Positions 1 to 64,000 of a DNA stretch of 64,000 bases are shown piece by piece. Below the pieces are notes generated by a model, which saw only the letters and a list, made by a program, of their open reading frames with translations, searched no databases and was not told the DNA's origin. Numbering within the stretch: position 1 is the stretch's first letter; every line of letters begins with the position of its first letter. Source of the stretch: Microbacterium foliorum (GTDB taxonomy: Bacteria; Actinomycetota; Actinomycetes; Actinomycetales; Microbacteriaceae); NCBI RefSeq assembly GCF_006385575.1, contig NZ_CP041040.1:2976001-3040000 (forward strand). The letters are read 5' to 3'. A program made the position numbers and the translations under genes.

Positions 1-1008
1 GCCATGAGCGCCGAGACGCGAGAGCGGATCCTGAGCGAGGCAAGTGCCGGTGTCACTCCGGAGTATCTGACCTGTCAGATCGAGACGGCGACGGAACCGT
101 GCCTGACGAGAGCGGATGCCGAGGTGCAGCTTCGTCGCACGCGCGGTCTTCTCGGATCGCACGCGAGCGCGCAGTACGCGATCTTCGCGGGGACCGGGAC
201 GCCCTTCATATCTCCGAATCGCTTCGCCGTCTCGCGCTCCGCCCACTACGACGCCGTGGCCGGACAACTCGCCGAGATCACCCGTGAGCATGAGGTGAAC
301 GGCCTCCACATCCACGTCGAGGTCCCCGACGAGGAGGAGCGCGTGCGGGTGCTCAATCGCACGCGCGCCTGGCTCCCCGCGCTGCTCGCCATCACGGGCA
401 ACGCACCGTTCACGCACGGCCGCGACACCGGGTTCGACAGCTGGCGCAGCGTCCTGATCCGCCGCCTGCCGTCGTCGTGGAGCCCCCCGCACTTCCGTGA
501 CTTCGAGGACTACCGCACGCGCATCGCCGAACTGGTCGAACTGGGTGCCATCACGAGCGCGAGCTCTCTTTCTTGGACTGCGAGACTCTCGGAGCGATTC
601 CCCACCGTCGAGGTGCGCGTGTTCGATGCGCAGCTGTCGGTCGACGACACGCTGCTCGCGGTCGCCCTGACGCGTGCGCTGCTGGTAAGCGATGCGCTCG
701 ACGACACCGCCGACGTGGGACTGGACGCGATCGATGCCTCGCTCTGGACTGCGGCGCGGTTCGGACCAGGCGCTCGCCTCATCGACCCCGCCTCCGGCGA
801 CGTCGCACCGGCCTGGAGCGTCATCGACGGTCTGCTCGAGAGGCTCCGCCCCGCTCTCGCCGACCTCGGCGACGAGGACTTCGTGATCGACGGGATCACA
901 CGGACGAGGACGGACGGAACCGGCGCGCAGCGACAGCGCGCGGCCTACGCGGAGCGGGGCAGCGCGGGTCTGCGCGACCTCTACCGCACGAGCACCGCCG
1001 TCTCTTGA
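1..1008 (+). CDS. Carboxylate-amine ligase, YbdK/GCS2 family (5' truncated)
   Basis: The reading frame is open to the window edge and ends at 1008. The protein resembles the glutamate-cysteine-ligase type 2 (YbdK) family, ATP-dependent cytoplasmic enzymes that join a carboxylate to an amine, typically glutamate to cysteine. Family-like segments are QIETATEPC (about residue 25), the GTGTPF segment and NGLHIHVEVPDEEER, followed by a region ending in TVEVRVFDAQLSVDDT. Family members are usually 360-380 residues and begin with a GVEEE-type strand that is missing here. The ATG at position 4 is therefore probably internal, with the true start upstream of the window. It is not possible to tell whether it makes gamma-glutamylcysteine; actinobacteria often carry several such paralogues. 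Confidence 0.85.
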   Translation, partial: AMSAETRERILSEASAGVTPEYLTCQIETATEPCLTRADAEVQLRRTRGLLGSHASAQYAIFAGTGTPFISPNRFAVSRSAHYDAVAGQLAEITREHEVNGLHIHVEVPDEEERVRVLNRTRAWLPALLAITGNAPFTHGRDTGFDSWRSVLIRRLPSSWSPPHFRDFEDYRTRIAELVELGAITSASSLSWTARLSERFPTVEVRVFDAQLSVDDTLLAVALTRALLVSDALDDTADVGLDAIDASLWTAARFGPGARLIDPASGDVAPAWSVIDGLLERLRPALADLGDEDFVIDGITRTRTDGTGAQRQRAAYAERGSAGLRDLYRTSTAVS

Positions 1009-1046
1009 CCGCCCCGGGTGTCCCCGGGCGGCAGTAGTGTCAGCCT

Positions 1047-2453
1047 GTGGCATCCTCTCGCTTCACGCCGCTGCAGCGGCTCGTGATCTCCGTCGCCGTC
1101 CTCGCGTCGTTCGTGACGTTCCTCGACGGCACCGTCGTGACGGTCGCGCTTCCTGCGATCAGCGATGAACTCGGGGGCGGCATCACCACACAGCAATGGG
1201 TGGTCGATGCGTACCTCATCACTCTCAGCGCGCTGATCCTGCTTGCAGGTTCGCTCTCGGACGCCTACGGTCGGGTGCTCGTGATGCGCATCGGCCTCAT
1301 CGCCTTCGGCGTGGCATCCGTCGCGGTCGCCGCCGCACCTGATCCCCTCATCCTGATCATCGCTCGAGCGGCGCAGGGCGCGGCCAGCGCGCTGCTCGTG
1401 CCGAGCTCGCTCGCGCTCATCACGGCGACCATGCGCGCCGACGTGCAGTCAAGAGCGATCGGCATCTGGACGGCGTTCACCACCGCCGCGCAGCTCGTCG
1501 GCCCGCTGCTCGGCGGACTCTTCGTCGACTTCCTGTCGTGGCGATTCGTCTTCCTCATCAACGTCGTGCCGATCGTCGTCACCCTCGTGCTGCTCTCTCG
1601 CCTGAAGCTGCAGGAGCACCCGAGCGGAGTCCGCGTCGACTGGCTCAGCGGAGCCCTGTGCGCGATCGGTCTCGGCGCGATCGTGTTCGCGCTGATCGAG
1701 CAGCCCAACCTCGGGTGGCAGTCCCCCGCGATCTGGATGCCCGGCATCATCGGCGCGGCCCTGTTCGCATGGTTCCTCGTGCGGCAGCAGCGGTCGTCCT
1801 CTCCCCTGATGCCTCTGTCGCTGTTCCGGGTGCGCGACTTCGCGTGGGGCAACCTCGCGACGCTCTTCGTCTACGCCGCGCTGTCGCTGAACGGCTTCGT
1901 CGTGGGCGTGTATTTGCAGCAGGGCGCCGGTCTGAGTGCCACGGCGGCGGGGCTCGCGAGTCTGCCGATGACGATCCTGATGATCCTGCTCAGCTCGCGC
2001 GCGGGTTCGTGGGCCGGTCGATTCGGGCCGCGCATCTTCATGACGGTCGGACCGCTCATCATGGCGGTCGGCGCCCTCATGCTGCTCGTCGTCAGCGAGG
2101 ACTTCGACTACTGGTGGCAGGTGCTCCCGGCCATGATCGTGCTGGGCCTGGGGCTCTCCCTCACCGTGGCGCCGCTCACCTCGGCGATCCTCGGCGCCAT
2201 CGACGAGTCTCGCTCGGGCATCGCCTCTGCGGTGAACAATGCGGTCTCGCGCGTCGCCGGGCTGCTCGTCGTCGCGATGCTGTCGACCATCATCGGCGGC
2301 ACCCTCGACCTCGCGGGCTTCCACAACGCGGCCTGGGTCACGGCCGCGCTGCTCGTGCTCGGCGGGGTCGTGTCGTGGATCGGCATCCGTCGCAATCCTG
2401 CCGAAGAGGTCGAGACGCCGGCGGCCGACGACGCCCCCTCGCCGATCGGTTGA
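1047..2453 (+). CDS. MFS transporter, DHA2 (EmrB/QacA-like) drug exporter
   Basis: A 468-residue integral membrane protein of the major facilitator superfamily, DHA2 branch. These are proton-driven exporters with about 14 membrane helices. The N-terminal FLDGTVVTVALPAI segment (residues about 25-38) is the typical DHA2 helix 1 motif; QQWVVDAYLITLSALIL and the loop GSLSDAYGRV follow, then ARAAQGAASALLVPSSLALI. It starts with GTG 38 bases after the preceding stop, with no strong ribosome-binding site. It shares the DHA2 fold with the protein at 18443-20161 but is shorter and has no adjacent regulator. The substrate is unknown; no dedicated promoter or operator was seen. Confidence 0.9.
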   Translation: MASSRFTPLQRLVISVAVLASFVTFLDGTVVTVALPAISDELGGGITTQQWVVDAYLITLSALILLAGSLSDAYGRVLVMRIGLIAFGVASVAVAAAPDPLILIIARAAQGAASALLVPSSLALITATMRADVQSRAIGIWTAFTTAAQLVGPLLGGLFVDFLSWRFVFLINVVPIVVTLVLLSRLKLQEHPSGVRVDWLSGALCAIGLGAIVFALIEQPNLGWQSPAIWMPGIIGAALFAWFLVRQQRSSSPLMPLSLFRVRDFAWGNLATLFVYAALSLNGFVVGVYLQQGAGLSATAAGLASLPMTILMILLSSRAGSWAGRFGPRIFMTVGPLIMAVGALMLLVVSEDFDYWWQVLPAMIVLGLGLSLTVAPLTSAILGAIDESRSGIASAVNNAVSRVAGLLVVAMLSTIIGGTLDLAGFHNAAWVTAALLVLGGVVSWIGIRRNPAEEVETPAADDAPSPIG

Positions 2454-2514
2454 CGATGTCGGTGGGCCGGCGCACACTGGGTGCACCGTCATTCCGAGCA
2501 TCCGGAGGTCCACC

Positions 2515-3210
2515 GTGCGCACGACCCAGACGCCCCTTCCGCCCGTCGTCGACGCCGACACGTGGCGCAGCGAGCTCGATGCGCTGCGCGTGCGAGAGAA
2601 GGCGGCGACGCGAGAGCTCGATGCGATCGCGGCACAGCGACGACGGATGCCGATGGTCGAGCTGCCCGACTACACGCTCGTCGGGGCCGACGGGCCGGTG
2701 CGGCTGCCCGAGATCTTCGGCGAGCATCGACAGCTCATCGTCTACAACCACATGTGGACCGACGGCAACGAGTGGCAGTGCCCCGGGTGCACCGGCTTCA
2801 CGTCGCAGTTCACGCGGCTCGACTTCCTCGAGCGGTACTACGATGCCCGCTTCGTGATCGTGACGAACGGGCCCATCGATGAGGCACTCGCCTATCGCGA
2901 CCGGGTCGGGAATCGCATGACGTGGTATTCGAGCGCCGACAGCACGTTCGGCGCAGACATGGATGCCGGTCCGAACGAGGGCTTCGGCGTGAACGTGTTC
3001 CTCCGTGACGGCGACACCGTCTTTCGCACCTGGCACACGAACGGCCGCGGCACCGAGCGAATGAGTCAGTTGCAGGGGCTCGTCGACCTGCTCCCCTACG
3101 GCCGGCAGGAGGAGTGGGAGGACTCTCCGGCCGGCTGGCCCCAGCACGGGACGTACGATCAGGGGATGGGTTCGAAAGAGATCGCCGCACTGTACGGGGC
3201 CGGCAGCTGA
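2515..3210 (+). CDS. DUF899 family thioredoxin-like protein
   Basis: A 231-residue protein of the DUF899 family, which has a thioredoxin-like fold. Visible marks are the N-terminal helix rich in Arg/Glu (WRSELDALRVREKAATREL), the strand LIVYNHMW, and the conserved CPGCTGF segment (residues about 85-90), followed by FVIVTNGP and VNVFLRDGDTVFRTW. The GTG at 2515 was chosen because GGAGG lies a few bases upstream and the protein then begins like its relatives; the frame is open further upstream but overlaps the MFS gene. The function of DUF899 proteins is not established; a redox role is suggested only by the fold and the paired cysteines. The stop codon overlaps the CTG proposed as the next start. 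Confidence 0.88.
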   Translation: MRTTQTPLPPVVDADTWRSELDALRVREKAATRELDAIAAQRRRMPMVELPDYTLVGADGPVRLPEIFGEHRQLIVYNHMWTDGNEWQCPGCTGFTSQFTRLDFLERYYDARFVIVTNGPIDEALAYRDRVGNRMTWYSSADSTFGADMDAGPNEGFGVNVFLRDGDTVFRTWHTNGRGTERMSQLQGLVDLLPYGRQEEWEDSPAGWPQHGTYDQGMGSKEIAALYGAGS

Positions 3211-4034
3211 GGCGGGGAGCGGCGGTCGTCACCGCCACCGCCACCACCACCGCGTTGATCCTCGTTCTCTCGGGTTGTGTCACGACCATCTCCGACCCAC
3301 CTGCGTCTTTCTCGCCTCCACCCGCAGGCGAGACCCCCGACTACCAGCTCGGCGGGGCCTACTCACCCGCCGAAGGTGTCGGCATCGTGGGTCGGGACCG
3401 CTCGGACGACCCCGCCGACGGGCTGTACTCGATCTGCTACGTGAACGGGTTTCAGACCCAGCCGGGCGAGCTCGACACCTGGCCCGATGACCTCGTGCTG
3501 CAGAACGACGGCGAGCCCGTGTTCGACCCCGACTGGCCCGACGAGGCGCTGCTCGACACCTCGACCGACGACCGCCGCGAGCGCATCGCCGAGATCGTCA
3601 GCCCGTGGATCGAGGGGTGCGCCGAGTCGGGGTTCGAGGCGGTGGAGTTCGACAACCTCGACTCGTACACCCGCTCTGACGGTGCGCTCACCCTCGACGA
3701 CAACCTCGCCCTGGCGGCGCTGCTCGTCGACGTCGCGCACGACTCCGGACTCGCCGCCGGCCAGAAGAACGCCGCCGAGGATGCGCCCCTGCTGCGCGAG
3801 CGCGCCGGGTTCGACTTCGCCGTGGTCGAGGAGTGCTCGGTCTATCAGGAGTGCGGAGCCTTCACCGATGTCTACGGCGGCGCCGTGATCGACATCGAGT
3901 ACTCCGACGAGCTGCCGCGACCGTTCGCCGAGATGTGCGCCGACGACGAGGCCCCCGCCTCGATGGTGCTGCGGGATCGCGACCTGGTCACTCCGGGTCA
4001 TGAGGAGTACGTGTTCGAGACGTGCGACCGCTGA
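3207..4034 (+). CDS. GH114-like (endo-alpha-1,4-polygalactosaminidase-type) lipoprotein
   Basis: An exported lipoprotein of about 275 residues. A short basic N-terminus and hydrophobic stretch end in the lipobox LVLSGC, so the mature protein should be lipid-anchored outside the membrane. The mature domain matches GH114/TM1410-type TIM barrels: YSICYVNGFQTQPGE, RIAEIVSPWIEGCAESGFE, VEFDNLDSYTRSDG, GLAAGQKNA and FAVVEECSVYQECGAF, ending in VIDIEYSD. The family hydrolyses galactosamine-containing polysaccharides; the substrate here is not known. Start choice is difficult: the only ATG/GTG/TTG in frame before the signal peptide is GTG at 3114, which overlaps DUF899 by 97 bases, whereas CTG at 3207 overlaps its TGA and yields a clean MRRGA signal peptide. 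Confidence 0.8.
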   Translation: MRRGAAVVTATATTTALILVLSGCVTTISDPPASFSPPPAGETPDYQLGGAYSPAEGVGIVGRDRSDDPADGLYSICYVNGFQTQPGELDTWPDDLVLQNDGEPVFDPDWPDEALLDTSTDDRRERIAEIVSPWIEGCAESGFEAVEFDNLDSYTRSDGALTLDDNLALAALLVDVAHDSGLAAGQKNAAEDAPLLRERAGFDFAVVEECSVYQECGAFTDVYGGAVIDIEYSDELPRPFAEMCADDEAPASMVLRDRDLVTPGHEEYVFETCDR

Positions 4035-4073
4035 TTCTCCCGTCCGGGTACGCGCCCTCGCTAGGCTGACCTC

Positions 4074-4781
4074 GTGAGCAAGACGGGGGATCACGACGGC
4101 GCGTCCTCCGGTGCGCCCGCCGCCCGGCCCGCCGTCGACATCGTCCGCACCGCCGTCTCGCGGTGGACGCTCGCCGCCGCTGAGCTTCCTCGCTGGATCT
4201 GGCCTGCGGCAGCAGCGCTGGTCGCCGTGGTCATCGTCGTCGCCGCGGTGGGCGGGCTCTCGCGCGCTGAGGCGTCGCCGACCGAGCTCGGCCCCGACGA
4301 CGAGGCGCGCACCTCGATGTATGCGATCACCGTGCTCGACGCCGAGTTCACCACCGAGGTCGAGTCGGAGCGGCTCGAGGCGAAGCCAGGCGAGAAGTTC
4401 CTCGTGATGACCACCCGGATGGAGAACCTCTCGGACGCGCCGATCCCGGTCGGCACCACCGGCGCGGACCGCGTCAGCGCGGGACTCGTCAACACCGACA
4501 CTCCCCTCCTCGAGCTGAAGGGCGTCACCGCGACCGACTCGGTCGACGTGTGGCGCGCCGATGGCTCGTCTGGTGACGTGATCCTGCAGCCGGGAGTCCC
4601 CAGCCAGGTCACCTTCGCCTGGACGGTCCCAGAGGATGCGTTCCCCGACGGCGCGGTGTCACTCGACGTCCACGAGGTGGAGGTGAAGCGCGGAAGGGTC
4701 GTCATCTCGTCGCGCGTCATCACCTGGTACCCTGCCGCACTCAGCGCACGCATCACCGTCACCGCGCAGGAGGCACCATGA
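4074..4781 (+). CDS. Membrane-anchored protein of unknown function, first of a coupled trio
   Basis: A 235-residue protein I do not recognise. A cytoplasmic tail of about 40 residues is followed by one membrane helix (WIWPAAAALVAVVIVVAAVG, residues about 45-64). An extracellular beta-rich domain then contains FTTEVESERLEAKPGEKFLV and later VTFAWTVPEDA, reminiscent of DUF4352-type immunoglobulin-like domains with the phrase 'kpGekFlv...v.N'. It starts with GTG at 4074. Its stop overlaps the next ATG by four bases, so the three genes from 4074 to 5823 are probably translated together as one operon and may form a membrane complex. No enzyme motif is visible. Confidence 0.75.
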   Translation: MSKTGDHDGASSGAPAARPAVDIVRTAVSRWTLAAAELPRWIWPAAAALVAVVIVVAAVGGLSRAEASPTELGPDDEARTSMYAITVLDAEFTTEVESERLEAKPGEKFLVMTTRMENLSDAPIPVGTTGADRVSAGLVNTDTPLLELKGVTATDSVDVWRADGSSGDVILQPGVPSQVTFAWTVPEDAFPDGAVSLDVHEVEVKRGRVVISSRVITWYPAALSARITVTAQEAP

Positions 4782-5341
4782 GACGCATGACCCCTTGGTT
4801 GCTGGGTGCCGCGCTGGTGATCGCCGCCGGTGCCGTGACCGCCGTCACCCCCAGCGACGAAGACGTGATCGGACCGATCGAGATGCGCGGATCCTTCGGC
4901 GATTCCGTCGCGTCACGCACCCTGATCGCGGCCGCGACCGATGCGACTTTCACCGATGAGGTCGTCGTGCCGGGCACTGACTCCGACTGGATCGCGGACG
5001 GCAACTGGCTGGTCGTGACGGTCGTCGCCTCGGCCGCACACACGGAGGTCGACGCCGCCATAAATCTGGCGACGCTGTCCGTCGGCGACCGCGTGTTCCA
5101 GGTGAGCGAACGACCGGACACGACGTTGCGGTCGCAGTCGCTGCGGGTCGGCACCGACACGGTCGGCACTCTGGCCTTCGAGCTGCCCCCCGATGTCACC
5201 TCCGGGCGAGCGGAGCTGCGACTCACCTCCTCATATCTCACCGCCGAGCTCGACGATCGCATCGCGATCCGGCTCGAGCTCGATGATCTGCCCCGCACGC
5301 CGAGCCTCGAGCTCGACGACCCTGAACTGAGCGCCCCGTGA
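4778..5341 (+). CDS. Membrane-anchored protein of unknown function, second of the trio
   Basis: A 187-residue protein with an N-terminal hydrophobic helix (LLGAALVIAAGAVTAV, residues about 6-21) that could be a membrane anchor or an uncleaved signal, and an extracellular beta-rich remainder. The segment FTDEVVVPGTDSDWIADGNW followed by LVVTVVASA parallels the FTTEVESERL...FLVMTTRMEN region of the preceding protein, which suggests the same fold and an old duplication. The ATG overlaps the upstream TGA (ATGA) with a GGAGG just upstream, a strong sign of translational coupling. No catalytic residues are recognised. Confidence 0.72.
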   Translation: MRRMTPWLLGAALVIAAGAVTAVTPSDEDVIGPIEMRGSFGDSVASRTLIAAATDATFTDEVVVPGTDSDWIADGNWLVVTVVASAAHTEVDAAINLATLSVGDRVFQVSERPDTTLRSQSLRVGTDTVGTLAFELPPDVTSGRAELRLTSSYLTAELDDRIAIRLELDDLPRTPSLELDDPELSAP

Positions 5342-5823
5342 AGTGGTGGCGAACGCAGCGCCGGGCTCTGATCGCTCTGGCGATCGCCGCCGTCGCCATG
5401 CTCGGCGCCACTGTGTGGCTCGACGTCCTGCCCAGCATCCGGCCCACCGATCGAGTGATCGAGGCCGACGAGACGGCCGACATCGCAGGGCAGACGCTCA
5501 CGCTCGGCCCCACCGAGTGGGATGAGTTCGAGAGCCCGGAGGGCTCCCGCACCCTGAGCATCCGGCTGGCGTCGACCGGTGGGTCCGCCGCCGACCGGTG
5601 CGGGCAGACCACGCTCACCGAGATCGATTCGGCTCGGACCTGGCTCAGCTCTCGCGACGACCTCGACGTGTCCTACGACGAGGGCGAGAGCTCATGCGTG
5701 GCCGAGCCGTCGTCGTACCGCATCCTGCTGACCTTCCTGCTTCCCGACGACGCCGACGGCCCCTTCCTGCTCGACATCGAGGGGAGCGACAACGACCTCG
5801 CCCGGTTCCGCCTCGACCCCTGA
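5338..5823 (+). CDS. Membrane-anchored protein of unknown function, third of the trio
   Basis: A 161-residue protein with an N-terminal membrane helix (ALIALAIAAVAMLGATVWL, residues about 10-28) and a short extracellular domain containing two cysteines (DRCGQTT and ESSCVAEP) that could form a disulfide. It starts with GTG overlapping the previous TGA by four bases. The last 132 bases overlap, in the opposite direction, the 3' end of the membrane-protein gene that ends at 5692. I do not recognise the family; its place at the end of a strictly coupled trio suggests it works with the two proteins before it. Confidence 0.7.
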   Translation: MKWWRTQRRALIALAIAAVAMLGATVWLDVLPSIRPTDRVIEADETADIAGQTLTLGPTEWDEFESPEGSRTLSIRLASTGGSAADRCGQTTLTEIDSARTWLSSRDDLDVSYDEGESSCVAEPSSYRILLTFLLPDDADGPFLLDIEGSDNDLARFRLDP

Positions 5824-6975
5824 GGGCCGGGTGTCGAGACCTGAGCGGGGGCGACCGATGACGCCGTCGTACGCCGTCGCGACGATCGCCACCCTCAGCG
5901 GCTCGGCCACTGCGGCGATCGCGACGGTGATGAGCGGGAAGACGCCGGCCCAGAACCACCGTTCATGGCCGCCGATGAGCAGCAGCACCCCGCGGGTTCC
6001 CGCCTGCTCGGCGAAGGCCCATGCCGCGTAGGCCAGGGCGTACGCGCCGAAGAGCAGCGGCCCGCCCCGCCAGATCACCGTGACAGCCGCCCAGAGACCC
6101 TCGAGTCGCATCACGAGCGTGCGCGCGACGCTCATCACGGCGCCGCGGGCCGCTCCCCCGCCGAACCGCGAGAACGCCGGCGTCGAGTCGAAGGTCGTGC
6201 CGAAGATCACGCCGGCGACCGTGAGCCACGCAGCGGGGACGATGAGGGCCGCGACCAGGATGCCGAAGAGCCAGGTCGTTCCCTCCCAGACCGCGGCGAT
6301 GGGCTCGAGGTTCACGGCGAACCAGTCGCCGAAGCCCCGCAGCCAGCCCACCGCCTGGCGATCGGCGAACCAGTCGAGCACGCTCGTCCACCAGCGCGCG
6401 ACGAGCGTGAAGAGCATGAACGTCCACAGCACCTCGGCGTAGGTGGCGAGGATGATCGTCCAGCGCGGCAATCGGGCGGCGAAGCGTGTGAGGAGCACGC
6501 GAGCAGCAAGAGCGATCACGAGCACCGTCACGGGCAGCACGCCGATCGAGATCAGTCCGCCGCGGTCGCCGATCTGCGAGAATCCCTCGCCGGACTGGGG
6601 CAGCGCGACGGCGAGGGCGATCTGGAAGAACTCGATCTGGTCAGCGTCTAGCAGACCCCATGCGGTGTAGAACGCGAAGAACGGCAGGATCGCCGCGAGG
6701 GTGGCCGAGCCGAACTCGCGGATGCCACCGGCATCCTCCCTCCGGCTGTGCGGCAGCGACGGCCGCACCGTGAGATACATCGCGACGTACGAGACGAGGC
6801 GAGCGGCGACCGCCAGCGGCAGCAGCAGCAGGCCGCCGAGCGTGGTGTGCCCGCCGACGAATCCGGCGAACTCGATGAGCACCCGGTGCAGAGCCTCGCC
6901 CCCGAGGTACCAGGCCATGAGCGCGGGCCAGTGCCGCGCGAGGATGCGCCCGAACGTCCTGAGGGCCTGTGACAT
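5692..6975 (-). CDS. Polytopic membrane protein of unknown function
   Basis: A protein of about 427 residues with roughly eight to ten hydrophobic helices, for example TLGGLLLLPLAVAARLVSYV, LISIGVLPVTVLVIALAARV, WLFGILVAALIVPAAWLTVA and WFWAGVFPLITVAIAAVAEP. ATG at 6975 (MSQALRTFGRILARHW) was chosen because upstream sequence is intergenic and the next gene diverges. No transporter or enzyme signature is recognised. The C-terminal 44 residues or so, after GRPRSGLDTRPSG, are low in hydrophobicity and are encoded opposite the end of the 5338-5823 gene; the ancestral stop may have been nearer 5820. Confidence 0.75.
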   Translation of the reverse strand: MSQALRTFGRILARHWPALMAWYLGGEALHRVLIEFAGFVGGHTTLGGLLLLPLAVAARLVSYVAMYLTVRPSLPHSRREDAGGIREFGSATLAAILPFFAFYTAWGLLDADQIEFFQIALAVALPQSGEGFSQIGDRGGLISIGVLPVTVLVIALAARVLLTRFAARLPRWTIILATYAEVLWTFMLFTLVARWWTSVLDWFADRQAVGWLRGFGDWFAVNLEPIAAVWEGTTWLFGILVAALIVPAAWLTVAGVIFGTTFDSTPAFSRFGGGAARGAVMSVARTLVMRLEGLWAAVTVIWRGGPLLFGAYALAYAAWAFAEQAGTRGVLLLIGGHERWFWAGVFPLITVAIAAVAEPLRVAIVATAYDGVIGRPRSGLDTRPSGVEAEPGEVVVAPLDVEQEGAVGVVGKQEGQQDAVRRRLGHA

Positions 6976-7075
6976 GTGCCCTACCGTACCGGTCGACCGC
7001 GGGCGACGAGCCACCGACCGCCGCATACTCCCCGCGAGGGCGAGCGTCAACCGGATTCTCCGTCGTCGACGCGAG

Positions 7076-7579
7076 ATGCACCATGTCGTCGTGAACGCAT
7101 CGACGTGGTCTCCCCGCCGCGCGGTCTTCTCGGCGGCCGCGCTCCTGCTCGCGATCAGCCTGTCGGGCTGTGGCGTGACGATCCCCGCCGACCCCGATGG
7201 CACGCTGCAGTCCGTGACCGGGTCCGAGCTGCGGGTCGGCGTCTCGGCCGATCCCGGACTCGTCGACACCGATCGCGAGACCCCGACCGGCAGCATCCCC
7301 GATCTCGTGACCGGCTTCGCAGACGGCATCGACGCCGAAGTCGACTGGACGAACGGGTCGGAGGAGACGCTGGTCGGAATGCTCGAGCGCGGCGACCTCG
7401 ACCTCGTCGTCGGCGGGTTCACGGCGGACACCCCCTGGGTCGACAGAGCGGGCGTCACCCGCGGTTACCCCGGCATCGATGGAGCAGAGGGCCGCGAGAT
7501 CGTCATGCTCGTGCCGCTGGGAGAGAATGCGTTCCTGAGCGAGCTGGAGCGATACCTCGACGAGGAGGCGAGCTCGTGA
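7076..7579 (+). CDS. Half-length solute-binding-protein-like lipoprotein
   Basis: A 167-residue lipoprotein with a signal peptide ending in the lipobox SLSGC. The mature part begins GSELRVGVSADPG and continues LVGMLERGDLDLVVGGFT, the opening lobe of family 3 (amino-acid type) solute-binding proteins. The second lobe is missing: complete members are 250 residues or more. The frame ends with MLVPLGENAFLSELERYLDE, which resembles the very C-terminal helix of the family, so an internal part appears lost. GTG at 7091 is an alternative start giving a cleaner signal peptide. Its stop overlaps the GTG of the cation transporter that follows, so the two are probably co-translated. Confidence 0.75.
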   Translation: MHHVVVNASTWSPRRAVFSAAALLLAISLSGCGVTIPADPDGTLQSVTGSELRVGVSADPGLVDTDRETPTGSIPDLVTGFADGIDAEVDWTNGSEETLVGMLERGDLDLVVGGFTADTPWVDRAGVTRGYPGIDGAEGREIVMLVPLGENAFLSELERYLDEEASS

Positions 7580-8559
7580 CGACGCCGACGAGGATCGGAC
7601 GGACGGAGCTCCCCGACGAGCAGCGTCAGGCGCTGCGACGAGCGGTCCGCTGGGAGTGGTTCACGATCGCCTACACCTCGGTGACGATCGCGGTGATCGC
7701 GCTCGTCGTCGGCAACTCGCAGGCGATGCGCACGGCGTGGATCGAGGACATGCTGTCGCTCATCCCGCAGATCGCGTTCCTCGTCGCGTTGATCTTCATC
7801 CGCAAGCGCCCCTCGGTGAAGCATCCCTACGGGCTGCATCGGGTCATGGGCATCGGCCATCTCGTGGCCGGGGTCGCGCTGCTGGCCGTGGGACTCAATC
7901 TGGCGGTCGAGGCGGTGACCGGGCTCATCGCCGGCGAGCATCCCACCATCGGCACCGTGCAGCTGTTCGGGCAGACGATCTGGCTCGGCTGGCTGATGGT
8001 CGCCGTCATGGCCGTGGTGATCGTCGGTCCGGTCTTCTTCTACGGACCGGCGAAGGCGAAGCTCGCCCCCGTGCTGCACAACAAGCTGCTCTACGCCGAC
8101 GCCGACATGGCGAAGGCCGACTGGCAGACCACGGTCGCCTCTATCGTCGGCGTGCTCGGCGTCGGCTTGGGTGTGTGGTGGCTGGACGGCGCGGCGGCTC
8201 TGGTGATCTCGCTCGGCATCATCTGGGACGGATGGCGCAACACGAAGACCGCGGTGATCGACCTGATGGACCAGCGCGCTCGGACCTACGACAGCAAGCA
8301 TCCGCATCCGCTCGCCGGCGATGTGCTCGCGACGATGCGCTCACAACCCTGGGTGAAGGAGGCCGGGGTCAGGATGCGCGACCAGGGCCAGGTCTTCCAC
8401 ATCGAGGCGTTCGTGGTCCCTCACAAGAGCACGGTGACGCTGCGGCAGACGACCGACCTGTCGGAGCGGATCGCCGACCTCGACTGGAAGGTGCAGGAGA
8501 TCGTCATCGTGCCCAGCGACCGCATCCCGGACGGAGCGGACACCTCCGGCCGGGAATGA
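7576..8559 (+). CDS. Cation diffusion facilitator (CDF) family transporter
   Basis: A 327-residue inner-membrane protein of the cation diffusion facilitator family, divalent-metal/proton antiporters. There are about six helices (WFTIAYTSVTIAVIALVVG, MLSLIPQIAFLVALIFI, IGHLVAGVALLAVGLNLAV, LGWLMVAVMAVVIVGPVFF and two after DWQTTVAS) and a C-terminal cytoplasmic ferredoxin-like domain (VKEAGVRMRDQGQVFHIEAF). Metal-site positions appear as IEDM in helix 2 and DADMAKAD before helix 5; the usual leading histidine of an HxxxD site is not evident, so the metal is uncertain. GTG at 7576 overlaps the upstream TGA and has GAGGAG eight bases ahead. Confidence 0.88.
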   Translation: MTTPTRIGRTELPDEQRQALRRAVRWEWFTIAYTSVTIAVIALVVGNSQAMRTAWIEDMLSLIPQIAFLVALIFIRKRPSVKHPYGLHRVMGIGHLVAGVALLAVGLNLAVEAVTGLIAGEHPTIGTVQLFGQTIWLGWLMVAVMAVVIVGPVFFYGPAKAKLAPVLHNKLLYADADMAKADWQTTVASIVGVLGVGLGVWWLDGAAALVISLGIIWDGWRNTKTAVIDLMDQRARTYDSKHPHPLAGDVLATMRSQPWVKEAGVRMRDQGQVFHIEAFVVPHKSTVTLRQTTDLSERIADLDWKVQEIVIVPSDRIPDGADTSGRE

Positions 8560-8565
8560 CGGTCT

Positions 8566-9915
<1,350 letters not shown>

Positions 9916-10073
9916 ATCCCGACGTTCGCAGAGACGTCTGCGCTGTTCCAGGGGGAGGCGCCGATGAGGGGTCTGTGGTACGGCCGATCGGCGCCGCACC
10001 CGGCCCGTCAACCCCCTCCGTGGATCGCCGCGGAGGCGGGAGCATGGAGGCCCCCGTCAGAGAAGGAGCCGAC

Positions 10074-10511
10074 ATGGCGAAGAACGTGCGCACGATGGAC
10101 TGCCGACCCGACGACGTGTTCCGGGTGCTGGGCAACGCCTGGCTGTATCCGGCGTGGGTCGTCGGTGCGTCGCGCATGCGCGACGTCGATGACACCTGGC
10201 CGCAGCCCGGCGCCGAGCTTCACCACTCGGTGGGTGTCTGGCCCGCCCTGCTCGACGACACCACGGTGGTGGAAGCGTGGGATCCGCCCCACCGCATGGT
10301 CATGCGCGCGAAGGGCTGGCCGATCGGCGAAGCGCGGGTGACGCTGCGGGTCCGCTCCTACGGCGGCGGCACCATGGTGCGCATCGACGAGGAGCCGGTG
10401 AACGGTCCCGCGACGCTGCTGCCCGGTGTCATCACCGCTCCCCTGCTGCGCTGGCGCAACTCCGAAACGCTGCACCGCCTCGCCTATCTCGCCGAGGGCC
10501 GCGCGGGCTGA
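10074..10511 (+). CDS. SRPBCC (START-like) family protein
   Basis: A 145-residue cytoplasmic protein with the helix-grip SRPBCC fold: an opening strand RTMDCRPDDVFRVLGNAWLY, the cavity strand VVGASRMRDVDDTWPQPGAE, and a closing helix LLRWRNSETLHRLAYLAE. The family binds hydrophobic ligands and includes cyclases and lipid carriers; no substrate can be assigned. ATG at 10074 has AAGGAG eight bases upstream. An in-frame ATG at 10044 would add ten residues and also has a purine-rich site. It diverges from the P450 gene, so a joint role in lipid metabolism is possible but unproven. Confidence 0.82.
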   Translation: MAKNVRTMDCRPDDVFRVLGNAWLYPAWVVGASRMRDVDDTWPQPGAELHHSVGVWPALLDDTTVVEAWDPPHRMVMRAKGWPIGEARVTLRVRSYGGGTMVRIDEEPVNGPATLLPGVITAPLLRWRNSETLHRLAYLAEGRAG

Positions 10512-10586
10512 ACAGCGCCGCCTGACCGAGAGCCGACCGACCGGGAGCCGGCTGCGCGGTACGGGCCGCACAGCCGACGGACGCAG

Positions 10587-11771
10587 TCAGACGGTCGACG
10601 GCTGGAGCACGACCTTGATGCAGCCGTCGTCCTTGCGCTGGAAGGTCTCGTAGAGCCCCGGGGCATCTTCAAGCGGTGCGGTGTGGGTCGTCAGATCCAT
10701 CACGCCCAGCGGGTCGCTGAGGTCTTCGACGAGCGGCATCAGGTCGTCGATCCAGCGCTTCACGTTGCACTGACCCATGCGGATGCTGACCTGCTTGTCG
10801 AACAGCGTCTTCATCGGCATGATGTCGGCGTCACCCGCATAGACGCCGCTGAGCGACACCGTGCCGCCGCGGCGCACGACGTCGATCGATGCATACAGGG
10901 CGGCGAGGCGATCGATGCCGGCCTTGTCGAAGACCTGCCTGGCTGCGGGGTCGGGCAGCAGGCCGACGGCGCGCTGCACGAGCTTGATCCCGGGGTTGCC
11001 GTGCGCCTCCATGCCGACGGCGTCGACGACGGCATCCGCCCCTCGTCCGTCCGTGAGGTCGCGCAGCTCTGCGACGACGTCTTCTGTCAGGTCGAAGACC
11101 TCGGCGCCGTGTCGGGCGGCCATCTCGCGCCGCTCGGCGACGGGATCCACCGCGAGCACCCGATAGCCGCGGTGCGCGCCCACCCGGGCGACGAACTGGC
11201 CGACCGGGCCGAGCCCCATCACGGCGAGCGTGCCGCCCTCGGGCACGTTCGCGTATTCGACGCCCTGCCAGGCGGTCGGCAGGATGTCGCTGAGGAAGAG
11301 GTAGCGCTCGTCCGGCAGGTCGGACGCGACCTTGATGTGGTTGTAGTCGGCCAGCGGAACCCGGAGGTACTCGGCCTGGCCGCCGGGGACCTGCCCGTAG
11401 AGCTTCGTGTAGCCGAACAGCGAGGCGCCGCTGCCGTACTCCTTCACCTGCGTCGTCTCGCACTGGGACTGCAGGCCCCGAAGACAGAAGAAGCAGTGAC
11501 CGCACGAGATGTTGAACGGCACGACGACGCGATCGCCGACCGCCAGATCACGCACGGCCCCGCCGACCTCGACGACGACGCCCATCGGCTCGTGACCGAG
11601 GATGTCGCCCTTGTCGAGGAACGGGCCGAGCAGTTCGTACAGGTGCAGATCAGATCCGCAGATCGCCGAGGAGGTGATCCGGATGATCGCATCCGTCGCG
11701 TGCTCGATGACCGGATCGGGCACCTCCTCGACCGTCACGTTGCGGGTGCCCTGCCAGGTGAGTGCCTTCAT
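10587..11771 (-). CDS. Zinc-dependent alcohol dehydrogenase (MDR superfamily)
   Basis: A 394-residue medium-chain dehydrogenase/reductase. The catalytic zinc region has AICGSDLHLYE and DILGHEPMG. The structural zinc loop CGHCFFCLRGLQSQC has four cysteines at the usual spacing. The Rossmann motif is VMGLGPVGQFVARVGAHRGY. The length, and the HGNPGIKLVQRAVGLL insert after the cofactor domain, fit the glutathione-independent formaldehyde dehydrogenase-like class that often sits near stress genes; the substrate is not certain. ATG at 11771 is preceded by GAGGAGG. It diverges from manganese catalase across a 247-base intergenic region, suggesting related stress roles. Confidence 0.9.
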   Translation of the reverse strand: MKALTWQGTRNVTVEEVPDPVIEHATDAIIRITSSAICGSDLHLYELLGPFLDKGDILGHEPMGVVVEVGGAVRDLAVGDRVVVPFNISCGHCFFCLRGLQSQCETTQVKEYGSGASLFGYTKLYGQVPGGQAEYLRVPLADYNHIKVASDLPDERYLFLSDILPTAWQGVEYANVPEGGTLAVMGLGPVGQFVARVGAHRGYRVLAVDPVAERREMAARHGAEVFDLTEDVVAELRDLTDGRGADAVVDAVGMEAHGNPGIKLVQRAVGLLPDPAARQVFDKAGIDRLAALYASIDVVRRGGTVSLSGVYAGDADIMPMKTLFDKQVSIRMGQCNVKRWIDDLMPLVEDLSDPLGVMDLTTHTAPLEDAPGLYETFQRKDDGCIKVVLQPSTV

Positions 11772-12018
11772 CGTGATCCTCCTCGTTCGGTGTCGAGTGG
11801 CCACCATCCAACGGAGAGGGGCAGATTCGACAGAGGGTTGACAGACGGATGCGTCACGCGAAGGCCTCCCGAGCCGGAACGGGGCGCGGGCGTGGGCCCG
11901 GTCGAGCTGCGGCGACGCATGGTACGTCCATCGGGTCGCCACGTCGAGGGAGGGGGTCGATCCGTCCCTGGAGGCGCAGAGTGGCCCGACACCCCAGAGA
12001 CGACCGACGGAGGCCGAC

Positions 12019-12969
12019 ATGTATTTCCACGTTCAGGAGTTCATCAACGAAATCGCTCAGGACGAGCCGGATCCCGCGGCGGCGAACGCCCTGCAGGAGG
12101 GCCTCGGCGGACAGTTCGGCGAGATGCGCACGATGATGCAGTACCTCTTCCAGAGCATCAACTTCAGAGGTCCCGACGGCAAGCCGTACAAGGACCTGAT
12201 CCAGGGCATCGGCACCGAGGAGATCAGCCACGTCGAGCTCATCGGCACGACGATCTCGCGCCTGCTCGACGGATCGCCGCGATACCAGGGAAAGCCGACC
12301 GATCCGGTCGACAAGCCCGGCGCGGGCGGCGCGACGCCCCTCAACATCGCACTCGACACGAGCAACATCCACCACTACCTGGTCGGAGCTCAGGGCGCTC
12401 TTCCCGTCGATGCTGTCGGCAACCCGTGGTCGGGAAGCTACGTCTACAACTCGGGCAACCTCGTACTCGATCTGCTCTACAACCTGATGCTCGAATCGAC
12501 GGGCCGCCTGCAGAAGTGCCGGCTGTACGAGATGACCGACAACAAGACCGCCCGCAGCACGATCTCGTATCTGATCGTCCGCGACCAGGCGCATGAGAAC
12601 GCGTATGCCAAGGCACTCGAGACTCTCGGCGTGAACTGGCGCACGTCGCTGCCCATTCCCAAGACCAACGCCGAGCAGTTCCCCGAGGTCAAGAAGCTGC
12701 TCGACCTCGGCCTGCAGAGCAAGAACTACTCGTTCGATCTGACCGCGCAGTCCGAAGCGGGCAAGATCTTCCAGGGCGCATCGCCGTCGAACGACGGGAC
12801 CACCCTGGATGCCAGCGAGCAGGCGCCCGTCGGCGCGCCGATGACGATCTCTCCCGAGCGGCTCGAGGAGTTCTCGCCGGGTGCCGACAAGGAGCTGCGC
12901 GCGCTGATCGAGGCGACCGCCGCGATGGAGATGGCCGACATCGACGCCACCTTCGGCCGCATGCCCTGA
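12019..12969 (+). CDS. Manganese (non-heme) catalase
   Basis: A 316-residue dimanganese catalase that disproportionates hydrogen peroxide in the cytoplasm. Expected ligands on the four-helix bundle are Glu35 (GQFGEMR), Glu68 and His71 (TEEISHVE), Glu159 (LMLES) and His192 (RDQAHENAY); the E-to-H spacings of 3 and 33 match the family. The C-terminal extension TTLDASEQAPVGAPMTISPE is typical of actinobacterial members. The start ATG has GGAGG upstream. It is followed by a 13-base-pair hairpin, so it is probably transcribed alone. Peroxide defence fits the neighbouring dehydrogenase and peroxygenase. Confidence 0.95.
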   Translation: MYFHVQEFINEIAQDEPDPAAANALQEGLGGQFGEMRTMMQYLFQSINFRGPDGKPYKDLIQGIGTEEISHVELIGTTISRLLDGSPRYQGKPTDPVDKPGAGGATPLNIALDTSNIHHYLVGAQGALPVDAVGNPWSGSYVYNSGNLVLDLLYNLMLESTGRLQKCRLYEMTDNKTARSTISYLIVRDQAHENAYAKALETLGVNWRTSLPIPKTNAEQFPEVKKLLDLGLQSKNYSFDLTAQSEAGKIFQGASPSNDGTTLDASEQAPVGAPMTISPERLEEFSPGADKELRALIEATAAMEMADIDATFGRMP

Positions 12970-12979
12970 CCGACGCGGT

Positions 12980-13013
12980 CGTGGGTCGGCGGAGGCACAG
13001 CCGCCGACCCACG
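12980..13013 (+). terminator. Terminator-like hairpin after manganese catalase
   Basis: A perfect 13-base-pair inverted repeat (CGTGGGTCGGCGG and its complement) with an 8-base loop begins 11 bases after the catalase stop. There is no T tract, as is common in high-GC actinobacteria. Confidence 0.75.
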
Positions 13014-13095
13014 ATATATGGGATGCTGGTAACACCCTGTGATCATCGGATCGGGTCTGATGACATGGGTTCCGTGGCGCAGTGAGGAGATCATC

Positions 13096-13440
13096 ATGGG
13101 AAAGCTCGTCTATGAAGGCAGCGTCAAGGCCGACATCGAAGACCGCGCGCTCACTCACCTGCAGCTCGTCATCACGGCCAAGCTGCGTCGAGGAGAGCCC
13201 TTCAGCTTCACCTGGCGCGAGGACATGAGCGTCGGTGGCGGCCGCACGACCGTCTGGGTGCATGCCGGCAGCTCGCTCGTCTTCAAATACAGCGGAAGCC
13301 GTCAGCCCTCGATCAACCGCGCCTGGGTCGAGGCACTCGCGTTCACGGCCAGTGCGCCGAGCGGTCTGTACCTCGTGCCTGAGCCCGCAGAGGGCAGCGC
13401 ACCGCCGGCTGAGCGTCTCGACGTTCCCGCGCACGCCTGA
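13096..13440 (+). CDS. DUF7882 family small protein
   Basis: A 114-residue protein starting MGKLVYEGSVKADIEDR and containing LVITAKLRRGEPFSFTW, TTVWVHAGSSLVF and INRAWVEAL. This is the Microbacteriaceae family often mislabelled in databases as an ATP-dependent DNA ligase because it resembles a small ligase-associated segment. It has no nucleotidyltransferase motif and no catalytic lysine box, so it is not a ligase. A paralogue lies at 26295-26588. ATG at 13096 has GAGGAG eight bases upstream. The function is unknown. Confidence 0.82.
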   Translation: MGKLVYEGSVKADIEDRALTHLQLVITAKLRRGEPFSFTWREDMSVGGGRTTVWVHAGSSLVFKYSGSRQPSINRAWVEALAFTASAPSGLYLVPEPAEGSAPPAERLDVPAHA

Positions 13441-13459
13441 CCGAGGGGAGAATGGGGAG

Positions 13460-14863
13460 GTGTCCCCGAACCCCCCGCGGCGACTGCTCGCCTCCGTGCA
13501 GCGCATCCTGCACACAGATCCCTCCACCGTCGCCCACACCGAGGCGATGCCCGTCATCGACGAACGCACGGTGCCGAGGGTCCTCGATCTCGCCACCCGC
13601 ATCGGCGAATCGATGTTCGGTGTCGGTGCCTCCGCACACGAGGTGACGCTGGCGATCACCCGCGTCTGCGCCGCCTACGGCATGCGAGACGTGCAGGTCG
13701 ATGTGACCTATAACTCGATCACGGTCTCTTTCCACCTCAGTGGTGAGGTCTGGCCCGAGACACTCGTACGCGTCGTGCGGGTCGCAGCACCCGATCACGC
13801 CAAGCTGCAGCGTGTGCAGGCCCTGGTCGCCGACATCGACGACGGCCTCGACCTCGAATCGGCCCGCACCGCCTTCCGCGTGCTGCGCCGTGTGCCGTTC
13901 CGCTACCAGCAGCCGGTCGTCATCGTGGCCCGGGCGCTGCTGGCGGTCGGCGTCAGCATCATGCTCGGGGCCTCGGCGCTCATCGTCGGGCTCACCTTCA
14001 TCGCGGCGCTGTGCGCGGCGCTGACCCAGGCGGGTCTCGCCCGCGCCAGGGTCCCCCTGTTCTTCAGCCAGATCGCCGGAGGCTTCGTCACCACGGTGGT
14101 GGCGGTCGCCGTCTCGGCGCTGGGCTCTGCGGGCATCGAGCCGTTCGTCGGCATCCGCCCCTCGATCATCGTGGCCTCGGGAATCGTGCTCATGCTCGCG
14201 GGCCTCACTGTCGTCGGGGCCGCTCAGGATGCGATCGACGGGTTCGCGCTCACCGCGGGCGGACGAATCCTCGACCTGACGATGCAGACGCTCGGCGTCG
14301 TGATCGGCATCCTCGTCGGCCTCGAGCTCGGCAGCGTGCTCGGCTTCACGATGGGCCTGCCAGACGACCCCGCCCCATTCGGTCCGCTGCTGAATCAGTT
14401 CCTCGGGGCGATCATCATCGCGATCGCCGTCGCCGTCTTCAACGGCGCCGGCATCCGCATCATCCTCGTGAGCGCGCTGCTCAGCGCCGTGACCATCGCC
14501 GGATACGCCGCCATGGTCGGCCTGAACCTGCATCCGGCCGCGGCGAGCGCGATCGGCGCGCTGCTGGCCAGCTTCATCGGGATGCTGATCGCGGTGAAGC
14601 TGCACGTGCCGTCCGTCGCCGTGACGACGGCGGCCATCGTGCCGCTCGTGCCCGGTGTCGCGGTGTTCCAGGGGCTGCTCGAGATGATCCACTCGGCAGG
14701 GTCGGCATCGGGCGTCGTAGGCATCGGAGGTTCGCTGGTCGACGCCGTGGTCATCGGCATCGCGCTGGCCTCGGGGGCATCGCTCGGGCTGTACCTGGGC
14801 ACGCCGGTGCGCGCGACCCTCAGCAGCGTCGCGAAGACGCGGGCGCGGGTCGTGCGGCGCTGA
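13460..14863 (+). CDS. ThrE-type threonine/serine exporter family protein
   Basis: A 467-residue membrane protein with a cytoplasmic N-terminal part (residues about 30-160) followed by about ten helices, the DUF1212-DUF3815 architecture of ThrE. Telling segments are LATRIGESMFGVGASAHEVT, DVTYNSITVSFH and, in the membrane half, TTAAIVPLVPGVAVFQGLLE. ThrE of Corynebacterium exports threonine and serine. GTG at 13460 lies in a GGGGAGG context 19 bases after the DUF7882 stop, so co-transcription is likely. Substrate assignment rests on family only. Confidence 0.88.
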   Translation: MSPNPPRRLLASVQRILHTDPSTVAHTEAMPVIDERTVPRVLDLATRIGESMFGVGASAHEVTLAITRVCAAYGMRDVQVDVTYNSITVSFHLSGEVWPETLVRVVRVAAPDHAKLQRVQALVADIDDGLDLESARTAFRVLRRVPFRYQQPVVIVARALLAVGVSIMLGASALIVGLTFIAALCAALTQAGLARARVPLFFSQIAGGFVTTVVAVAVSALGSAGIEPFVGIRPSIIVASGIVLMLAGLTVVGAAQDAIDGFALTAGGRILDLTMQTLGVVIGILVGLELGSVLGFTMGLPDDPAPFGPLLNQFLGAIIIAIAVAVFNGAGIRIILVSALLSAVTIAGYAAMVGLNLHPAAASAIGALLASFIGMLIAVKLHVPSVAVTTAAIVPLVPGVAVFQGLLEMIHSAGSASGVVGIGGSLVDAVVIGIALASGASLGLYLGTPVRATLSSVAKTRARVVRR

Positions 14864-14888
14864 GCCGCGTCGACCCGCGGGCCCGCGC

Positions 14889-15977
14889 TCAGGCGTCGGC
14901 GCGCACGGACTCCAGCGACGGATAGTCGGTGTAGCCCTCGGCGGTGCGGCCGTAGAACAGCGCGGGCCGGGGCTCGTTGAGATCAGCATCCTGGCGCCAG
15001 CGCTCGACCAGGTCGGGGTTCGCGATCACCGGGCGACCGGCGGCCACGGCATCCGCCCATCCCTCCGAGACGAGCATCTCGGCCTCGTCGCGGGTCGTGG
15101 GCGAGCCGAAGCCGGAGTTGACGATGAGGGGTGCTCCGGCGGTGCGGCGGATGCGCTGCACCAGCTCGCTCGTCGGCGCGGCGCTGAGCACATCGACGAA
15201 GGCGAGGCCGAGCGGGGCGAGGCCCTCGGCGACGGCGAGGTAGGTGGCGAGCGCATCGTCGTCATCCTCTTCGAGGACGCCCTGGATGTTGTGCTGGGGC
15301 GACAGACGGATGCCGGTGCGGTCGGCGCCGACGGCCTCTGCGACCGCGCGGGTGACCTCGATCGCGAAGCGGGCGCGGTTCTCGGGCGTTCCGCCGTACT
15401 GATCGTCGCGGATGTTCGACACGGGTGACAGGAACTCCTGCACGAGGTAGCCGTTCGCGCCGTGCACCTCGACTCCGTCGAAACCTGCGTCGATCGCGTT
15501 GCGCGCGGCCTGCGCGAACTGCTCGACGACCCCGGGGATCTCCTCGAGGGTGAGGGCGTGGGCCACCGGCATGTCGACCTTGCCGACCGGGGTGTGGGTC
15601 TGGCCGGGAGCGGCGAGCGCGCTCGGAGCCACGACGCGCGGCTCACCCGAGATCGCGGGGTGCGAGACTCGCCCGCCGTGCATCAGCTGCATGACGATCG
15701 TGCCGCCCGCGTCGTGCACAGCGTCGGCGATGCGGCTCCAGCCGGCGATCTGCTCGGGGGTGACGATTCCGGGCTGGCCCGAGTAGGACTTGCCCTCGGC
15801 CGCCGGCCACGTCCCCTCCGAGATGATGAGACCCTGACCGGCGCGCTGGCGGTAGTACTCGACCATGGTCTCGGTGGGCACTCCCTCATCGTCCGCACGC
15901 GTGCGGGTGAGAGGCGCCATGACGACGCGGTTGGACAGCTGGAGGGCGCCGAAGACGGCCGGTTCGAAAAGAGTCAC
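14889..15977 (-). CDS. Old yellow enzyme / alkene reductase (NADH:flavin oxidoreductase)
   Basis: A 362-residue FMN-binding TIM barrel. Family marks include NRVVMAPLTRTRAD, the substrate-pocket VQLMHGGRVSHP, FDGVEVHGANGYLVQEFLSP, TPENRARF and the C-terminal FMN-phosphate loop VNSGFGSPT. It reduces activated C=C bonds or nitro compounds with NAD(P)H. GTG at 15977 was preferred because it gives the usual MTLFEP opening; a TTG at 15989 would add four residues. It ends a minus-strand series with DUF1684, FMN reductase and MarR genes, which suggests defence against electrophiles or quinones. Confidence 0.92.
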   Translation of the reverse strand: MTLFEPAVFGALQLSNRVVMAPLTRTRADDEGVPTETMVEYYRQRAGQGLIISEGTWPAAEGKSYSGQPGIVTPEQIAGWSRIADAVHDAGGTIVMQLMHGGRVSHPAISGEPRVVAPSALAAPGQTHTPVGKVDMPVAHALTLEEIPGVVEQFAQAARNAIDAGFDGVEVHGANGYLVQEFLSPVSNIRDDQYGGTPENRARFAIEVTRAVAEAVGADRTGIRLSPQHNIQGVLEEDDDDALATYLAVAEGLAPLGLAFVDVLSAAPTSELVQRIRRTAGAPLIVNSGFGSPTTRDEAEMLVSEGWADAVAAGRPVIANPDLVERWRQDADLNEPRPALFYGRTAEGYTDYPSLESVRADA

Positions 15978-16040
15978 GCTCAGGAACAAGACCCGTGACG
16001 GGTTCGATATTCCCCCATCCGCAACATGCAGGTCGGATGC

Positions 16041-16676
16041 TCAGTCGGCTGCGCGGCCGTACATCTCGCCCACCGGAACCGCCACCGGCAGCACGTTGCC
16101 CGGCTGCGCGAGCGGGCACGCCCACTCCGGGTCGTATGCGCACGACGGGTTGTAGGCGAAGTTGAAGTCGAGCACGATCGTGCCGCGCTCGGCATCCGAT
16201 CCGAGATCGGCACCCTTGATCGTGTCGATCAGGTAGCGGCCTCCCCCGTACGTGCCGCCCGGCCGACCCGCGAGAGCATCGCGCACCGGGATGAAGATCC
16301 CGCCGCCGTAGGTCGTCAGCCGCCAGACGTCGAGCGAACCGGTGTCAGGGATCTCGACCCTGCCGATGCGCTCGAACGGCACGACGCCGTCGGTGCCGGT
16401 CGCGAAGTCGAAGCCGCCTGGATCCGCAGGCAGGATGGGCAGCTCGAAGCGCCACTGCGGGTCGTACGAGGCGATCGGCAGCCCCTCGAAGAGAGGTCGA
16501 CCGTCGGCCAGCAGCGGGGTCGCCGGGTGGTGCAGCATGAGGTCGTCGCGCTCGATGCGCCACAGCTCGTGCGCCTCTTCGGCGGAGTCCGCCCGACGTA
16601 CGGCGTCGTACAGGGCGAAGACCCGACGCCTCCAGTCGACGACCTCGGCGGCGGTGCGGGCTTTCGTGAGCGTCAT
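16041..16676 (-). CDS. DUF1684 family protein
   Basis: A 211-residue protein of the DUF1684 family, whose activity is unknown. Recognisable features are WRRRVFALYDAVR, ERDDLMLHHPATPL, TYGGGIFIPVRDALAG, the repeat-like GGTYGGGRYLIDTIKGAD, and the signature DFNFAYNPSCAYDPEW followed by CPLAQPGNVLPVAVPVGE. The ATG at 16676 is 72 bases after the FMN reductase on the same strand, compatible with one operon. The conserved cysteines suggest metal or redox chemistry, but this is only a guess. Confidence 0.9.
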   Translation of the reverse strand: MTLTKARTAAEVVDWRRRVFALYDAVRRADSAEEAHELWRIERDDLMLHHPATPLLADGRPLFEGLPIASYDPQWRFELPILPADPGGFDFATGTDGVVPFERIGRVEIPDTGSLDVWRLTTYGGGIFIPVRDALAGRPGGTYGGGRYLIDTIKGADLGSDAERGTIVLDFNFAYNPSCAYDPEWACPLAQPGNVLPVAVPVGEMYGRAAD

Positions 16677-16748
16677 GTGCTTCAGGCTACGCGGCCCGTG
16701 GGCGGGACGCGCCGCGAGCTCGGGGTCGAGGTCGAGGCGCGACCTGAT

Positions 16749-17324
16749 TCACACGTCCGTGTCGCGCGGCAGCACGGTGAGCACGCGCTCGATGTGGTCG
16801 CGGAACTCGACCAGGTAGTCGCGAAGGAACTTCGCCGTGCCCTCGTTCGTGACCGTGCCGTCGTCGGAGAACGTCTCGGGCGAGAACTGGATGTAGGCCT
16901 CGGGGGCGGTCATCTGACGCGCGTTGCAGAAGCTGAGCACGCCGCGCAGACTCTGCTGGGCGACGGCCGTGCCGATCGCGCCGACCGATGCCCCGATGAC
17001 GGCGGCCGGGATGTGGTCGAACGAATTCTGGCCCCACGGCCGCGAGGCCCAGTCGATCGCGTTCTTGAGTCCCCCGGGGATCGATCGGTTGTACTCGGGG
17101 GTGACGAAGAGCACGGCATCCGCCGAGGCGATCGACTCCTTGAGATCCACCGCCACCGCGGGATAATCGGCGTCGTAGTCCTGGCTGTAGAGCGGGAGGT
17201 CTCTGATCGGGATCTCGAAGAACTCGAGATCAGACGGAGCGAGCGTGATCAGCGCCGTCACGAGGATGCGGTTGATCGAGGTGGACGAGAGGCTTCCGAC
17301 GAAGTATCCGACCCTGTACGCCAT
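16749..17324 (-). CDS. NADPH-dependent FMN reductase / quinone reductase
   Basis: A 191-residue flavodoxin-like enzyme of the NADPH:FMN (ChrR/YieF-like) family. The phosphate-binding loop is GSLSSTSINR, the flavin region is LFVTPEYNRSIPGGLKNAID, and PWGQNSF lies at the dimer interface. It reduces quinones or free flavin with NAD(P)H. The ATG is preceded by GAGGAACAG. It follows the MarR gene at 17409-17912 on the same strand, a common pairing in which the regulator senses the compounds the reductase detoxifies. Confidence 0.92.
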   Translation of the reverse strand: MAYRVGYFVGSLSSTSINRILVTALITLAPSDLEFFEIPIRDLPLYSQDYDADYPAVAVDLKESIASADAVLFVTPEYNRSIPGGLKNAIDWASRPWGQNSFDHIPAAVIGASVGAIGTAVAQQSLRGVLSFCNARQMTAPEAYIQFSPETFSDDGTVTNEGTAKFLRDYLVEFRDHIERVLTVLPRDTDV

Positions 17325-17408
17325 GACTGTTCCTCATTTCTGTAGCGGTGGGATCAGTCTCGTCCGCCGACGCGTATGCGTCCAGAGCTGTCTGCGCCGC
17401 CCGCGCCC

Positions 17409-17912
17409 TCAGTCGCCGAACGCGGCGAGCAGCTCGGCGAAGTGGTCGAGGTCCTCGGCCGACCAGCGACGCAGCCGCTCGCCGAGTCGCTCCTCGTATC
17501 GAGAGCGGGCCAGGGCGACGCGCTCCTGCGCCAGCTCGGTCGCGACGAGCACGCGGGCCCGGCGATCGTCAGGATCGGGGACGCTCTCTACCAGCCCGAG
17601 CTGCTCGAGCTGGCGCACGTGCCGACTGACGGCCGACTTGTCGGTCTGCAGACGCTCGATGATCGCCCCGGCCGACGTGGCCTTGCCGGTCGCGATCGAC
17701 GTCAGCACCTGGTACCCGAGGGGCTGCAGGTCGGGATGCACGGTCTGCGCCGCTTCACGCCAGCTCACCCGGATGCGGGCGAAGAGCCTTCCCAGCTCGT
17801 GCTCGACCCTCGAGATCGCCTGGTCGAGCTCGGCCGGCGCGAGGGGCTCGGCGCCTTCGGGATCAGCGGCGGGCGCGCCCTCGCGGGCGGGTTCGTCGGG
17901 CGAGGCACTCAT
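17409..17912 (-). CDS. MarR family transcriptional regulator (distal copy)
   Basis: A 167-residue winged-helix regulator. After an acidic, proline-rich N-terminus of about 25 residues comes the MarR fold with recognition helix region LQTDKSAVSRHVRQLEQLGL and the wing PDPDDRRARVLVATELA. It is clearly paralogous to the MarR at 17986-18441: both share FARxRxxW, GYxxLT, DKSxxSRxVRxLExLGL and the same length. ATG at 17912 lies only 17 bases from a 15-base-pair hairpin, so its own promoter is unclear. Probable targets are the downstream FMN reductase, DUF1684 and ene-reductase genes. Confidence 0.9.
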   Translation of the reverse strand: MSASPDEPAREGAPAADPEGAEPLAPAELDQAISRVEHELGRLFARIRVSWREAAQTVHPDLQPLGYQVLTSIATGKATSAGAIIERLQTDKSAVSRHVRQLEQLGLVESVPDPDDRRARVLVATELAQERVALARSRYEERLGERLRRWSAEDLDHFAELLAAFGD

Positions 17913-17929
17913 GGTCGTCAGCTTACGGC

Positions 17930-17962
17930 GAAGCCCCGCCGTCTCAGAGACGGCGGGGCTTC
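17930..17962 (-). terminator. Intrinsic terminator-like hairpin between the two marR genes
   Basis: A perfect 15-base-pair stem (GAAGCCCCGCCGTCT and its complement) with the three-base loop CAG, just after the proximal marR stop at 17986. It would end the MFS-marR transcript, but it could also act as an attenuator because the next marR starts only 17 bases further on. Confidence 0.8.
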
Positions 17963-17985
17963 GATCGAGGTGGATGTCGGGTCCG

Positions 17986-18441
17986 TCAGACCTCGGCCAG
18001 CAGGCGGAAGACCTTGGATGCCGCCCGGATCTCGTCCTGCGTGAGCTCTGCCACGACCGTGCGCAGACGTGAGGCGTGATCTCTGCGCAGCTCGGCGAGC
18101 GCGGCACAGGCGGTCGGTGTGGGAGTGAGCACGCGCAATCGGCCGTCTCGCTCGTCAGGCCGCGACTCGATCAGACCGAGCTCCTCGAGCATCCGCACCT
18201 GACGACTGATGACCGACTTGTCCATCTCGAAGCGCTCGGCCAGCTCGTGCGCGTTCGCCGACTCGGCCCGTTCGATGAAGGTCAGCAGCTTGTAGCCGCC
18301 CACCTGCAGCTCGGGGTCGATGCGCGCCGCCGACTCCTTCCAGAGCGTCCTGGTCCTCGCGAAGATCAGGTTCAGATGCGTCTGCAGGTCACCGAGCGCG
18401 GTGTCGACATCGGCGGGCTCGACGGCCACGGGGGTGGTCAT
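17986..18441 (-). CDS. MarR family regulator coupled to the MFS exporter
   Basis: A 151-residue MarR protein with FARTRTLWKESAAR in the dimer helix, GYKLLTFIERAESANAHE, the recognition helix MDKSVISRQVRMLEELGL and wing RPDERDGRLRVLTPT. Its ATG begins one base after the MFS stop, so it is the second gene of that operon. The exporter promoter carries two copies of GTTG-N8-CAAC, plausible binding sites for this protein, giving ligand-relieved autoregulation of the pump. The ligand is unknown. Confidence 0.92.
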   Translation of the reverse strand: MTTPVAVEPADVDTALGDLQTHLNLIFARTRTLWKESAARIDPELQVGGYKLLTFIERAESANAHELAERFEMDKSVISRQVRMLEELGLIESRPDERDGRLRVLTPTPTACAALAELRRDHASRLRTVVAELTQDEIRAASKVFRLLAEV

Positions 18442-18442
18442 G

Positions 18443-20161
18443 TCAGCGCCTCGGCTCCTGGTCGTCTCGCTCGAGCACGGTCACCGACCCGGTGGTCGTC
18501 GAGGCGGAGTCGGTGCCGGAGAGTCGGATCGCTCCGGTCGACATCGTGGCGCCGACCTCTGCCTCGGAGACCTCGAGCACCGACTCCTCGGCCTGCTCGC
18601 GCAGCTGTTCGGCGGCGTTCTTGGTCGACAGCGGCTTGTTCTTGATGAACGCGATCGCGATGATCGCGATCACCGCGAGCGGGATGGCGATGATGAAGGC
18701 GTCGGCGATGCCGTGGCCGTAGGCGCCCTCGACGATCGAGCGGATCGTGTCGGGGAGCTGCGTGACCTTGGGCACGTCGCCCGAGGCGAGGTGCTTCAGT
18801 GCGTCGACCTCTTCGGGCGTCGTCGGCGCGAATCCGTCGAGCGCGTCGGTGATGTAGTTCGCGACGCTCGTCGAGAGGGTCGCACCCATGACCGTCACGC
18901 CGATGGTTCCGGCGATCGTGCGGAAGAAGTTGACGTTCGACGAGGCCGCACCCAGCTGCTGCGGAGCCGTGTCGTTCTGCACGATGAGGGTGAGGTTCTG
19001 CATGACCATGCCGAGCCCGGCACCGAGCACGAACATGTAAGTGGCGACGAGCGGGAACGGGGTGTCGTAGCGCAGCGTCGACATCAGGCTGACGCCCACC
19101 GTGGTGAGCACGGAGCCGGTGATCATCCAGCCCTTCCACTTGCCGAACCGGCTCACGAGCTGGCCGATGATGATCGACGCGCCCATCTGGCCGATGATCA
19201 TCGGGATCGTCATGAGACCGGACTCGGTGGGCGTGGCACCGCGTGCGAGCTGGAAGTACTGGGCGAGGAACACCGAGGTCGCGAACATCGAGACACCGAT
19301 GGCGATGGAGGCGATGACCGACAGCGTGAAGGTGCGGTTGCGGAACAGCGACATCGGCACGATCGGTTCCTTGACGAAGAACTCGACCGTGATGAAGCCG
19401 GCGATCGCGACACCGGCGATGACGGCGAGCATGATGCTGGTCGACGAGTCCCAATCGAATTCGCTGCCGCCCATCGAGACCCAGATGAGCAGGGTCGAGA
19501 CGCCGACGGCGAGCAGCACGATGCCGAAGTAGTCGATCGAGACCTTGCTGTCTCGCTGCGGCTTGGGCAGGTGCAGAGTGAACTGCAGCAGCACGAGGGC
19601 CAGGATCGCGAAGGGCACGCCGACGAAGAAGTTGGAGCGCCAGCCCCACACGTCGGTGAGGAGCCCGCCGAGCAGCGGGCCGCCGATGGTGCCGAGGGCC
19701 ATGATGCCGCCGACGACGCCCATGTACTTGCCACGCTCACGCGGCGAGATGATGAGGGCGACCGCGATCATCACGAGCGACATCAGCCCACCGACGCCGA
19801 TGCCCTGGATCACGCGGACGGCGATGAGCATGTTCGTGTCGGTCGAGAAGCCGGCGATCACGGTGCCGACGGTGAAGATGATGAGGGACAGCTGCACGAG
19901 GATCTTGCGATCGACGAGGTCGGCGAGCTTGCCCCAGATGGGCGTCGAGACGGCGGTCGCCAGAAGGCTGGCCGTGATGACCCAGGTGTACTGCGACTGG
20001 GTGCCGCCGAGGTCGGCGATGATGACGGGCATCGAGGTCGAGACCACGGTTCCCGAGAGCACGGCGACGAACATGCCGACGACGAGGCCCGAGATCGCGG
20101 TGAAGACCTCGCGAGGCGAACGCGTCGCCTCGGCTGAAGAGGTGTGAGAGATGTTGGTCAC
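18443..20161 (-). CDS. MFS transporter, DHA2 (EmrB/QacA) multidrug exporter
   Basis: A 572-residue DHA2 exporter with about 14 helices. Motifs include GTVVSTSMPVIIADLGG in helix 1, TWVITASLLATAVSTPIWGK, the loop KLADLVDRKI, and VIQGIGVGGLMSLV. A long extracellular loop near residue 450 (TTPEEVDALKHLASGDVPK) and a Glu-rich cytoplasmic tail are typical of the family in Microbacteriaceae. GTG at 20161 has AGGAG eight bases upstream. It heads a two-gene operon with marR and is probably induced by the drug it exports. Confidence 0.93.
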   Translation of the reverse strand: MTNISHTSSAEATRSPREVFTAISGLVVGMFVAVLSGTVVSTSMPVIIADLGGTQSQYTWVITASLLATAVSTPIWGKLADLVDRKILVQLSLIIFTVGTVIAGFSTDTNMLIAVRVIQGIGVGGLMSLVMIAVALIISPRERGKYMGVVGGIMALGTIGGPLLGGLLTDVWGWRSNFFVGVPFAILALVLLQFTLHLPKPQRDSKVSIDYFGIVLLAVGVSTLLIWVSMGGSEFDWDSSTSIMLAVIAGVAIAGFITVEFFVKEPIVPMSLFRNRTFTLSVIASIAIGVSMFATSVFLAQYFQLARGATPTESGLMTIPMIIGQMGASIIIGQLVSRFGKWKGWMITGSVLTTVGVSLMSTLRYDTPFPLVATYMFVLGAGLGMVMQNLTLIVQNDTAPQQLGAASSNVNFFRTIAGTIGVTVMGATLSTSVANYITDALDGFAPTTPEEVDALKHLASGDVPKVTQLPDTIRSIVEGAYGHGIADAFIIAIPLAVIAIIAIAFIKNKPLSTKNAAEQLREQAEESVLEVSEAEVGATMSTGAIRLSGTDSASTTTGSVTVLERDDQEPRR

Positions 20162-20184
20162 AGTGGAGTGCTCCTGTGTAGAAA

Positions 20185-20200
20185 GTTGACAAGAGTCAAC
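20185..20200. promoter_or_regulatory. Palindromic operator 1 (GTTG-N8-CAAC) for the MFS-marR operon
   Basis: GTTGACAAGAGTCAAC is a 16-base inverted repeat; the flanking A and T extend it to AGTTGAC-N4-GTCAACT. It overlaps the -10 hexamer and probable transcription start of the exporter promoter. MarR proteins bind palindromes of this size. Confidence 0.7.
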
Positions 20201-20228
20201 TATATCCCTATTGGTTGCGAAAGTGCAA
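20199..20228 (-). promoter_or_regulatory. Sigma-70-type promoter of the MFS-marR operon
   Basis: On the minus strand, TTGCAC (20228-20223) is followed after 18 bases by TATAGT (20204-20199). This is about 38 bases upstream of the GTG start and is flanked and overlapped by the two palindromes. Confidence 0.6.
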
Positions 20229-20229
20229 C
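20214..20229. promoter_or_regulatory. Palindromic operator 2 (GTTG-N8-CAAC) over the -35 region
   Basis: GTTGCGAAAGTGCAAC has the same GTTG-N8-CAAC frame as operator 1, with centres 29 bases apart (close to three helical turns), and it covers the -35 hexamer. Confidence 0.65.
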
Positions 20230-20307
20230 TGTAGACCGGGAGCAACCATTGTCGAAGCCTCGTTTTCAGGGGTGGTGCGCGACGATCCAGATGTGTGAGT
20301 ATCGGGC

Positions 20308-21246
20308 ATGGCCATCATCGTGAACTCCGACAACTTCGTCCGAGCCGAGAACGACCGCATGCTCCAGGACCTCCAGCGAGACGCGGATGGAGTCAATCGG
20401 TTCCTGCACAACAGGGCCCCCGCAGCGATCGATCGCCAGACTGTCATCCGCCTCAACCGCGACACGCTCTACAGCTTCGCCGTCGTCGACATCTCCGCCG
20501 GCGCCCGCTTCACGATTCCCGAGCACGGCGACCGCTACCTCTCGGTGATGGTCGTCAACCAGGACCACTACATCAACCGCGTGTTCCACGACCCCGGAGA
20601 GCACACGCTGACCGTCGAGGAGTTCGGCTCTACTTACGTCGTGCTGGCCGTGCGCATCCTCGTCGACCCTCAGGATGCTGCGGACCTCGAGGCCGTCGCC
20701 GCGCTTCAGGATCAGCTCCGCCTGAACGCGGCATCCGCGTCGCCCTTCGTGTCACCCGACTACGACCGCGCATCCTTCGACGACACGCGCAATGCTCTGC
20801 TCGCTCTCGCCCGGCATCTCACCGGGTTCGACCGCATGTTCGGCTCGATCGAGGAGACCGACCCGATCCGACACCTCATCGGCACGGCGGCCGGGTGGGG
20901 CGGCCTGCCGACCAGCGAGGCGAGGTACATCGGCGTCGACCCCGGCCTGCCTCCCGGACGATACGAGCTCACCGTCGCAGATGTTCCCGTCGACGGCTTC
21001 TGGTCCATCTCGGTGTACAACGCCGCGGGCTACTTCGAGCCCAATGACGCCGGCGCCTACACGGTCAACAGCATCACCGGCGAGCCGAATCCGGACGGCT
21101 CGATCACGGTGCGGTTCGGTGACTGGCCGGTGGGAACGGCGAACGCCATCCCGACCCCGGACGGATGGAACTACCTCGTGCGGCTCTACCGTCCGCGAGC
21201 GGAGATCGCCGACGGCAGCTGGACCTTCCCGGCCCTCCGGCCGTAA
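20308..21246 (+). CDS. DUF1254/DUF1214 domain protein
   Basis: A 312-residue protein. The N-terminal part VIRLNRDTLYSFAVVDISAG matches DUF1254, and the C-terminal part DVPVDGFWSISVYNAAGYFE followed by WNYLVRLYRPRAEI matches DUF1214. The family is widespread and without a settled activity. No signal peptide is evident although many relatives are exported. ATG at 20308 is about 80 bases from the divergent exporter palindromes, so the same operators could in principle touch its promoter. Confidence 0.9.
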   Translation: MAIIVNSDNFVRAENDRMLQDLQRDADGVNRFLHNRAPAAIDRQTVIRLNRDTLYSFAVVDISAGARFTIPEHGDRYLSVMVVNQDHYINRVFHDPGEHTLTVEEFGSTYVVLAVRILVDPQDAADLEAVAALQDQLRLNAASASPFVSPDYDRASFDDTRNALLALARHLTGFDRMFGSIEETDPIRHLIGTAAGWGGLPTSEARYIGVDPGLPPGRYELTVADVPVDGFWSISVYNAAGYFEPNDAGAYTVNSITGEPNPDGSITVRFGDWPVGTANAIPTPDGWNYLVRLYRPRAEIADGSWTFPALRP

Positions 21247-21285
21247 CGCGGGTCAGCCCTTCCGCCCGTTCCGGCGCAGTCGCGC

Positions 21286-21642
21286 TCAGTGCGGGATCGA
21301 GGCAGAGCGGTCGAGGTCGATATCCACGTCGACGTGCCAGTCGGGCTCGGAACCGCCGTCGACGGCATCCGGAGAGTCGGGATAGAGACGGTGCGCCTGC
21401 AGTCTCGCCGCGTGCTCGCTGAAATCCGGCTCGTCGTCGTCGAACTCGTGCGGCCCGACCAGCAGGTCGTTCCCGACGCCGATCACCAGATCGGCGCAGT
21501 CCTCTCGGCCGCCGACGAGGATGGGGATCTCCACCGCGTCGGCCTCCCCCTCCTTCGCGACAGCGGCCGCGAGGGTCACGAGAGAGTCGGCCACGTCATC
21601 CGTGGTCACCAGCTGCTGGCCTGCATACGAGACGATCTTCAT
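21286..21642 (-). CDS. Small conserved protein, paralogue of the 25552-25878 product
   Basis: A 118-residue acidic protein I cannot name. It begins MKIVSYAGQQLVTTDDVADS and has VEIPILVGGREDCADLVIG in the middle. The protein at 25552-25878 has the same plan: MQTIIYGGDAYLTGDDIADA, then LVEIPVREPDGAVVTAKFLI and a polar tail. The shared pattern is a beta strand, YxG, TxDDxAD, a helix with AxA, VEIP and a second strand. An adaptor or small-molecule sensing role is conceivable, but nothing catalytic is seen. Its neighbours are unrelated. Confidence 0.75.
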   Translation of the reverse strand: MKIVSYAGQQLVTTDDVADSLVTLAAAVAKEGEADAVEIPILVGGREDCADLVIGVGNDLLVGPHEFDDDEPDFSEHAARLQAHRLYPDSPDAVDGGSEPDWHVDVDIDLDRSASIPH

Positions 21643-21730
21643 CGCTCCATCCTGGCCGAGCTCGCGAATCCGAGGTTCAGGGTTGCGCCACCCGCTGCGG
21701 TTCGATAAGCACTCGCCCGTTCAGCCCGGC

Positions 21731-22543
21731 TCACATCCGGGCGTAGCGCGCGCGGGCGAAGCAGAACAGGCCGTAGAGGGCGAGCCCCGCGCCGACGACC
21801 CACAGGATGACCGCACCGAACGGCAGCCCGGCCAGAGCGCGCAGTGCCGAGTCGAGGCCACCCGCGGTCTCGGGGTCGTGGGTGAGCGCCGCGATGACGA
21901 AGAGCACGCCCGCCACCCCGACCGCGACGCCCTTGGCGACGTAGCCGGCCACTCCGAACGCGGTGATGCCCGAGCGTGCCTTCGCCGACGGCACGGAGAG
22001 GTGCTCCATGAACGCGCGGGTGATTCCGCGCACGATGAAGGCGATCCCGACCGCGGCCACCCCGAGCCCGACAAGCACGAGCAGCACGACACCGGCCGGC
22101 GCCGCCAGCAGCTTCGCGCTGAACGACTGCGACGACTGGGATGACTGAGACTGGCCGCCGAGCGCATAGACCAGAGCCGTCGCGCCAATCGCCAGGTAGG
22201 CGACGGCCGTGCCCACGAACTTCGCCCGATGCGCCCACATCTTCTTCGCATCGGGATCGCGCTCGACGACGGCCTCGGCGATCTGCCAGATCGCGAGTGC
22301 GAGCAGACCGAGCACGATCAGCCAGAGCAGGAACACACCGGCCGGCGACTCCTGGATCTGCTGCAGCGCGCCGCCCTGGTCGGCGTTCTCGCCGCCGCCG
22401 CCCGTGGCGATCGAGATCGCGATCCCGCCGATGAGAATGTGCAGGATGCCGAGCACGACGTAGCCGACGCGCGCGAGCACGCGGAAGGTGGTCGAGTCCT
22501 GGGCGGCCCGCGCGGTGGAGGCGGCCGAGTCGCGAGTGTTCAT
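21731..22543 (-). CDS. DUF1206 membrane protein
   Basis: A 270-residue protein with six membrane helices arranged as three repeated pairs (VGYVVLGILHILIGGIAISI, FVGTAVAYLAIGATALVYAL and VAGYVAKGVAVGVAGVLFVI begin the repeats), the DUF1206 architecture. Each repeat starts with a YxxxG-type motif. A Gln/Ser-rich loop (GGQSQSSQSSQS) joins repeats. The function is unknown. Its ATG overlaps the TGA of the PAP2 gene (ATGA), so the two are translationally coupled and a role in lipid or envelope metabolism is plausible. Confidence 0.9.
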   Translation of the reverse strand: MNTRDSAASTARAAQDSTTFRVLARVGYVVLGILHILIGGIAISIATGGGGENADQGGALQQIQESPAGVFLLWLIVLGLLALAIWQIAEAVVERDPDAKKMWAHRAKFVGTAVAYLAIGATALVYALGGQSQSSQSSQSFSAKLLAAPAGVVLLVLVGLGVAAVGIAFIVRGITRAFMEHLSVPSAKARSGITAFGVAGYVAKGVAVGVAGVLFVIAALTHDPETAGGLDSALRALAGLPFGAVILWVVGAGLALYGLFCFARARYARM

Positions 22544-23214
22544 GGGGTCACGGTGCTTTCGATCGGTTCTTCGGAGATGTCTGAGGTGCTGCGAGCCCGA
22601 GCGAGGCGGCGCGCACGCGCCGCCTGGACGCAGGCCCAGACGAACGTGGCGACGGCGACGCCCTCGAGCATTCCGGCGACCACGTCGCTGAGCCAGTGCG
22701 CGTGGAGGTAGGTGCGGCTCCACATCATGAGCGCGATCCACGCGATACCGCCGACCCAGACCCATCGGCGTCGGAGCACGAGTCCCAGGATCACCACGAC
22801 CGTCGTGGCGACGGCGGTGTGCCCGGACGGGAAGGACGTCGCGACACTCTCGGCGAGCGAGTCGGCGGGGCGCGTGCGGCCGATCACCGCGGCCATGGTC
22901 GCTCCGATCGCGACCACAGCGACCATCGCGATCGCGAGCGTCGCCGCATCCCACCGCCTCCCGCGCCACAGGAACGCGGCGATCAGCAGCGCGCCGACCA
23001 CGATCATGCCGATCGTGCCGCCGGCGACGGCCGGCACCCAGGCCACGACGAGCCAGGCGTCGCTGGTCAGCGCGACCATCAGGTCGTTCCACCAGATGTC
23101 GACCCCGAGCGGTTCATGACCGCCGAGGGCCACGACGGCCCGCAGCACGACGAACGCGAGGGTCGCAGCGGCACCGACGACGATCGCGCCGGTGCCGCGC
23201 TGCGCCTCGGTCAT
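22540..23214 (-). CDS. PAP2-family membrane phosphatase
   Basis: A 224-residue polytopic phosphatase of the PAP2 (phosphatidic-acid/undecaprenyl-pyrophosphate phosphatase) family. The three catalytic motifs are present: GRTRP in motif 1, FPSGHT in motif 2 and SRTYLHAHWLSDV in motif 3 with the two catalytic histidines. It probably dephosphorylates a lipid phosphate on the outer face of the membrane. A basic C-terminal tail follows the last helix. It is coupled to the downstream DUF1206 gene by a four-base overlap. Confidence 0.92.
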   Translation of the reverse strand: MTEAQRGTGAIVVGAAATLAFVVLRAVVALGGHEPLGVDIWWNDLMVALTSDAWLVVAWVPAVAGGTIGMIVVGALLIAAFLWRGRRWDAATLAIAMVAVVAIGATMAAVIGRTRPADSLAESVATSFPSGHTAVATTVVVILGLVLRRRWVWVGGIAWIALMMWSRTYLHAHWLSDVVAGMLEGVAVATFVWACVQAARARRLARARSTSDISEEPIESTVTP

Positions 23215-23221
23215 GCCGAGA

Positions 23222-23482
23222 TCAGGCGAGGGGTTCGTTGTCGCGCATGCTGCGACGGGTGACGCGGTCGCCGGTCGCCGGGTCGACGGCGGTGCGGTCG
23301 ACGGTCTCGGTGCGACGGCTGCGCATCACGAGGACGAGGCTGATCAGGAAGACGACGACCCCTGCACCCATGAGGATGTAGCCGATCAGGTCGAGATCGA
23401 CGTAGCCGCCGGTGTCGATGTTGAGTGCGAAGACGAGGATCGCTCCGATGACGAAGAGCGCGATTCCGCTTCCGATACCCAT
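23222..23482 (-). CDS. DUF6458 small membrane protein
   Basis: An 86-residue protein with two helices (GIALFVIGAILVFALNI and LIGYILMGAGVVVFLISLVL) separated by the conserved D-x-x-G-Y-V-D turn, then a basic tail ending MRDNEPLA. This is the actinobacterial DUF6458 family of unknown function. It starts just before the palindromic region shared with the divergent arsR-like gene and may be co-transcribed with the PAP2 gene eight bases downstream. Confidence 0.88.
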   Translation of the reverse strand: MGIGSGIALFVIGAILVFALNIDTGGYVDLDLIGYILMGAGVVVFLISLVLVMRSRRTETVDRTAVDPATGDRVTRRSMRDNEPLA

Positions 23483-23536
23483 GTGTCCATTCCTCTCCGG
23501 GCCCGCGTTCGCGGACTCGCGACGACAACAATAGGG

Positions 23537-23556
23537 TCAATGCACATTGAGTCAAT
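23537..23556. promoter_or_regulatory. Overlapping ATTGA/TCAAT inverted repeats upstream of the arsR-phosphatase fusion
   Basis: TCAAT-GCAC-ATTGA and ATTGA-G-TCAAT share a central half-site, 43-62 bases before the ATG at 23599. ArsR-family repressors bind AT-rich imperfect palindromes of this kind, and this is the only AT-rich stretch nearby. The site lies between divergent genes and could control both. Confidence 0.55.
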
Positions 23557-23598
23557 GACCATGGACACATTCGTCGTGCCGTGATATGGATGGGAACG

Positions 23599-24261
23599 AT
23601 GACCGATCTCGAACGCCGCGCCGGCATCTTCGCCGCACTCGCCGATCAGACGCGCCTGCGGATCGTCGATCTGCTCACGCTCGGTGATCTCTCCTCCTCC
23701 GAGATCGGGTCGGCTCTCGAACTCCGGTCGAACCTCATCGCGCACCATCTCGGAGTGCTGGAGACCGCGCAGATCGTCGCGCGCACCCGCTCGGAGTTCG
23801 ACCGTCGACGCAGCTACATCGGCCTGCGCCCCGAGGTGTTCGACACGCTCGCGCCGCCCAGCGTCGCTCCGCCTCGCCGTGTGCTGTTCGTGTGCACCGC
23901 GAACTCGGCACGGTCGCAGCTGGCCGAGGCGATCTGGCGCGACACGAGCCCGGTGGCGGTCGCTTCGGCAGGCACCAGACCGGCCGAGACGGTGAATCCC
24001 GAGGCCACTGCGGCGGCCGCTCGACACGGACTCGTCATCGACCCCGATCATCCGCCCCGTCACATCGACGAGGTGCGCGCCGACGGCGACCTCGTGATCA
24101 CGGTGTGCGACGACGCGCACGAACGGCTCCACGACAGCGACGATCTGCACTGGTCGATCCGCGATCCCGCTCGCATCGGCACCCCGGCCGCCTTCGACTC
24201 CGCCTTCGATGCGCTCGTGCAGCGCATCCGCGCCTTCTCTTCTCGTCTCGTCGCCGCCTGA
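23599..24261 (+). CDS. ArsR-type regulator fused to a low-molecular-weight protein-tyrosine phosphatase/ArsC domain
   Basis: A 220-residue fusion. Residues 1-85 form an ArsR winged helix (FAALADQTRLRIVDLL, recognition helix LRSNLIAHHLGVLE). Residues 93-220 form a low-molecular-weight phosphatase/arsenate-reductase-like domain with the P-loop CTANSAR (Cys99, Arg105) and a C-terminal DP loop (WSIRDPAR). The fusion may couple arsenate or phosphotyrosine chemistry to DNA binding. No arsenite pump or other ars gene is nearby. ATG at 23599 is preferred; an upstream GTG at 23581 would add six residues. Confidence 0.88.
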   Translation: MTDLERRAGIFAALADQTRLRIVDLLTLGDLSSSEIGSALELRSNLIAHHLGVLETAQIVARTRSEFDRRRSYIGLRPEVFDTLAPPSVAPPRRVLFVCTANSARSQLAEAIWRDTSPVAVASAGTRPAETVNPEATAAAARHGLVIDPDHPPRHIDEVRADGDLVITVCDDAHERLHDSDDLHWSIRDPARIGTPAAFDSAFDALVQRIRAFSSRLVAA

Positions 24262-24311
24262 GCCGATGTCCCCGGTGCGTGCGACGATCTGCACGTCGAC
24301 GGGAGAACAGG

Positions 24312-25508
24312 ATGCGGGGCGAAGCGACCGTGCTGCACGCCGACCTCGACGCGTTCTACGCCTCGGTCGAGCAGCGCGATGCCCCCGAGCTGCGCGGCCG
24401 GCCGGTCATCGTGGGCGGCGGGGTCGTGCTGGCTGCGAGCTACGAGGCCAAGGCCCGCGGGGTGCGCACGGCGATGGGCGGGCGACAGGCCCTCGAGCTC
24501 TGTCCGGATGCGGTCGTCGTGCCACCGCGGATGGAGGCCTACTCCGCCGCGAGCCATGACGTGTTCGCGATCTTCCGCGACACGACGCCGGTCGTCGAGG
24601 GGCTCTCGATCGATGAGGCCTTTCTCGAGGTCGGGGGCCTCCGACGCATCGTCGGCACGCCTGAAGAGGTCGCCGTGCGCCTGCGCGAGCGGGTGCGCAC
24701 CGAGGTCGGGCTGGCCATCTCGGTCGGTGTCGCACGCACGAAGTTCCTCGCGAAGGTCGCGAGCGCCGTCAGCAAGCCTGACGGTCTGCTCGTGGTCGAG
24801 CCCGAACGCGAAGAGGAGTTCCTGCTCCCCCTGCCGGTCGAGCGACTGTGGGGCGTGGGCGCCGTCACCGCTGAGAAGCTGCAGCGCTACGGCATCCGCA
24901 CCGTCGGCCAGCTGGCCGAGCTTGAGTCGGCCACCGCCGAGCGGATGCTGGGCAAGGCCGTCGGCGCGCACCTGCACGCCCTCGCCCGCCTGCGGGATCC
25001 GCGTCCGGTCGACACGACCCGGCGGCGAGGATCCATCGGCTCGCAGCGCGCCCTCGGTCGAGGCCCGCGCTCGGCCGAGGAGCTCGATCTGATCCTGACG
25101 CAGATCGTCGACCGACTCGCGCGGCGGCTGCGCGACGGTGACAGGGTGTGCCGGTCGGTGGTGCTGCGGCTGCGCTTCGGCGACTTCGCGAAGGCCACCC
25201 GATCACGCACGCTCGGATCCGCCACCGATCGCACGGCGATCCTGCTCACGGTGGCTCGCACGCTGCTCGCCGCAGCCGGGCCAGAGATCGCCGAGCGTGG
25301 CATCACGCTGATCGGGCTCTCGCTGTCGCACCTCGATCGCGCAGACCGGGTGCAGCCCGAACTGCCGATCGACTGGGGCGATGAAGAACGGCTCGACACG
25401 GTGCTCGACACCCTGCGCGACCGATTCGGGGCGACGTCGGTCGCGCGCGCGGCGCAGATGGGCCGCGATCCGGGATGGTCCAGCCCGATACTGCCCGAGC
25501 ACGAGTGA
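24312..25508 (+). CDS. dinB: DNA polymerase IV (Y-family translesion polymerase)
   Basis: A 398-residue Y-family polymerase that copies past damaged bases. The catalytic acids lie in HADLDAFYASVE (Asp11, near the N-terminus) and LSIDEAFLEV (Asp101-Glu102). Typical features include the steric-gate region FYASVEQRD, SVGVARTKFLAKVAS, the thumb helix-hairpin-helix LWGVGAVTAEKLQRYGI and the little-finger domain. It lacks a C-terminal clamp-binding QLxLF end; the tail reads GWSSPILPEHE, which may weaken clamp binding. ATG at 24312 has GGGAGAACAGG upstream. No SOS box was identified. Confidence 0.95.
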   Translation: MRGEATVLHADLDAFYASVEQRDAPELRGRPVIVGGGVVLAASYEAKARGVRTAMGGRQALELCPDAVVVPPRMEAYSAASHDVFAIFRDTTPVVEGLSIDEAFLEVGGLRRIVGTPEEVAVRLRERVRTEVGLAISVGVARTKFLAKVASAVSKPDGLLVVEPEREEEFLLPLPVERLWGVGAVTAEKLQRYGIRTVGQLAELESATAERMLGKAVGAHLHALARLRDPRPVDTTRRRGSIGSQRALGRGPRSAEELDLILTQIVDRLARRLRDGDRVCRSVVLRLRFGDFAKATRSRTLGSATDRTAILLTVARTLLAAAGPEIAERGITLIGLSLSHLDRADRVQPELPIDWGDEERLDTVLDTLRDRFGATSVARAAQMGRDPGWSSPILPEHE

Positions 25509-25551
25509 CCGAACGTGCCGAAGCGTCGCGCGAGCAGCGACGACCGCGTCT

Positions 25552-25878
25552 CTAGCCGAGGTCGTAGGTGGTGTCGTCCCGCATCTCCACCTGAGCACCC
25601 GTGGGCGATTCGACGCCGCGAGTGAGCGTGCGCAGCCGGTCGACCAGCTCGGGGTCTTCGAGTTCGGGGCCTCCGTCGGGCATCTCCTTGGCCACGATCT
25701 GACTGGCGGGTCCGATCAAGAACTTCGCCGTGACGACCGCGCCGTCCGGCTCTCGCACCGGTATCTCGACGAGCTCGGCCCGCACTTCTTCACCCAGTGC
25801 ACGCCCATATGCCAGCAGCGCATCGGCGATGTCGTCCCCCGTCAGATACGCGTCGCCGCCATAGATGATCGTCTGCAT
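25552..25878 (-). CDS. Small conserved protein, paralogue of the 21286-21642 product
   Basis: A 108-residue acidic protein. The opening MQTIIYGGDAYLTGDDIADA and the later LVEIPVREPDGAVVTAKFLI align with the protein at 21286-21642. The segment SQIVAKEMPDGGPELEDPEL is acidic and probably exposed. No catalytic motif or membrane helix is present. It converges with dinB. The function is unknown. Confidence 0.75.
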   Translation of the reverse strand: MQTIIYGGDAYLTGDDIADALLAYGRALGEEVRAELVEIPVREPDGAVVTAKFLIGPASQIVAKEMPDGGPELEDPELVDRLRTLTRGVESPTGAQVEMRDDTTYDLG

Positions 25879-25986
25879 GCTCCCGTTCTAGAGCAGTTCC
25901 GGCTGATCCGTCCGCCCCTTGCCCCGGTGCAGTGAGACTGATAGCGATTTGCGGGCAGGACCGTCTTGCCTCGTAATGTGGAGTGC

Positions 25987-26268
25987 ATGGCAGAACAGAA
26001 GACGATGGTGCAGACAGAGATCCTGGCAGACGGTGTGACGTATCTCCTCGCCCAGGACCAGGACCTCGACGACCTGAAACGCCGCATCGAAGAAGCGATC
26101 GCCACGGCCGGCACCTTCGTCGACTTCGTCGTCGTCGGCAATCGCCAGGTGAGCCTTCTGATCACGCCCCGCTCACGGATGAGCATCAGCGTGGCGACGG
26201 TGCTCTTCGACGCCCGCGACACGGGAGACGTCGACTTCCCCTTCGGCGGCCACTACGACCTGCTCTGA
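25987..26268 (+). CDS. Small conserved protein, paralogue of the 35134-35385 product
   Basis: A 93-residue protein with the pattern TEILADGVTYLLAQDQDLDD, a helix RRIEEAIATAGTFVDF, then RQVSLLITPRSRMSISV. The 83-residue product at 35134-35385 has the same order: THIEIDGRSFVLHDDQPL, helix AEIEAAAS, TFVTLS, RSISVLIRSSTRVVISV. Both look like a compact alpha/beta domain. The function is unknown. The ATG at 25987 has a weak ribosome-binding site. Confidence 0.75.
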   Translation: MAEQKTMVQTEILADGVTYLLAQDQDLDDLKRRIEEAIATAGTFVDFVVVGNRQVSLLITPRSRMSISVATVLFDARDTGDVDFPFGGHYDLL

Positions 26269-26294
26269 CCCGGGGCGGTCAGGCGCCGGTCGAG

Positions 26295-26588
26295 TCAGAG
26301 CTGGTCGAGCACGAGTTCGCCGCGCGAGTTCAGCTGATCCATCATGTGGGTGACCCGCGCGGGGTCGATCGGCTGCACGGTGGGCTCGTCGAACTCGAAC
26401 ACCAGCGGGATGGCAGGGTGCACCCAGATGGTGAGGCGACCCGATGAGGCATCCGGCTTCGACAGCCAGGTCATCATGAAGCTCTCGTTGCGACGCAGCT
26501 TGGTGCCGATCACGATCTTCACGTGCGCCAAGACCGCGTCCTCGATCTCGATCGCGGGCCGCGAGCTGTTGTACTCCAATTTCCCCAT
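26295..26588 (-). CDS. DUF7882 family small protein (second copy)
   Basis: A 97-residue paralogue of the 13096-13440 product: MGKLEYNSSRPAIEIEDAVL, VIGTKLRRNESFMMTW, LTIWVHPAIPLVFEFDE. The C-terminus differs (VTHMMDQLNSRGELVLDQL) and lacks the AWVEAL helix. Although such genes are often labelled DNA ligase, no ligase motif exists. It starts nine bases after the glycosyltransferase stop on the same strand, so it may sit at the end of the left arm of the glycan locus. No clear ribosome-binding site is visible. Confidence 0.8.
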   Translation of the reverse strand: MGKLEYNSSRPAIEIEDAVLAHVKIVIGTKLRRNESFMMTWLSKPDASSGRLTIWVHPAIPLVFEFDEPTVQPIDPARVTHMMDQLNSRGELVLDQL

Positions 26589-26597
26589 GTGAGAACT

Positions 26598-27905
26598 TTA
26601 CGCTGAACAGAACTGGTCTGGCCCGCCCCACCCTCCGACCCATGCCTCCACCCGCGGGTCTGAACGCAGGAGGTGCACCCCGTTCGCGGCGATCGTCCGC
26701 GTCGTGAACCCCTCTTCCGTGCCCCACCGCACGGCTCGACGCATCGCTCGCCGCGAGCGCAGCACGCCCAGCGACGATCCGTCGGCGGCGGCGAGATCGA
26801 CTGTGCCGACATCCCCCGTGCCGAGGCCCGCGACGCACTCGGCGATCCAGGCCGGCTCGAGCACCACGACCGGTCGGTCGAGCTCCCAGACCACCCGGGC
26901 GTCCGGCTGCTCATCGCCGACCACGACGCGCGGGTCTCCCGCGAGGGCGGTCGTCGTCGCGTCGAGCATGACCCGCGCCAGCGGGAATGCAGCGAGGATC
27001 GAGTCCACCGCGACGAACAGCGCCTCCGGGGTGTGTGCTCCGCGCAGCCTGACCGCGAGGTCGGGCGCATCTGACAGCAGGCCTCGCGGGGCGGAACCGC
27101 CGATCGGAATCGACGAGACGAGCCTCATGGTCTGGGCATTCGCGCGCTCGAGTCCCGAACCGCTGCGCTCGGCCCACTCGGGTCCGTCGTGCCAGGCCAC
27201 CGCTGTCGGCACGTGGGCGAGCACGGCGCCCGCCTGCCACATCCGATGCGCCCATTCCCAGTCCTCGCCCCCGTAGGCCGAGAAGGACTCGTCGAACCCG
27301 CCGGTCTCGTCGAACAGGCGGCGCGAGCAGGCGATCACCGCACCGATGACGAACCGATATGACCGGTCGTCGGGGTCGAGCAGATCGCGGCTTCGGGCGT
27401 ACTCCTGCGCGAGCCACGCCGGCTCAGCGAGTTCCCGGTCGACCACAGCCTCGAGCACCGGTGCCTCCGGGGCGATACCCGAGAAATCCGCGTGCCGACG
27501 GCGTCCGACGGTGACGGCCTCGGGAAGCAGAGCCGGAAGACGGGTGAGGGCGCGCACGTACCCCGGCTCAGGGGCCGTGTCGGCGTCGAGGAAGCAGAGC
27601 ACGTCGCCACTGCTCGCGCGCACGCCGAGATTGCGCACCGCCGCGAGACGGAAGCCCCGGTCCTCCTGTCGCACCAGGATCACCCCGTCGGGCACGCGGA
27701 CGTCACCCGGGGAACCGTCGTCGGCGACCACGATCTCGAGAAGCTCGGGCGGATAGTCCTGCATCGACAGGGCCGACAGCGTGCGAGCGAGCTCCGCGGG
27801 CTGCTCGTAGTGAGCGACGATCACCGACACCTTCGGCAGGATCTCAGGGTCGACTCCGTCGAGCGTGTCCCACCGGTTGCCGACGACCCAGGGCTGCCGC
27901 GTCAC
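26598..27905 (-). CDS. Family 2 glycosyltransferase
   Basis: A 435-residue protein. The N-terminal GT-A domain (residues about 20-260) has VSVIVAHYEQPAELARTLSA, VVADDGSPGD, the DxD motif in CFLDADTAPEPGYV, and the acceptor-site motif GGFDESFSAYGGEDWEWAHR, typical of chondroitin-synthase or GalNAc-transferase-like GT2 enzymes. The C-terminal 170 residues (from about residue 265) are an extra domain that resembles a degenerate second transferase domain. GTG at 27905 overlaps the TGA of the preceding gene. It is the third gene of the left arm of the divergent glycan locus. Confidence 0.88.
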   Translation of the reverse strand: MTRQPWVVGNRWDTLDGVDPEILPKVSVIVAHYEQPAELARTLSALSMQDYPPELLEIVVADDGSPGDVRVPDGVILVRQEDRGFRLAAVRNLGVRASSGDVLCFLDADTAPEPGYVRALTRLPALLPEAVTVGRRRHADFSGIAPEAPVLEAVVDRELAEPAWLAQEYARSRDLLDPDDRSYRFVIGAVIACSRRLFDETGGFDESFSAYGGEDWEWAHRMWQAGAVLAHVPTAVAWHDGPEWAERSGSGLERANAQTMRLVSSIPIGGSAPRGLLSDAPDLAVRLRGAHTPEALFVAVDSILAAFPLARVMLDATTTALAGDPRVVVGDEQPDARVVWELDRPVVVLEPAWIAECVAGLGTGDVGTVDLAAADGSSLGVLRSRRAMRRAVRWGTEEGFTTRTIAANGVHLLRSDPRVEAWVGGWGGPDQFCSA

Positions 27906-28876
27906 CAGGCCAGCCCTTCCCACCAGCGCACATACGCCTCGGCCGCCTCGGGCCATGCCATCGGCAGCCTCGTCAGCCCGTGCCAGGTCGACTCCGGGCG
28001 CTCGAAAGCCTGCCGCACCGCCACCGCGAGCTCGGGTTCGCCGACCGTCTGCAGGGTTCCGGGGCGCAGCGTCGCCATCTCGTCCATGTAGCGGTTGCGC
28101 ACCGCGACGGGTCGCCGACCCCAGCCGATCCACGACGCCAGGGAGCCGGATGCCGACACATGACGATGTGCGATCACCGGCACCGACACAGCGCGGCCGC
28201 GTCGCGCGATCTCCGCGTCGTCGAGCCAGCCCGTCACCTCGACCTCGACCCCGAGGGCACCCGCACGGCGGACGAACTCCTCGAGCTCGGCGGCGTGCCC
28301 CTCCGAGGCGCGGCCGAGAATCGTCATCTTCCCGATGCCCGCATGCGCCGCCGCACGGGCCGCCTCGTCGTGTCCTTTTCCGGGGTAGAAGTAGCCGAGC
28401 ACGCCGACCGAGCCGTCCGCCGGCATCCGCTGCGCGTCGGTCTCGAGGTCCACCGGCAGCGGAATGCTCACCGCCGCGCCAGACCAGACCTGCTCTTCGC
28501 GAAGCAGCGCTCGCTCGTGTTCACTGTTGACCGCCACCCCTCGCGCCGCCGCAGCCACGGCAGCGTAGGCCGCTCGTCGGCGAGGCCGATTGCGCTCGCC
28601 GTCGGACGCCTGCGGCACATCGTGCAGGGTGACGCTGACCGGCCGGCGCGCGGCGAGCGCTCCGAACGACCGCGCCGCCTGCTCGGGAGAATCACCCCAC
28701 AGGCGATCCGTGAAGTGCACATGCAGCGCGGCGTCCGTCGGCGCCGCATCCAGGTCTGCCGCGTCGATCGTCCGGATCGACGGCCGCGCTGCGCGCACCG
28801 CGGAGGCCATGTCGCGCGCATACATCGCGACGCCGTGGGTGCCCGGGTGCACGAGCAGCAGCGGCGTGGCGCTCAT
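27902..28876 (-). CDS. Glycosyltransferase (GT-B, family 4-like)
   Basis: A 324-residue protein with a GT-B-like plan: an N-terminal domain starting TPLLLVHPGTHGVAMYARDM, a ligand region VSVTLHDVPQASDGE and GVAVNSEHERALL, then a C-terminal Rossmann domain VGVLGYFYPGKGHDEAARAA with ASGSLASWIGWGRRPVAVRN in place of the classical family-4 EX7E motif. The GYFYPGKGHDE segment matches the G-x-x-xx-KG motif of GT4 proteins. It overlaps genes on both sides by four bases, so the left arm is a tightly coupled operon. Donor and acceptor are unknown. Confidence 0.8.
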   Translation of the reverse strand: MSATPLLLVHPGTHGVAMYARDMASAVRAARPSIRTIDAADLDAAPTDAALHVHFTDRLWGDSPEQAARSFGALAARRPVSVTLHDVPQASDGERNRPRRRAAYAAVAAAARGVAVNSEHERALLREEQVWSGAAVSIPLPVDLETDAQRMPADGSVGVLGYFYPGKGHDEAARAAAHAGIGKMTILGRASEGHAAELEEFVRRAGALGVEVEVTGWLDDAEIARRGRAVSVPVIAHRHVSASGSLASWIGWGRRPVAVRNRYMDEMATLRPGTLQTVGEPELAVAVRQAFERPESTWHGLTRLPMAWPEAAEAYVRWWEGLAW

Positions 28877-29802
28877 CCCGCCCGCCATACGTCGAGCAGA
28901 GGGGCGAGACGCGTCAGGGCGGCATCGACGAACTCCGGGTGCGCTGCGTACCACTCGAGGTGAGCGGCCCGCACCTCGGCATCGTCGATCGGTGTCCCGT
29001 CGACGATCCAGTGCGCACGCGGCTCGTCTGGCAGCGCCCACGCCTCGATGACCTCGGGGTGCAATGGCGCCCGCACCGAGTTCAACAGCGGCCGGCCGGG
29101 GTCGGTCGGGCCGCCCGCGTGGCCGAGTGCCGCGAGCACGCGAGCACCCAACGGCATCCACACCGCGTCGCCCGGGTGGTTGACCGTGCGTGCGTGATCG
29201 GCCGTGACCGAGTCGAACAGGTCGGAGACCCGCACGTCGGCGCTCTGCTCGCGCAGGCGCAGCGTGTCGATCGACGCCTCGCCCACGGCGCGCACCTGAT
29301 CGGGGGTCAGCGCGGCCACGACGGGGATGCCGGCTGCTGCGGCGAGCGTGCGGATGTCGTGATACGCCACGACCGGCGGGTCGCCCTCGACGCCGGGCAC
29401 GCGGATCGCGGCCTGGAAGGGATGCAGCCCCGCGAAGCGCACCGGCGGCACGGTCAGCACGCGGGCATCCGTCGCCGCGGCGATCTGTCGCGTGCCCAGC
29501 GGCAGATCACGATAGTCGTCACGGATCGGCTGGCTCACGACAGTGTCGGCGGCGCGGACGACCTCGTGCAGCCGCGCAGTGTCGTCGGCGGTCATCTCGT
29601 GCACGGCCGGAACGCGCACGAAGCGGTGCTCGGGAGTATCCATCACCGTGCGCAGCGATTCGGCCTGGCAGTTGCCGAGGACGACGCCGAAACTCTCGGG
29701 AAGCGGAGCCAGCCCGTAGAACTCCGAGTAGTGTTGGCGGCGCGCTAGCACCAGGGAGCCAGCGGGCGCAACGCCCGTGCGCAGTTCGGGGGCATGGCTC
29801 AT
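28873..29802 (-). CDS. WcbI-like polysaccharide biosynthesis protein (putative acyltransferase)
   Basis: A 309-residue protein with the opening GVVLGNCQAESLRTVM, which is the signature of the WcbI family (an acyl-CoA-dependent enzyme that acetylates capsule heptose in Burkholderia). Later features are DTVVSQPIRDDYRDLPLGTRQ and VAYHDIRTLAAAAG. ATG at 29802 is preferred; no good ribosome-binding site is seen, and a 71-base gap separates it from the divergent gene at 29874, so a bidirectional promoter lies there. It probably acetylates or otherwise modifies a sugar made by the surrounding transferases. Confidence 0.82.
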   Translation of the reverse strand: MSHAPELRTGVAPAGSLVLARRQHYSEFYGLAPLPESFGVVLGNCQAESLRTVMDTPEHRFVRVPAVHEMTADDTARLHEVVRAADTVVSQPIRDDYRDLPLGTRQIAAATDARVLTVPPVRFAGLHPFQAAIRVPGVEGDPPVVAYHDIRTLAAAAGIPVVAALTPDQVRAVGEASIDTLRLREQSADVRVSDLFDSVTADHARTVNHPGDAVWMPLGARVLAALGHAGGPTDPGRPLLNSVRAPLHPEVIEAWALPDEPRAHWIVDGTPIDDAEVRAAHLEWYAAHPEFVDAALTRLAPLLDVWRAG

Positions 29803-29873
29803 GATTCGAACGTACCCCCTCGATCGCATCTGATCGTGCGTCCCCATTGCTGCGCGGTCACCTCCGTCTTGCG

Positions 29874-30998
29874 ATGCCCGCACGTCGTGCTGTGCCGCCA
29901 ACGGAGAACCACATCCTCACCGAACCTGCCCTCATCCGCGTCGCCTCGATTCCGGCCGCCCACCCCTACGTGCGTGCGGTCACCGACACACAGCGTGTGC
30001 GTGTGCTGCCCGACCCTCCCGTTGCGGGCGCGCCCGCCGACGTGTGGTGGCCGCCGGTGGCGCTCACCTCGCCGTGGCTCGTTTCACACGCTGCGGACTT
30101 CGACCTGCTGCACGTGCACTTCGGTCTCGAGTCGTTCTCGCCGGACGAACTGCGCGAGGCTCTCGAGACCGCGCTCCGGCTCGGCCGCCCCGTCGTGTAC
30201 ACCGTGCACGACCTGGAGAACCCGCAGCTCGTCGATCAGCGCCCGTACCGAGAACTGCTCGACGTGATCATCCCGTCAGCCGACCACCTCATCACGCTCA
30301 CTCCGACCGCCGCCGCCGAGATCGAACGGCGGTGGCACCGCAGCAGCCGGGTGCTGGCTCACCCCACCCTGCTCGACGGCGCCGCGGTGCCCGAGCGCAC
30401 GGTCGACGAGACCCTCCGGATCGGAATCCACCTGCGCGACCTGCGCCCCAACATCGCCGCCGAGCGTGCGGTACGCGCGGCCGTCGACGCCGCCGCCCTG
30501 CTCGCACAGACGGGGCGGGCGGTCGAGTTCGAGGTGCTGATGCACGATCGCGTCCGCGATGACGCAGCGGCCACCCGTGTGACTGCTGCCGCCGAAGAGC
30601 ACCCTGCGGTGCGGGTGCGACGCACCCCGCGTCTGAGCGACGCGGGCATCGATGCCTGGATCGGCGGACTCGACCTCTTCGTCCTGCCCTACCTGCACGG
30701 CACGCACTCGGGGTGGGTCGAGCTCTGCTACGACCTGGGGGTTCCCGTGGCCGGAACGGACGTCGGGCACATCGGGTCGCAGCATCCCGATGACTTCTTC
30801 GTGATCGACCTCGACGACCCGCAGACGCTGGTCGAGGCAGTGGCGCTCGCCTCCGACGCGCGCGCCACATCGCCGCGCGCATCGCTCGTCGAACGGCGGC
30901 GCTCCGAGAGAGTGGCCGAACGCGAGGCCGTGCGCGACGCGCACGCCCGGCTCTACACCAGCGCGCGCGCCGAGATCTCGACGGCGGCCCGCGCGTGA
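29874..30998 (+). CDS. Glycosyltransferase (GT-B fold)
   Basis: A 374-residue GT-B-type transferase with LIRVASIPAAHPYVRAV near the start, FDLLHVHFGLESFSPDE, VVYTVHDLENPQLVDQRPYR, and a C-terminal domain LRIGIHLRDLRPNIAAERAV ending in LDLFVLPYLHGTHSGWVELCYD then VPVAGTDVGH, the position of the EX7E donor site. It heads the right arm of the locus. ATG at 29874 and GTG at 29892 are both possible starts. Its stop overlaps the next GTG by four bases. Confidence 0.82.
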   Translation: MPARRAVPPTENHILTEPALIRVASIPAAHPYVRAVTDTQRVRVLPDPPVAGAPADVWWPPVALTSPWLVSHAADFDLLHVHFGLESFSPDELREALETALRLGRPVVYTVHDLENPQLVDQRPYRELLDVIIPSADHLITLTPTAAAEIERRWHRSSRVLAHPTLLDGAAVPERTVDETLRIGIHLRDLRPNIAAERAVRAAVDAAALLAQTGRAVEFEVLMHDRVRDDAAATRVTAAAEEHPAVRVRRTPRLSDAGIDAWIGGLDLFVLPYLHGTHSGWVELCYDLGVPVAGTDVGHIGSQHPDDFFVIDLDDPQTLVEAVALASDARATSPRASLVERRRSERVAEREAVRDAHARLYTSARAEISTAARA

Positions 30999-32134
30999 TC
31001 GCTCGCGAGCGGTTGCGGGTGCTCGTCGTGGCCCCCGAGCGTCACGCCCTGCGCCAGCCGCATGCCGGCGGCTTGGAAGCCGTGGTGTGGAACCGCGTGC
31101 GCTGGCTGCGCAGCCGAGGTCATGACGTGCAGCTCTGCGCGGCCGAAGGGTCGGACTTCCTCGGCGCCGACATCGACCTGCACCTGCCCAGCCCCCGATG
31201 GCATCAGTCACGGGATGCGTCGGACACCGACTTCCCCGAGGGACATCGTCGACTCATGACCGATGCCTTCGCGCGGGTGCGGGATCGGCTCGACTCCCCC
31301 GAGACCCGCGTCGACGTCGTCGACAATCACAGCCTCCACGGGGATCCGATCCTCTGGAGCCGTGACATCGGGGTGCCGGTCGTCACCACGCTGCACACGC
31401 CGCCCCTCGCCGACATGGTGATCGCCTCGAACGCGCTCGCCGGCTCATCGCCGCATCGGTTCCTCGCGGTCAGCCAGTACACCGCGCGGGCCTGGTCGGC
31501 CGAGGGCGTCGAGGCCTTCGTCTTCACCAACGGCGTCGACACGGCGCAGTGGAGCCTCGGGCCTGGCGGAGGCGACTGGGTGTGGTTCGGACGGATCGTC
31601 CCCGAGAAGGCCCCGCACCTCGCCATCATCGCCGCCAGACGCGCCGGGGCGCGCCTGAAGCTCGCGGGCCGAGTGGGCGACGCCGCGTACTTCGATCGGG
31701 AGGTGCGACCGCTTCTCGGCGGCGGCATCGACTACGTCGGGGCGCTGCGACAGCCCGAGCTCTCGGCCCTCGTGGGCGCCGCATCGGTCGCTCTCGTGAC
31801 CCCTGTGTGGTCGGAGCCCTTCGGCCTCGTGATGGCAGAAGCGCTCATGACCGGCACGCCCGTCGCCGCGTTCGACTCCGGCGGCACCAGCGAGGTGCTG
31901 GCCGGAATCCCCGGCACCGCCATCGTGCCGTCCGCCGACACCGATGCTCTCGCCCACGCCGCAGCGGCGCTGGTCGGGCAGTCGCGACTCGGACTGCGCC
32001 GCCAAGACGTGCGTGAGGCGGCCTCCGCTCGCCACTCGCTCGACCACAGGCACCGCGAGATCGAGCGAGTTCTCTCGGTCGCCGCTCAGAGCGCGGTGCC
32101 TGGCCACGAGCTCGTCGAGGCGGTCGGCGCATGA
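30995..32134 (+). CDS. Family 4 glycosyltransferase
   Basis: A 379-residue retaining GT-B transferase. Typical GT4 segments are RQPHAGGLEAVVWNRVRWLRSRGHDVQL at the N-terminus (the glycine-rich acceptor side), VTTLHTPPLADM, FTNGVDTAQW and WFGRIVPEKAPHLAI at the domain border, and EPFGLVMAEALMTGTPVAA (EX7E) followed by SGGTSEVLAG at the donor site. GTG overlaps the previous stop. It probably transfers a hexose to the product made by the preceding enzyme. Confidence 0.9.
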   Translation: MIARERLRVLVVAPERHALRQPHAGGLEAVVWNRVRWLRSRGHDVQLCAAEGSDFLGADIDLHLPSPRWHQSRDASDTDFPEGHRRLMTDAFARVRDRLDSPETRVDVVDNHSLHGDPILWSRDIGVPVVTTLHTPPLADMVIASNALAGSSPHRFLAVSQYTARAWSAEGVEAFVFTNGVDTAQWSLGPGGGDWVWFGRIVPEKAPHLAIIAARRAGARLKLAGRVGDAAYFDREVRPLLGGGIDYVGALRQPELSALVGAASVALVTPVWSEPFGLVMAEALMTGTPVAAFDSGGTSEVLAGIPGTAIVPSADTDALAHAAAALVGQSRLGLRRQDVREAASARHSLDHRHREIERVLSVAAQSAVPGHELVEAVGA

Positions 32135-33141
32135 TCGGCTGGTACGTGCATCATCACGGGTGGGGCCACGTGACCCGGATGCAGGGGATCCGCCCGCACC
32201 TCGGCGATGAGGTGACGGTGTTCTCGAGCCTCCCCGAGCCTGAGTCCCTGGCCCCGAGGACGACATGGGTGCAGCTGCCCTCCGACTCCGATGCGGTGGT
32301 CGGGCCCGACGGAGTTCGCCGCGAAGCGCGCGAGCTCGGCGACGTCACGGCCCGCGGCACGCTGCATTGGGCGCCCGTCGGGCATCCTGGGCACCAGGCT
32401 CGTCTCGCGGCGATCGCGGAGTGGGTGGCGATCCGCCCCATCTCCGCGTTCGTCGTCGACGTCAGCGTCGAGGTCACGATGCTCGCTCGTCTGCTCGGCG
32501 TGCCGACGATCTCCGTCGCGCAACCGGGCGACCGCACCGATGCTCCGCACCGTCTCGGGTACGACCTCGCCGACCGCATCCTGGCGCCCTGGGCTCCGGG
32601 GACGATCCCCGCGAAAGCCCTCGTCGGTCGCGAGGACCGCGTACGGTCGGTGGGCGCGATCTCGCGCTACGACGGCCGCACTCGCGATGACTCAGGCGAC
32701 GACGTGCGCCGCGTGCTGTTCCTCGGCCTCGCCCTCGACCCGCTGCGGCTCGCACAGACGATCGAGCTGCTGAGCGCAGACGGATGGGCCGTCGAGAGCG
32801 CAGGAGCAGGCCACGGCGACCGCGTCGACGATGTGTGGCCGCTGCTGTGCCGGGCCACCGTCGTCGTGAGCGCGGCGGGTCAGAACAGCATCGCCGACCT
32901 CGCGGCAGCGGATGCCCGCGGTGTCGTCATCGCCCAGGAGCGACCCTTCGGCGAACAGCAGGACATGGCCCGCGTGCTGGCGGCGCACGGCCTCGCGCAG
33001 ACCGTCTCGGCTGATGCGACGCCCACCGAGGTGGTCGACAGCATCCGACGAGCGGCCGACACCGCACCCCGCTGGAACGTGTGGCAGGTGTCGGGCGCCG
33101 CCGGTCGTGCCGCGGCCGCGATCGAGGAGCTGGCACGATGA
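32131..33141 (+). CDS. MurG/GT28-like glycosyltransferase
   Basis: A 336-residue GT-B enzyme of the GT28/UDP-glycosyltransferase type. The start YVHHHGWGHVTRMQGIRPHL is the glycine/histidine-rich acceptor loop. The C-terminal nucleotide-sugar domain includes RRVLFLGLALDPLRLAQT and the donor loop VVVSAAGQNSIADLAAAD, followed by AQERPFGEQQDMARVL, the position of the QxxN/Q donor contacts. Four-base overlaps on both sides (ATGA) place it firmly in the right-arm operon. Confidence 0.88.
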   Translation: MIGWYVHHHGWGHVTRMQGIRPHLGDEVTVFSSLPEPESLAPRTTWVQLPSDSDAVVGPDGVRREARELGDVTARGTLHWAPVGHPGHQARLAAIAEWVAIRPISAFVVDVSVEVTMLARLLGVPTISVAQPGDRTDAPHRLGYDLADRILAPWAPGTIPAKALVGREDRVRSVGAISRYDGRTRDDSGDDVRRVLFLGLALDPLRLAQTIELLSADGWAVESAGAGHGDRVDDVWPLLCRATVVVSAAGQNSIADLAAADARGVVIAQERPFGEQQDMARVLAAHGLAQTVSADATPTEVVDSIRRAADTAPRWNVWQVSGAAGRAAAAIEELAR

Positions 33142-33989
33142 CGATCCGCGTCGCCGTCATCACTCCCGCATCGGTGAACCGTCTCGACCACCTGCAGCGC
33201 CAGCGCCGATTCCTCGACGAGGTGCGCACGCCGGGCATCGAGGTCGTGCGTGTCGAGGCATGGCTCGACGTCGACGCGCCGCCCGCAGTGCCGTCGACCC
33301 TGTTCGTGCATATGCCGCCGGGTCACGACGGCATGCGCGTCGGTGCGGCGCGCAACGCCGCCGCCGCCCTCGCGCTGGATCACGGGGCCGACCTGCTGGT
33401 GTTCCTCGATGTGGACTGCCTGCCGGGGCCGGCACTGCTCGAGAGATATGTCAGCGCGGCACAGACTTACCCGCACGACCTGCTCTGCGGACCGGTGACC
33501 TACCTGCACAGCGTGCAGCGCCCGTCGACGATGCTCGATCTCGGTGCCATGACCCGGCCGCATCCGGCTCGTCCCCTGCCACCGGACGGCGAGGTGGTGA
33601 CGGCGACCGATGACGAGTTCGACCTGTTCTGGTCGCTGTCGTTCGCGGTGACCGCAGAGACGTGGACGCGCCTCGGCGGCTTCGACGAGGCGTACGAGGG
33701 GTACGGCGCCGAAGACACGGACCTCGGCCGACGCGCTCGGTCGCTCGACATGCGAGTGCAGTGGGTCGGCGGCGCGCACGCCTACCACCAGTGGCATCCG
33801 GCCGGTTCTCCGCCGTGGCGCCACCTCGACGACATCCTGCGCAACGGCGCCCTGTTCGCCGAGCGCTGGGGCGAGTGGCCGATGCGCGGCTGGATAGACA
33901 GCTTCATCGAGGGCGGTGCGGTCGAACCCCACGGCGACGGATACCGTCGCGTCGCATCGGGCACCGGCCTTCGCTCAGTCCAGGCGTGA
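33138..33989 (+). CDS. Family 2 glycosyltransferase
   Basis: A 283-residue GT-A transferase, shorter than the GT2 of the left arm but with the same acceptor-site plan: VGAARNAAAALALDHGAD, DxD motif LVFLDVDCLPG, and GGFDEAYEGYGAEDTDLGRRA. The last 40 residues include the WGEWPMRGWIDSFIEGGA tail. It is the last gene of the right arm and its end overlaps by 15 bases the convergent gene at 33975-34604. No membrane anchor is seen, so it acts in the cytoplasm. Confidence 0.9.
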   Translation: MTIRVAVITPASVNRLDHLQRQRRFLDEVRTPGIEVVRVEAWLDVDAPPAVPSTLFVHMPPGHDGMRVGAARNAAAALALDHGADLLVFLDVDCLPGPALLERYVSAAQTYPHDLLCGPVTYLHSVQRPSTMLDLGAMTRPHPARPLPPDGEVVTATDDEFDLFWSLSFAVTAETWTRLGGFDEAYEGYGAEDTDLGRRARSLDMRVQWVGGAHAYHQWHPAGSPPWRHLDDILRNGALFAERWGEWPMRGWIDSFIEGGAVEPHGDGYRRVASGTGLRSVQA

Positions 33990-34604
33990 CGACAGCTCCC
34001 GGATGATCTCGCCGACCTCTCGCTCCGCATCCGCGACGCGCTCGACGTCTGCCTCGAGATCGGCGATCGTCTCGGCGGCGGCGCCGTGACGACGTGCGAT
34101 CTGCAGGTTCGCGCGAATGTTCATGGCTCCGCCAGACAGCCCGGCCCGGAGCGCCTCTGCCGCCACCGCGAGATCGACGACGATATGCGGGTTGCCCGCC
34201 TCCACCAGCACGCGCACGTCGCGCAGCATCGCCACGCCGATCGCGCCGACCCGCGCCGCTGACCGGGCCGCCTCGACAGCGGCGTCGCGGACGCGCTCGT
34301 CGCGCGAAGGGTCGTCGGCGGGCAGAGCGAGCGCGGCCCCGAAGCTCGACGAGACGACGCCGTCCGCCTCGACCGCCCGCAGCGCCTCGGCCCGTTGCCG
34401 GGCGAGGCGGTCGACGGTGTCCGCCGCTCGCTGGTCACCATCGGAATACCCACCGACCATGCTCATCAGCGAGGCGGAGATCGCGAGCATCACCCCTGAC
34501 GCCGCACCGCCCCCGGGAGAACCCGTCGGTCGACTCAGAGCATCCAACCAGTCGTCCAGCGGGGTGGATGGGGGGATGTCGGCGGAGTCCTGCATGAGCG
34601 CCAC
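33975..34604 (-). CDS. Cyclodeaminase/cyclohydrolase (FTCD-like) family protein
   Basis: A 209-residue all-helical protein of the FchA/FTCD-cyclodeaminase family, with the signature TGSPGGGAASGVMLAISASL near residue 27-46 and a long helical bundle containing AAVEAARSAARVGAIG and SGGAMNIRANLQIARRHG. Relatives act on formimino- or methenyl-tetrahydrofolate. The start is GTG at 34604 with no ribosome-binding site; ATG at 34595 is possible. Whether it still handles folate is uncertain, although a hut-related HutF lies 11 kb away. Confidence 0.85.
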   Translation of the reverse strand: MALMQDSADIPPSTPLDDWLDALSRPTGSPGGGAASGVMLAISASLMSMVGGYSDGDQRAADTVDRLARQRAEALRAVEADGVVSSSFGAALALPADDPSRDERVRDAAVEAARSAARVGAIGVAMLRDVRVLVEAGNPHIVVDLAVAAEALRAGLSGGAMNIRANLQIARRHGAAAETIADLEADVERVADAEREVGEIIRELSSRLD

Positions 34605-34613
34605 ACTATCGAG

Positions 34614-35006
34614 CTAGGACACCAGCAGCGGCAGCAGCGACACGACGAGTCCGACGAACCCGACGCCGGCGAACACGATCCCCAGAGTGAGGATGACGCG
34701 CCGCGCGTGGGGAGGCTCGCCGACCCGTGCGTGGGCCGGATTGTTCGCGCTGACCACGCCCGCGGCCCAGCCGTCCTCCGCAGTGGCGGACTCATGCCTT
34801 TTCAGCGGCCGTTCGTGAAAGTCGCCGCCGGCGAACCAGCGTCCGATCAGCGAATCGTCGCGCTCGATGACGGCGATCTCGACGGGCAGCCACGCTCCCT
34901 CGACGGTGCGGATGAGGAACGCCAAGAGAAGCAGCGGCAGACCGATGCCGAGGCCCACCCAGGAAAGCACCTCACCGACGAGAGCGAGAGTGTCCAGAGC
35001 CTGCAT
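34614..35006 (-). CDS. Small membrane protein of unknown function
   Basis: A 130-residue protein with a first helix VLSWVGLGIGLPLLLLAFLI, a short cytoplasmic or extracellular stretch containing EGAWLPVEIAVIERDD and FAGGDFHERPLKRHE, and a second helix VILTLGIVFAGVGFVGLVVS. I do not recognise the family. It ends 10 bases before the FTCD-like gene start on the same strand, so the two may be co-transcribed. Confidence 0.7.
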   Translation of the reverse strand: MQALDTLALVGEVLSWVGLGIGLPLLLLAFLIRTVEGAWLPVEIAVIERDDSLIGRWFAGGDFHERPLKRHESATAEDGWAAGVVSANNPAHARVGEPPHARRVILTLGIVFAGVGFVGLVVSLLPLLVS

Positions 35007-35133
35007 CTCACCATCGTAGAGAGTGCAGCCCACCCTCGGCGGCGAATCCGCTAACCACTGCGCGCCCCAGGCGCAAGGCCCTCTGCACACTCGACCGTCT
35101 CGCCTAACGTCGCCCACGAGGGGAAGGAGAACC

Positions 35134-35385
35134 GTGAGGACTCACATAGAGATCGACGGCAGAAGCTTCGTGCTTCACGACGATCAGCCCCTGCCCGAGA
35201 TCATGGCGGAGATCGAAGCGGCCGCATCCTCATCGCCGACGTTCGTCACCCTGTCTGCGGAGGGCCGGAGCATCAGCGTGCTGATCCGCTCGTCGACGAG
35301 GGTGGTGATCTCGGTCGAGAAAGACGACCACGTCGAGCCGGACCAGGGCGCGTGGGACCTCCCGTTCGACGAATGGGAGTTGTGA
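35134..35385 (+). CDS. Small conserved protein, paralogue of the 25987-26268 product
   Basis: An 83-residue protein beginning THIEIDGRSFVLHDDQPLPE, with a helix MAEIEAAAS and strands RSISVLIRSSTRVVISVEKD. The order matches the 93-residue product at 25987-26268. GTG at 35134 has a near-perfect GGAAGGAGA site seven bases upstream. Its stop is two bases before the ATG of the histidine phosphatase gene, so it is the first gene of a probable operon with that enzyme and the NAD(P)HX dehydratase. Confidence 0.8.
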   Translation: MRTHIEIDGRSFVLHDDQPLPEIMAEIEAAASSSPTFVTLSAEGRSISVLIRSSTRVVISVEKDDHVEPDQGAWDLPFDEWEL

Positions 35386-35386
35386 C

Positions 35387-36106
35387 ATGGAAGAGCTGTG
35401 GCTGGTCAGGCACGGGGAGAGCGTGGGCAATGTCGCGGCGACCGCGGCGGAGGCCGCCCGCGCGGAGACGATCCCGCTCGCGACGCGGGATGCCGACGTG
35501 CCCTTGTCGGAGACGGGCGCAGAGCAGGCGAGGGCTCTGGCGACCGCGCTGCACGGCGGCCCCGTCACACCTCACGTCGCCTGGCTGTCGCCGTACATGC
35601 GGGCGCAGCAGACATTCGCGCTCAGCATGGAAGACGTCCCTGCCGTCGAGCGGGTGTTGACCGACGAGCGACTGCGCGACAGGGAGCTCGGCATCCTCGA
35701 TCTGCTGACGCGATGGGGCGTCGCCGCGAGGCATCCCGAGGAGGCCGACCGTCGGGCGCGCCTGGGCAAGTACTACCACCGCCCACCCGGCGGTGAATCC
35801 TGGGCCGACGTCGCCCTTCGTCTGCGGTCGTTCCTGCACGACGCCCTCGATGCGGATGCTCGTGTGGGACTGGTCGTCGCACACGATGCTGTCGTCATGC
35901 TGTTGATCGCGCTGCTCACCGGGATGGACGAGCAGCGTCTCATGCGATTCGCGTCGGCGAACACGGTGCTCAACGCCTCCGTGACGCGGCTGCGATTCGA
36001 CGGTGAGCAGTGGCAGCTCATCGACTTCTCGGATGTGCGCCACCTCGAGCAGCTGGGCGCGGAGGTCACCGTGCACCCCGGGAGTCCCGATGTCCGCCCC
36101 GAGTGA
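35387..36106 (+). CDS. Histidine phosphatase family protein
   Basis: A 239-residue phosphoglycerate-mutase-like phosphatase. The catalytic motif LVRHGESVGN (His9) is followed by DVPLSETGAEQARAL, WLSPYMRAQQTF, DERLRDRELGILD and the second histidine in LVVAHDAVVMLL. A PGGESWADVALRLRSFL segment is typical of the family. The substrate is unknown; broad phosphomonoesterase activity is common. It overlaps the next gene by 17 bases (36090-36106), indicating co-translation. Confidence 0.93.
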   Translation: MEELWLVRHGESVGNVAATAAEAARAETIPLATRDADVPLSETGAEQARALATALHGGPVTPHVAWLSPYMRAQQTFALSMEDVPAVERVLTDERLRDRELGILDLLTRWGVAARHPEEADRRARLGKYYHRPPGGESWADVALRLRSFLHDALDADARVGLVVAHDAVVMLLIALLTGMDEQRLMRFASANTVLNASVTRLRFDGEQWQLIDFSDVRHLEQLGAEVTVHPGSPDVRPE

Positions 36107-36929
36107 GCCGACGACCGCCACCCTGCAGCTGTTGCAGCAGTGGGGGCTGCCCGAGCCCGGCGACTCGAAGAAGTCTCGGGGCACGGCGATGATCATCGGC
36201 GGCTCCCCTCTGTCGGCGGGCGCGGTCGTCCTGGCCGGAGAGGCGGCGCTGCGCGTCGGAGCGGGAAAGGTCGCCGTCACGACCGATGCCCCCATCGCCG
36301 ATGTCGTGCGCATCACCCTCCCCGAAGCAGGGGTGTACGAGTCGCCCGGTGCAGACGCGCAGACACCGGACGCCCTGCGCACCGCGTACGAAGGCGCGGA
36401 CGCTGTGCTGGTCGGGCCGGGGTTGGATGACCCGGAGGATGCCGTCGGGTGGCTACGGCGGCTGGCAGGCCACGATATCGCCTGCCTCGTCGTCGACGCC
36501 TTCGCGGTCGGAGCCGTCAGAGAGGTGTCGCGGTCTGATCTTCCGCGGTCCCTGATCATCAACGCCAATCTCGACGAGGCAGAGCTGCTGCTGGGGCGCC
36601 CGGTCGATGACCTCTTCAACGACCTGCGGCCCGTCGCACGGGAGCTGGATGCCGTGATCCACTGCTACTCCGCGGTCGTCGCGCCCTCCGGCGCGGTGTG
36701 GCGGCTCGACGTCGGCGGGCCCGGCCTCGGCACCGCGGGTTCGGGAGACGTGGCCGCAGGCACCATCACGGGTTTCGCGGCCCGGGGGCTCGAACCGGAA
36801 CGCGCCGCCGTGTGGGGAGCCTGGGCTCACGCCCGCGCAGGCGACCGCCTCGCCGAGCGGATGGGTCTGGGCTATCTCGCCCGAGAACTCGCCACAGAAC
36901 TCCCCGCCGCGCTGCGCGAAGTCCACTGA
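36090..36929 (+). CDS. nnrD: ADP-dependent NAD(P)H-hydrate dehydratase
   Basis: A 279-residue ribokinase-like enzyme that repairs hydrated NAD(P)H. Features are KKSRGTAMIIGGSPLSAGAV near the start, GAGKVAVTT, DAVLVGPGL, VDAFAVGAV, LIINANLDEAELLLGRPVDD, and the catalytic GTAGSGDVAAGTITGFAARG loop with the general-base aspartate. It overlaps the phosphatase gene in a different frame. The epimerase partner NnrE, often fused or adjacent, is not seen in this window. Confidence 0.93.
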   Translation: MSAPSEPTTATLQLLQQWGLPEPGDSKKSRGTAMIIGGSPLSAGAVVLAGEAALRVGAGKVAVTTDAPIADVVRITLPEAGVYESPGADAQTPDALRTAYEGADAVLVGPGLDDPEDAVGWLRRLAGHDIACLVVDAFAVGAVREVSRSDLPRSLIINANLDEAELLLGRPVDDLFNDLRPVARELDAVIHCYSAVVAPSGAVWRLDVGGPGLGTAGSGDVAAGTITGFAARGLEPERAAVWGAWAHARAGDRLAERMGLGYLARELATELPAALREVH

Positions 36930-36932
36930 CCC

Positions 36933-38597
36933 TCAGGTCACCCGGCCGTCACCGGGCCGCGATACGCGAAGCCAGCGGTAGCCGTACGCCGGCACCTCCA
37001 GTTCGACCCCACCCTTCGGGTCGAGCGTCAGGCGCGACGACTCGAGGAGGTCGACGAGAGTCGTGCCCTCCGGCTCGTCACCCAGCCGGAACGAGGTGGT
37101 CACCGGCACCTCGGCGAAGTTGTGGAGCGCGATCATCTTGCCGACGTCGGCCGAGAGCGAGTGCACGAGCAGCGACTCGGCCGGCTGGTCGATGACCTCG
37201 AACGTGCCCCACCCGAGTTCCGGGGAGATCCGGTAGCTCGAGGTCAGAGCGCGGATGAAGTACAACAGGGAGCCGCGGTCATCCAACTGGGCGGCGACGT
37301 TCACATGCTCCGGCGCATATCCGTCGGACGGCGGACGCGCGACGAGGCGGCTGGGCGCGGCATCCGAGAATCCTCCGTTGCGATCGTCGGACCACTGCAT
37401 CGGAGTCCGCACGGCCTCCCTGCCGGGGATCTCGATGTTCTCGCCCATGCCGATCTCCTCGCCGTAGAACAGCACCGGAGTGCCGGGCAGGGTGAAAAGC
37501 AGACTGTAGGCCATGCGGATGCGGCGCGGATCGCCGTCGAGCATCGGCGGGAGGCGCCGGGTGATGCCTCGCCCGAACACCCGCTGGCGCTCGTCGGGTG
37601 CGAACGTCTCGAACACCTCCTGCCGCTCGCTGTCGCTGAGCTTGTCGAGGGTCAGCTCGTCGTGGTTGCGCAGGAAGTTCGCCCACTGCACCTCGGCGCC
37701 GAGCACGGGGCGGGCTCGCAGCGCCTCGATCAGCGGAGCCGGATCCTTGCGCGCGAAAGAGAGGTACAGCGACTGCATCCCGACGAAGTCGAACTGCATC
37801 GTGAGCTCATCGCCGTCATCGCCTCCGAAGTACTGCGCCTGCTCGTCGTAGGGCAGGTTGACCTCGCCGAGCAGGATCGCCTCGCTCGACCGACGCTGCA
37901 GGAACCGACGGATGTCGCGCAGCAGTTCGTGCGGCTCTGGGATGCCGGCGCCCTCGGGGATCTCGAGGAGAAAAGGCACCGCATCGACGCGGAAGCCCGA
38001 GATGCCCAGCTGCAACCAGAACCCGATGACCTTGGCGATCTCGTCGCGCACGCGAGGGTTGGCGATGTTCAGGTCGGGCTGGTGCTCGTAGAAGCTGTGC
38101 TGATACCACTGCCCCGACTTCTCATCCTTGCCCCAGATGCCGTTCGCCTGGCCGGGGAAGACGGCGTTCTTCTGGCCCTTCGGAGGAGCGTCGTCGCGCC
38201 AGACGTAATAGTCCCGATAGGGCGAGTCGACGCTGCGCTTGGCGGCGAGGAACCACGGATGCCTGTCAGAGGTGTGGTTGATGACCAGGTCGACGATGAC
38301 CCGCATCCCTCGATCGCGCGCGGTGCGGATCACCTCGACGAAGTCGCCATGCGTGCCCAGACGCGGATCCACACCGTAGAAGTCGCTGACGTCGTAGCCG
38401 TCGTCACGGTCGGGGCTCGGATAGAAGGGCATCAGCCACAGGCAGGTGACGCCGAGCTGCGACAGATAGTCGATCCGCTGGGCGAGGCCCTGCAGATCGC
38501 CGACCCCGTCGCCGTTCGAGTCGAGGAACGTCTCGACGTCGAGGCAGTAGACCACCGCGGTCTTCCACCAGAGGTCGCTCGTATCGGTGATCTTCAC
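36933..38597 (-). CDS. Alpha-amylase family (GH13, trehalose-synthase-like) enzyme
   Basis: A 554-residue GH13 enzyme. Catalytic residues are Asp205 (GFRVDAVP), Glu245 (LLGEVNLPY) and Asp313 (FLRNHDELT). The opening WWKTAVVYCLDVETFLDSNG and DGYDVSDFYGVDPRLGTHGD, as well as INHTSDRHPWF, resemble trehalose synthase (maltose-trehalose interconversion), but the N-terminus has YCLDVETF rather than the usual YQVHVRAF. The C-terminal 60 residues form the beta domain. GTG at 38597 overlaps the preceding stop. The reaction (trehalose synthesis, amylolysis or oligoglucosidase) cannot be settled. Confidence 0.88.
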   Translation of the reverse strand: MKITDTSDLWWKTAVVYCLDVETFLDSNGDGVGDLQGLAQRIDYLSQLGVTCLWLMPFYPSPDRDDGYDVSDFYGVDPRLGTHGDFVEVIRTARDRGMRVIVDLVINHTSDRHPWFLAAKRSVDSPYRDYYVWRDDAPPKGQKNAVFPGQANGIWGKDEKSGQWYQHSFYEHQPDLNIANPRVRDEIAKVIGFWLQLGISGFRVDAVPFLLEIPEGAGIPEPHELLRDIRRFLQRRSSEAILLGEVNLPYDEQAQYFGGDDGDELTMQFDFVGMQSLYLSFARKDPAPLIEALRARPVLGAEVQWANFLRNHDELTLDKLSDSERQEVFETFAPDERQRVFGRGITRRLPPMLDGDPRRIRMAYSLLFTLPGTPVLFYGEEIGMGENIEIPGREAVRTPMQWSDDRNGGFSDAAPSRLVARPPSDGYAPEHVNVAAQLDDRGSLLYFIRALTSSYRISPELGWGTFEVIDQPAESLLVHSLSADVGKMIALHNFAEVPVTTSFRLGDEPEGTTLVDLLESSRLTLDPKGGVELEVPAYGYRWLRVSRPGDGRVT

Positions 38598-39559
38598 AGT
38601 CGCTCCTTGAGTGCGGGGATGAGCTCGGATTCGGCAGCGGCGAGGAAGTACGACTGCTCGGTGCCGACGTGGTGCAGGTACACGCGATCGAATCCGATCT
38701 CCGCGAGGTCGGCGACGCGACCGGCCAGCGCGGTGGCGTCGTGGTCGACCAGCACGGCCTTTCGCAGATCGTTCTTGTCGAGGCCCGCCACCGCCGCCTC
38801 GAAATCCTCGGGCTGCTCGAGATCCCACGTCTCCGGGGGCGAGAGCAGACCGTTGGTCCACTGCTCGCGAGCGATCGCGAATGCCGCCGCGTCGCTGTCC
38901 GCGAGGCTGACGTGCACCTGCAGGATGCAAGGGCCGGAGCCCCCGGCGCCTCGGTAGGCGTCGACGACCCGCTGCAGCGCGGCGGGCTCCTGAGCGACCG
39001 TCGCCAGGCCCTGCGCCCACGACGCCGCCCATTCCGCGGTCTCGGCGCTCACTGCTGTCGCGAACAGCGGCGGCGGCTCGGCCGGTCTGCTCCACACTCG
39101 TGCTCGGTGCACGCGCACCAGGCCGTCGTGATCGACCTCCTCGCCGTCGATCAGCCGGCGGATCACGTCGACGCTCTCGCGCAGTCGTTCGTTGCGGATC
39201 TGCTTGGCCGGCCACCCCTCGCCCGTCACGTGCTCGTTGACCGCCTCGCCGCTGCCCATCGCCGCCCAGAAGCGACCGGGGAACATCTCCTCGAGGGTCG
39301 CGAACGCCTGAGCGATCATCACGGGGTGGTAGCGCTGGCCCGGAGCGTTGACCATCCCGATCGAGAACTCCGTGCAGGCGAGCGCGGCCGCGATCCAGCT
39401 CAGCGCGAAACCGGACTCGCCCTGCGCCCGGGTCCACGGCGCGAGGTGGTCGGAGCACATGGCTCCGTCGAAGCCCGCGCGCTCGGCATCGATCACCGCG
39501 TCGAGAAGCGCGCTCGGTGCGATCTGCTCGTGCGAGGCATGAAAACCGATGAAGACCAT
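38594..39559 (-). CDS. LLM-class flavin-dependent oxidoreductase (TIGR03885-like)
   Basis: A 321-residue luciferase-like TIM barrel. Features are AERAGFDGAMCSDHLAPW, IAAALACTEFSIGMVNAPGQ, EMFPGRFWAAMGSGEAVNEH and the C-terminal FDRVYLHHVGTEQSYFL. It fits the TIGR03885-type FMN-dependent subgroup rather than classical F420 enzymes, by my reading. Its TGA overlaps the GTG of the GH13 gene, so the two are translated together. The physiological substrate is not known; a sugar-related oxidation is a guess. Confidence 0.87.
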   Translation of the reverse strand: MVFIGFHASHEQIAPSALLDAVIDAERAGFDGAMCSDHLAPWTRAQGESGFALSWIAAALACTEFSIGMVNAPGQRYHPVMIAQAFATLEEMFPGRFWAAMGSGEAVNEHVTGEGWPAKQIRNERLRESVDVIRRLIDGEEVDHDGLVRVHRARVWSRPAEPPPLFATAVSAETAEWAASWAQGLATVAQEPAALQRVVDAYRGAGGSGPCILQVHVSLADSDAAAFAIAREQWTNGLLSPPETWDLEQPEDFEAAVAGLDKNDLRKAVLVDHDATALAGRVADLAEIGFDRVYLHHVGTEQSYFLAAAESELIPALKERL

Positions 39560-39648
39560 GCGCCGAGTCTTGCAACGAACAGAGCCGCACGGCAGTGGTG
39601 GACACTCCGCAGCGAGTCTGCGATGATGGGCGGCCCTGCGCCGCGGGG

Positions 39649-40341
39649 CTACTGGCCGGTGGGCCTGACGACGCCGAGCTCGTACGCCAGGATGACCGCC
39701 TGCACACGGTGGGGCAGGTCGAGTTTCACGAGGATGCGGCCGAAGTGGGCCTTCACCGTGGATTCGCTCAGATGCATGGCCTTGGCGATCTCGGTGTTCG
39801 TGAGGCCGCGCCCGATGTGCACGAAGACGTCGCGTTCCCGGTCTGTCAGCACCGAGAGGGCATCGTCCCGAGCCTGGTGGGTGCGGGGGGCCAGGTGCGG
39901 CAGGGCGACTTCGATGAGCTTCGAGGTGATCCGCGGAGCCACCACGGCGTCGCCCGTCGCAACCGTGCGGATCGCGGCGACGAGTTCGTCCGGTCGCGTG
40001 TTCTTGAGCAGGAACCCTGCGGCTCCGGCCTGCAGTGCCCCGAAGGCGAATTCGTCGAGGTCGTAGGTGGTCAGCACGAGCACCCGGGTGCGTGGCAGCC
40101 GCGCGGTGAGATCGCTCGTCGCCTCGATGCCGTCCTTGCCGGGCATGCGCACATCCATCAGGATCACGTCAGGACCCAGCGCGATCGCGGCGTCGACGGC
40201 AGACGCTCCGTCGGAGGCTTCGCCCACGACGTGTATGTCGTCCTCGGCCTCGAGCACGAGACGGAGCCCGTAGCGAACCAGCTCCTGATCGTCGGCGATC
40301 AGCACCCGGATCCGGGCGGCGTGGGCATCGGATGTCGTCAT
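39649..40341 (-). CDS. LuxR-type (NarL) response regulator
   Basis: A 230-residue response regulator with a receiver domain (IRVLIADDQELVRYGLRLVL, phospho-acceptor Asp63 in DVILMDVRMPG, Lys in GFLLKNTRPD) and a C-terminal LuxR helix-turn-helix (LTDRERDVFVHIGRGLTNTE then MHLSESTVKAHFGRILVKLD). It overlaps the histidine-kinase stop by four bases. It probably controls the ABC exporter operon of which it is the last gene. Confidence 0.94.
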   Translation of the reverse strand: MTTSDAHAARIRVLIADDQELVRYGLRLVLEAEDDIHVVGEASDGASAVDAAIALGPDVILMDVRMPGKDGIEATSDLTARLPRTRVLVLTTYDLDEFAFGALQAGAAGFLLKNTRPDELVAAIRTVATGDAVVAPRITSKLIEVALPHLAPRTHQARDDALSVLTDRERDVFVHIGRGLTNTEIAKAMHLSESTVKAHFGRILVKLDLPHRVQAVILAYELGVVRPTGQ

Positions 40342-41525
40342 CGGTCCTCCGTCTGCAGTCGTACGAACACGCGCCAGCCCCCGCCCGGTCGAGGCCCGGC
40401 CTCGACGTGCCCGTCGTAGAACGCGGCGCGCTCGCGGATGCCGACCAGGCCACGGCCCGGGTCGACGACCGGCGGGGCCGGCGCAGACCTGTCCTCCACG
40501 ACGATCGACACATCCTCGTCCGTGATGCTGATCCTCACCACGACATCCTGCACGTCGCGCGCGTGCCGCAGGACGTTCGTCAGCGCCTCCTGCACGATGC
40601 GGTAGACCGTCAGCCCCACCACGGCATCGGCGTCGATGGCGCCCGTCTGCTCGAGTCGCACCGGCAGACCCGCGATCCGCGACTCTTCGATGAGAGACGG
40701 GACGCGCTCCATGCTCGCCTGCGTCGGCTGACGGTCGACCGGGTCGCCCTCGCCGCGCACCGTCGTCAGCAGGCGCCTCATCTCGACGAGGGTTCGGCGC
40801 CCGGTCTCGGCGACCCGCCCGATCGCCCGGCGGGATTCCTCTGGCCGAGCGGCTGCAGAAGCCTGCGCCCCGTCGGCGACCGCGACCATCACGGCGAGGC
40901 TGTGGGCGATCACGTCGTGCATCTCCCGCGCGATGCGCTCGCGCTCGAGCGCGGCGGCGATGTGCGCCTCCTGGTCGCGCTCGCGGCGCATCTGCTCCGC
41001 TCGTTCCACGAGTGCGCGCAGCTCCCGCCGCCGGTGGCCGACGTTGAGCCCGACGAGGGTGGACATCAGCGAGACCGCGACCACCACGGTGGCGATGCCG
41101 AGCCAGTCGAGGGGCCAGGCGTCGAGGTCCACTCGCGGCGCCAGCCCGAGCAGCGGCGGGCCGAGGCGCACGCGGATCGCCAGCACCAGCGCCGCGAGCG
41201 TGCCCGACACCGCGGCCGCGGCGAACGCCGTCCAGGCCTGCCGCGGCCGGAGGTCGACTCCACACCGGTACAGCGCCCCCACGGCGAGCACCGCTTCGGC
41301 GCCTGATCCGCCGGCGAATGACAGCGGGAGAAGGACGATGACGGCGATGAGGGCCACGAGAGGATGCCGACGCGAGACGAGGATCGCCGAGATGCCGGCG
41401 ACGAGCAGCGTCACGAGCGCCCACGCGGGTGTGGTCAGCGACGACTCGAGCGACAGGTAGCCGAGGGCCAGCGAGACCGCCGAGTACGCCCCGAGAGCCA
41501 CGAGGTCGGATCGCCGCGGTGTCAT
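40338..41525 (-). CDS. Sensor histidine kinase (HisKA_3 type)
   Basis: A 395-residue kinase with five to six N-terminal helices (TTPAWALVTLLVAGISAILV, PLVALIAVIVLLPLSFAG and others to residue 160). A dimerisation domain carries the phospho-histidine His203 in REMHDVIAHSLAV. The C-terminal HATPase_c is of the LiaS/NarX class with VYRIVQEALTNVLRHARDVQ and GRGLVGIRERAAFYDGHVEA. No large extracellular domain exists, so it probably senses a membrane or transporter-related signal. It is coupled to the response regulator and to the permease by four-base overlaps. Confidence 0.93.
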   Translation of the reverse strand: MTPRRSDLVALGAYSAVSLALGYLSLESSLTTPAWALVTLLVAGISAILVSRRHPLVALIAVIVLLPLSFAGGSGAEAVLAVGALYRCGVDLRPRQAWTAFAAAAVSGTLAALVLAIRVRLGPPLLGLAPRVDLDAWPLDWLGIATVVVAVSLMSTLVGLNVGHRRRELRALVERAEQMRRERDQEAHIAAALERERIAREMHDVIAHSLAVMVAVADGAQASAAARPEESRRAIGRVAETGRRTLVEMRRLLTTVRGEGDPVDRQPTQASMERVPSLIEESRIAGLPVRLEQTGAIDADAVVGLTVYRIVQEALTNVLRHARDVQDVVVRISITDEDVSIVVEDRSAPAPPVVDPGRGLVGIRERAAFYDGHVEAGPRPGGGWRVFVRLQTEDR

Positions 41526-42364
41526 ACGTCTCTCTTGCGCAGTGCGATCGCGCCCGCGGCGAGCGCGATCGCCGCCCAGATCGACGCGATCAGCCAGCCT
41601 GCACCCACGCTGATGTGACCGCTCCACAGGTCGAGGAACGGACCGCCGTCAGCGCCGACCCGGCTCATCGCATCGCCCGCATTGCCCAGCTGGGCGATGC
41701 GCAGAGCGCGGGAGAGCAGCCCGTACGGAAGCAGCGACGTCAGCACGGGCAGCAGCAGCGTGGCCAGGAAGACGATGATCGCTCCCGCGGTCGTCGATCG
41801 CACGAGAGTGCCGATGCCCACCCCGAACAGTGCGCAGAGCCCGAGATACCCCGCAGAGCTGAGCAGCGCGACCACGACCCCGGGTGCGGTGAGCGGTGCC
41901 GCGAGGCCGAACTGCGCATAGATCGGCGTGGTGAGCGCCCATGCGCTGAACACGGTGACGAGGGCGGTCGCAGTGGCGGCGATGAATACCACGACCGCCT
42001 TCGCGCCAAGGACGCGCAACCGGTCGGGCACCGCGACGAACGTGGGCTGAATCGAGCCCGATGCGTACTCGGCGCCGATCAGCATGACTCCGAGGATACC
42101 GGCGATGATCTGGCCGAGGACGACGGTCGGCACCGTGACGTCGGCCATGGTGCGCTCGATCAGGAGCACCGACGGAGCACCCGACGACTCGAGCGTCACG
42201 CCGAGGAACAGGCTGCCACCGACCCCGATGAGGAAGATCGCCGCGAGGGCGAGCACGGAGGAGGGCAGGCTGAACAGCTTGATCCACTCCGACCGCAGCA
42301 CGTGGGTGAACGCGGGGCGCCGAGTGCGCGCATCCGCTCGTCGGGGACTCGTGGTGAGGGTCAT
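41522..42364 (-). CDS. ABC transporter permease
   Basis: A 280-residue permease with six helices, including VLALAAIFLIGVGGSLFLG, VVLGQIIAGILGVMLIGAEY, VVALLSSAGYLGLCALFGV and AIIVFLATLLLPVLTSLLPY. The segment GAEYASGSIQPTFVAVPDR is typical of ABC-2-type permeases in BcrB-like peptide-resistance exporters. It is preceded by the ATPase with a four-base overlap, giving ATPase-permease-kinase-regulator order. Confidence 0.9.
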   Translation of the reverse strand: MTLTTSPRRADARTRRPAFTHVLRSEWIKLFSLPSSVLALAAIFLIGVGGSLFLGVTLESSGAPSVLLIERTMADVTVPTVVLGQIIAGILGVMLIGAEYASGSIQPTFVAVPDRLRVLGAKAVVVFIAATATALVTVFSAWALTTPIYAQFGLAAPLTAPGVVVALLSSAGYLGLCALFGVGIGTLVRSTTAGAIIVFLATLLLPVLTSLLPYGLLSRALRIAQLGNAGDAMSRVGADGGPFLDLWSGHISVGAGWLIASIWAAIALAAGAIALRKRDV

Positions 42365-43293
42365 CGTCCGGCTCCTTCGGTGGCGTCGTGCGCGGTCGCG
42401 CGGTATTCGGTGTCGTGAGCGGTGAGGGCGAGGTAGGCGTCTTCGAGCGAGCCCTCGACGGTGGCGATCTCGTACAGCACGATGCCCGCATCGGCCGCGG
42501 CACGCGCCACCTCCTCGGCGGGGAGGCCGTCGATCTCGACCGCGCCATCCGGGTGCGTCGTCATGGTGACCCGGGGGCCCGCGAGGGTGCTCATGAGTCG
42601 CTCGACCTCTCTGGTCCTCACGCGCACCACGGATCGGGTCACACCCGCGACCACGTCGTGCAGCGGCCCGTCGGCCAGAATCGTCCCTCGGCCGATGACC
42701 AGCAGATGGTCGGCCGTCTGGGTCATCTCGCTCATCAGATGCGACGAGAGCAGCACGGTCTTCCCCTCCCCCGCCAGCTGCCGCAGCAGGCCGCGGATCC
42801 ACAGGATGCCGTCGGGGTCGAGGCCGTTCACCGGCTCGTCGAGGATGATCGTCTGCGGGTCCCCGAGCAGAGCCGCGGCGATCCCCAGCCGCTGGTTCAT
42901 GCCGAGCGAGAATCCGCCGACCCGCCTGTCCGCCACAGCATCCAGTCCTGCGATCTCGATCACCTCACGCACGCGGGCGGCGCCGATGGCGTGGGTGGCC
43001 GCGATCGCCCGCAGGTGCTTGTAGGCGGTGCGGCGCCGGTGCGCCGAGCGCGCATCGAGCAGAACGCCGACCTCGCGCAGCGGTGCGGGCAGATCCGCGT
43101 AGGCCCGACCGTTGACCTCCGCGGTGCCCGCGGTCGGCCGGTCCAAGCCGACGATCATCCTCATGGTCGTGGACTTGCCGGCCCCGTTGGGTCCCAGGAA
43201 TCCGGTGACCGTGCCCGGTTCGACGGTGAAGTCGATGCCGTTCACGGCCACCCTCTCGCCGTAGTGCTTCGTCAGAGACTGAACTCGAATCAT
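42361..43293 (-). CDS. ABC transporter ATP-binding protein
   Basis: A 310-residue ATPase with Walker A GPNGAGKST (about residue 34), signature FSLGMNQRLGIAAAL and Walker B TIILDEPVNGLD. The H-loop is SSHLMSEM. The C-terminal 80 residues (RSVVRVRTREVERLMSTLAG onward) form the regulatory domain seen in drug/lantibiotic exporters such as BcrA. ATG at 43293 has GAAAGGCGC upstream. It heads a four-gene operon (ATPase, permease, sensor kinase, response regulator) likely for antimicrobial peptide resistance or envelope stress. Confidence 0.93.
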   Translation of the reverse strand: MIRVQSLTKHYGERVAVNGIDFTVEPGTVTGFLGPNGAGKSTTMRMIVGLDRPTAGTAEVNGRAYADLPAPLREVGVLLDARSAHRRRTAYKHLRAIAATHAIGAARVREVIEIAGLDAVADRRVGGFSLGMNQRLGIAAALLGDPQTIILDEPVNGLDPDGILWIRGLLRQLAGEGKTVLLSSHLMSEMTQTADHLLVIGRGTILADGPLHDVVAGVTRSVVRVRTREVERLMSTLAGPRVTMTTHPDGAVEIDGLPAEEVARAAADAGIVLYEIATVEGSLEDAYLALTAHDTEYRATAHDATEGAGR

Positions 43294-43360
43294 GTCGCGC
43301 CTTTCGTTCGCCTTCGACGCTACGAACGACGGCGCGCGGGCACATCGGGCTGCAGTCCTG

Positions 43361-43387
43361 ACCCTGGCGACAAGGCAGTACCAGGGT
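43361..43387. promoter_or_regulatory. Inverted repeat upstream of the ABC/two-component operon
   Basis: ACCCTGG at 43361-43367 and its complement CCAGGGT at 43381-43387, separated by 13 bases, lie 68 bases upstream of the ATPase start. A repeat of this size and position is a candidate site for the operon's own LuxR-type regulator. It also lies between divergent genes. Confidence 0.45.
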
Positions 43388-43529
43388 CTATACCCCGAAA
43401 TCGTAGGAATCTCGACTCGGCTATTCATTCCATTCAGTGGCACGTGTGTTTTACTAGATAGAAGCAGTTTGACCGGTCCGGGAGAGATGCGGAACCTCTC
43501 GTCAGCGTTGTCGGTTCAGGGAGGCTCTC

Positions 43530-44201
43530 ATCAGCGAACAGTCCACGCGCACCGTAGAACGGGCGCTCTCGCTCCTCGCCAACGTGTGCGAGACGGGAAG
43601 CACCACCCTCGCGGATGCGTCCAGGGCGGTCGACCTCGCGCCGAGCACCGCGCTGCGGCTGCTTCGCACACTCGAGTCCAGCGGCTTCGTACGGCGCGAC
43701 GACGAAGGCAGCTATCGTGCCGGCTCCCGACTGATGCAGCTCGGCGCGCGGGCTCTCGGTCACGAGTCCTTGATCGACGTGTGCCACGAAGAGATGGTCG
43801 GGCTCGAAGAGGCGACCGGCGAATCGGTCTACCTGAGCGTCGAGGGGCACGCGGCATCCGCCCTCTACATCAGCATCGTCGAGGGGTCCCACTCCGTCCG
43901 GCACTCGAACTGGGTCGGCCGCACAATCCCTCTCGAAGGGTCCGCGGCCGGACTCGTCCTCCGCGGCGAGACGCCCCCCGAAGGCTTCGTGGTCGTCGAG
44001 CGGGGCATCGAGCGCGACGTGACCGCCATCGCATCGCCCATCGCCGCGGGTGAACGCATCGTGGCCGTCATCAGCATCCTCGTGCCGAGTTACCGGATGA
44101 CCGAGAAGTCGTCCCAGCAGTGCGGCGCGCTTCTCGCAGCAGCCGCCCGCCGCATGTCGGCCGGGCTCACCAACGGCACCGCCCTCCAGGAGCAGTCATG
44201 A
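43530..44201 (+). CDS. IclR family transcriptional regulator (apparent ATC start)
   Basis: A regulator of about 223 residues if translation starts at 43530. The winged helix covers STRTVERALSLLANVCET, SRAVDLAPSTALRLLRTLES and GFVRRDDEGSYRAGSR; the C-terminal ligand domain has GLEEATGESVYLSVEGHAAS and SHSVRHSNWVGRTIPL. AGGGAGG sits six bases before ATC, and the peptide would then begin (M)SEQSTRTV, the usual IclR opening. No ATG, GTG or TTG lies in frame between the last upstream stop (43470-43472) and GTG 43584. Starting at GTG 43584 would cut 18 residues from the first helix. It heads the former hut operon. Confidence 0.85.
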   Translation: MSEQSTRTVERALSLLANVCETGSTTLADASRAVDLAPSTALRLLRTLESSGFVRRDDEGSYRAGSRLMQLGARALGHESLIDVCHEEMVGLEEATGESVYLSVEGHAASALYISIVEGSHSVRHSNWVGRTIPLEGSAAGLVLRGETPPEGFVVVERGIERDVTAIASPIAAGERIVAVISILVPSYRMTEKSSQQCGALLAAAARRMSAGLTNGTALQEQS

Positions 44202-44305
44202 TCCGATTCGAGAACGTCACCAAGGTCTACGACGCCGACACCACAGCCGTCGACACCCTCACACGCCAGCGCGACCTCCGGGTTCCCCTGTGGGAGGGAG
44301 CGTGA
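44198..44305 (+). pseudogene. Scar ORF: ProV/HutV-type ATPase start joined to urocanase end
   Basis: A 35-codon frame overlapping IclR by ATGA and the next gene by GTGA. It begins MIRFENVTKVYDADTTAVD, which matches the first 19-22 residues of ProV/HutV/OpuCA-type ABC ATPases, but no Walker A follows. It ends RQRDLRVPLWEGA, which looks like the C-terminus of urocanate hydratase (its last residues commonly read as a charged helix then L-x-x-P-x). The simplest explanation is a large in-frame deletion between a hutV-like gene and hutU in an ancestral hut operon that preserved translational coupling. The C-terminal match rests on memory of the family and is not proven. Confidence 0.65.
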
Positions 44306-45501
44306 CCGAGTTCGATGCACTCCAGCTTCTCCGAGAGATAGAAGACATCGGCCGAGACGGGCGACGGGGCGGGTACTCGCGGCATGTGTTCGACGACGCC
44401 GAGCGCGACCTTCGCGACTGGTTCGTCGAACGCGCTCAGCGGCTCGGCCTGCGGGTCACCACCGACCGCAATGCCAATCTGTGGGCCTGGTGGGGAGAGC
44501 CGGGGCCCGATGCCTTCGTCACGGGCAGCCACCTCGATTCCGTGCCCGGTGGCGGCGCGCACGACGGCCCTCTCGGTGTCGTCAGTGCGCTGGCCGCCGT
44601 CGAGCGCCTCAAAGCCGGCGGATTCGTGCCGAGCCGCCCGTTCGCGGTGGTCGTGTTCGCCGAAGAGGAGGGTTCGCGGTTCGGCGTCGCGTGTCTGGGA
44701 TCGCGCCTTCTCTCCGGCGCGATGACCCCCGACCGCCTGGCACAGCTGACGGATGCCTCGGGTCAGCGGTACATCGATGTCGCACGCGACGCATCGCTGC
44801 CCGAACCCGGCTACGACGCCGAGGCGCTCTCGCGCATCGGGATGTACGTCGAACTCCACGTCGAGCAGGGCAAGGGACTGGTCGACCTCGACAGCCCCGT
44901 CGCGGTCGGCTCGTCGATCCTCGAGCACGGCCGGTGGCGCATCGACGTGCGCGGCCAGGGCAATCACGCGGGCACCACCGAGATCTCCGATCGCCACGAC
45001 CCGATGCTGCCGGCTGCGGCCGCAGTACTCGCCGCGCGGCGGGCCGCTCTCGTGCGTATCGGCTCGCGGGCGACGATCGGCCGTCTCGAGCCGATGCCCG
45101 GTGGCACCAACGTCATCGCGTCTCGGGTGTCGGCATGGATGGATGTCCGCGCCGATTCCGAAGCGGACACTCGCGACATCGTCGACGAGGTGCGGGCCGC
45201 GGTCATCGAAGCGGCCGCGGCTGAGGGCTGCGAGGCGTCCGTGATCGAAGAGTCCTACAGTGGCGAGGTCCTCTTCGACCCGCAGCTGCGCGACCGCATC
45301 GCCACGACCCTCGGCGGCGTTCCCGTCCTCCCCACCGGGGCCGGGCACGACGCGGGCGTCCTCGCGGCGCACGTGCCGACGGCGATGCTCTTCGTGCGCA
45401 ACCCCTCCGGCGTCTCGCATGCTCCCGAGGAGGGCGCCGACGATGCGGCCGTGCAGGCCGGTGTCGACGCCCTCGTGCGGACCATCGAGGATCTGTCATG
45501 A
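44302..45501 (+). CDS. M20-family amidohydrolase (allantoate amidohydrolase/carbamoylase-like)
   Basis: A 399-residue zinc peptidase-like enzyme of the hydantoinase/carbamoylase subgroup. Metal-binding marks are GSHLDSVPGGGAHDGPLG (His77, His87, Asp88) and VFAEEEGSRFG (Glu121-123), and the dimer domain includes the substrate-carboxylate contact NHAGTTEISDRHD. The family hydrolyses N-carbamoyl, allantoyl or N-formyl amino acids. Here it sits directly before hutF, whose product is N-formylglutamate, so a formylglutamate deformylase role is likely. GTG at 44302 has GGGAGGGA upstream and overlaps the scar ORF. Confidence 0.9.
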   Translation: MTEFDALQLLREIEDIGRDGRRGGYSRHVFDDAERDLRDWFVERAQRLGLRVTTDRNANLWAWWGEPGPDAFVTGSHLDSVPGGGAHDGPLGVVSALAAVERLKAGGFVPSRPFAVVVFAEEEGSRFGVACLGSRLLSGAMTPDRLAQLTDASGQRYIDVARDASLPEPGYDAEALSRIGMYVELHVEQGKGLVDLDSPVAVGSSILEHGRWRIDVRGQGNHAGTTEISDRHDPMLPAAAAVLAARRAALVRIGSRATIGRLEPMPGGTNVIASRVSAWMDVRADSEADTRDIVDEVRAAVIEAAAAEGCEASVIEESYSGEVLFDPQLRDRIATTLGGVPVLPTGAGHDAGVLAAHVPTAMLFVRNPSGVSHAPEEGADDAAVQAGVDALVRTIEDLS

Positions 45502-46802
45502 GGGTCTGGGCTGATCGGCTCGTACGTGCGGGCACCGTCGAGCGCGGAGTCCTGTGGGAGACGGATGCCGCGGGGCTGGTCGTCTCAGAGGCCACCGGCA
45601 CAGCGGCTCCGGCGGATGCCACGATCCTCGAGCTCGCGGCCCCCGGTTTCGCCGACGCGCACTCGCATGCCTTCCACAGGGCTCTTCGCGGGCGCACTCA
45701 CGAGTCCGGGTCGTTCTGGACATGGCGAGAGCTCATGTACCGAGCGGCAGGGCGTCTCGATCCCACGACGTATCGGGAGTTCGCCGCAGCCGTGTTGTGC
45801 GAGATGGCCCTATCGGGATGGACGACCGTCGGAGAGTTCCACTACGTCCACCACCGCCCCGACGGCTCCCCCTACGGCGACCACGCGATGGAGATCGCCC
45901 TCGCCGACGCCGCGGTCGAAGCCGGCATCCGCCTGGTCCTGCTCGACACGTGCTATCTCGCGGGAGGCATCGGGGCACCGCTCACCCCGGAACAGGCGCG
46001 TTTCGGCGACCGAGATGCCGACGCGTGGCTCGCGCGATGGCACTCGTTGCGCGAAGCCCTGGCCGACAGGTCCGAACTCGTCACGCTCGGCGCGGCGCTC
46101 CACTCGGTGCGCGCGGTGCCCCGTGATGCCCTCGCCCACATCGCACGCGAACTGCCCGATGACGTACCGCTGCACATCCACCTGTCGGAGCAGCCTGCCG
46201 AGAACGCCGACTGCATCGCCGCGTACGGCCTGACCCCGACGGAGCTTCTCGCCGAAGAGGGAGTGCTCTCGCGGCGCCTCTCGGTCGTCCATGCGACTCA
46301 CCTCACCGACAACGACATCCGCCTGCTCGGAGACGCAGGCGTGCACGCTGTGTTCTGTCCCACGACAGAGGCGGATCTCGGCGACGGCATCGGCCCGGCC
46401 GTCGAGCTGATCGCGGCGGGGGCCAGACTGGCGGTGGGCTCGGATCAGAATGCCGTCATCGACCCGCTGCTCGAGCTACGGGGCCTCGAGGCCGGCGAGC
46501 GGCTGCGCTCGCTGCGCCGCGGGCGCATCGCGCCGGCATCCCTCTGGCGCATCGGCTCAGCCGGTGGCTACGGTTCGCTCGGTCTCGCCGAGCCGGCGCG
46601 CGTGGGAGGTCCGCTCGACCTCGTCGAACTCGACCCGAGCTCGCTCCGCACGGCGGGCAGCAGGGCGGAACAGCTGCCGTTGACCGCGACCGGCGCAGAC
46701 GTCACCCGCACGATCGTGGGTGGCCGCACCATCACGCACGACGAGAAGGCGGTCGCAGAGCGCCTGCACAGATGCATCGCCGAGCTGTTCGAGGAGAACT
46801 GA
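45498..46802 (+). CDS. hutF: Formimidoylglutamate deiminase
   Basis: A 434-residue amidohydrolase-superfamily enzyme that converts N-formimidoyl-L-glutamate to N-formyl-L-glutamate in histidine degradation. Metal-binding residues lie in APGFADAHSHAFHRALRG (His55, His57). Other family marks are SFWTWRELMYRAAGRLDP, TTVGEFHYVHHRPDG, HLSEQPAENADC and VGSDQNAVIDPLLELRGLE. ATG overlaps the preceding stop. No HutU, HutH or HutI is present in the window, so this is the lower part of a pathway only. Confidence 0.93.
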   Translation: MRVWADRLVRAGTVERGVLWETDAAGLVVSEATGTAAPADATILELAAPGFADAHSHAFHRALRGRTHESGSFWTWRELMYRAAGRLDPTTYREFAAAVLCEMALSGWTTVGEFHYVHHRPDGSPYGDHAMEIALADAAVEAGIRLVLLDTCYLAGGIGAPLTPEQARFGDRDADAWLARWHSLREALADRSELVTLGAALHSVRAVPRDALAHIARELPDDVPLHIHLSEQPAENADCIAAYGLTPTELLAEEGVLSRRLSVVHATHLTDNDIRLLGDAGVHAVFCPTTEADLGDGIGPAVELIAAGARLAVGSDQNAVIDPLLELRGLEAGERLRSLRRGRIAPASLWRIGSAGGYGSLGLAEPARVGGPLDLVELDPSSLRTAGSRAEQLPLTATGADVTRTIVGGRTITHDEKAVAERLHRCIAELFEEN

Positions 46803-46844
46803 TCGCCTGTCGCCGAGTGCGGGGCTCGCGCACGGTGTTCGCAA

Positions 46845-46982
46845 TCATGCGGATGCTCCGTCGCGGCGGGCTCCCGCCGCGACGAGAAGCGCGCCGACGA
46901 GTGTGAGCGGGACCACGCAGCCCATGGCCGCCACGAGCCAGGCCGCACCGCTCCCGGGCACGCGCCGGTCTGGTTGAGTCAC
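46845..46982 (-). CDS. Possible 45-residue single-helix membrane protein
   Basis: A 46-codon minus-strand frame from GTG at 46982 to TGA at 46845, opening MTQPDRRVPG and containing one hydrophobic helix (AAWLVAAMGCVVPLTLVG) then ALLVAAGARRDGASA. The G/C-rich third positions and the charged flanks fit a real small membrane protein, but there is no strong ribosome-binding site. It occupies most of the 250-base gap between hutF and the amidohydrolase; the rest of that gap shows nothing else I can recognise. It could instead be a remnant. Confidence 0.4.
   Translation of the reverse strand: MTQPDRRVPGSGAAWLVAAMGCVVPLTLVGALLVAAGARRDGASA
46859..46884 (+). terminator. GC-rich hairpin after hutF
   Basis: CGTCGCGGCGGG and CCCGCCGCGACG flank a two-base loop (effectively 11 pairs with a four-base loop), 57 bases after the hutF stop. 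It has no T tract and also lies inside the small opposing ORF, so it may be coding coincidence. Confidence 0.45.
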
Positions 46983-47053
46983 CGGTCCACGCGCAGGGTG
47001 AGAGAGGTCGGCGCACTCGCCGGCACCTCACTGACACTGAAAGCAGATCTGAA

Positions 47054-48451
47054 ATGAACGTCACACTCGCCGACTTCACGGCGGCACGCGACGCTGATCG
47101 ACCCATCCTCATCAGCGGAGCAGCCATCGTCACCATGGACCCGAACGTGCCCGATCTCGATACCGGCGACGTCCTGATCGTCGGGTCGCGCATCGTCGCC
47201 CTCGGTTCCGACCTGCGCGAAGATCCTCAGCACGCAGCCGATGCGCGCTCTGCTCTCGTGATCGATGCCCGCGGTGCGATCGTCAGCCCAGGGTTCGTCG
47301 ACACCCACCGCCATGCCTGGGAGGCGCAGCTCCGTCGCAGCATTCCCGACGTGACCGACCTCGGTGCCTACGTCATGTCGACGCTCGCCGGAATCGCTCC
47401 GAGCTACACGCCCGAAGACATGCGTGTGGGCACCCGGCTCGCCGCTCTGACAGCCCTCGACTCCGGCATCACGACAATGCTCGACTTCTCTCACAACTCG
47501 CGCAGCGTCGCTCATTCCGACGCCGCGGTGAACGCGCTCATCGATTCCGGAATCCGCGGGGTGCACGCGTCCATGGGACCGCACTTCGGCGACTGGGAGA
47601 AGCAGTGGCCCGCCGATATGGGGCGCCTCGTGCGGGACTTCCACGGTGCCGCCGATGGACTCATCACCGTGCGGCTCGCGGCACTGTCGACAGACGAGAT
47701 CGCCGGGCCCACGCTCGCGTTCGGGCCGGAGCTCGCCGCGCTCGCTCGTGAGCTGGGAGTGAGCACGAGCATCGACGCGGTCTTCGGCAGTTCGTCGTCC
47801 GAAGCGATCTTGCAGTGGGCCACGCAGGGCATCCTCGACCCGACGCTCACCCTGATCCACTCGACGGGACTCACCTCCACGGCGTGGGCGGCGATGGGCG
47901 ACGCCGGGGTGACGGTGTCTCTGGCCCCGACGTCCGACGCGCAGATCGGCTTGGAAACGGCGATCCCCGCAATCGATGAGGCTCTCGCTGTCGGCATCCG
48001 GCCCGGACTGAGCATCGACGTCGAGGTGGCGCTCGCCAGTGACATGTTCACGCAGATGCGTGCCCTGCACGCGATCCAGCGGATGCGCGCAACATCGGCT
48101 TCATACGGCACAGACATCGTGCTGCCGCGAATCACCACCCGGGACGTCCTCGATTTCGCGACCCTGCAAGGGGCCCGCACAAACGGCCTCGGCGAGGTCA
48201 CCGGCTCGCTCACTCCAGGCAAGCAGGCGGACCTGCTCATCGTCCGCGCGGACGACATCAACAACATGCCGCTCAACGACGCTGTGGGCACGCTCGTGCT
48301 CGGCTCGGACCCGCGCAACATCGAGACGGTGCTGGTTGCCGGGCACGCGCGGAAGTGGGCGGGCCGTCTCGTCGACGTGGACATCGAAGCCCTCCGCGAA
48401 GAGGTCGTTCGCTCGCGCGACGACATCACCGCACGGGTCGCCTCTCTCTGA
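47054..48451 (+). CDS. Amidohydrolase family protein (TrzN/AtzA-like)
   Basis: A 465-residue metal-dependent hydrolase of the ATZ/TRZ type. The metal motif is FVDTHRHAWEAQ (HxH), followed by LTLIHSTGLT and ATSDAQIGLETAIPAIDEAL region motifs, with a C-terminal LTPGKQADLLIVRADDINN closing the beta-sandwich. These enzymes deaminate or dechlorinate triazines, purines or S-adenosyl derivatives; the substrate here is unknown. It is not HutI: the HutI signature HTHLVFAGDR is absent. It begins about 70 bases after the small opposing ORF and ends before a strong terminator. Confidence 0.88.
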   Translation: MNVTLADFTAARDADRPILISGAAIVTMDPNVPDLDTGDVLIVGSRIVALGSDLREDPQHAADARSALVIDARGAIVSPGFVDTHRHAWEAQLRRSIPDVTDLGAYVMSTLAGIAPSYTPEDMRVGTRLAALTALDSGITTMLDFSHNSRSVAHSDAAVNALIDSGIRGVHASMGPHFGDWEKQWPADMGRLVRDFHGAADGLITVRLAALSTDEIAGPTLAFGPELAALARELGVSTSIDAVFGSSSSEAILQWATQGILDPTLTLIHSTGLTSTAWAAMGDAGVTVSLAPTSDAQIGLETAIPAIDEALAVGIRPGLSIDVEVALASDMFTQMRALHAIQRMRATSASYGTDIVLPRITTRDVLDFATLQGARTNGLGEVTGSLTPGKQADLLIVRADDINNMPLNDAVGTLVLGSDPRNIETVLVAGHARKWAGRLVDVDIEALREEVVRSRDDITARVASL

Positions 48452-48486
48452 GCGCGGCTCCGGAGAAGACCCCTTCGACACGAAAG

Positions 48487-48528
48487 GGAGCGGCCGTGGA
48501 TCGAGACATCTCGATCCACGGCCGCTCC
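48487..48528. terminator. Strong bidirectional terminator between amidohydrolase and Atu4866 genes
   Basis: A perfect 20-base-pair inverted repeat beginning GGAGCGGCCGTGG with a two-base loop (19 pairs if the loop is four bases), flanked by A-rich and T-rich bases. It lies between convergent genes and could end transcription from both sides. Confidence 0.85.
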
Positions 48529-48542
48529 TTCCGTTGAGGGTG

Positions 48543-48788
48543 TCAGATACGACGCAGGATCATCCCGGCGTGATACAGGACACCGTCGACGAAGTCGCCG
48601 TCTGCCGTGAACCCTGTGTCGTCTACATAGTCGATGTGATCACCCGAGACGGTGTATCTGCCGGTGTAGGCGGACTCCCGACTCCCCCGCGCCTCGACGT
48701 AACGCCCGTCAGGCAGCAGCTCATGTCGAACGTGGGCATCGGCTGTGTGCCACATGCCTACGTAGGGGTGCGGCGCGGTCTCAGCCAT
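48543..48788 (-). CDS. Atu4866-domain small protein
   Basis: An 81-residue protein consisting of one Atu4866 domain: YVGMWHTADAHVRHELLPDG, RYVEARGSRESAYTGRY and DHIDYVDDTGFTADGDFVDG. The domain is a small lipocalin-like barrel of unknown ligand. The composite protein just upstream carries the same domain at its C-terminus, so a duplication is likely. The genes lie 27 bases apart on one strand and are probably co-transcribed. Confidence 0.85.
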   Translation of the reverse strand: MAETAPHPYVGMWHTADAHVRHELLPDGRYVEARGSRESAYTGRYTVSGDHIDYVDDTGFTADGDFVDGVLYHAGMILRRI

Positions 48789-48815
48789 GTCGGCTCTCCT
48801 TCATGATCTGCATCT

Positions 48816-49559
48816 TCAGCGACGAGTGAGTGTGTAGGGCCCGTGGTGCAGGACACCGTCGACGAACTCACCGAACGCCCAGAAGCCGAGATCATCGAGG
48901 TAGTCGATCCGGTCGCCGTCGATCCAGAAATTGCCCTGGTAGGCGTGCGGGCGACCGCCACGTGTCTCGTCGTAGCGTCCGTCAGCCGTCAGCTCCTGGT
49001 GCAGGAAGTCCGACTCGTCGATCCACATTCCCAGGTAGGGGCTGGTCGACGGAGCGACCTCTCCTGCGTGCGTCCGGTCCGGACGCGCCGGGGCGTTGAC
49101 CGTCCGCTCGCCGTTCCAGAGCACGACCTTGCCGTCGATGACGACCGCCGCGACGGACTCGGGCTGCGCGAGCACCGTGGCGACTGCGGTGGAGGCATCG
49201 CGCGCCAGCTCCGAGTCGACGATCGCGAAGCTGCCCGTGTTGCCCGGCCACAGAGTGCCGACGTCAGATGAGCGGTCCTCGTTGAGGCCGAGCACGGTAC
49301 GGGCGTCCATCACCATGGGCACGATCACCATGCCTGCGCAGTCGATGACAAGAGCGTTGTCGTCGCCCGCAGCCGTCACGATTCCCGGTCCGGTGCCGAC
49401 GATGAAGCCCACGCCGAGCAGGATGTCGGCGTTTTCCATGTCGCCCACCTGCGAGTCGAACAGGTGGACGTGTGCACCGACGAACAGCAACGGCCGAAGG
49501 TACTCGGCCTGATTCTCGATGATGCTCTGCAGCAATTCGGGCGTGAATGCCTTGTTCAT
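48816..49559 (-). CDS. Barrel-less amidohydrolase-like protein fused to an Atu4866 domain
   Basis: A 247-residue composite. Residues 1-90 (LRPLLFVGAHVHLFDSQVGD, ALVIDCAGMVIVPMVMDA) look like the N-terminal beta-sandwich strand set of an amidohydrolase such as the neighbour at 47054. Residues 95-150 (GTLWPGNTGSFAIVD, VVIDGKVVLWNGE) look like its C-terminal strand set. The metal-binding TIM barrel that should lie between is missing. Residues 165-247 form an Atu4866 domain (SPYLGMWIDESDFLHQELTA). Catalysis is therefore unlikely; a binding role is possible. ATG has GAGGAGGAAT upstream. Confidence 0.8.
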   Translation of the reverse strand: MNKAFTPELLQSIIENQAEYLRPLLFVGAHVHLFDSQVGDMENADILLGVGFIVGTGPGIVTAAGDDNALVIDCAGMVIVPMVMDARTVLGLNEDRSSDVGTLWPGNTGSFAIVDSELARDASTAVATVLAQPESVAAVVIDGKVVLWNGERTVNAPARPDRTHAGEVAPSTSPYLGMWIDESDFLHQELTADGRYDETRGGRPHAYQGNFWIDGDRIDYLDDLGFWAFGEFVDGVLHHGPYTLTRR

Positions 49560-49569
49560 ATTCCTCCTC

Positions 49570-49588
49570 GATCTCCGGAGTGGAGATC
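49570..49588. promoter_or_regulatory. Inverted repeat upstream of the composite Atu4866 gene
   Basis: GATCTCC-GGAGT-GGAGATC, a perfect seven-base repeat with a five-base spacer, begins 11 bases upstream of the Atu4866 start, overlapping its leader. It is a plausible operator for the divergently encoded XRE regulator. Confidence 0.45.
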
Positions 49589-49745
49589 CTGAACTCCAGC
49601 CTGCGAAGCGGCTCGTGGCACAGACAGACCGCGACGCACCCTGGCAACACGCACTCTGGCTCGCGCCAGGCGCCGCGGCCGGACCCTGACAGCGGGGGTG
49701 CGCCACGCCCTGTCTGCGATGCCTCGCGGCAGGCAGACTGTCGGT

Positions 49746-50603
49746 ATGGCGACCAACGAACTCGGGCTCTTCCTCGCCGCGCGGCGCGCGGGCATCAGCC
49801 CCGACGCTGCCGGCATCCATTGGAGTGGCGTCCGTCGCGTCCCCGGCCTTCGACGCGAAGAAGTCGCGATGCTCGCCGGGGTCAGTGTCGACTACTACGC
49901 ACGGCTCGAACAGGGCCGAGAGAAGGGCCCGTCCCCTTCGGTGCTCAACGCGCTGAGTCGGGCCCTCGATTTGACGCCGGATGCGCGCGAGCATCTCTAT
50001 CGGCTCGCCGGTGCCGCACCTGCCCCCGCTCCGACTCCCGCCATCGAGCACGTGGACTCGCCGCTGCTCCGCTTGATGGACGCGTGGCCCGACACACCCG
50101 CTTTCGTCCTCAACCGGCGCCTCGACATACTCGCGATGAACCCGCTCGCCGGTGCCCTCTACTCGGGGTTCGCGAACCCGCGAAACCTCGCCCGGATGGT
50201 CTTCGCAGAACCCGAGGGCCCTGCCTTCTTCCACGACTGGGATCGCTCCGCGCAAGGGAGCGTGGCCAACATCCGACTTGCCCTGGGCTACGACGCCCAC
50301 GACCGTGCGACCTTGGCGCTGGTGGAGGAGCTGCGGGCGAGCAGTCCGCGTTTCTCCGCGCTGTGGGAGAAGAATGAGGCGCGAGGCAAGACCCACGATG
50401 CCAAGGTGTTCGTCCATCCCGTTGTCGGCCGTCTCACACTCGAATTCAACGCGTTCGACGTGCGTGGCGCGACGGGGCAGCAGCTGATCGTCTACCGGGC
50501 GGAACCCGGATCACCGAGTGACGACGCGCTCCGACTGCTCGCGACGCTCGCCGCGACTCGCGGGGCGACGACGGACGAGGTCGACGCGCGGATCAGCCGG
50601 TAG
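49746..50603 (+). CDS. XRE-family regulator with MmyB-like C-terminal domain
   Basis: A 285-residue regulator with an N-terminal helix-turn-helix (LRREEVAMLAGVSVDYYARL then EQGREKGPSPSVLNALSRAL) and a C-terminal MmyB-type PAS-like ligand domain (AFVLNRRLDILAMNPLAGAL, FFHDWDRSAQGSVANIRLAL, VGRLTLEFNAFDVRGAT). MmyB-like proteins bind fatty acids or other ligands. It diverges from the Atu4866 pair and probably controls it. ATG at 49746 is preferred. Confidence 0.92.
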   Translation: MATNELGLFLAARRAGISPDAAGIHWSGVRRVPGLRREEVAMLAGVSVDYYARLEQGREKGPSPSVLNALSRALDLTPDAREHLYRLAGAAPAPAPTPAIEHVDSPLLRLMDAWPDTPAFVLNRRLDILAMNPLAGALYSGFANPRNLARMVFAEPEGPAFFHDWDRSAQGSVANIRLALGYDAHDRATLALVEELRASSPRFSALWEKNEARGKTHDAKVFVHPVVGRLTLEFNAFDVRGATGQQLIVYRAEPGSPSDDALRLLATLAATRGATTDEVDARISR

Positions 50604-50659
50604 GAGAGCGAGGATCACGCGTGGGGTCCTCGGTGCGCTCAGGCATCGAGCGTTCGCGC

Positions 50660-51103
50660 CTACCGCGCGGCGGACTCCCGCACGCGGAACCACAGAGTGA
50701 GCTCCATGATCGCCCGCCCGATCATGTCGTGGTCTCCCACGCGGAGGTCGTCGAAGGAGTCGCGATAGCCGGACAGCAACTTCGGCTCGGCGGCGACGAG
50801 CGACTGATAGCCCATCGTCCACTCGGCGAAGCGCCGCTCGTGCAGCGGCTCCTCGATCAGCACACGCACGTCCTCGTGACGGGGATCTCGGCCGATGATC
50901 TCCATCAGGCTCTCCACGTCCGACCTGGTGCCCTCGAGGATCTGGACGAACTCACCGCCTCGGTAGAGCAGCATGCCGGTGATGTCACGGGCGCTGTTCC
51001 GGGCGCGGCTCACCGCGAGGAGGTCGGCGAGCTCCTGTTCGCTGAACGGGTGCGTCGCACTGCTGCAGTAGACGAGCGAGACGAGCGGGTTCTCCGCATT
51101 CAT
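50660..51103 (-). CDS. BLUF-domain blue-light photoreceptor
   Basis: A 147-residue protein that is essentially a single BLUF domain, which binds FAD and rearranges hydrogen bonds on blue-light absorption. The key residues are Tyr12 (SLVYCSSA), Asn36 (ARNSARDITGML) and Gln54 (FVQILEG). The C-terminal 45 residues (FDDLRVGDHDMIGRAIMELT) form the usual capping helices. No output domain is present, so it must act through a partner; its ATG overlaps the stop of a 72-residue ORF (ATGA), a good candidate partner. Confidence 0.92.
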   Translation of the reverse strand: MNAENPLVSLVYCSSATHPFSEQELADLLAVSRARNSARDITGMLLYRGGEFVQILEGTRSDVESLMEIIGRDPRHEDVRVLIEEPLHERRFAEWTMGYQSLVAAEPKLLSGYRDSFDDLRVGDHDMIGRAIMELTLWFRVRESAAR

Positions 51104-51318
51104 CCGGCATCCCCTTCCCGAGTCGTCACCGCGGCCATCGCGCGGTGGTGGTCTGCGAAGTCGCCGATGGAGCGCGAGACGGCATCGAACGCACGCCACA
51201 TTCCATCCGCCTGACGGTCGACGTAGCCGAGGAACGACCCGTCCCGGCTGCCCACGTAGAAGCCGTCGGCCACGCTCGCCCACAGGGGTCGAGAGGCGAG
51301 CGGCGATTGATCACCCAT
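51100..51318 (-). CDS. Small protein coupled to the BLUF gene
   Basis: A 72-residue protein with ASVADGFYVGSRDGSFLGYV followed by MWRAFDAVSRSIGDFADHH. I do not recognise it. The GFYVGSRDGSFLGYVDR segment looks like a small beta domain and the rest like a helix. Its stop overlaps the BLUF start (ATGA), so the two proteins are made together and may form a light-controlled complex. Confidence 0.7.
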   Translation of the reverse strand: MGDQSPLASRPLWASVADGFYVGSRDGSFLGYVDRQADGMWRAFDAVSRSIGDFADHHRAMAAVTTREGDAG

Positions 51319-51435
51319 GCCTTCAGCGTACCTTCGCGCTCAGGGGCGGGCTCGGCACGGGATCATCCTCGAGATGTACGCCGCTACCTCGCCCGCCCGA
51401 TGTCGACGCGGCGCGCGTCGACCAGGCTGGAACGT

Positions 51436-51876
51436 ATGAACGCACGAACGGCTTTCGCCGCCTCCGCCCTGGTCCTCCTGGGGCTGACATCTCTCGCCGG
51501 ATGCTCCGCCTACGACAGCATCGTCCACAAGCAGGCCACCTCGACCTTCGACGACGTCGAGGCCTTCGACGACGGGGCCGAGGTCGATGCCGGCTGGATC
51601 CCGACCGATGCCACCGATATCACCGTGCGGACATCGACGCTCGAGAACGCCGCGGATGCCGTCGTCCTTCTCTCCAGCGCATCTGCGCTCGCCGACGACT
51701 GCACCGAGGTGGAGCGGCTCTCGGCGCCGACGTGGGTGCTCGATGACGCCCCCGATCCGTACAAAGCGAAGACGGTCTTCGCCTGCGGCGACTGGAGCGT
51801 CATGAGCACCGACAGCGGCTGGTTCGGCTGGACCCCGAACTCGGACGAGGAACGGAGCGCTGCGGATGCGGGCTGA
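51436..51876 (+). CDS. Lipoprotein of unknown function
   Basis: A 146-residue exported lipoprotein. The signal peptide ends in the lipobox SLAGC (about residue 23). The mature part is acidic and contains two cysteines (DDCTEVER and VFACGDW) that may form a disulfide. There is no recognisable enzyme motif. ATG at 51436 is chosen to give the standard MNARTAFAASALVLLG signal. It has no clear operon partner. Confidence 0.75.
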   Translation: MNARTAFAASALVLLGLTSLAGCSAYDSIVHKQATSTFDDVEAFDDGAEVDAGWIPTDATDITVRTSTLENAADAVVLLSSASALADDCTEVERLSAPTWVLDDAPDPYKAKTVFACGDWSVMSTDSGWFGWTPNSDEERSAADAG

Positions 51877-51915
51877 GGATCGAGACGACGTTCACCCCCT
51901 GCGAGGATGAACGGC

Positions 51916-52233
51916 ATGATCACGATTCACCTGCGCTACGAGATCGACCCCGACAAGCTCGACGACTTCACCGAGTACGGACGCGCGTGGATCCGACTGG
52001 TGGCGAAGCACGGAGGCACCCACCACGGCTACTTCATGCCGAGCGAGGGCGACAGCGACGAGGCGTTCGCGCTGTTCACGTTCCCCTCCCTGGCTGAGTA
52101 CGAGATCTACCGCACAGCCTCGAAGACCGACCCCGAGTGCATCGAGGCGTTCGAACTGGCACGCACGACGCAGTGCATCCGTCGCTACGAGCGGCGCTTC
52201 CTCAGCCCCGTCTTCTCCGCCGACGCCGACTGA
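51916..52233 (+). CDS. NIPSNAP family protein
   Basis: A 105-residue ferredoxin-like protein with the NIPSNAP pattern: ITIHLRYEIDPDKLDDFTEY, WIRLVAKHGGTHHGYFMPSE, FALFTFPSLAEYEIYRTAS. The fold resembles Dabb/antibiotic monooxygenases but no catalytic residue is certain. ATG at 51916 is chosen over ATG at 51907 because GAGG lies nine bases upstream. It converges with the glutaminase gene. Confidence 0.85.
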   Translation: MITIHLRYEIDPDKLDDFTEYGRAWIRLVAKHGGTHHGYFMPSEGDSDEAFALFTFPSLAEYEIYRTASKTDPECIEAFELARTTQCIRRYERRFLSPVFSADAD

Positions 52234-52244
52234 GGAGCATCCCC

Positions 52245-53177
52245 TCAGCCCGCTGCTGTTCCGAACGCGTGCAGGTCGAGCTCGACGCTCAGCGCATCGC
52301 ACGCCGCTCTTCCGCGCACGCTCGTGCCGAGCTCGTCCAGCGGAGGGCTGACGACGGCCGCTCCGAGTCGCCCGGGCGCCGAGAGCACGATCGCGCCGGA
52401 CACGCTCGACTTCGCCGGGATGCCGACCTCGCGCATCCATCGCCCGGAACCGTCGTACACCCCGCAGGTCGCCATGACCGAGACGACATCACGAGCCACG
52501 CTCTGCGGGACGACGCGCTCCCCCGACACCGGGTTCACTCCACCGCAGGCGAGAGTCGCGCCCATGACGGCGAGTGCCTCCGCGTCGACCAGCACGGCGC
52601 ACGCCCGCGCATAGACGGCGACGGCATCGTCGGCGCTGACATGCAGGGTGCCCTCGGCCCGCATGAGGTGGGCGAGCGCGTGGTTGCGGTCACCGAGCAG
52701 ATGCTCGTTCCGCGCGACGCTCTCATCGACCTCGAGACGCCGCCCGGCGAAGGCCGACAGCCCCCGAATGATCCGCTCGTCTCGCTCGTCCACGGCCCCT
52801 CCGTCGACGAGCGATGCCGTGAGCAGCGCCCCTGCGTTGACCATCGGGTTCGGCGGACGGCCGGTGCCGCTCTCGAGCTTGATCGCGTCGAACGCCTCCC
52901 CCGTCGGTTCGATACCGACGAGGTCCAGCGCCTCACCCCGGGTGTCGAGCAGTGCCAGAGCGAAGAGGAACGGCTTGACGGCCGACTGCACGCTGAACGA
53001 CACCTCCGCCTGAGCACTGGTGCGGATCGTCCCATCCGGCAGCACCAGTGCCAGCGCGCACAGTTCGGCGTCGGCGTCGGCCAGTTCGGGGATGCTGTCA
53101 TCCACCGCACCGCCCTGCTCCCGCATGACCCGCCGCCGGAGATCGTCGAGGTCGTAGCTGCGCGCGTCTGGTCTCAT
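52245..53177 (-). CDS. glsA: Glutaminase A
   Basis: A 310-residue serine-dependent glutaminase (beta-lactamase-like fold) that hydrolyses glutamine to glutamate and ammonia. The catalytic SxxK is Ser65-Ala-Val-Lys68 in FSVQSAVKPF. Other marks are GRPPNPMVNAGALLTASLVD and VARNEHLLGDRNHALAHLM, followed by CGGVNPVSGERVVP and the C-terminal GIPAKSSVSGAIVL loop. The length fits the family. It diverges from the carboxypeptidase gene. Confidence 0.95.
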   Translation of the reverse strand: MRPDARSYDLDDLRRRVMREQGGAVDDSIPELADADAELCALALVLPDGTIRTSAQAEVSFSVQSAVKPFLFALALLDTRGEALDLVGIEPTGEAFDAIKLESGTGRPPNPMVNAGALLTASLVDGGAVDERDERIIRGLSAFAGRRLEVDESVARNEHLLGDRNHALAHLMRAEGTLHVSADDAVAVYARACAVLVDAEALAVMGATLACGGVNPVSGERVVPQSVARDVVSVMATCGVYDGSGRWMREVGIPAKSSVSGAIVLSAPGRLGAAVVSPPLDELGTSVRGRAACDALSVELDLHAFGTAAG

Positions 53178-53364
53178 CCGTCCACAGTGACACGTGTCGT
53201 GCGGAAAGGAGAGAACGTTCGGCGGGGTTGACTTGCTGCAGAAGGCTCCGTCGGGATCGCATCCCTTGTCCCCCGAACGGCCGATACCGAAGGCTGCGGA
53301 CATGCGCGAGGATGGCCTTTTCTGAAGATTGCAAGCGACAGGTGGGCGCGATGAGGGTCTCTCG

Positions 53365-54732
53365 ATGACGGCGCCCGACCGGCCGGTGGATGAGCTGTCC
53401 GATTTCGCGGAGCTCATGGCGCACGAGCAGGAGTTCAGCGGCGATCGGATCGACCCAGCTGTGCGCAGAAGACGCCGGCGACGAGGGCTCCTCATCACCG
53501 CCGTCTGCCTCGTCGTGCTGCTGGCCGTGACCGGAGGCTACGTCGGGTGGGCACTCACGGCGCCGACGGATCCGCCGGCGGTGAGCACTCGCGCACCGCA
53601 GGTCCCGGTCGGCGACGCTGTTGCCGTGCCCACGCATACGGCCGCGGCATCAGCGATCAGCATCGCCGGCGCCGATGCCTATCTGGGTGAGGGGGCGAGC
53701 GGCACCTGGTCGGCGACGGGGACCGGCGAACCGCTCCCGATCGCGAGCATCACCAAGCTCATCACCGCCCTCGTCATCCTCGATGCGGCGCCGCTCACGT
53801 CTGCGGACGACCCCGGGCCGACCATCACGTTCGGTAAGGCCGATCATGATCTGTACGACGAGTACTACGTGCTGGGCGCGACCATCGCTCCGATGCCCAC
53901 CGGCACCTCGATGTCGCTGCGCGATGCCCTCGCCGCGATGCTGATCCCCTCCGCGAGCAACTACGCCGAGGCGCTGTCGACGCGGATCTTCGGCTCGCAG
54001 AGTGCTTTCCTCGGCGCTACGCGCGACTGGCTCACGTCCCACGGGCTCAGCGGGACGACGATCACGGAGCCCACCGGTCTCAGTCCGCGCAACACGAGCA
54101 CGCCCGCCGACCTGCTGGCCATCGCGAAGCTCGCCGCCGCGCATCCGGCGATCGCGAAGATCGTCGCGACCCCGGCGGTCTCGATTCCGGGCGCCGGCGC
54201 GCTGTACACCACCAACGACCTCCTCGGCACGGCCGGCATCACCGGACTGAAGACCGGGAACCTGGGCGAGGGCACCCACAACCTGCTGTACACGGCGACA
54301 CTCGACGTCGGCGCGACCGATCCGCTCTCGGTCACAGGAGTCGTCCTCGGGGGATCGTCGTACGAGTCGGTGAACGCCATCGTGGTCGCCGCACTCGAGA
54401 GCATCCGCTCCGGTTTCCACCAGGTGCCCGTCGCGACCGAAGGTCAGGAGATCGGGTCCGTCTCGACGCCCTGGGAATCCACGGCCACGATCGTCATCGG
54501 CGAGAGCGCGTCGATCCTCACCTGGTCGGACACCCCGATCGAGATGACGATGGACATCGAGACCCCACCCGCGTACCGCGACGGCACGGTCGTGGGAAGC
54601 ATCACCTGGACAGCCGGCCCCCACACCGTCACCGCTCCCGTGATGATCTCGGGGAGCATCGACCCGCCCGGCGAGTGGTGGCGGCTCACCCACCCGTCCG
54701 AACTCGAGTCGCCGCTGGATGCTGGCGACTGA
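53365..54732 (+). CDS. D-alanyl-D-alanine carboxypeptidase (S11 family)
   Basis: A 455-residue membrane-anchored penicillin-binding protein. A basic cytoplasmic start (RRRRRRRGLL) precedes one helix (ITAVCLVVLLAVTGGYVGWA, residues about 44-63). The catalytic motifs are Ser128-Ile-Thr-Lys131 (SxxK) and Lys296-Thr-Gly298 (KTG); the SxN position reads SASN (196-199), not a classical S-x-N. A C-terminal domain follows. It trims the terminal D-Ala of peptidoglycan peptides outside the membrane. ATG at 53365 gives the natural start. Confidence 0.9.
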   Translation: MTAPDRPVDELSDFAELMAHEQEFSGDRIDPAVRRRRRRRGLLITAVCLVVLLAVTGGYVGWALTAPTDPPAVSTRAPQVPVGDAVAVPTHTAAASAISIAGADAYLGEGASGTWSATGTGEPLPIASITKLITALVILDAAPLTSADDPGPTITFGKADHDLYDEYYVLGATIAPMPTGTSMSLRDALAAMLIPSASNYAEALSTRIFGSQSAFLGATRDWLTSHGLSGTTITEPTGLSPRNTSTPADLLAIAKLAAAHPAIAKIVATPAVSIPGAGALYTTNDLLGTAGITGLKTGNLGEGTHNLLYTATLDVGATDPLSVTGVVLGGSSYESVNAIVVAALESIRSGFHQVPVATEGQEIGSVSTPWESTATIVIGESASILTWSDTPIEMTMDIETPPAYRDGTVVGSITWTAGPHTVTAPVMISGSIDPPGEWWRLTHPSELESPLDAGD

Positions 54733-54780
54733 GGCCGATCCGACACGGGGCGGTCCGCTCGCGGGAGCCGATCCGAGACC

Positions 54781-55797
54781 TCAGGCGCTCCCGTCGGTCT
54801 TGGTGGAGAAGGCCGAGTCGAATGCGGACTCCGGCGGGGTGATCGCGGCGAGCCTGCGTACGAATGCCAAGGCCTCGGGCGCGCCGTGCAGGCGATCCAT
54901 GCCGGCGTCCTCCCACTCGACGCTCGTCGGGCCGGTGTAGCCGATCGCGTTCAGCGCCCGGAACAGCGGCTCCCACGTCACCGCGCCATGCCCGGTCGAC
55001 ACGAACGTCCATCCGCGACGCGGGTTCGCCCACGGCAGGTGCGAGCCGAGCACGCCGTTGCGGCCGTCGAGGTTCGCGATCGACTCCTTCACGTGCACAT
55101 GGAAGATGTGCTCGGCGAAGTCGAGCACGAACGCCACCGAGTCCAGCTGCTGCCAGACGAAGTGCGACGGGTCGAAGTTGAACCCGAAGCTCTTCCTGTG
55201 CCCGATCGCATCGAGGGTGGCCTTCGCGGTCCAGTAGTCGTAGGCGATCTCGGACGGATGCACCTCGAGCGCGAATCGCACCCCGACCTCCTCGAACACG
55301 TCGAGGATCGGGTTCCACCGGTCGGCGAAGTCCTGGTATCCAGCCGCGATGAACCCATCGGACGCCGGCGGGAACATCGCCACCGCCTTCCAGATGCTCG
55401 ACCCCGTGAAGCCGTTCACCGTCGACACACCCAGCTTCGCCGCGAAGCGCGCCGTGTCCTTCAGATCCTCTGCCGCCCGCCGACGTACACCCTCCGCGTC
55501 GCCGTCGCCCCACACCCGATCCGACAGGATGTCGCGGTGGCGCACGTCGATCGGGTCGTCGCACACCGCCTGCCCCGTGAGGTGGTTCGAGATCGCCCAC
55601 ACTTGCAACCCGTTGCACTCCAGGATGTCGCGACGCGACTGGACGTAGGCGTCGTCATCCCACCGGGAGACGTCGATGTGGTCTCCCCAGCAGGCGATCT
55701 CCAACCCGTCATACCCCCACTCCCCCGCCAGACGAGCGACCTCCTCGAACGGAAGATCCGCCCACTGACCGGTGAACAACGTGATCGGACGTGCCAT
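54781..55797 (-). CDS. Sugar phosphate isomerase/epimerase-like TIM barrel
   Basis: A 338-residue xylose-isomerase-like TIM barrel (AP endonuclease-2 superfamily) with [57 protein letters not shown] and the C-terminal [15 protein letters not shown]. The family includes sugar isomerases and 3-dehydroshikimate dehydratase; with two Gfo/Idh dehydrogenases and a ThuA protein it suggests the keto-sugar route of glycoside catabolism. It is the last gene of the operon that begins with thuA. Confidence 0.88.
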
Positions 55798-55831
55798 GAA
55801 CGACTCCTTCGTAGAAACTGGCGTTTTCGGT

Positions 55832-58126
55832 TCAGGACGCGGATGGCGCCCAGGTCAAAGTCAGGTGGTGGCGGGACTCGCGATGATCCAGCACGATGGT
55901 CCGCACCGGCTCCGAGTGCGCTGGGGAGATGACGGGCCTGGGCAGCCGCAGCTCGATCGGGCCGCTGCGCACCCAGGCGGACTCGGGGCTCCCGGCGAGC
56001 GTCACGGTGATACCCGTGGCGCTCCACGCCAGAAGTTCGACTGACAGCGCCGTCCGCGTCGTTAGTCCTGACACCGCACCCTCGGTCCAGGAGTCGGGGA
56101 CGGCGGGGAGAAGCGTGATGGTGCGTCGCGACGACCCGATCAGCATTGCGGCGACGAGGGCGGGCAGCGCACCGCTCGCATCGACGTTGAAGATCGCACC
56201 GGAATCGTGCGTCGTCGACATTGCGGGGGTGAAGTGCAGCGCCGCGAGCCAGTGGAGGCAGCGCTCGGCGCTCGGCGCATCGCCCAGGGCCGCGGCCGCG
56301 AGTCCTAGCTGAGCGAGCCCGAATGCCATCTCGCCGTTGCCCGGGGGCGGGCCCGGATCCTCAGCGCGCCACGCGATCTTCTCCCGGATGAGACGCAGCG
56401 CCGCGGCCCGCAGATCCGTCGCCTCGAATGCCGGATCGATGTCGTACCAGAGGGGGTACAGCTCACTCGTGTGCCGGTGCGCGAGATGCGGCGGGAATGC
56501 GGGATCCCCCCACTCGGCCAGTCGCCCCTCATTGTCGATGCGGAAATGCGGCTCGACCGCGGGAAGTCGGATCGGCTCGACGCCGAGCGCCTCCGCCAGC
56601 ACCCGGCCCGCTCGATCGGCGTCGCGCAGAACCGCGATGTCCATGGTCGCGTTCACGGCCAGCGGCGTCGACGCTCCCCCGGGTGTGTTCTCCGGCGAGT
56701 ATGAGGGCGCGACAGGCCCGTGGTCGATCACGTCGCGCAAGAACAGAAGGACCCCCTCGATCAGCTCCCACTCGCGGTCGCCGATCAGGGTGCGATCTCC
56801 GGATGACAGGACCGCATCGGCCAGCATCCGCAGCACCCACCCGCCGCAGCTGATCCAGAACTGATGGGGAAAGCCGTCGGAGAAGTGGTTCGCGAGCCCG
56901 TGCGTGCTCATCCGGCTCGGCAGCATGGCCCCCTCGAAACCGAAGATGCGCGCGGCGTTGGTGCGGAAGTCGTCGAAATGCGGAACCAGCATCCGAGAGA
57001 GGGATGCCGCCAGTTCCGGCGTGCCCGTGGGCACCAACGACGCCATCCCGCCGTTCTGCACGTTGCCGTTCAGCGTGTAGTCGGCCGACCACGCCGGTGA
57101 CCACGTCCCCTGCCAGACGCCCTGCAGAGTGGCAGGCAGCTCACCCGTCGCGCTGATGATGTTGGCGCGGCCCGCTGCGTAGGCGAGTTCGATCAGCGCT
57201 CGCATCGTGCGAGGGTCGCTCTCGGCGCCCTCGAGCAGCACCTCGGTAGGCACGTCCTCGGACACCCCCGACGAGAGGTCGAGCCGGGAGGCGGACTGCA
57301 ACGCCGCCGTATTCCCGAGCGCGAGCGTCTCGGGGTCGGCGTCGCCCAAGCGCAGATCGATCTCGAACTCCGTCCACGTCGAACCGTCGAGACCGGCCGT
57401 GAACTCGACGGAGCCGTCGTCTACGACCTGCACCTCTCCTGTCGATGCCCGCACGGTCGTCGTCAGGGTGATGGCACGGTCGCCTCCGGCACCCGCGCTC
57501 ACGGCGAGTGCCGCCTCGTTCGACGACACCACCTCCACCCTTCGGTGCACGGCGCCCGCGTAGCTCGCGGCGCCCGGGATGTCAGCGTTCCTGTCGTCAG
57601 TCACGCCGAGCCTGAGGCGCGCCTCTCCTGGCACGCCCGACCTCACCGCGATCCGGGCTCGCCTTGCCCCTCGCGGCACCACGAGGCGCACCTCGCGGCG
57701 GATGCCGTCCTCCCGCCATACGGTCGTGATCTCCCCCGTCGTCAGGTCACGCCGCCGCCGGTACGCCGCGACCTGCGCACTGCCAGAAGCATCGATGGTC
57801 AGCCGCAGCTCGGCGCCCGGCGCGAGCGGATCCGTCCAGATCATCTGCGAGAAGTCTGCAGAGCCCGCCGTCTCCGCGACGATCGCGGCCGCATCATCGG
57901 CCTCGTGAGCCAGAAGCGCGGCGCGGACCCGTGGCATCGCCTCAGCGAACAGGGGCGGAGGCGTGCGCGCGTTGACCGGAAGGAAGAAGTGCTCGTGCGT
58001 CAGCGAGATGACGTGCTCCTGCGGCCCGCCCCAGAGCACCGCGCCCACCCGGCCGCTGCCGGCGAGCATCCCGAGATCCCACGTCGGCGCGCAGCTGTCG
58101 CTCACGAATCGCGTTCGGTCCTGCAT
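55832..58126 (-). CDS. GH95-like glycoside hydrolase (alpha-L-fucosidase family)
   Basis: A 764-residue protein with an N-terminal beta-sandwich and an (alpha/alpha)6 barrel. Features of GH95 include [20 protein letters not shown], the catalytic-region [20 protein letters not shown] with NGNVQNGG, then [22 protein letters not shown]95 covers alpha-L-fucosidases and related alpha-L-galactosidases. No signal peptide is seen, so it acts in the cytoplasm on imported oligosaccharides. The substrate may differ from fucose in this arabinose-type cluster. Confidence 0.85.
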
Positions 58127-58161
58127 ACAGTTCCCTTCCGACGCCGGCGATCAGATGCACG

Positions 58162-59334
58162 TCACCGGACGCGGGTGAATCGGCCCTCGTCGCCCGCGCT
58201 CTCCTCGACCGCAGCGAGTACCCGCTGCACCTGATACGCGTCGGCGAACGTGGGCTCTTCCGGCGCACCGTCGATGGATCGGGCGAAGTCGACGATCTGG
58301 TGCGTGAACGTGTGCTCGTAGCCGATGCCGTGCCCCGTGGGCCACCATGCCTCGGCGTACGGGTGCGCGGGATCAGTGGCCTGGATGGTGCGGAACCCGC
58401 GACGATCGTCGGCGTCGTCCTCGCTGTAGAACTCGAGTTCGTTCATCCGCTCGAAGTCGAACGCCACCGAGCCTCGGTCTCCGTTGATCTCGATGCGGTT
58501 CGCATTGCGGTGGCCGAGCGCCATCCGCGTCGCCTCGAACACCCCGAGCGCGCCGCCGCTGAATCCGGCGATGAACGCCGCCGCGTCATCGACGTCGACC
58601 GGAAGCCGCTCGGCGTCGAGATCGCCCCGGCCTCCGAGACCCACCTCGGCACTGCGTCGTGGGCGCGAGGTCACGAACGTGCGCAGATGCGCCGACACGC
58701 CCTCGATCTGCTGACCCGTCAGCCACTGCGCGGTGTCGATGCTGTGCGCGCCGATGTCACCGAGGGCACCCGAACCCGCTGATGCGCGGTCGAGACGCCA
58801 GGTGTGCGAAGCATCCGCGGCGCTCAGCCAGTCCTGCAGGTACTGCGCGCGCACGTGCCGGATGGTGCCGAGCGCGCCCTCCGAGATGAGTCGCCGGGCT
58901 GAGGCGAGCGCGGGGGTACGCCGATAGCTGTAGCCGCACATCGCGACGAGGCCGCGGCGTGCCGCGGCCTCTGCGGCGGCCACCATGTCGGCGGCGTCTG
59001 CCGGATCGTTCGCGAGCGGCTTCTCGCAGAGGACGTGCTTGCCTGACCCGAGAGCCGCGACTGCGATCTGCGCGTGGGTGTCTCCCGGGGTGCAGATGTC
59101 GATCACATCGATGTCGTCTCGTTCGATGATCGTTCGCCAGTCTCCCGACCAGCTGTCCCAGCCCCAATCATGCGCCGCCTTGCGGCCTCGCTCCTCGTCG
59201 CGCGACACCAGCACAGAGAGTCGTGGTTCGCGTGGCAGGTCGAAGAAACGCGGTGCGGTGCGCCACGCGTGGGAATGCGCCCGCGCCATGAACCCCGCGC
59301 CGATCACGGCCACACGCAGCGGGTTCCTCGTCAT
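58162..59334 (-). CDS. Gfo/Idh/MocA family oxidoreductase
   Basis: A 390-residue NAD(P)-dependent sugar dehydrogenase. The N-terminal Rossmann motif is VIGAGFMARAHSHAWRTA, followed by DVIDICTPGDTHAQIAVAAL and the conserved EKPLA segment. The C-terminal domain has FEATRMALGHRNANRIEING and the closing FTHQIVDFARSIDG. It oxidises or reduces a sugar or inositol-like substrate. ATG at 59334 overlaps the stop of the GH51 gene by four bases, so the two are coupled. Confidence 0.93.
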   Translation of the reverse strand: MTRNPLRVAVIGAGFMARAHSHAWRTAPRFFDLPREPRLSVLVSRDEERGRKAAHDWGWDSWSGDWRTIIERDDIDVIDICTPGDTHAQIAVAALGSGKHVLCEKPLANDPADAADMVAAAEAAARRGLVAMCGYSYRRTPALASARRLISEGALGTIRHVRAQYLQDWLSAADASHTWRLDRASAGSGALGDIGAHSIDTAQWLTGQQIEGVSAHLRTFVTSRPRRSAEVGLGGRGDLDAERLPVDVDDAAAFIAGFSGGALGVFEATRMALGHRNANRIEINGDRGSVAFDFERMNELEFYSEDDADDRRGFRTIQATDPAHPYAEAWWPTGHGIGYEHTFTHQIVDFARSIDGAPEEPTFADAYQVQRVLAAVEESAGDEGRFTRVR

Positions 59335-60881
59335 CGCGTCACGTCCCCTCTGTCGGACTCGGGCTCCAGTGCGAGCTCGACGGTCGCGAACGAATGCGGC
59401 GGCATGGTGATCGTCAGGATCCCGTCGCGCAGCGTCGCATCGAGTCCACGCGGGGCTACGCGGTCGGGTGCCTCTGCATCGTTACAGGCAGACGCGTCGT
59501 CACCGGTGAGCACGCGAGCCCTGGTAATCTTCGCGTCTCGTCCGCGAAGGTCGATGCTGACGGCGCAGTCGGCGTCGATCGCGAGGTGGCTGAGCGAGAT
59601 CAGTGCCGTGTCGTCGCGCGTCGACGCCGACATCGAGACCAGCGGAAGATCGCCGCCGCGCACGCGCAGCGTCGGTGTGTCGCGCACGGAGGTGTGCAGC
59701 TGCAGCGCATCCTGGTGCCGCTTGTTCATCTCGAACACGTGGTAGGTCGGCGTGAGGACGAGCCGGTCACCGTCGGTGAGGACCATCGCCTGCAGCACGT
59801 TGACGGTCTGCGCGATGTTCGCCATCGATATGCGCCGGGCGTAGCGGTGGAAGACGTCGAAGTGGATCCCTGCGACCAGGGCGTCGCGCACCGTGTTCTG
59901 CTGGAAGAGGAATCCGGGGTTCGTGCCCTCTTCGACGTTCCACCAGGTGCCCCACTCGTCGCACACCAGTGAGACGCGATTGTCGGGGTCATATGAGTCC
60001 ATCACCGCCACGTGGCCGCGCACGATGCGCTCGACGTCGGCAGCATGGGCCATCGTGTCGTAGTACTGCGCACCGCTGAAGGGCGCCGCATCCTCGGTGT
60101 TGATGCCCGACCCGGAGTGCGTGTAGTAGTGGAACGAGATCGCCTGGTACGGCAGGTTCCCGTAGAGAGTGCAGCCGTGGCACTCCATGAGCGACTTCAT
60201 CAGAACGCGAGTCCAGTCGAGGTCGTCCTCGTTGGCGCCAGCCGCGATGCGGGTGAGGCGGTTCTCGCCGTGGTTGTGCGCGAACGTCGCGTAGCGCCTC
60301 GCCTCCTCGGCGTAGTGGGCCGCCGACATGTTGCCACCGCATCCCCACGCCTCGTTCCCGAGCCCCCAGAACGGCACCTTCCATGGCTCGTCTCGACCGT
60401 TCTCCCGCCGCAGCCTGGCCATCGGGCTGTCGTCGCCGCGGGTGAGGTATTCCACCCAGTCGGCCATCTCCTGCACCGTGCCGCTGCCGATGTTGCCATT
60501 GACGTACGCGTCGGCGCCGAGCAGGTCGCACAGGTCCATGAACTCGTGGGTGCCGAAGTGGTTGTTCTCGACTACGTCTCCCCAGTTGGTGTTGGCGATT
60601 CGAGGCCGCAGCTCACGTGGACCGATGCCGTCTCGCCAGTGATAGGTGTCGGCGAAGCATCCGCCCGGCCAGCGGAGGTTGGGGATGTCGAGGGCCTTCA
60701 GGGCTTCGACGATGTCGAGCCGGATGCCGCGCACGTTCGGGATCTCGGAGTCCTCCCCGACCCAGAAGCCGTCATAGATGCAGCGACCCAGGTGCTCGGC
60801 GAAGTGCCCGTATATGTGCCGGTTGATGCGATCCCCGGTCACATCGAGATCGATGATCGCGTGGGCGGTGGTAATGGTCAA
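59331..60881 (-). CDS. Alpha-N-arabinofuranosidase, GH51
   Basis: A 516-residue retaining GH51 enzyme that removes terminal alpha-L-arabinofuranosyl units. The acid/base is Glu177 in WGLGNEAWG and the nucleophile is Glu309 in VCDEWGTWW. The opening INRHIYGHFAEHLGRCIYDG and IPNLRWPGGCFADTYHWRD are typical. The C-terminal beta domain ends ILTITMPPHSFATVEL. It lacks a signal peptide and is intracellular. The start is TTG overlapping the next upstream TGA (TTGA). It is the most specific clue that the operon handles L-arabinose-containing glycans. Confidence 0.95.
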   Translation of the reverse strand: MTITTAHAIIDLDVTGDRINRHIYGHFAEHLGRCIYDGFWVGEDSEIPNVRGIRLDIVEALKALDIPNLRWPGGCFADTYHWRDGIGPRELRPRIANTNWGDVVENNHFGTHEFMDLCDLLGADAYVNGNIGSGTVQEMADWVEYLTRGDDSPMARLRRENGRDEPWKVPFWGLGNEAWGCGGNMSAAHYAEEARRYATFAHNHGENRLTRIAAGANEDDLDWTRVLMKSLMECHGCTLYGNLPYQAISFHYYTHSGSGINTEDAAPFSGAQYYDTMAHAADVERIVRGHVAVMDSYDPDNRVSLVCDEWGTWWNVEEGTNPGFLFQQNTVRDALVAGIHFDVFHRYARRISMANIAQTVNVLQAMVLTDGDRLVLTPTYHVFEMNKRHQDALQLHTSVRDTPTLRVRGGDLPLVSMSASTRDDTALISLSHLAIDADCAVSIDLRGRDAKITRARVLTGDDASACNDAEAPDRVAPRGLDATLRDGILTITMPPHSFATVELALEPESDRGDVTR

Positions 60882-61966
60882 CGCTTCCTCCAGGAGTTCT
60901 CGGGGGTGAAGGGGATGAGCGCCGGCCGCTCGGGAGCTGTGGTCAGCTCGATGCGACGACCGCTGCGCGCGGACTCGGTCAGCGCCGTCATGACCTCGAG
61001 CACGTGCAGCGCGATGTCGCCGCGCGCGCTCCCCGCGCCGGTCGCCAGGCGATCGAGAATGCCGATCCCGCGTCCGGCGTTCTCATACCCGGCGCGCTCG
61101 GTCACCGGCGTCCATGCACTCTCGCCCGGTCGACGCAGCCGCACGGCTCCCTCGAACAGGTTCGGGTCGGGTACCGAGAGGGTTCCCGTCTCGCCATGGA
61201 TCTCGAGCGGAGCAGCATCCGTCGCCGCCCCGTCGAAGCTGAACGTGACGGTCGACACCGCTCCGCCGACGTGCTCGAGGATGCCGCTCACATGCGTGTC
61301 GATCTCGACCGGGATGCTCTCGCCGGCCCGGGGCCCAGATCCGATGATGCGCTCGTGCCGCGGCCGGGACGTCACCCCGGAGGCCCGGGCGACGGGGCCC
61401 ATCAGATGGAACAGCGTCGTGAGGTAGTACGGGCCCATGTCGAAGAGCGGACCGCCGCCGTCGCGGTAGTAGAAGTCGGGGTGCGGATGCCATGCTTCGT
61501 GGCCTGACGACACCCAGGTCGCCACCGCGGCGACGGGGCGGCCGATGCTCCCGGCATCCACCGCGGCCCGAGCGGTCTGCACACCGGTGCCGAGCACGGT
61601 GTCGGGGGCGCAGCCCACCCAGGCCGACCCAGCCGCCTCGACCACGCGCCGGGCGTCGTGGAGCGTGGCCGCGAGCGGCTTCTCTCCGAACACGCCCTTG
61701 CCCCCGGCGAGGGCGGCGAGCGCCACGTCGGCGTGAGCGGCCGGGATCGTGAGGTTGATCACGGTGTCGACCGACGCGTCCGTGACGAGATCCTCGACGC
61801 TGAGCGCGCGGCATCCGCGATACCGCGCGGCGACCGACTCGGCCCTCGCCATGTCGAGATCGGCCGTCGCGACGATGCTCACATCGGGATGCGCTCCGAG
61901 CGTGTCGAGGTATTGCGTCGAGATGACGCCGAGACCCACTATTCCGATGCCGTGCGGCTGGCCCAC
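60878..61966 (-). CDS. Gfo/Idh/MocA family oxidoreductase (second copy)
   Basis: A 362-residue enzyme with GIGIVGLGVISTQYLDTLGA, AVADLDMARAESV-type cofactor region, DTVINLTIPAAHADVALAAL and EKPLAATLHDAR. The C-terminal FDMGPYYLTTLFHLMGPVAR is typical of the family and differs from the partner at 58162, so the two probably act on different intermediates. GTG at 61966 overlaps the ThuA gene by 28 bases; a GAGGGG lies just upstream. Confidence 0.92.
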   Translation of the reverse strand: MGQPHGIGIVGLGVISTQYLDTLGAHPDVSIVATADLDMARAESVAARYRGCRALSVEDLVTDASVDTVINLTIPAAHADVALAALAGGKGVFGEKPLAATLHDARRVVEAAGSAWVGCAPDTVLGTGVQTARAAVDAGSIGRPVAAVATWVSSGHEAWHPHPDFYYRDGGGPLFDMGPYYLTTLFHLMGPVARASGVTSRPRHERIIGSGPRAGESIPVEIDTHVSGILEHVGGAVSTVTFSFDGAATDAAPLEIHGETGTLSVPDPNLFEGAVRLRRPGESAWTPVTERAGYENAGRGIGILDRLATGAGSARGDIALHVLEVMTALTESARSGRRIELTTAPERPALIPFTPENSWRKR

Positions 61967-62646
61967 AGCATTCCCCTCTCGATGATCGTGCGGACGCTCG
62001 TGTCTCGGAGGACCACGAGGCTGTGCCCCGGTGTGGCGACGAAGACCCGGCCCTGTCCCCACTCCCGCGTCCAGACGGCGGGCGAAGTGATCGGCCGGTG
62101 CCAGGGGTGGAACGGCTGCACGGGATGGGTGGTCGTGGCGAGCACGTCATTCAGGTCGTCCGTGAGCACCCAGTACTGCTCGGTGCGCAGGGTGAAGTCC
62201 TCGATGCCCGCCATGATCTCGTGCCCGCGTCCGAGATCGGTGACGTCGACGGTGTAGCAGAGGAAGTTGTCGGCCTCGCCGCCCTCCCGCTCGTCGGGGT
62301 GCTTGCCCGGGTGGGTCGCGAACTGGCCGCCGATGAGCTGCAGATAGTCGGAGCTGCTCCGGTAGGAGTCGGCGATACCGCCGTGCCATCCGGCGAGACC
62401 CGTTCCGCGCTCGACCGCACCGCGCAGGCCTTTCAACGCGGCGTCCGAGATCTCCGACATGGTGACGCTCTGCACGATCAGGTCCGTACGATCCATCTCC
62501 TCGCGGTCGGCGTAGATCTCGTTGGAGTCCTCGACTCGCACATCGAAGCCCTTGTCAGCGAGGAACGGGACGAACATGTCGGTGGACTCGACTGGGCGAT
62601 GGCCGTCCCATCCCCCACGCACCACGAGTGCTCTGCGCGCGCTCAT
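61939..62646 (-). CDS. ThuA family protein
   Basis: A 235-residue glutamine-amidotransferase-like protein of the ThuA family, often linked to trehalose or keto-sugar utilisation. Features are ALVVRGGWDGHRPVESTDMF, EDSNEIYADREEMDRTDLIV, GWHGGIADSYRSSSDYLQLI and the FVATPGHSLVVLRD end. It is the first complete gene of the operon. ATG overlaps the stop of a LacI C-terminal fragment. Confidence 0.92.
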   Translation of the reverse strand: MSARRALVVRGGWDGHRPVESTDMFVPFLADKGFDVRVEDSNEIYADREEMDRTDLIVQSVTMSEISDAALKGLRGAVERGTGLAGWHGGIADSYRSSSDYLQLIGGQFATHPGKHPDEREGGEADNFLCYTVDVTDLGRGHEIMAGIEDFTLRTEQYWVLTDDLNDVLATTTHPVQPFHPWHRPITSPAVWTREWGQGRVFVATPGHSLVVLRDTSVRTIIERGMLWASRTASE

Positions 62647-62750
62647 GACCGCGCACCTCGCAGGGGACCCGGTCGGGCCGGGCATCCCTCGGATCCGCGC
62701 GCGATCAGCGCTGTCGGCAGCGTCGTCTTCATCGACTCGTCCCTCCGCAT
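62643..62750 (-). pseudogene. C-terminal remnant of a LacI-family regulator in front of thuA
   Basis: A 35-codon frame MRRDESMKTTLPTALIARGS then EGCPARPGPLRGARS whose LPTALIARGS matches the last strand of LacI-type proteins (commonly LPTxLVxRGS). It ends TGA overlapping the ThuA ATG. A GGAGGGAC precedes the ATG at 62732, so it may still be translated. The rest of that regulator is gone; a complete LacI gene now lies divergently at 62830. It may be a relic of an earlier operon layout, or a leader peptide. Confidence 0.6.
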
Positions 62751-62808
62751 TGACGGGCATGTGTGCAACGTCCGCCACCATGCCATCGACCCGTGGCGGA
62801 ACGCACCC

Positions 62809-62820
62809 ATTTTGCGCAAA
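62809..62820. promoter_or_regulatory. LacI-type palindrome TTTTGCGCAAAA
   Basis: A perfect 12-base palindrome with a central CG, nine bases upstream of the lacI ATG. A second repeat, CCGCCAC at 62771-62777 with GTGGCGG at 62792-62798, lies on the thuA side. LacI proteins bind CG-centred palindromes, so autorepression plus control of the arabinoside operon is likely. Confidence 0.65.
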
Positions 62821-62829
62821 AATGGTGCG

Positions 62830-63855
62830 ATGAGCCCTCGACCGCGCATCACGCTCACCGATGTCGCAGGGCGTGCGGGCGTCAGCGTCGCCACAGCATC
62901 GCGCGCTCTGCGCGCGCGGGGCGAGATGGCGGCAGACACGCGGTCCCGTGTGCTGCATGCGGCGAGCGAGCTCGGCTACTCGACCGTCGGCCAGTCGCAG
63001 GGCCGTCCGCGGCGCGGGACCTCGCTGATGTTCGACCTGGTGCTCGGGCACTTCCACGATCCGTACACGGAGGAGATCACGGCAGGTGCCCGCACCACGG
63101 CCTCCGGACTGGGGTACGACCTCGTGCTGACGGCGGAGCGCGACGACCCGGCGGACGACTGGCCGGAGCGCATCCGCTCCCGAGGGTCGGCCGGTGTCAT
63201 CGTCGGCCTGATCGTGCCGACCAGCACGCAGATAGCCGCCATGCGGCGGGCCTCGATACCGCTGGTGCTGATGGAGCCGCCTTCCGAGGCGTCGAGTCCC
63301 TTGCCGAGCCTGCGCACGACCGACAGCGCTGGCGGAGCGGCTGCGGCCAGGCACCTGGTCGAACGTGGCGCACGACGATTCGTGGTGATCGGCGGCGCAC
63401 CGTCGTACCGCTACGGACGCGCCCGCGTCGACGGCTTCGTCCGCACCATCGACGGGGTCGCCCCCGGCGCCCCGTGCGTGCGCACCAGCGCGGACTGGAG
63501 CGCATGGGACGCGAGGAGGGCGTGCGCCCGCGCGCTCGCGGAGCTGCCGGGCGGCGGACCGATCGGAGTGTTCGCCTGCTCGGACGAGATGGCGGCCGGC
63601 GCGTACCGGGCGATCGCCGACAGCGGCCGCAGCATCCCCCACGATGTCATGGTCGTGGGCTTCGACGACGTGCGAGGGGCGCGATGGCTGCATCCACCGC
63701 TCACCACCATCCGTCAGCCGATCCGCGAGATGGCTTCAGAGGCCGTGCGCATCCTCGCTCAGGCGACGGCAGGCGGCGAGGTCTCGACCGAGGCCATCAT
63801 CATGCCGACCGAGCTCGTCGAGCGCGGCTCGACCCGACGACTCCTCATCGAGTGA
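62830..63855 (+). CDS. LacI family transcriptional regulator
   Basis: A 341-residue repressor with an N-terminal helix-turn-helix (TLTDVAGRAGVSVATASRAL) and a periplasmic-binding-type sensor domain (GFDDVRGARWLHPPLTTIRQ, ending LPTELV-like as MPTELVERGSTRR). It diverges from the arabinoside operon and probably senses an arabinose-derived ligand. There is no clear ribosome-binding site; the operator palindrome lies directly upstream of ATG at 62830. Its end overlaps the GH127-like gene by 11 bases. Confidence 0.93.
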   Translation: MSPRPRITLTDVAGRAGVSVATASRALRARGEMAADTRSRVLHAASELGYSTVGQSQGRPRRGTSLMFDLVLGHFHDPYTEEITAGARTTASGLGYDLVLTAERDDPADDWPERIRSRGSAGVIVGLIVPTSTQIAAMRRASIPLVLMEPPSEASSPLPSLRTTDSAGGAAAARHLVERGARRFVVIGGAPSYRYGRARVDGFVRTIDGVAPGAPCVRTSADWSAWDARRACARALAELPGGGPIGVFACSDEMAAGAYRAIADSGRSIPHDVMVVGFDDVRGARWLHPPLTTIRQPIREMASEAVRILAQATAGGEVSTEAIIMPTELVERGSTRRLLIE

Positions 63856-64000
63856 CGGTCGGCCGCACCGGGAAGTAGACCGAGTACCGCTCGTCAGTCA
63901 CCTCGTTGAGCGGGATGAAGCGCACGCCGGCATCTCGCCCGGTCGTGCGGTACCGCACCAGCCACTGCGTCCACTGCCGCTCGTCGTCGGCAGCGAGAAG
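63845..64000 (-). CDS. 3' end of a GH127-like glycoside hydrolase (truncated by window edge)
   Basis: The last 51 codons of a minus-strand gene that continues beyond 64000. The visible C-terminus contains RDAGVRFIPLNEVTDERYSV then YFPVRPTVTR, which resembles the C-terminal domain of GH127 beta-L-arabinofuranosidases (family members end with a FxPFYxxHDxRYxxY-like strand). Only this tail is visible, so the assignment is tentative. It supports an L-arabinofuranoside theme alongside GH51. Confidence 0.6.
   Translation of the reverse strand, partial: LLAADDERQWTQWLVRYRTTGRDAGVRFIPLNEVTDERYSVYFPVRPTVTR

Follow-up and report, generated by a model that had tools for sequence, protein, structure and literature searches.

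In Microbacterium foliorum, a 35-codon open reading frame between an iclR-type regulator gene and an M20-family amidohydrolase gene is very probably a deletion scar in an acquired hut operon of the type seen in Agromyces and in genome G049, trimmed in a host that has a hutH-hutU-hutI operon of its own. The window is the whole 64,000-nucleotide stretch of the M. foliorum genome that was analysed, and positions refer to it unless a contig (C1) is given; G numbers denote the genomes and L numbers the loci that were compared.

Parentage of the 35-codon reading frame

The reading frame (44198..44305, forward strand; 35 codons plus stop) fuses the start of hutV with the end of hutU, and, read directly, it translates to MIRFENVTKVYDADTTAVDTLTRQRDLRVPLWEGA before its stop. 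The part derived from hutV, a gene for an ABC ATPase of the ProV/HutV type, spans 44198..44261 (codons 1-21 plus one base), and the part derived from the 3' end of hutU, the urocanase gene, spans 44262..44305 (44261-44302 were matched to hutU ends), both on the forward strand. None of the HutV/ProV motifs Walker A, signature and Walker B is found in the scar, which holds only codons 1-21, ahead of Walker A (GPSGCGKTT in the HutV of relatives). Likewise, the NAD-binding and catalytic core of urocanase is missing, only the last 14 codons being left, and a Pfam search of the 35 residues gave no family match. The first-pass annotation had described the ORF as HutV-like at its start, urocanase-like at its end and devoid of a catalytic core, and the matches to intact genes bear this out.

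Both overlaps with the neighboring genes that had been reported earlier are present in the sequence: the iclR stop TGA at 44199-44201 creates an ATGA overlap, and the M20 start GTG at 44302 creates a GTGA overlap. Two ribosome-site-like sequences on the forward strand were also read directly, AGGAG ahead of the scar ORF (44188..44192) and the GGAGG of M20 within the last hutU codons (44293..44297). AGGAG also precedes hutV in L049 and L147, and the AGGAG here is best read as inherited from hutV. GGAGG is found at the equivalent place in L010, L011, L049, L050, L051, L052 and L147. In decaying operons, deletion-fusion pseudogenes consist of two gene ends joined without the catalytic core; the scar is likewise built, but it is short and open, with four-base overlaps on both sides.

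To match the two halves to intact genes, both were slid along 11 loci and identities were counted. The hutV half (63 nt) scored 55/63 at the hutV start of Agromyces albus (L147; MIRFESVSKVYDDGTTAVDNLNLEVP), 53/63 at that of G304 (L049; MIRFESVSKVYDDGTTAVDSLDLEVP) and 51/63 at that of G224 (L052; VIRFENVSKVYDDGTRAVDDLSFEVP), with 43 in L014 and 41 in L053; the best places elsewhere in the 11 loci reached 33-38. For the hutU half (42 nt), the hutU end was the top-scoring place in L052, L010, L011 and L147 (31/42 each) and L049 (30), and also in the weaker loci L050 (28), L079 (27) and L014 (25). That end tied at 25 in L051 and was outscored in L053 and L017 by chance places with 26 and 29 identities; over all loci the best chance places scored 24-29/42. 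The hutU ends of G049 and Agromyces read ADIARARGLRVPMWEGE and ADIARERGLRVPMWEGA, respectively. Because the DNA match of the hutU half is modest, its assignment is secure mainly through its in-register place touching M20, which had been predicted in advance. The proposed alignment to HutV starts and HutU ends therefore held clearly for the hutV half, and modestly but in register for the hutU half.

A junction query of 251 bases was compared with 366 genomes of the genus, M. foliorum included, scoring no more than two candidates in each and listing matches to about E 3e-5. In the two genomes of this search with intact hutV and hutU, the query breaks at the junction, into 2-112 and 115-251 in G224 and into 8-111 and 97-250 in G304. 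Only one other row among the matches listed crosses the junction, that of G331 (query 76-251, 68%), and it is explained by the intact hutU that its locus, L051, carries at the junction place. No other species showed the scar junction among the matches listed for the 366 genomes, at most two candidates being scored in each, and the short ORF conserved in relatives, which the first-pass annotation had named as the finding that would speak against a scar, was not seen among them. An exact 33-base pattern sought in genome contigs gave no match, in a set that may not include the M. foliorum genome.

The intact operon and the extent of the deletion

The layout iclR-hutV-W-W-X-hutU-M20-hutF-hutI is intact in Agromyces albus (L147), G304 (L049) and G224 (L052). 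The proposed comparison of synteny thus revealed hutV-W-W-X-hutU between iclR and M20 in all three loci, and the segment deleted at the scar, from hutV to hutU, had been named correctly. Among the named loci, which are the best 80 of 147 encoding an M20 relative and partly come from the same genomes as the G-numbered ones, hutU stands directly upstream of M20 in 78; the remaining two are Microbacterium marinilacus, with hutU further upstream, and a locus that ends at a contig edge. This argues that the absence of hutU from the M. foliorum cluster is derived. Nine genomes of the genus, M. foliorum included, have an M20 gene at least 80% identical, and the cluster contains hutU in seven of them, the exceptions being M. 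foliorum and G325. One of the seven, G179, has it some 4.5 kb upstream from M20. The hutI gene follows hutF in L010, L049, L050, L051, L052, L053 (to the stretch end) and L147.

Agromyces albus DSM 15934 (L147) shares with M. foliorum the order of iclR, M20 and hutF (86%, 88% and 80% identity), and its hutV start and hutU end match both scar halves, but it keeps hutV, two permeases, the binding protein, hutU and hutI, all of which are gone from the M. foliorum cluster. The nearest relatives of the M. foliorum cassette are those of G049 and G101 (L010, L011/L148), in which, unlike in M. foliorum, hutU stands between iclR and M20; no hutV-W-W-X was found in them. The G049 cassette has the hutI that is missing from the M. 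foliorum cluster, and the G101 contig ends in hutF. Since the scar retains the hutV start, the loss of hutV-W-W-X in G049 and G101 was separate from that in M. foliorum. Near clusters with hutV-W-W-X there is a second, divergent homologue of ammonia-lyase, at 28-30% to HutH (L049 10313-11491, L052 5737-7029, L053 1707-3089, L015 4988-6244, and in L152 and L155); none was seen in the examined stretch of Agromyces L147. A hut cluster of this family is also present in L151, a record titled Planococcus sp. APC 4015, a title that looks wrong.

With the Agromyces genes as a guide (hutV CTCAATCTG, hutU ATCGCACGC, window CTCACACGC), the crossover was placed by eye near 44261/44262, where the two genes apparently share no more than a few bases. 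The distance from the hutV start to the hutU stop is 5,127 bases in G304, 5,150 in Agromyces and 108 in M. foliorum, a net loss of 5,019 and 5,042 bases, respectively (about 5.0 kb). The earlier suggestion of an in-frame deletion preserving translational coupling stands in that the frames meet and both four-base overlaps are present; as 5,042 does not divide by three, "in frame" means only that both reading frames meet. A deletion between long direct repeats was discarded as a candidate, as no repeat pair at both junctions was found among the 20 largest families of at least 60. The deletion spared the ribosome site and the start of M20, both of which lie within the last hutU codons. The position of this site inside the hutU end would fit a deletion that could not extend further without hurting M20.

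The regulator gene upstream (43530..44201, forward strand; PF09339, PF01614) is 86-88% identical to iclR of Agromyces albus, G049 and G101. At the ancestral start position, 43530, M. foliorum has ATC. Of nine relatives, eight carry ATG or GTG there, the exception being L052, whose GTG lies 18 bases upstream. A ribosome-site-like GGAGG precedes the gene at 43520-43524. From the upstream stop (43470) to 43530 the frame contains no ATG, GTG or TTG, and the next in-frame start, GTG at 43584, lies inside the HTH region and would truncate it. The IclR regulator may thus be poorly made or silent.

A cassette probably foreign to a host with its own urocanase

Downstream of the scar, the M20-family gene (44302..45501, forward strand; NF006770, 573.9 bits, cut-off 372) overlaps by ATGA with hutF, encoding formimidoylglutamate deiminase (45498..46802, forward strand; NF006681, 513.8 bits, cut-off 362). 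The longest M20 frame opens at GTG 44290, and relatives align from 44302. From its position beside hutF, the M20 protein is presumed to be the partner of hutF in a deformylase role. No hutI remnant was detected in the interval that separates hutF from the following gene; the sole tblastn match (E 1, window 40001-52000) lies inside hutF. The hutI gene is therefore also gone from this cluster, a loss that the first-pass annotation had missed.

That annotation had further held that the loss leaves histidine degradation without HutU, which is refuted by an intact hutU elsewhere. The single urocanase of the genome (C1:3176211-3176834, Pfam core) lies in a hutH-hutU-hutI operon (L017) about 156 kb from the scar, ruling out a genome devoid of HutU. 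HutH, HutU, HutI and HutF all score over the NCBIfam cut-offs (TIGR01225, TIGR01228, TIGR01224 and NF006681), and a lyase family search yielded a single hutH. Histidine breakdown is thus predicted to be encoded in two loci, with HutH, HutU and HutI at C1:3.174-3.179 Mb and HutF and M20 at the cassette. An M20 match at E 1e-100 occurs in 66 of the 366 genus genomes, and 61 of these have a urocanase. A relocated hut transporter was also considered, with the hut-linked binding protein as query, and rejected: this protein is not found elsewhere in the M. foliorum genome, which the first-pass annotation had also missed, and the sole match is a 40% paralogue, of a type (39-45%) present in 15 of the 15 genomes searched.

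To compare the history of the cassette with that of the host, we used rpoB and gyrB as the only species markers, with one genome per species (15 genomes for rpoB; 14 of the same for gyrB, G007 with its split gyrB being excluded). M. foliorum grouped with G217, G276 and G325 in rpoB (100/100, protein and DNA) and in gyrB (100/99 protein, 100/100 DNA), and the distant hutU gave the same grouping as the markers (own, G276, G217b and G325b; 100/100). In contrast to this host grouping, the cassette genes iclR, M20 and hutF together united M. foliorum with G049 and G101 at 100/99, or 100/98 with other genera added. This was also seen with M20 alone (99/98), and hutF alone placed M. foliorum with G049 (97/95); the iclR tree gave no resolved place for the M. 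foliorum gene. Agromyces albus, from another genus of the same family, joined the three at 93/98, a value that was not starred. In AU tests, for which the groups were picked after the trees had been viewed, M. foliorum with G049 and G101 was rejected for rpoB (p-AU 1.7e-5), and M. foliorum held together with G325 and G217 was rejected for the cassette (p-AU 1.8e-5). These results support a phylogenetic origin of the cassette outside its host lineage, a point that the earlier reading had missed. In G007, a hutH-like gene and gyrB are each split into two overlapping pieces (G007:C1:2868507-2869873 and 2634730-2636692), which suggests frameshifts in the genome or the assembly.

The genes of G217 equivalent to window 35397-36919 and 51904-52215 adjoin each other, so that about 15 kb (window 36920-51903), the cassette included, are extra in M. 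foliorum, although G217 could instead have lost DNA at this place. Besides the cassette, this stretch contains a two-component system, an amylase-family gene, another amidohydrolase, an ABC ATPase that probably has a membrane partner and, near the cassette, a gene for a BLUF blue-light sensor domain protein (50663-51283, reverse strand), which points to a variable region and not to a single clean insert. A second large gap in the same comparison runs from window 13386 to 35397. The left-flank ABC gene was useless as a marker of the insertion site, as only matches of about 60% or lower were listed elsewhere, and a plasmid search gave no match.

Proposed origin of the scar and a possible parallel reduction

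The preferred reading can be laid out as follows. An operon iclR-hutV-W-W-X-hutU-M20-hutF-hutI of the Agromyces/G049 type would have entered a lineage with hutH-hutU-hutI, as the trees suggest, in a host already able to convert histidine to formiminoglutamate. About 5.0 kb would have been deleted via illegitimate recombination, before or after the transfer, a single step being the simplest account, and comparison with intact genes indicates that hutV was joined after codon 21 to the last 14 hutU codons with the reading frames meeting. The redundant hutV-W-W-X, hutU and hutI would have been lost, hutI in addition to the 5.0-kb deletion, with retention of iclR and of hutF and M20, the steps absent from the host operon. 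The scar ORF most likely yields no useful protein; at most, ribosomes passing over it may assist the start of M20, whose ribosome site it carries.

It is unlikely, though worth weighing, that the 35-codon ORF is instead a selected coupling peptide or small gene, its frame kept open so that ribosomes reach the M20 start. The two four-base overlaps and both ribosome-site-like sequences would suit such a role, as would G325, in which everything between the genes is lost and M20 lies directly behind AGGAG. However, the junction occurs in no other genome among the matches listed, frames meet by chance in one third of joins, the M20 overlap is an inheritance from hutU, and the iclR start itself looks damaged. 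Still less probable is a vertical history, with the whole cluster ancestral and hutH-hutU-hutI the newcomer that made the old hutU redundant, which would leave the scar itself unchanged. Redundancy with a second hutU would also account for the loss under it, and G217 has two clusters with a urocanase in each, but the distant hutU, unlike the cassette, agrees with the species markers, as the rejected grouping of the cassette with G325 and G217 attests. That the ORF arose by chance, unrelated to hutV or hutU, is hardly credible: the hutU half alone, at 30-31/42 against chance places of up to 29, might allow it, but the hutV half reaches 51-55/63, the query splits in two at the same point in G304 and G224, and the hutU end adjoins M20 in register.

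The G325 cassette (L048), like that of M. foliorum, is iclR-M20-hutF without hutV, hutU and hutI, none of which was found within 17 kb around it, and hutH-U-I lies elsewhere (L079). Its junction, unlike that of M. foliorum, is clean and scar-free, with iclR and M20 about nine bases apart (L048 5067-5049) and an AGGAG like that of hutV. The G325 cassette is not sister to that of M. foliorum (p-AU 0.0023; 0.013 once other genera are included), so that the reduction in G325 appears to have happened independently. Besides hutH-U-I, G217 carries a more divergent iclR-hutU-M20-hutF cluster (62-79% identity), in which no hutV or hutI was seen, and its state appears comparable to that expected midway through trimming. 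We tentatively suggest, as a possibility that we consider doubtful, that in both the M. foliorum and the G325 lineage, where hutH-U-I was already present, a complete hut operon was acquired and, independently, pared down to the missing steps hutF and M20, with the M20 translation start kept each time. The M. foliorum scar would then be a still-coupling intermediate of a convergent trimming by complementarity. There are no more than two independent strip-downs to iclR-M20-hutF, which is not enough to establish a rule.

Among the papers listed in literature searches, none has a title that describes this locus. Operon trimming of this sort is known and ordinary, but the present case is unusually readable: with intact relatives for both ends, it shows how an acquired catabolic operon can shrink to what complements the host. 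The case further cautions against equating the loss of a gene from a cluster with its loss from the genome. If the parallel with G325 holds over more genomes, rules of operon trimming after transfer would become testable.
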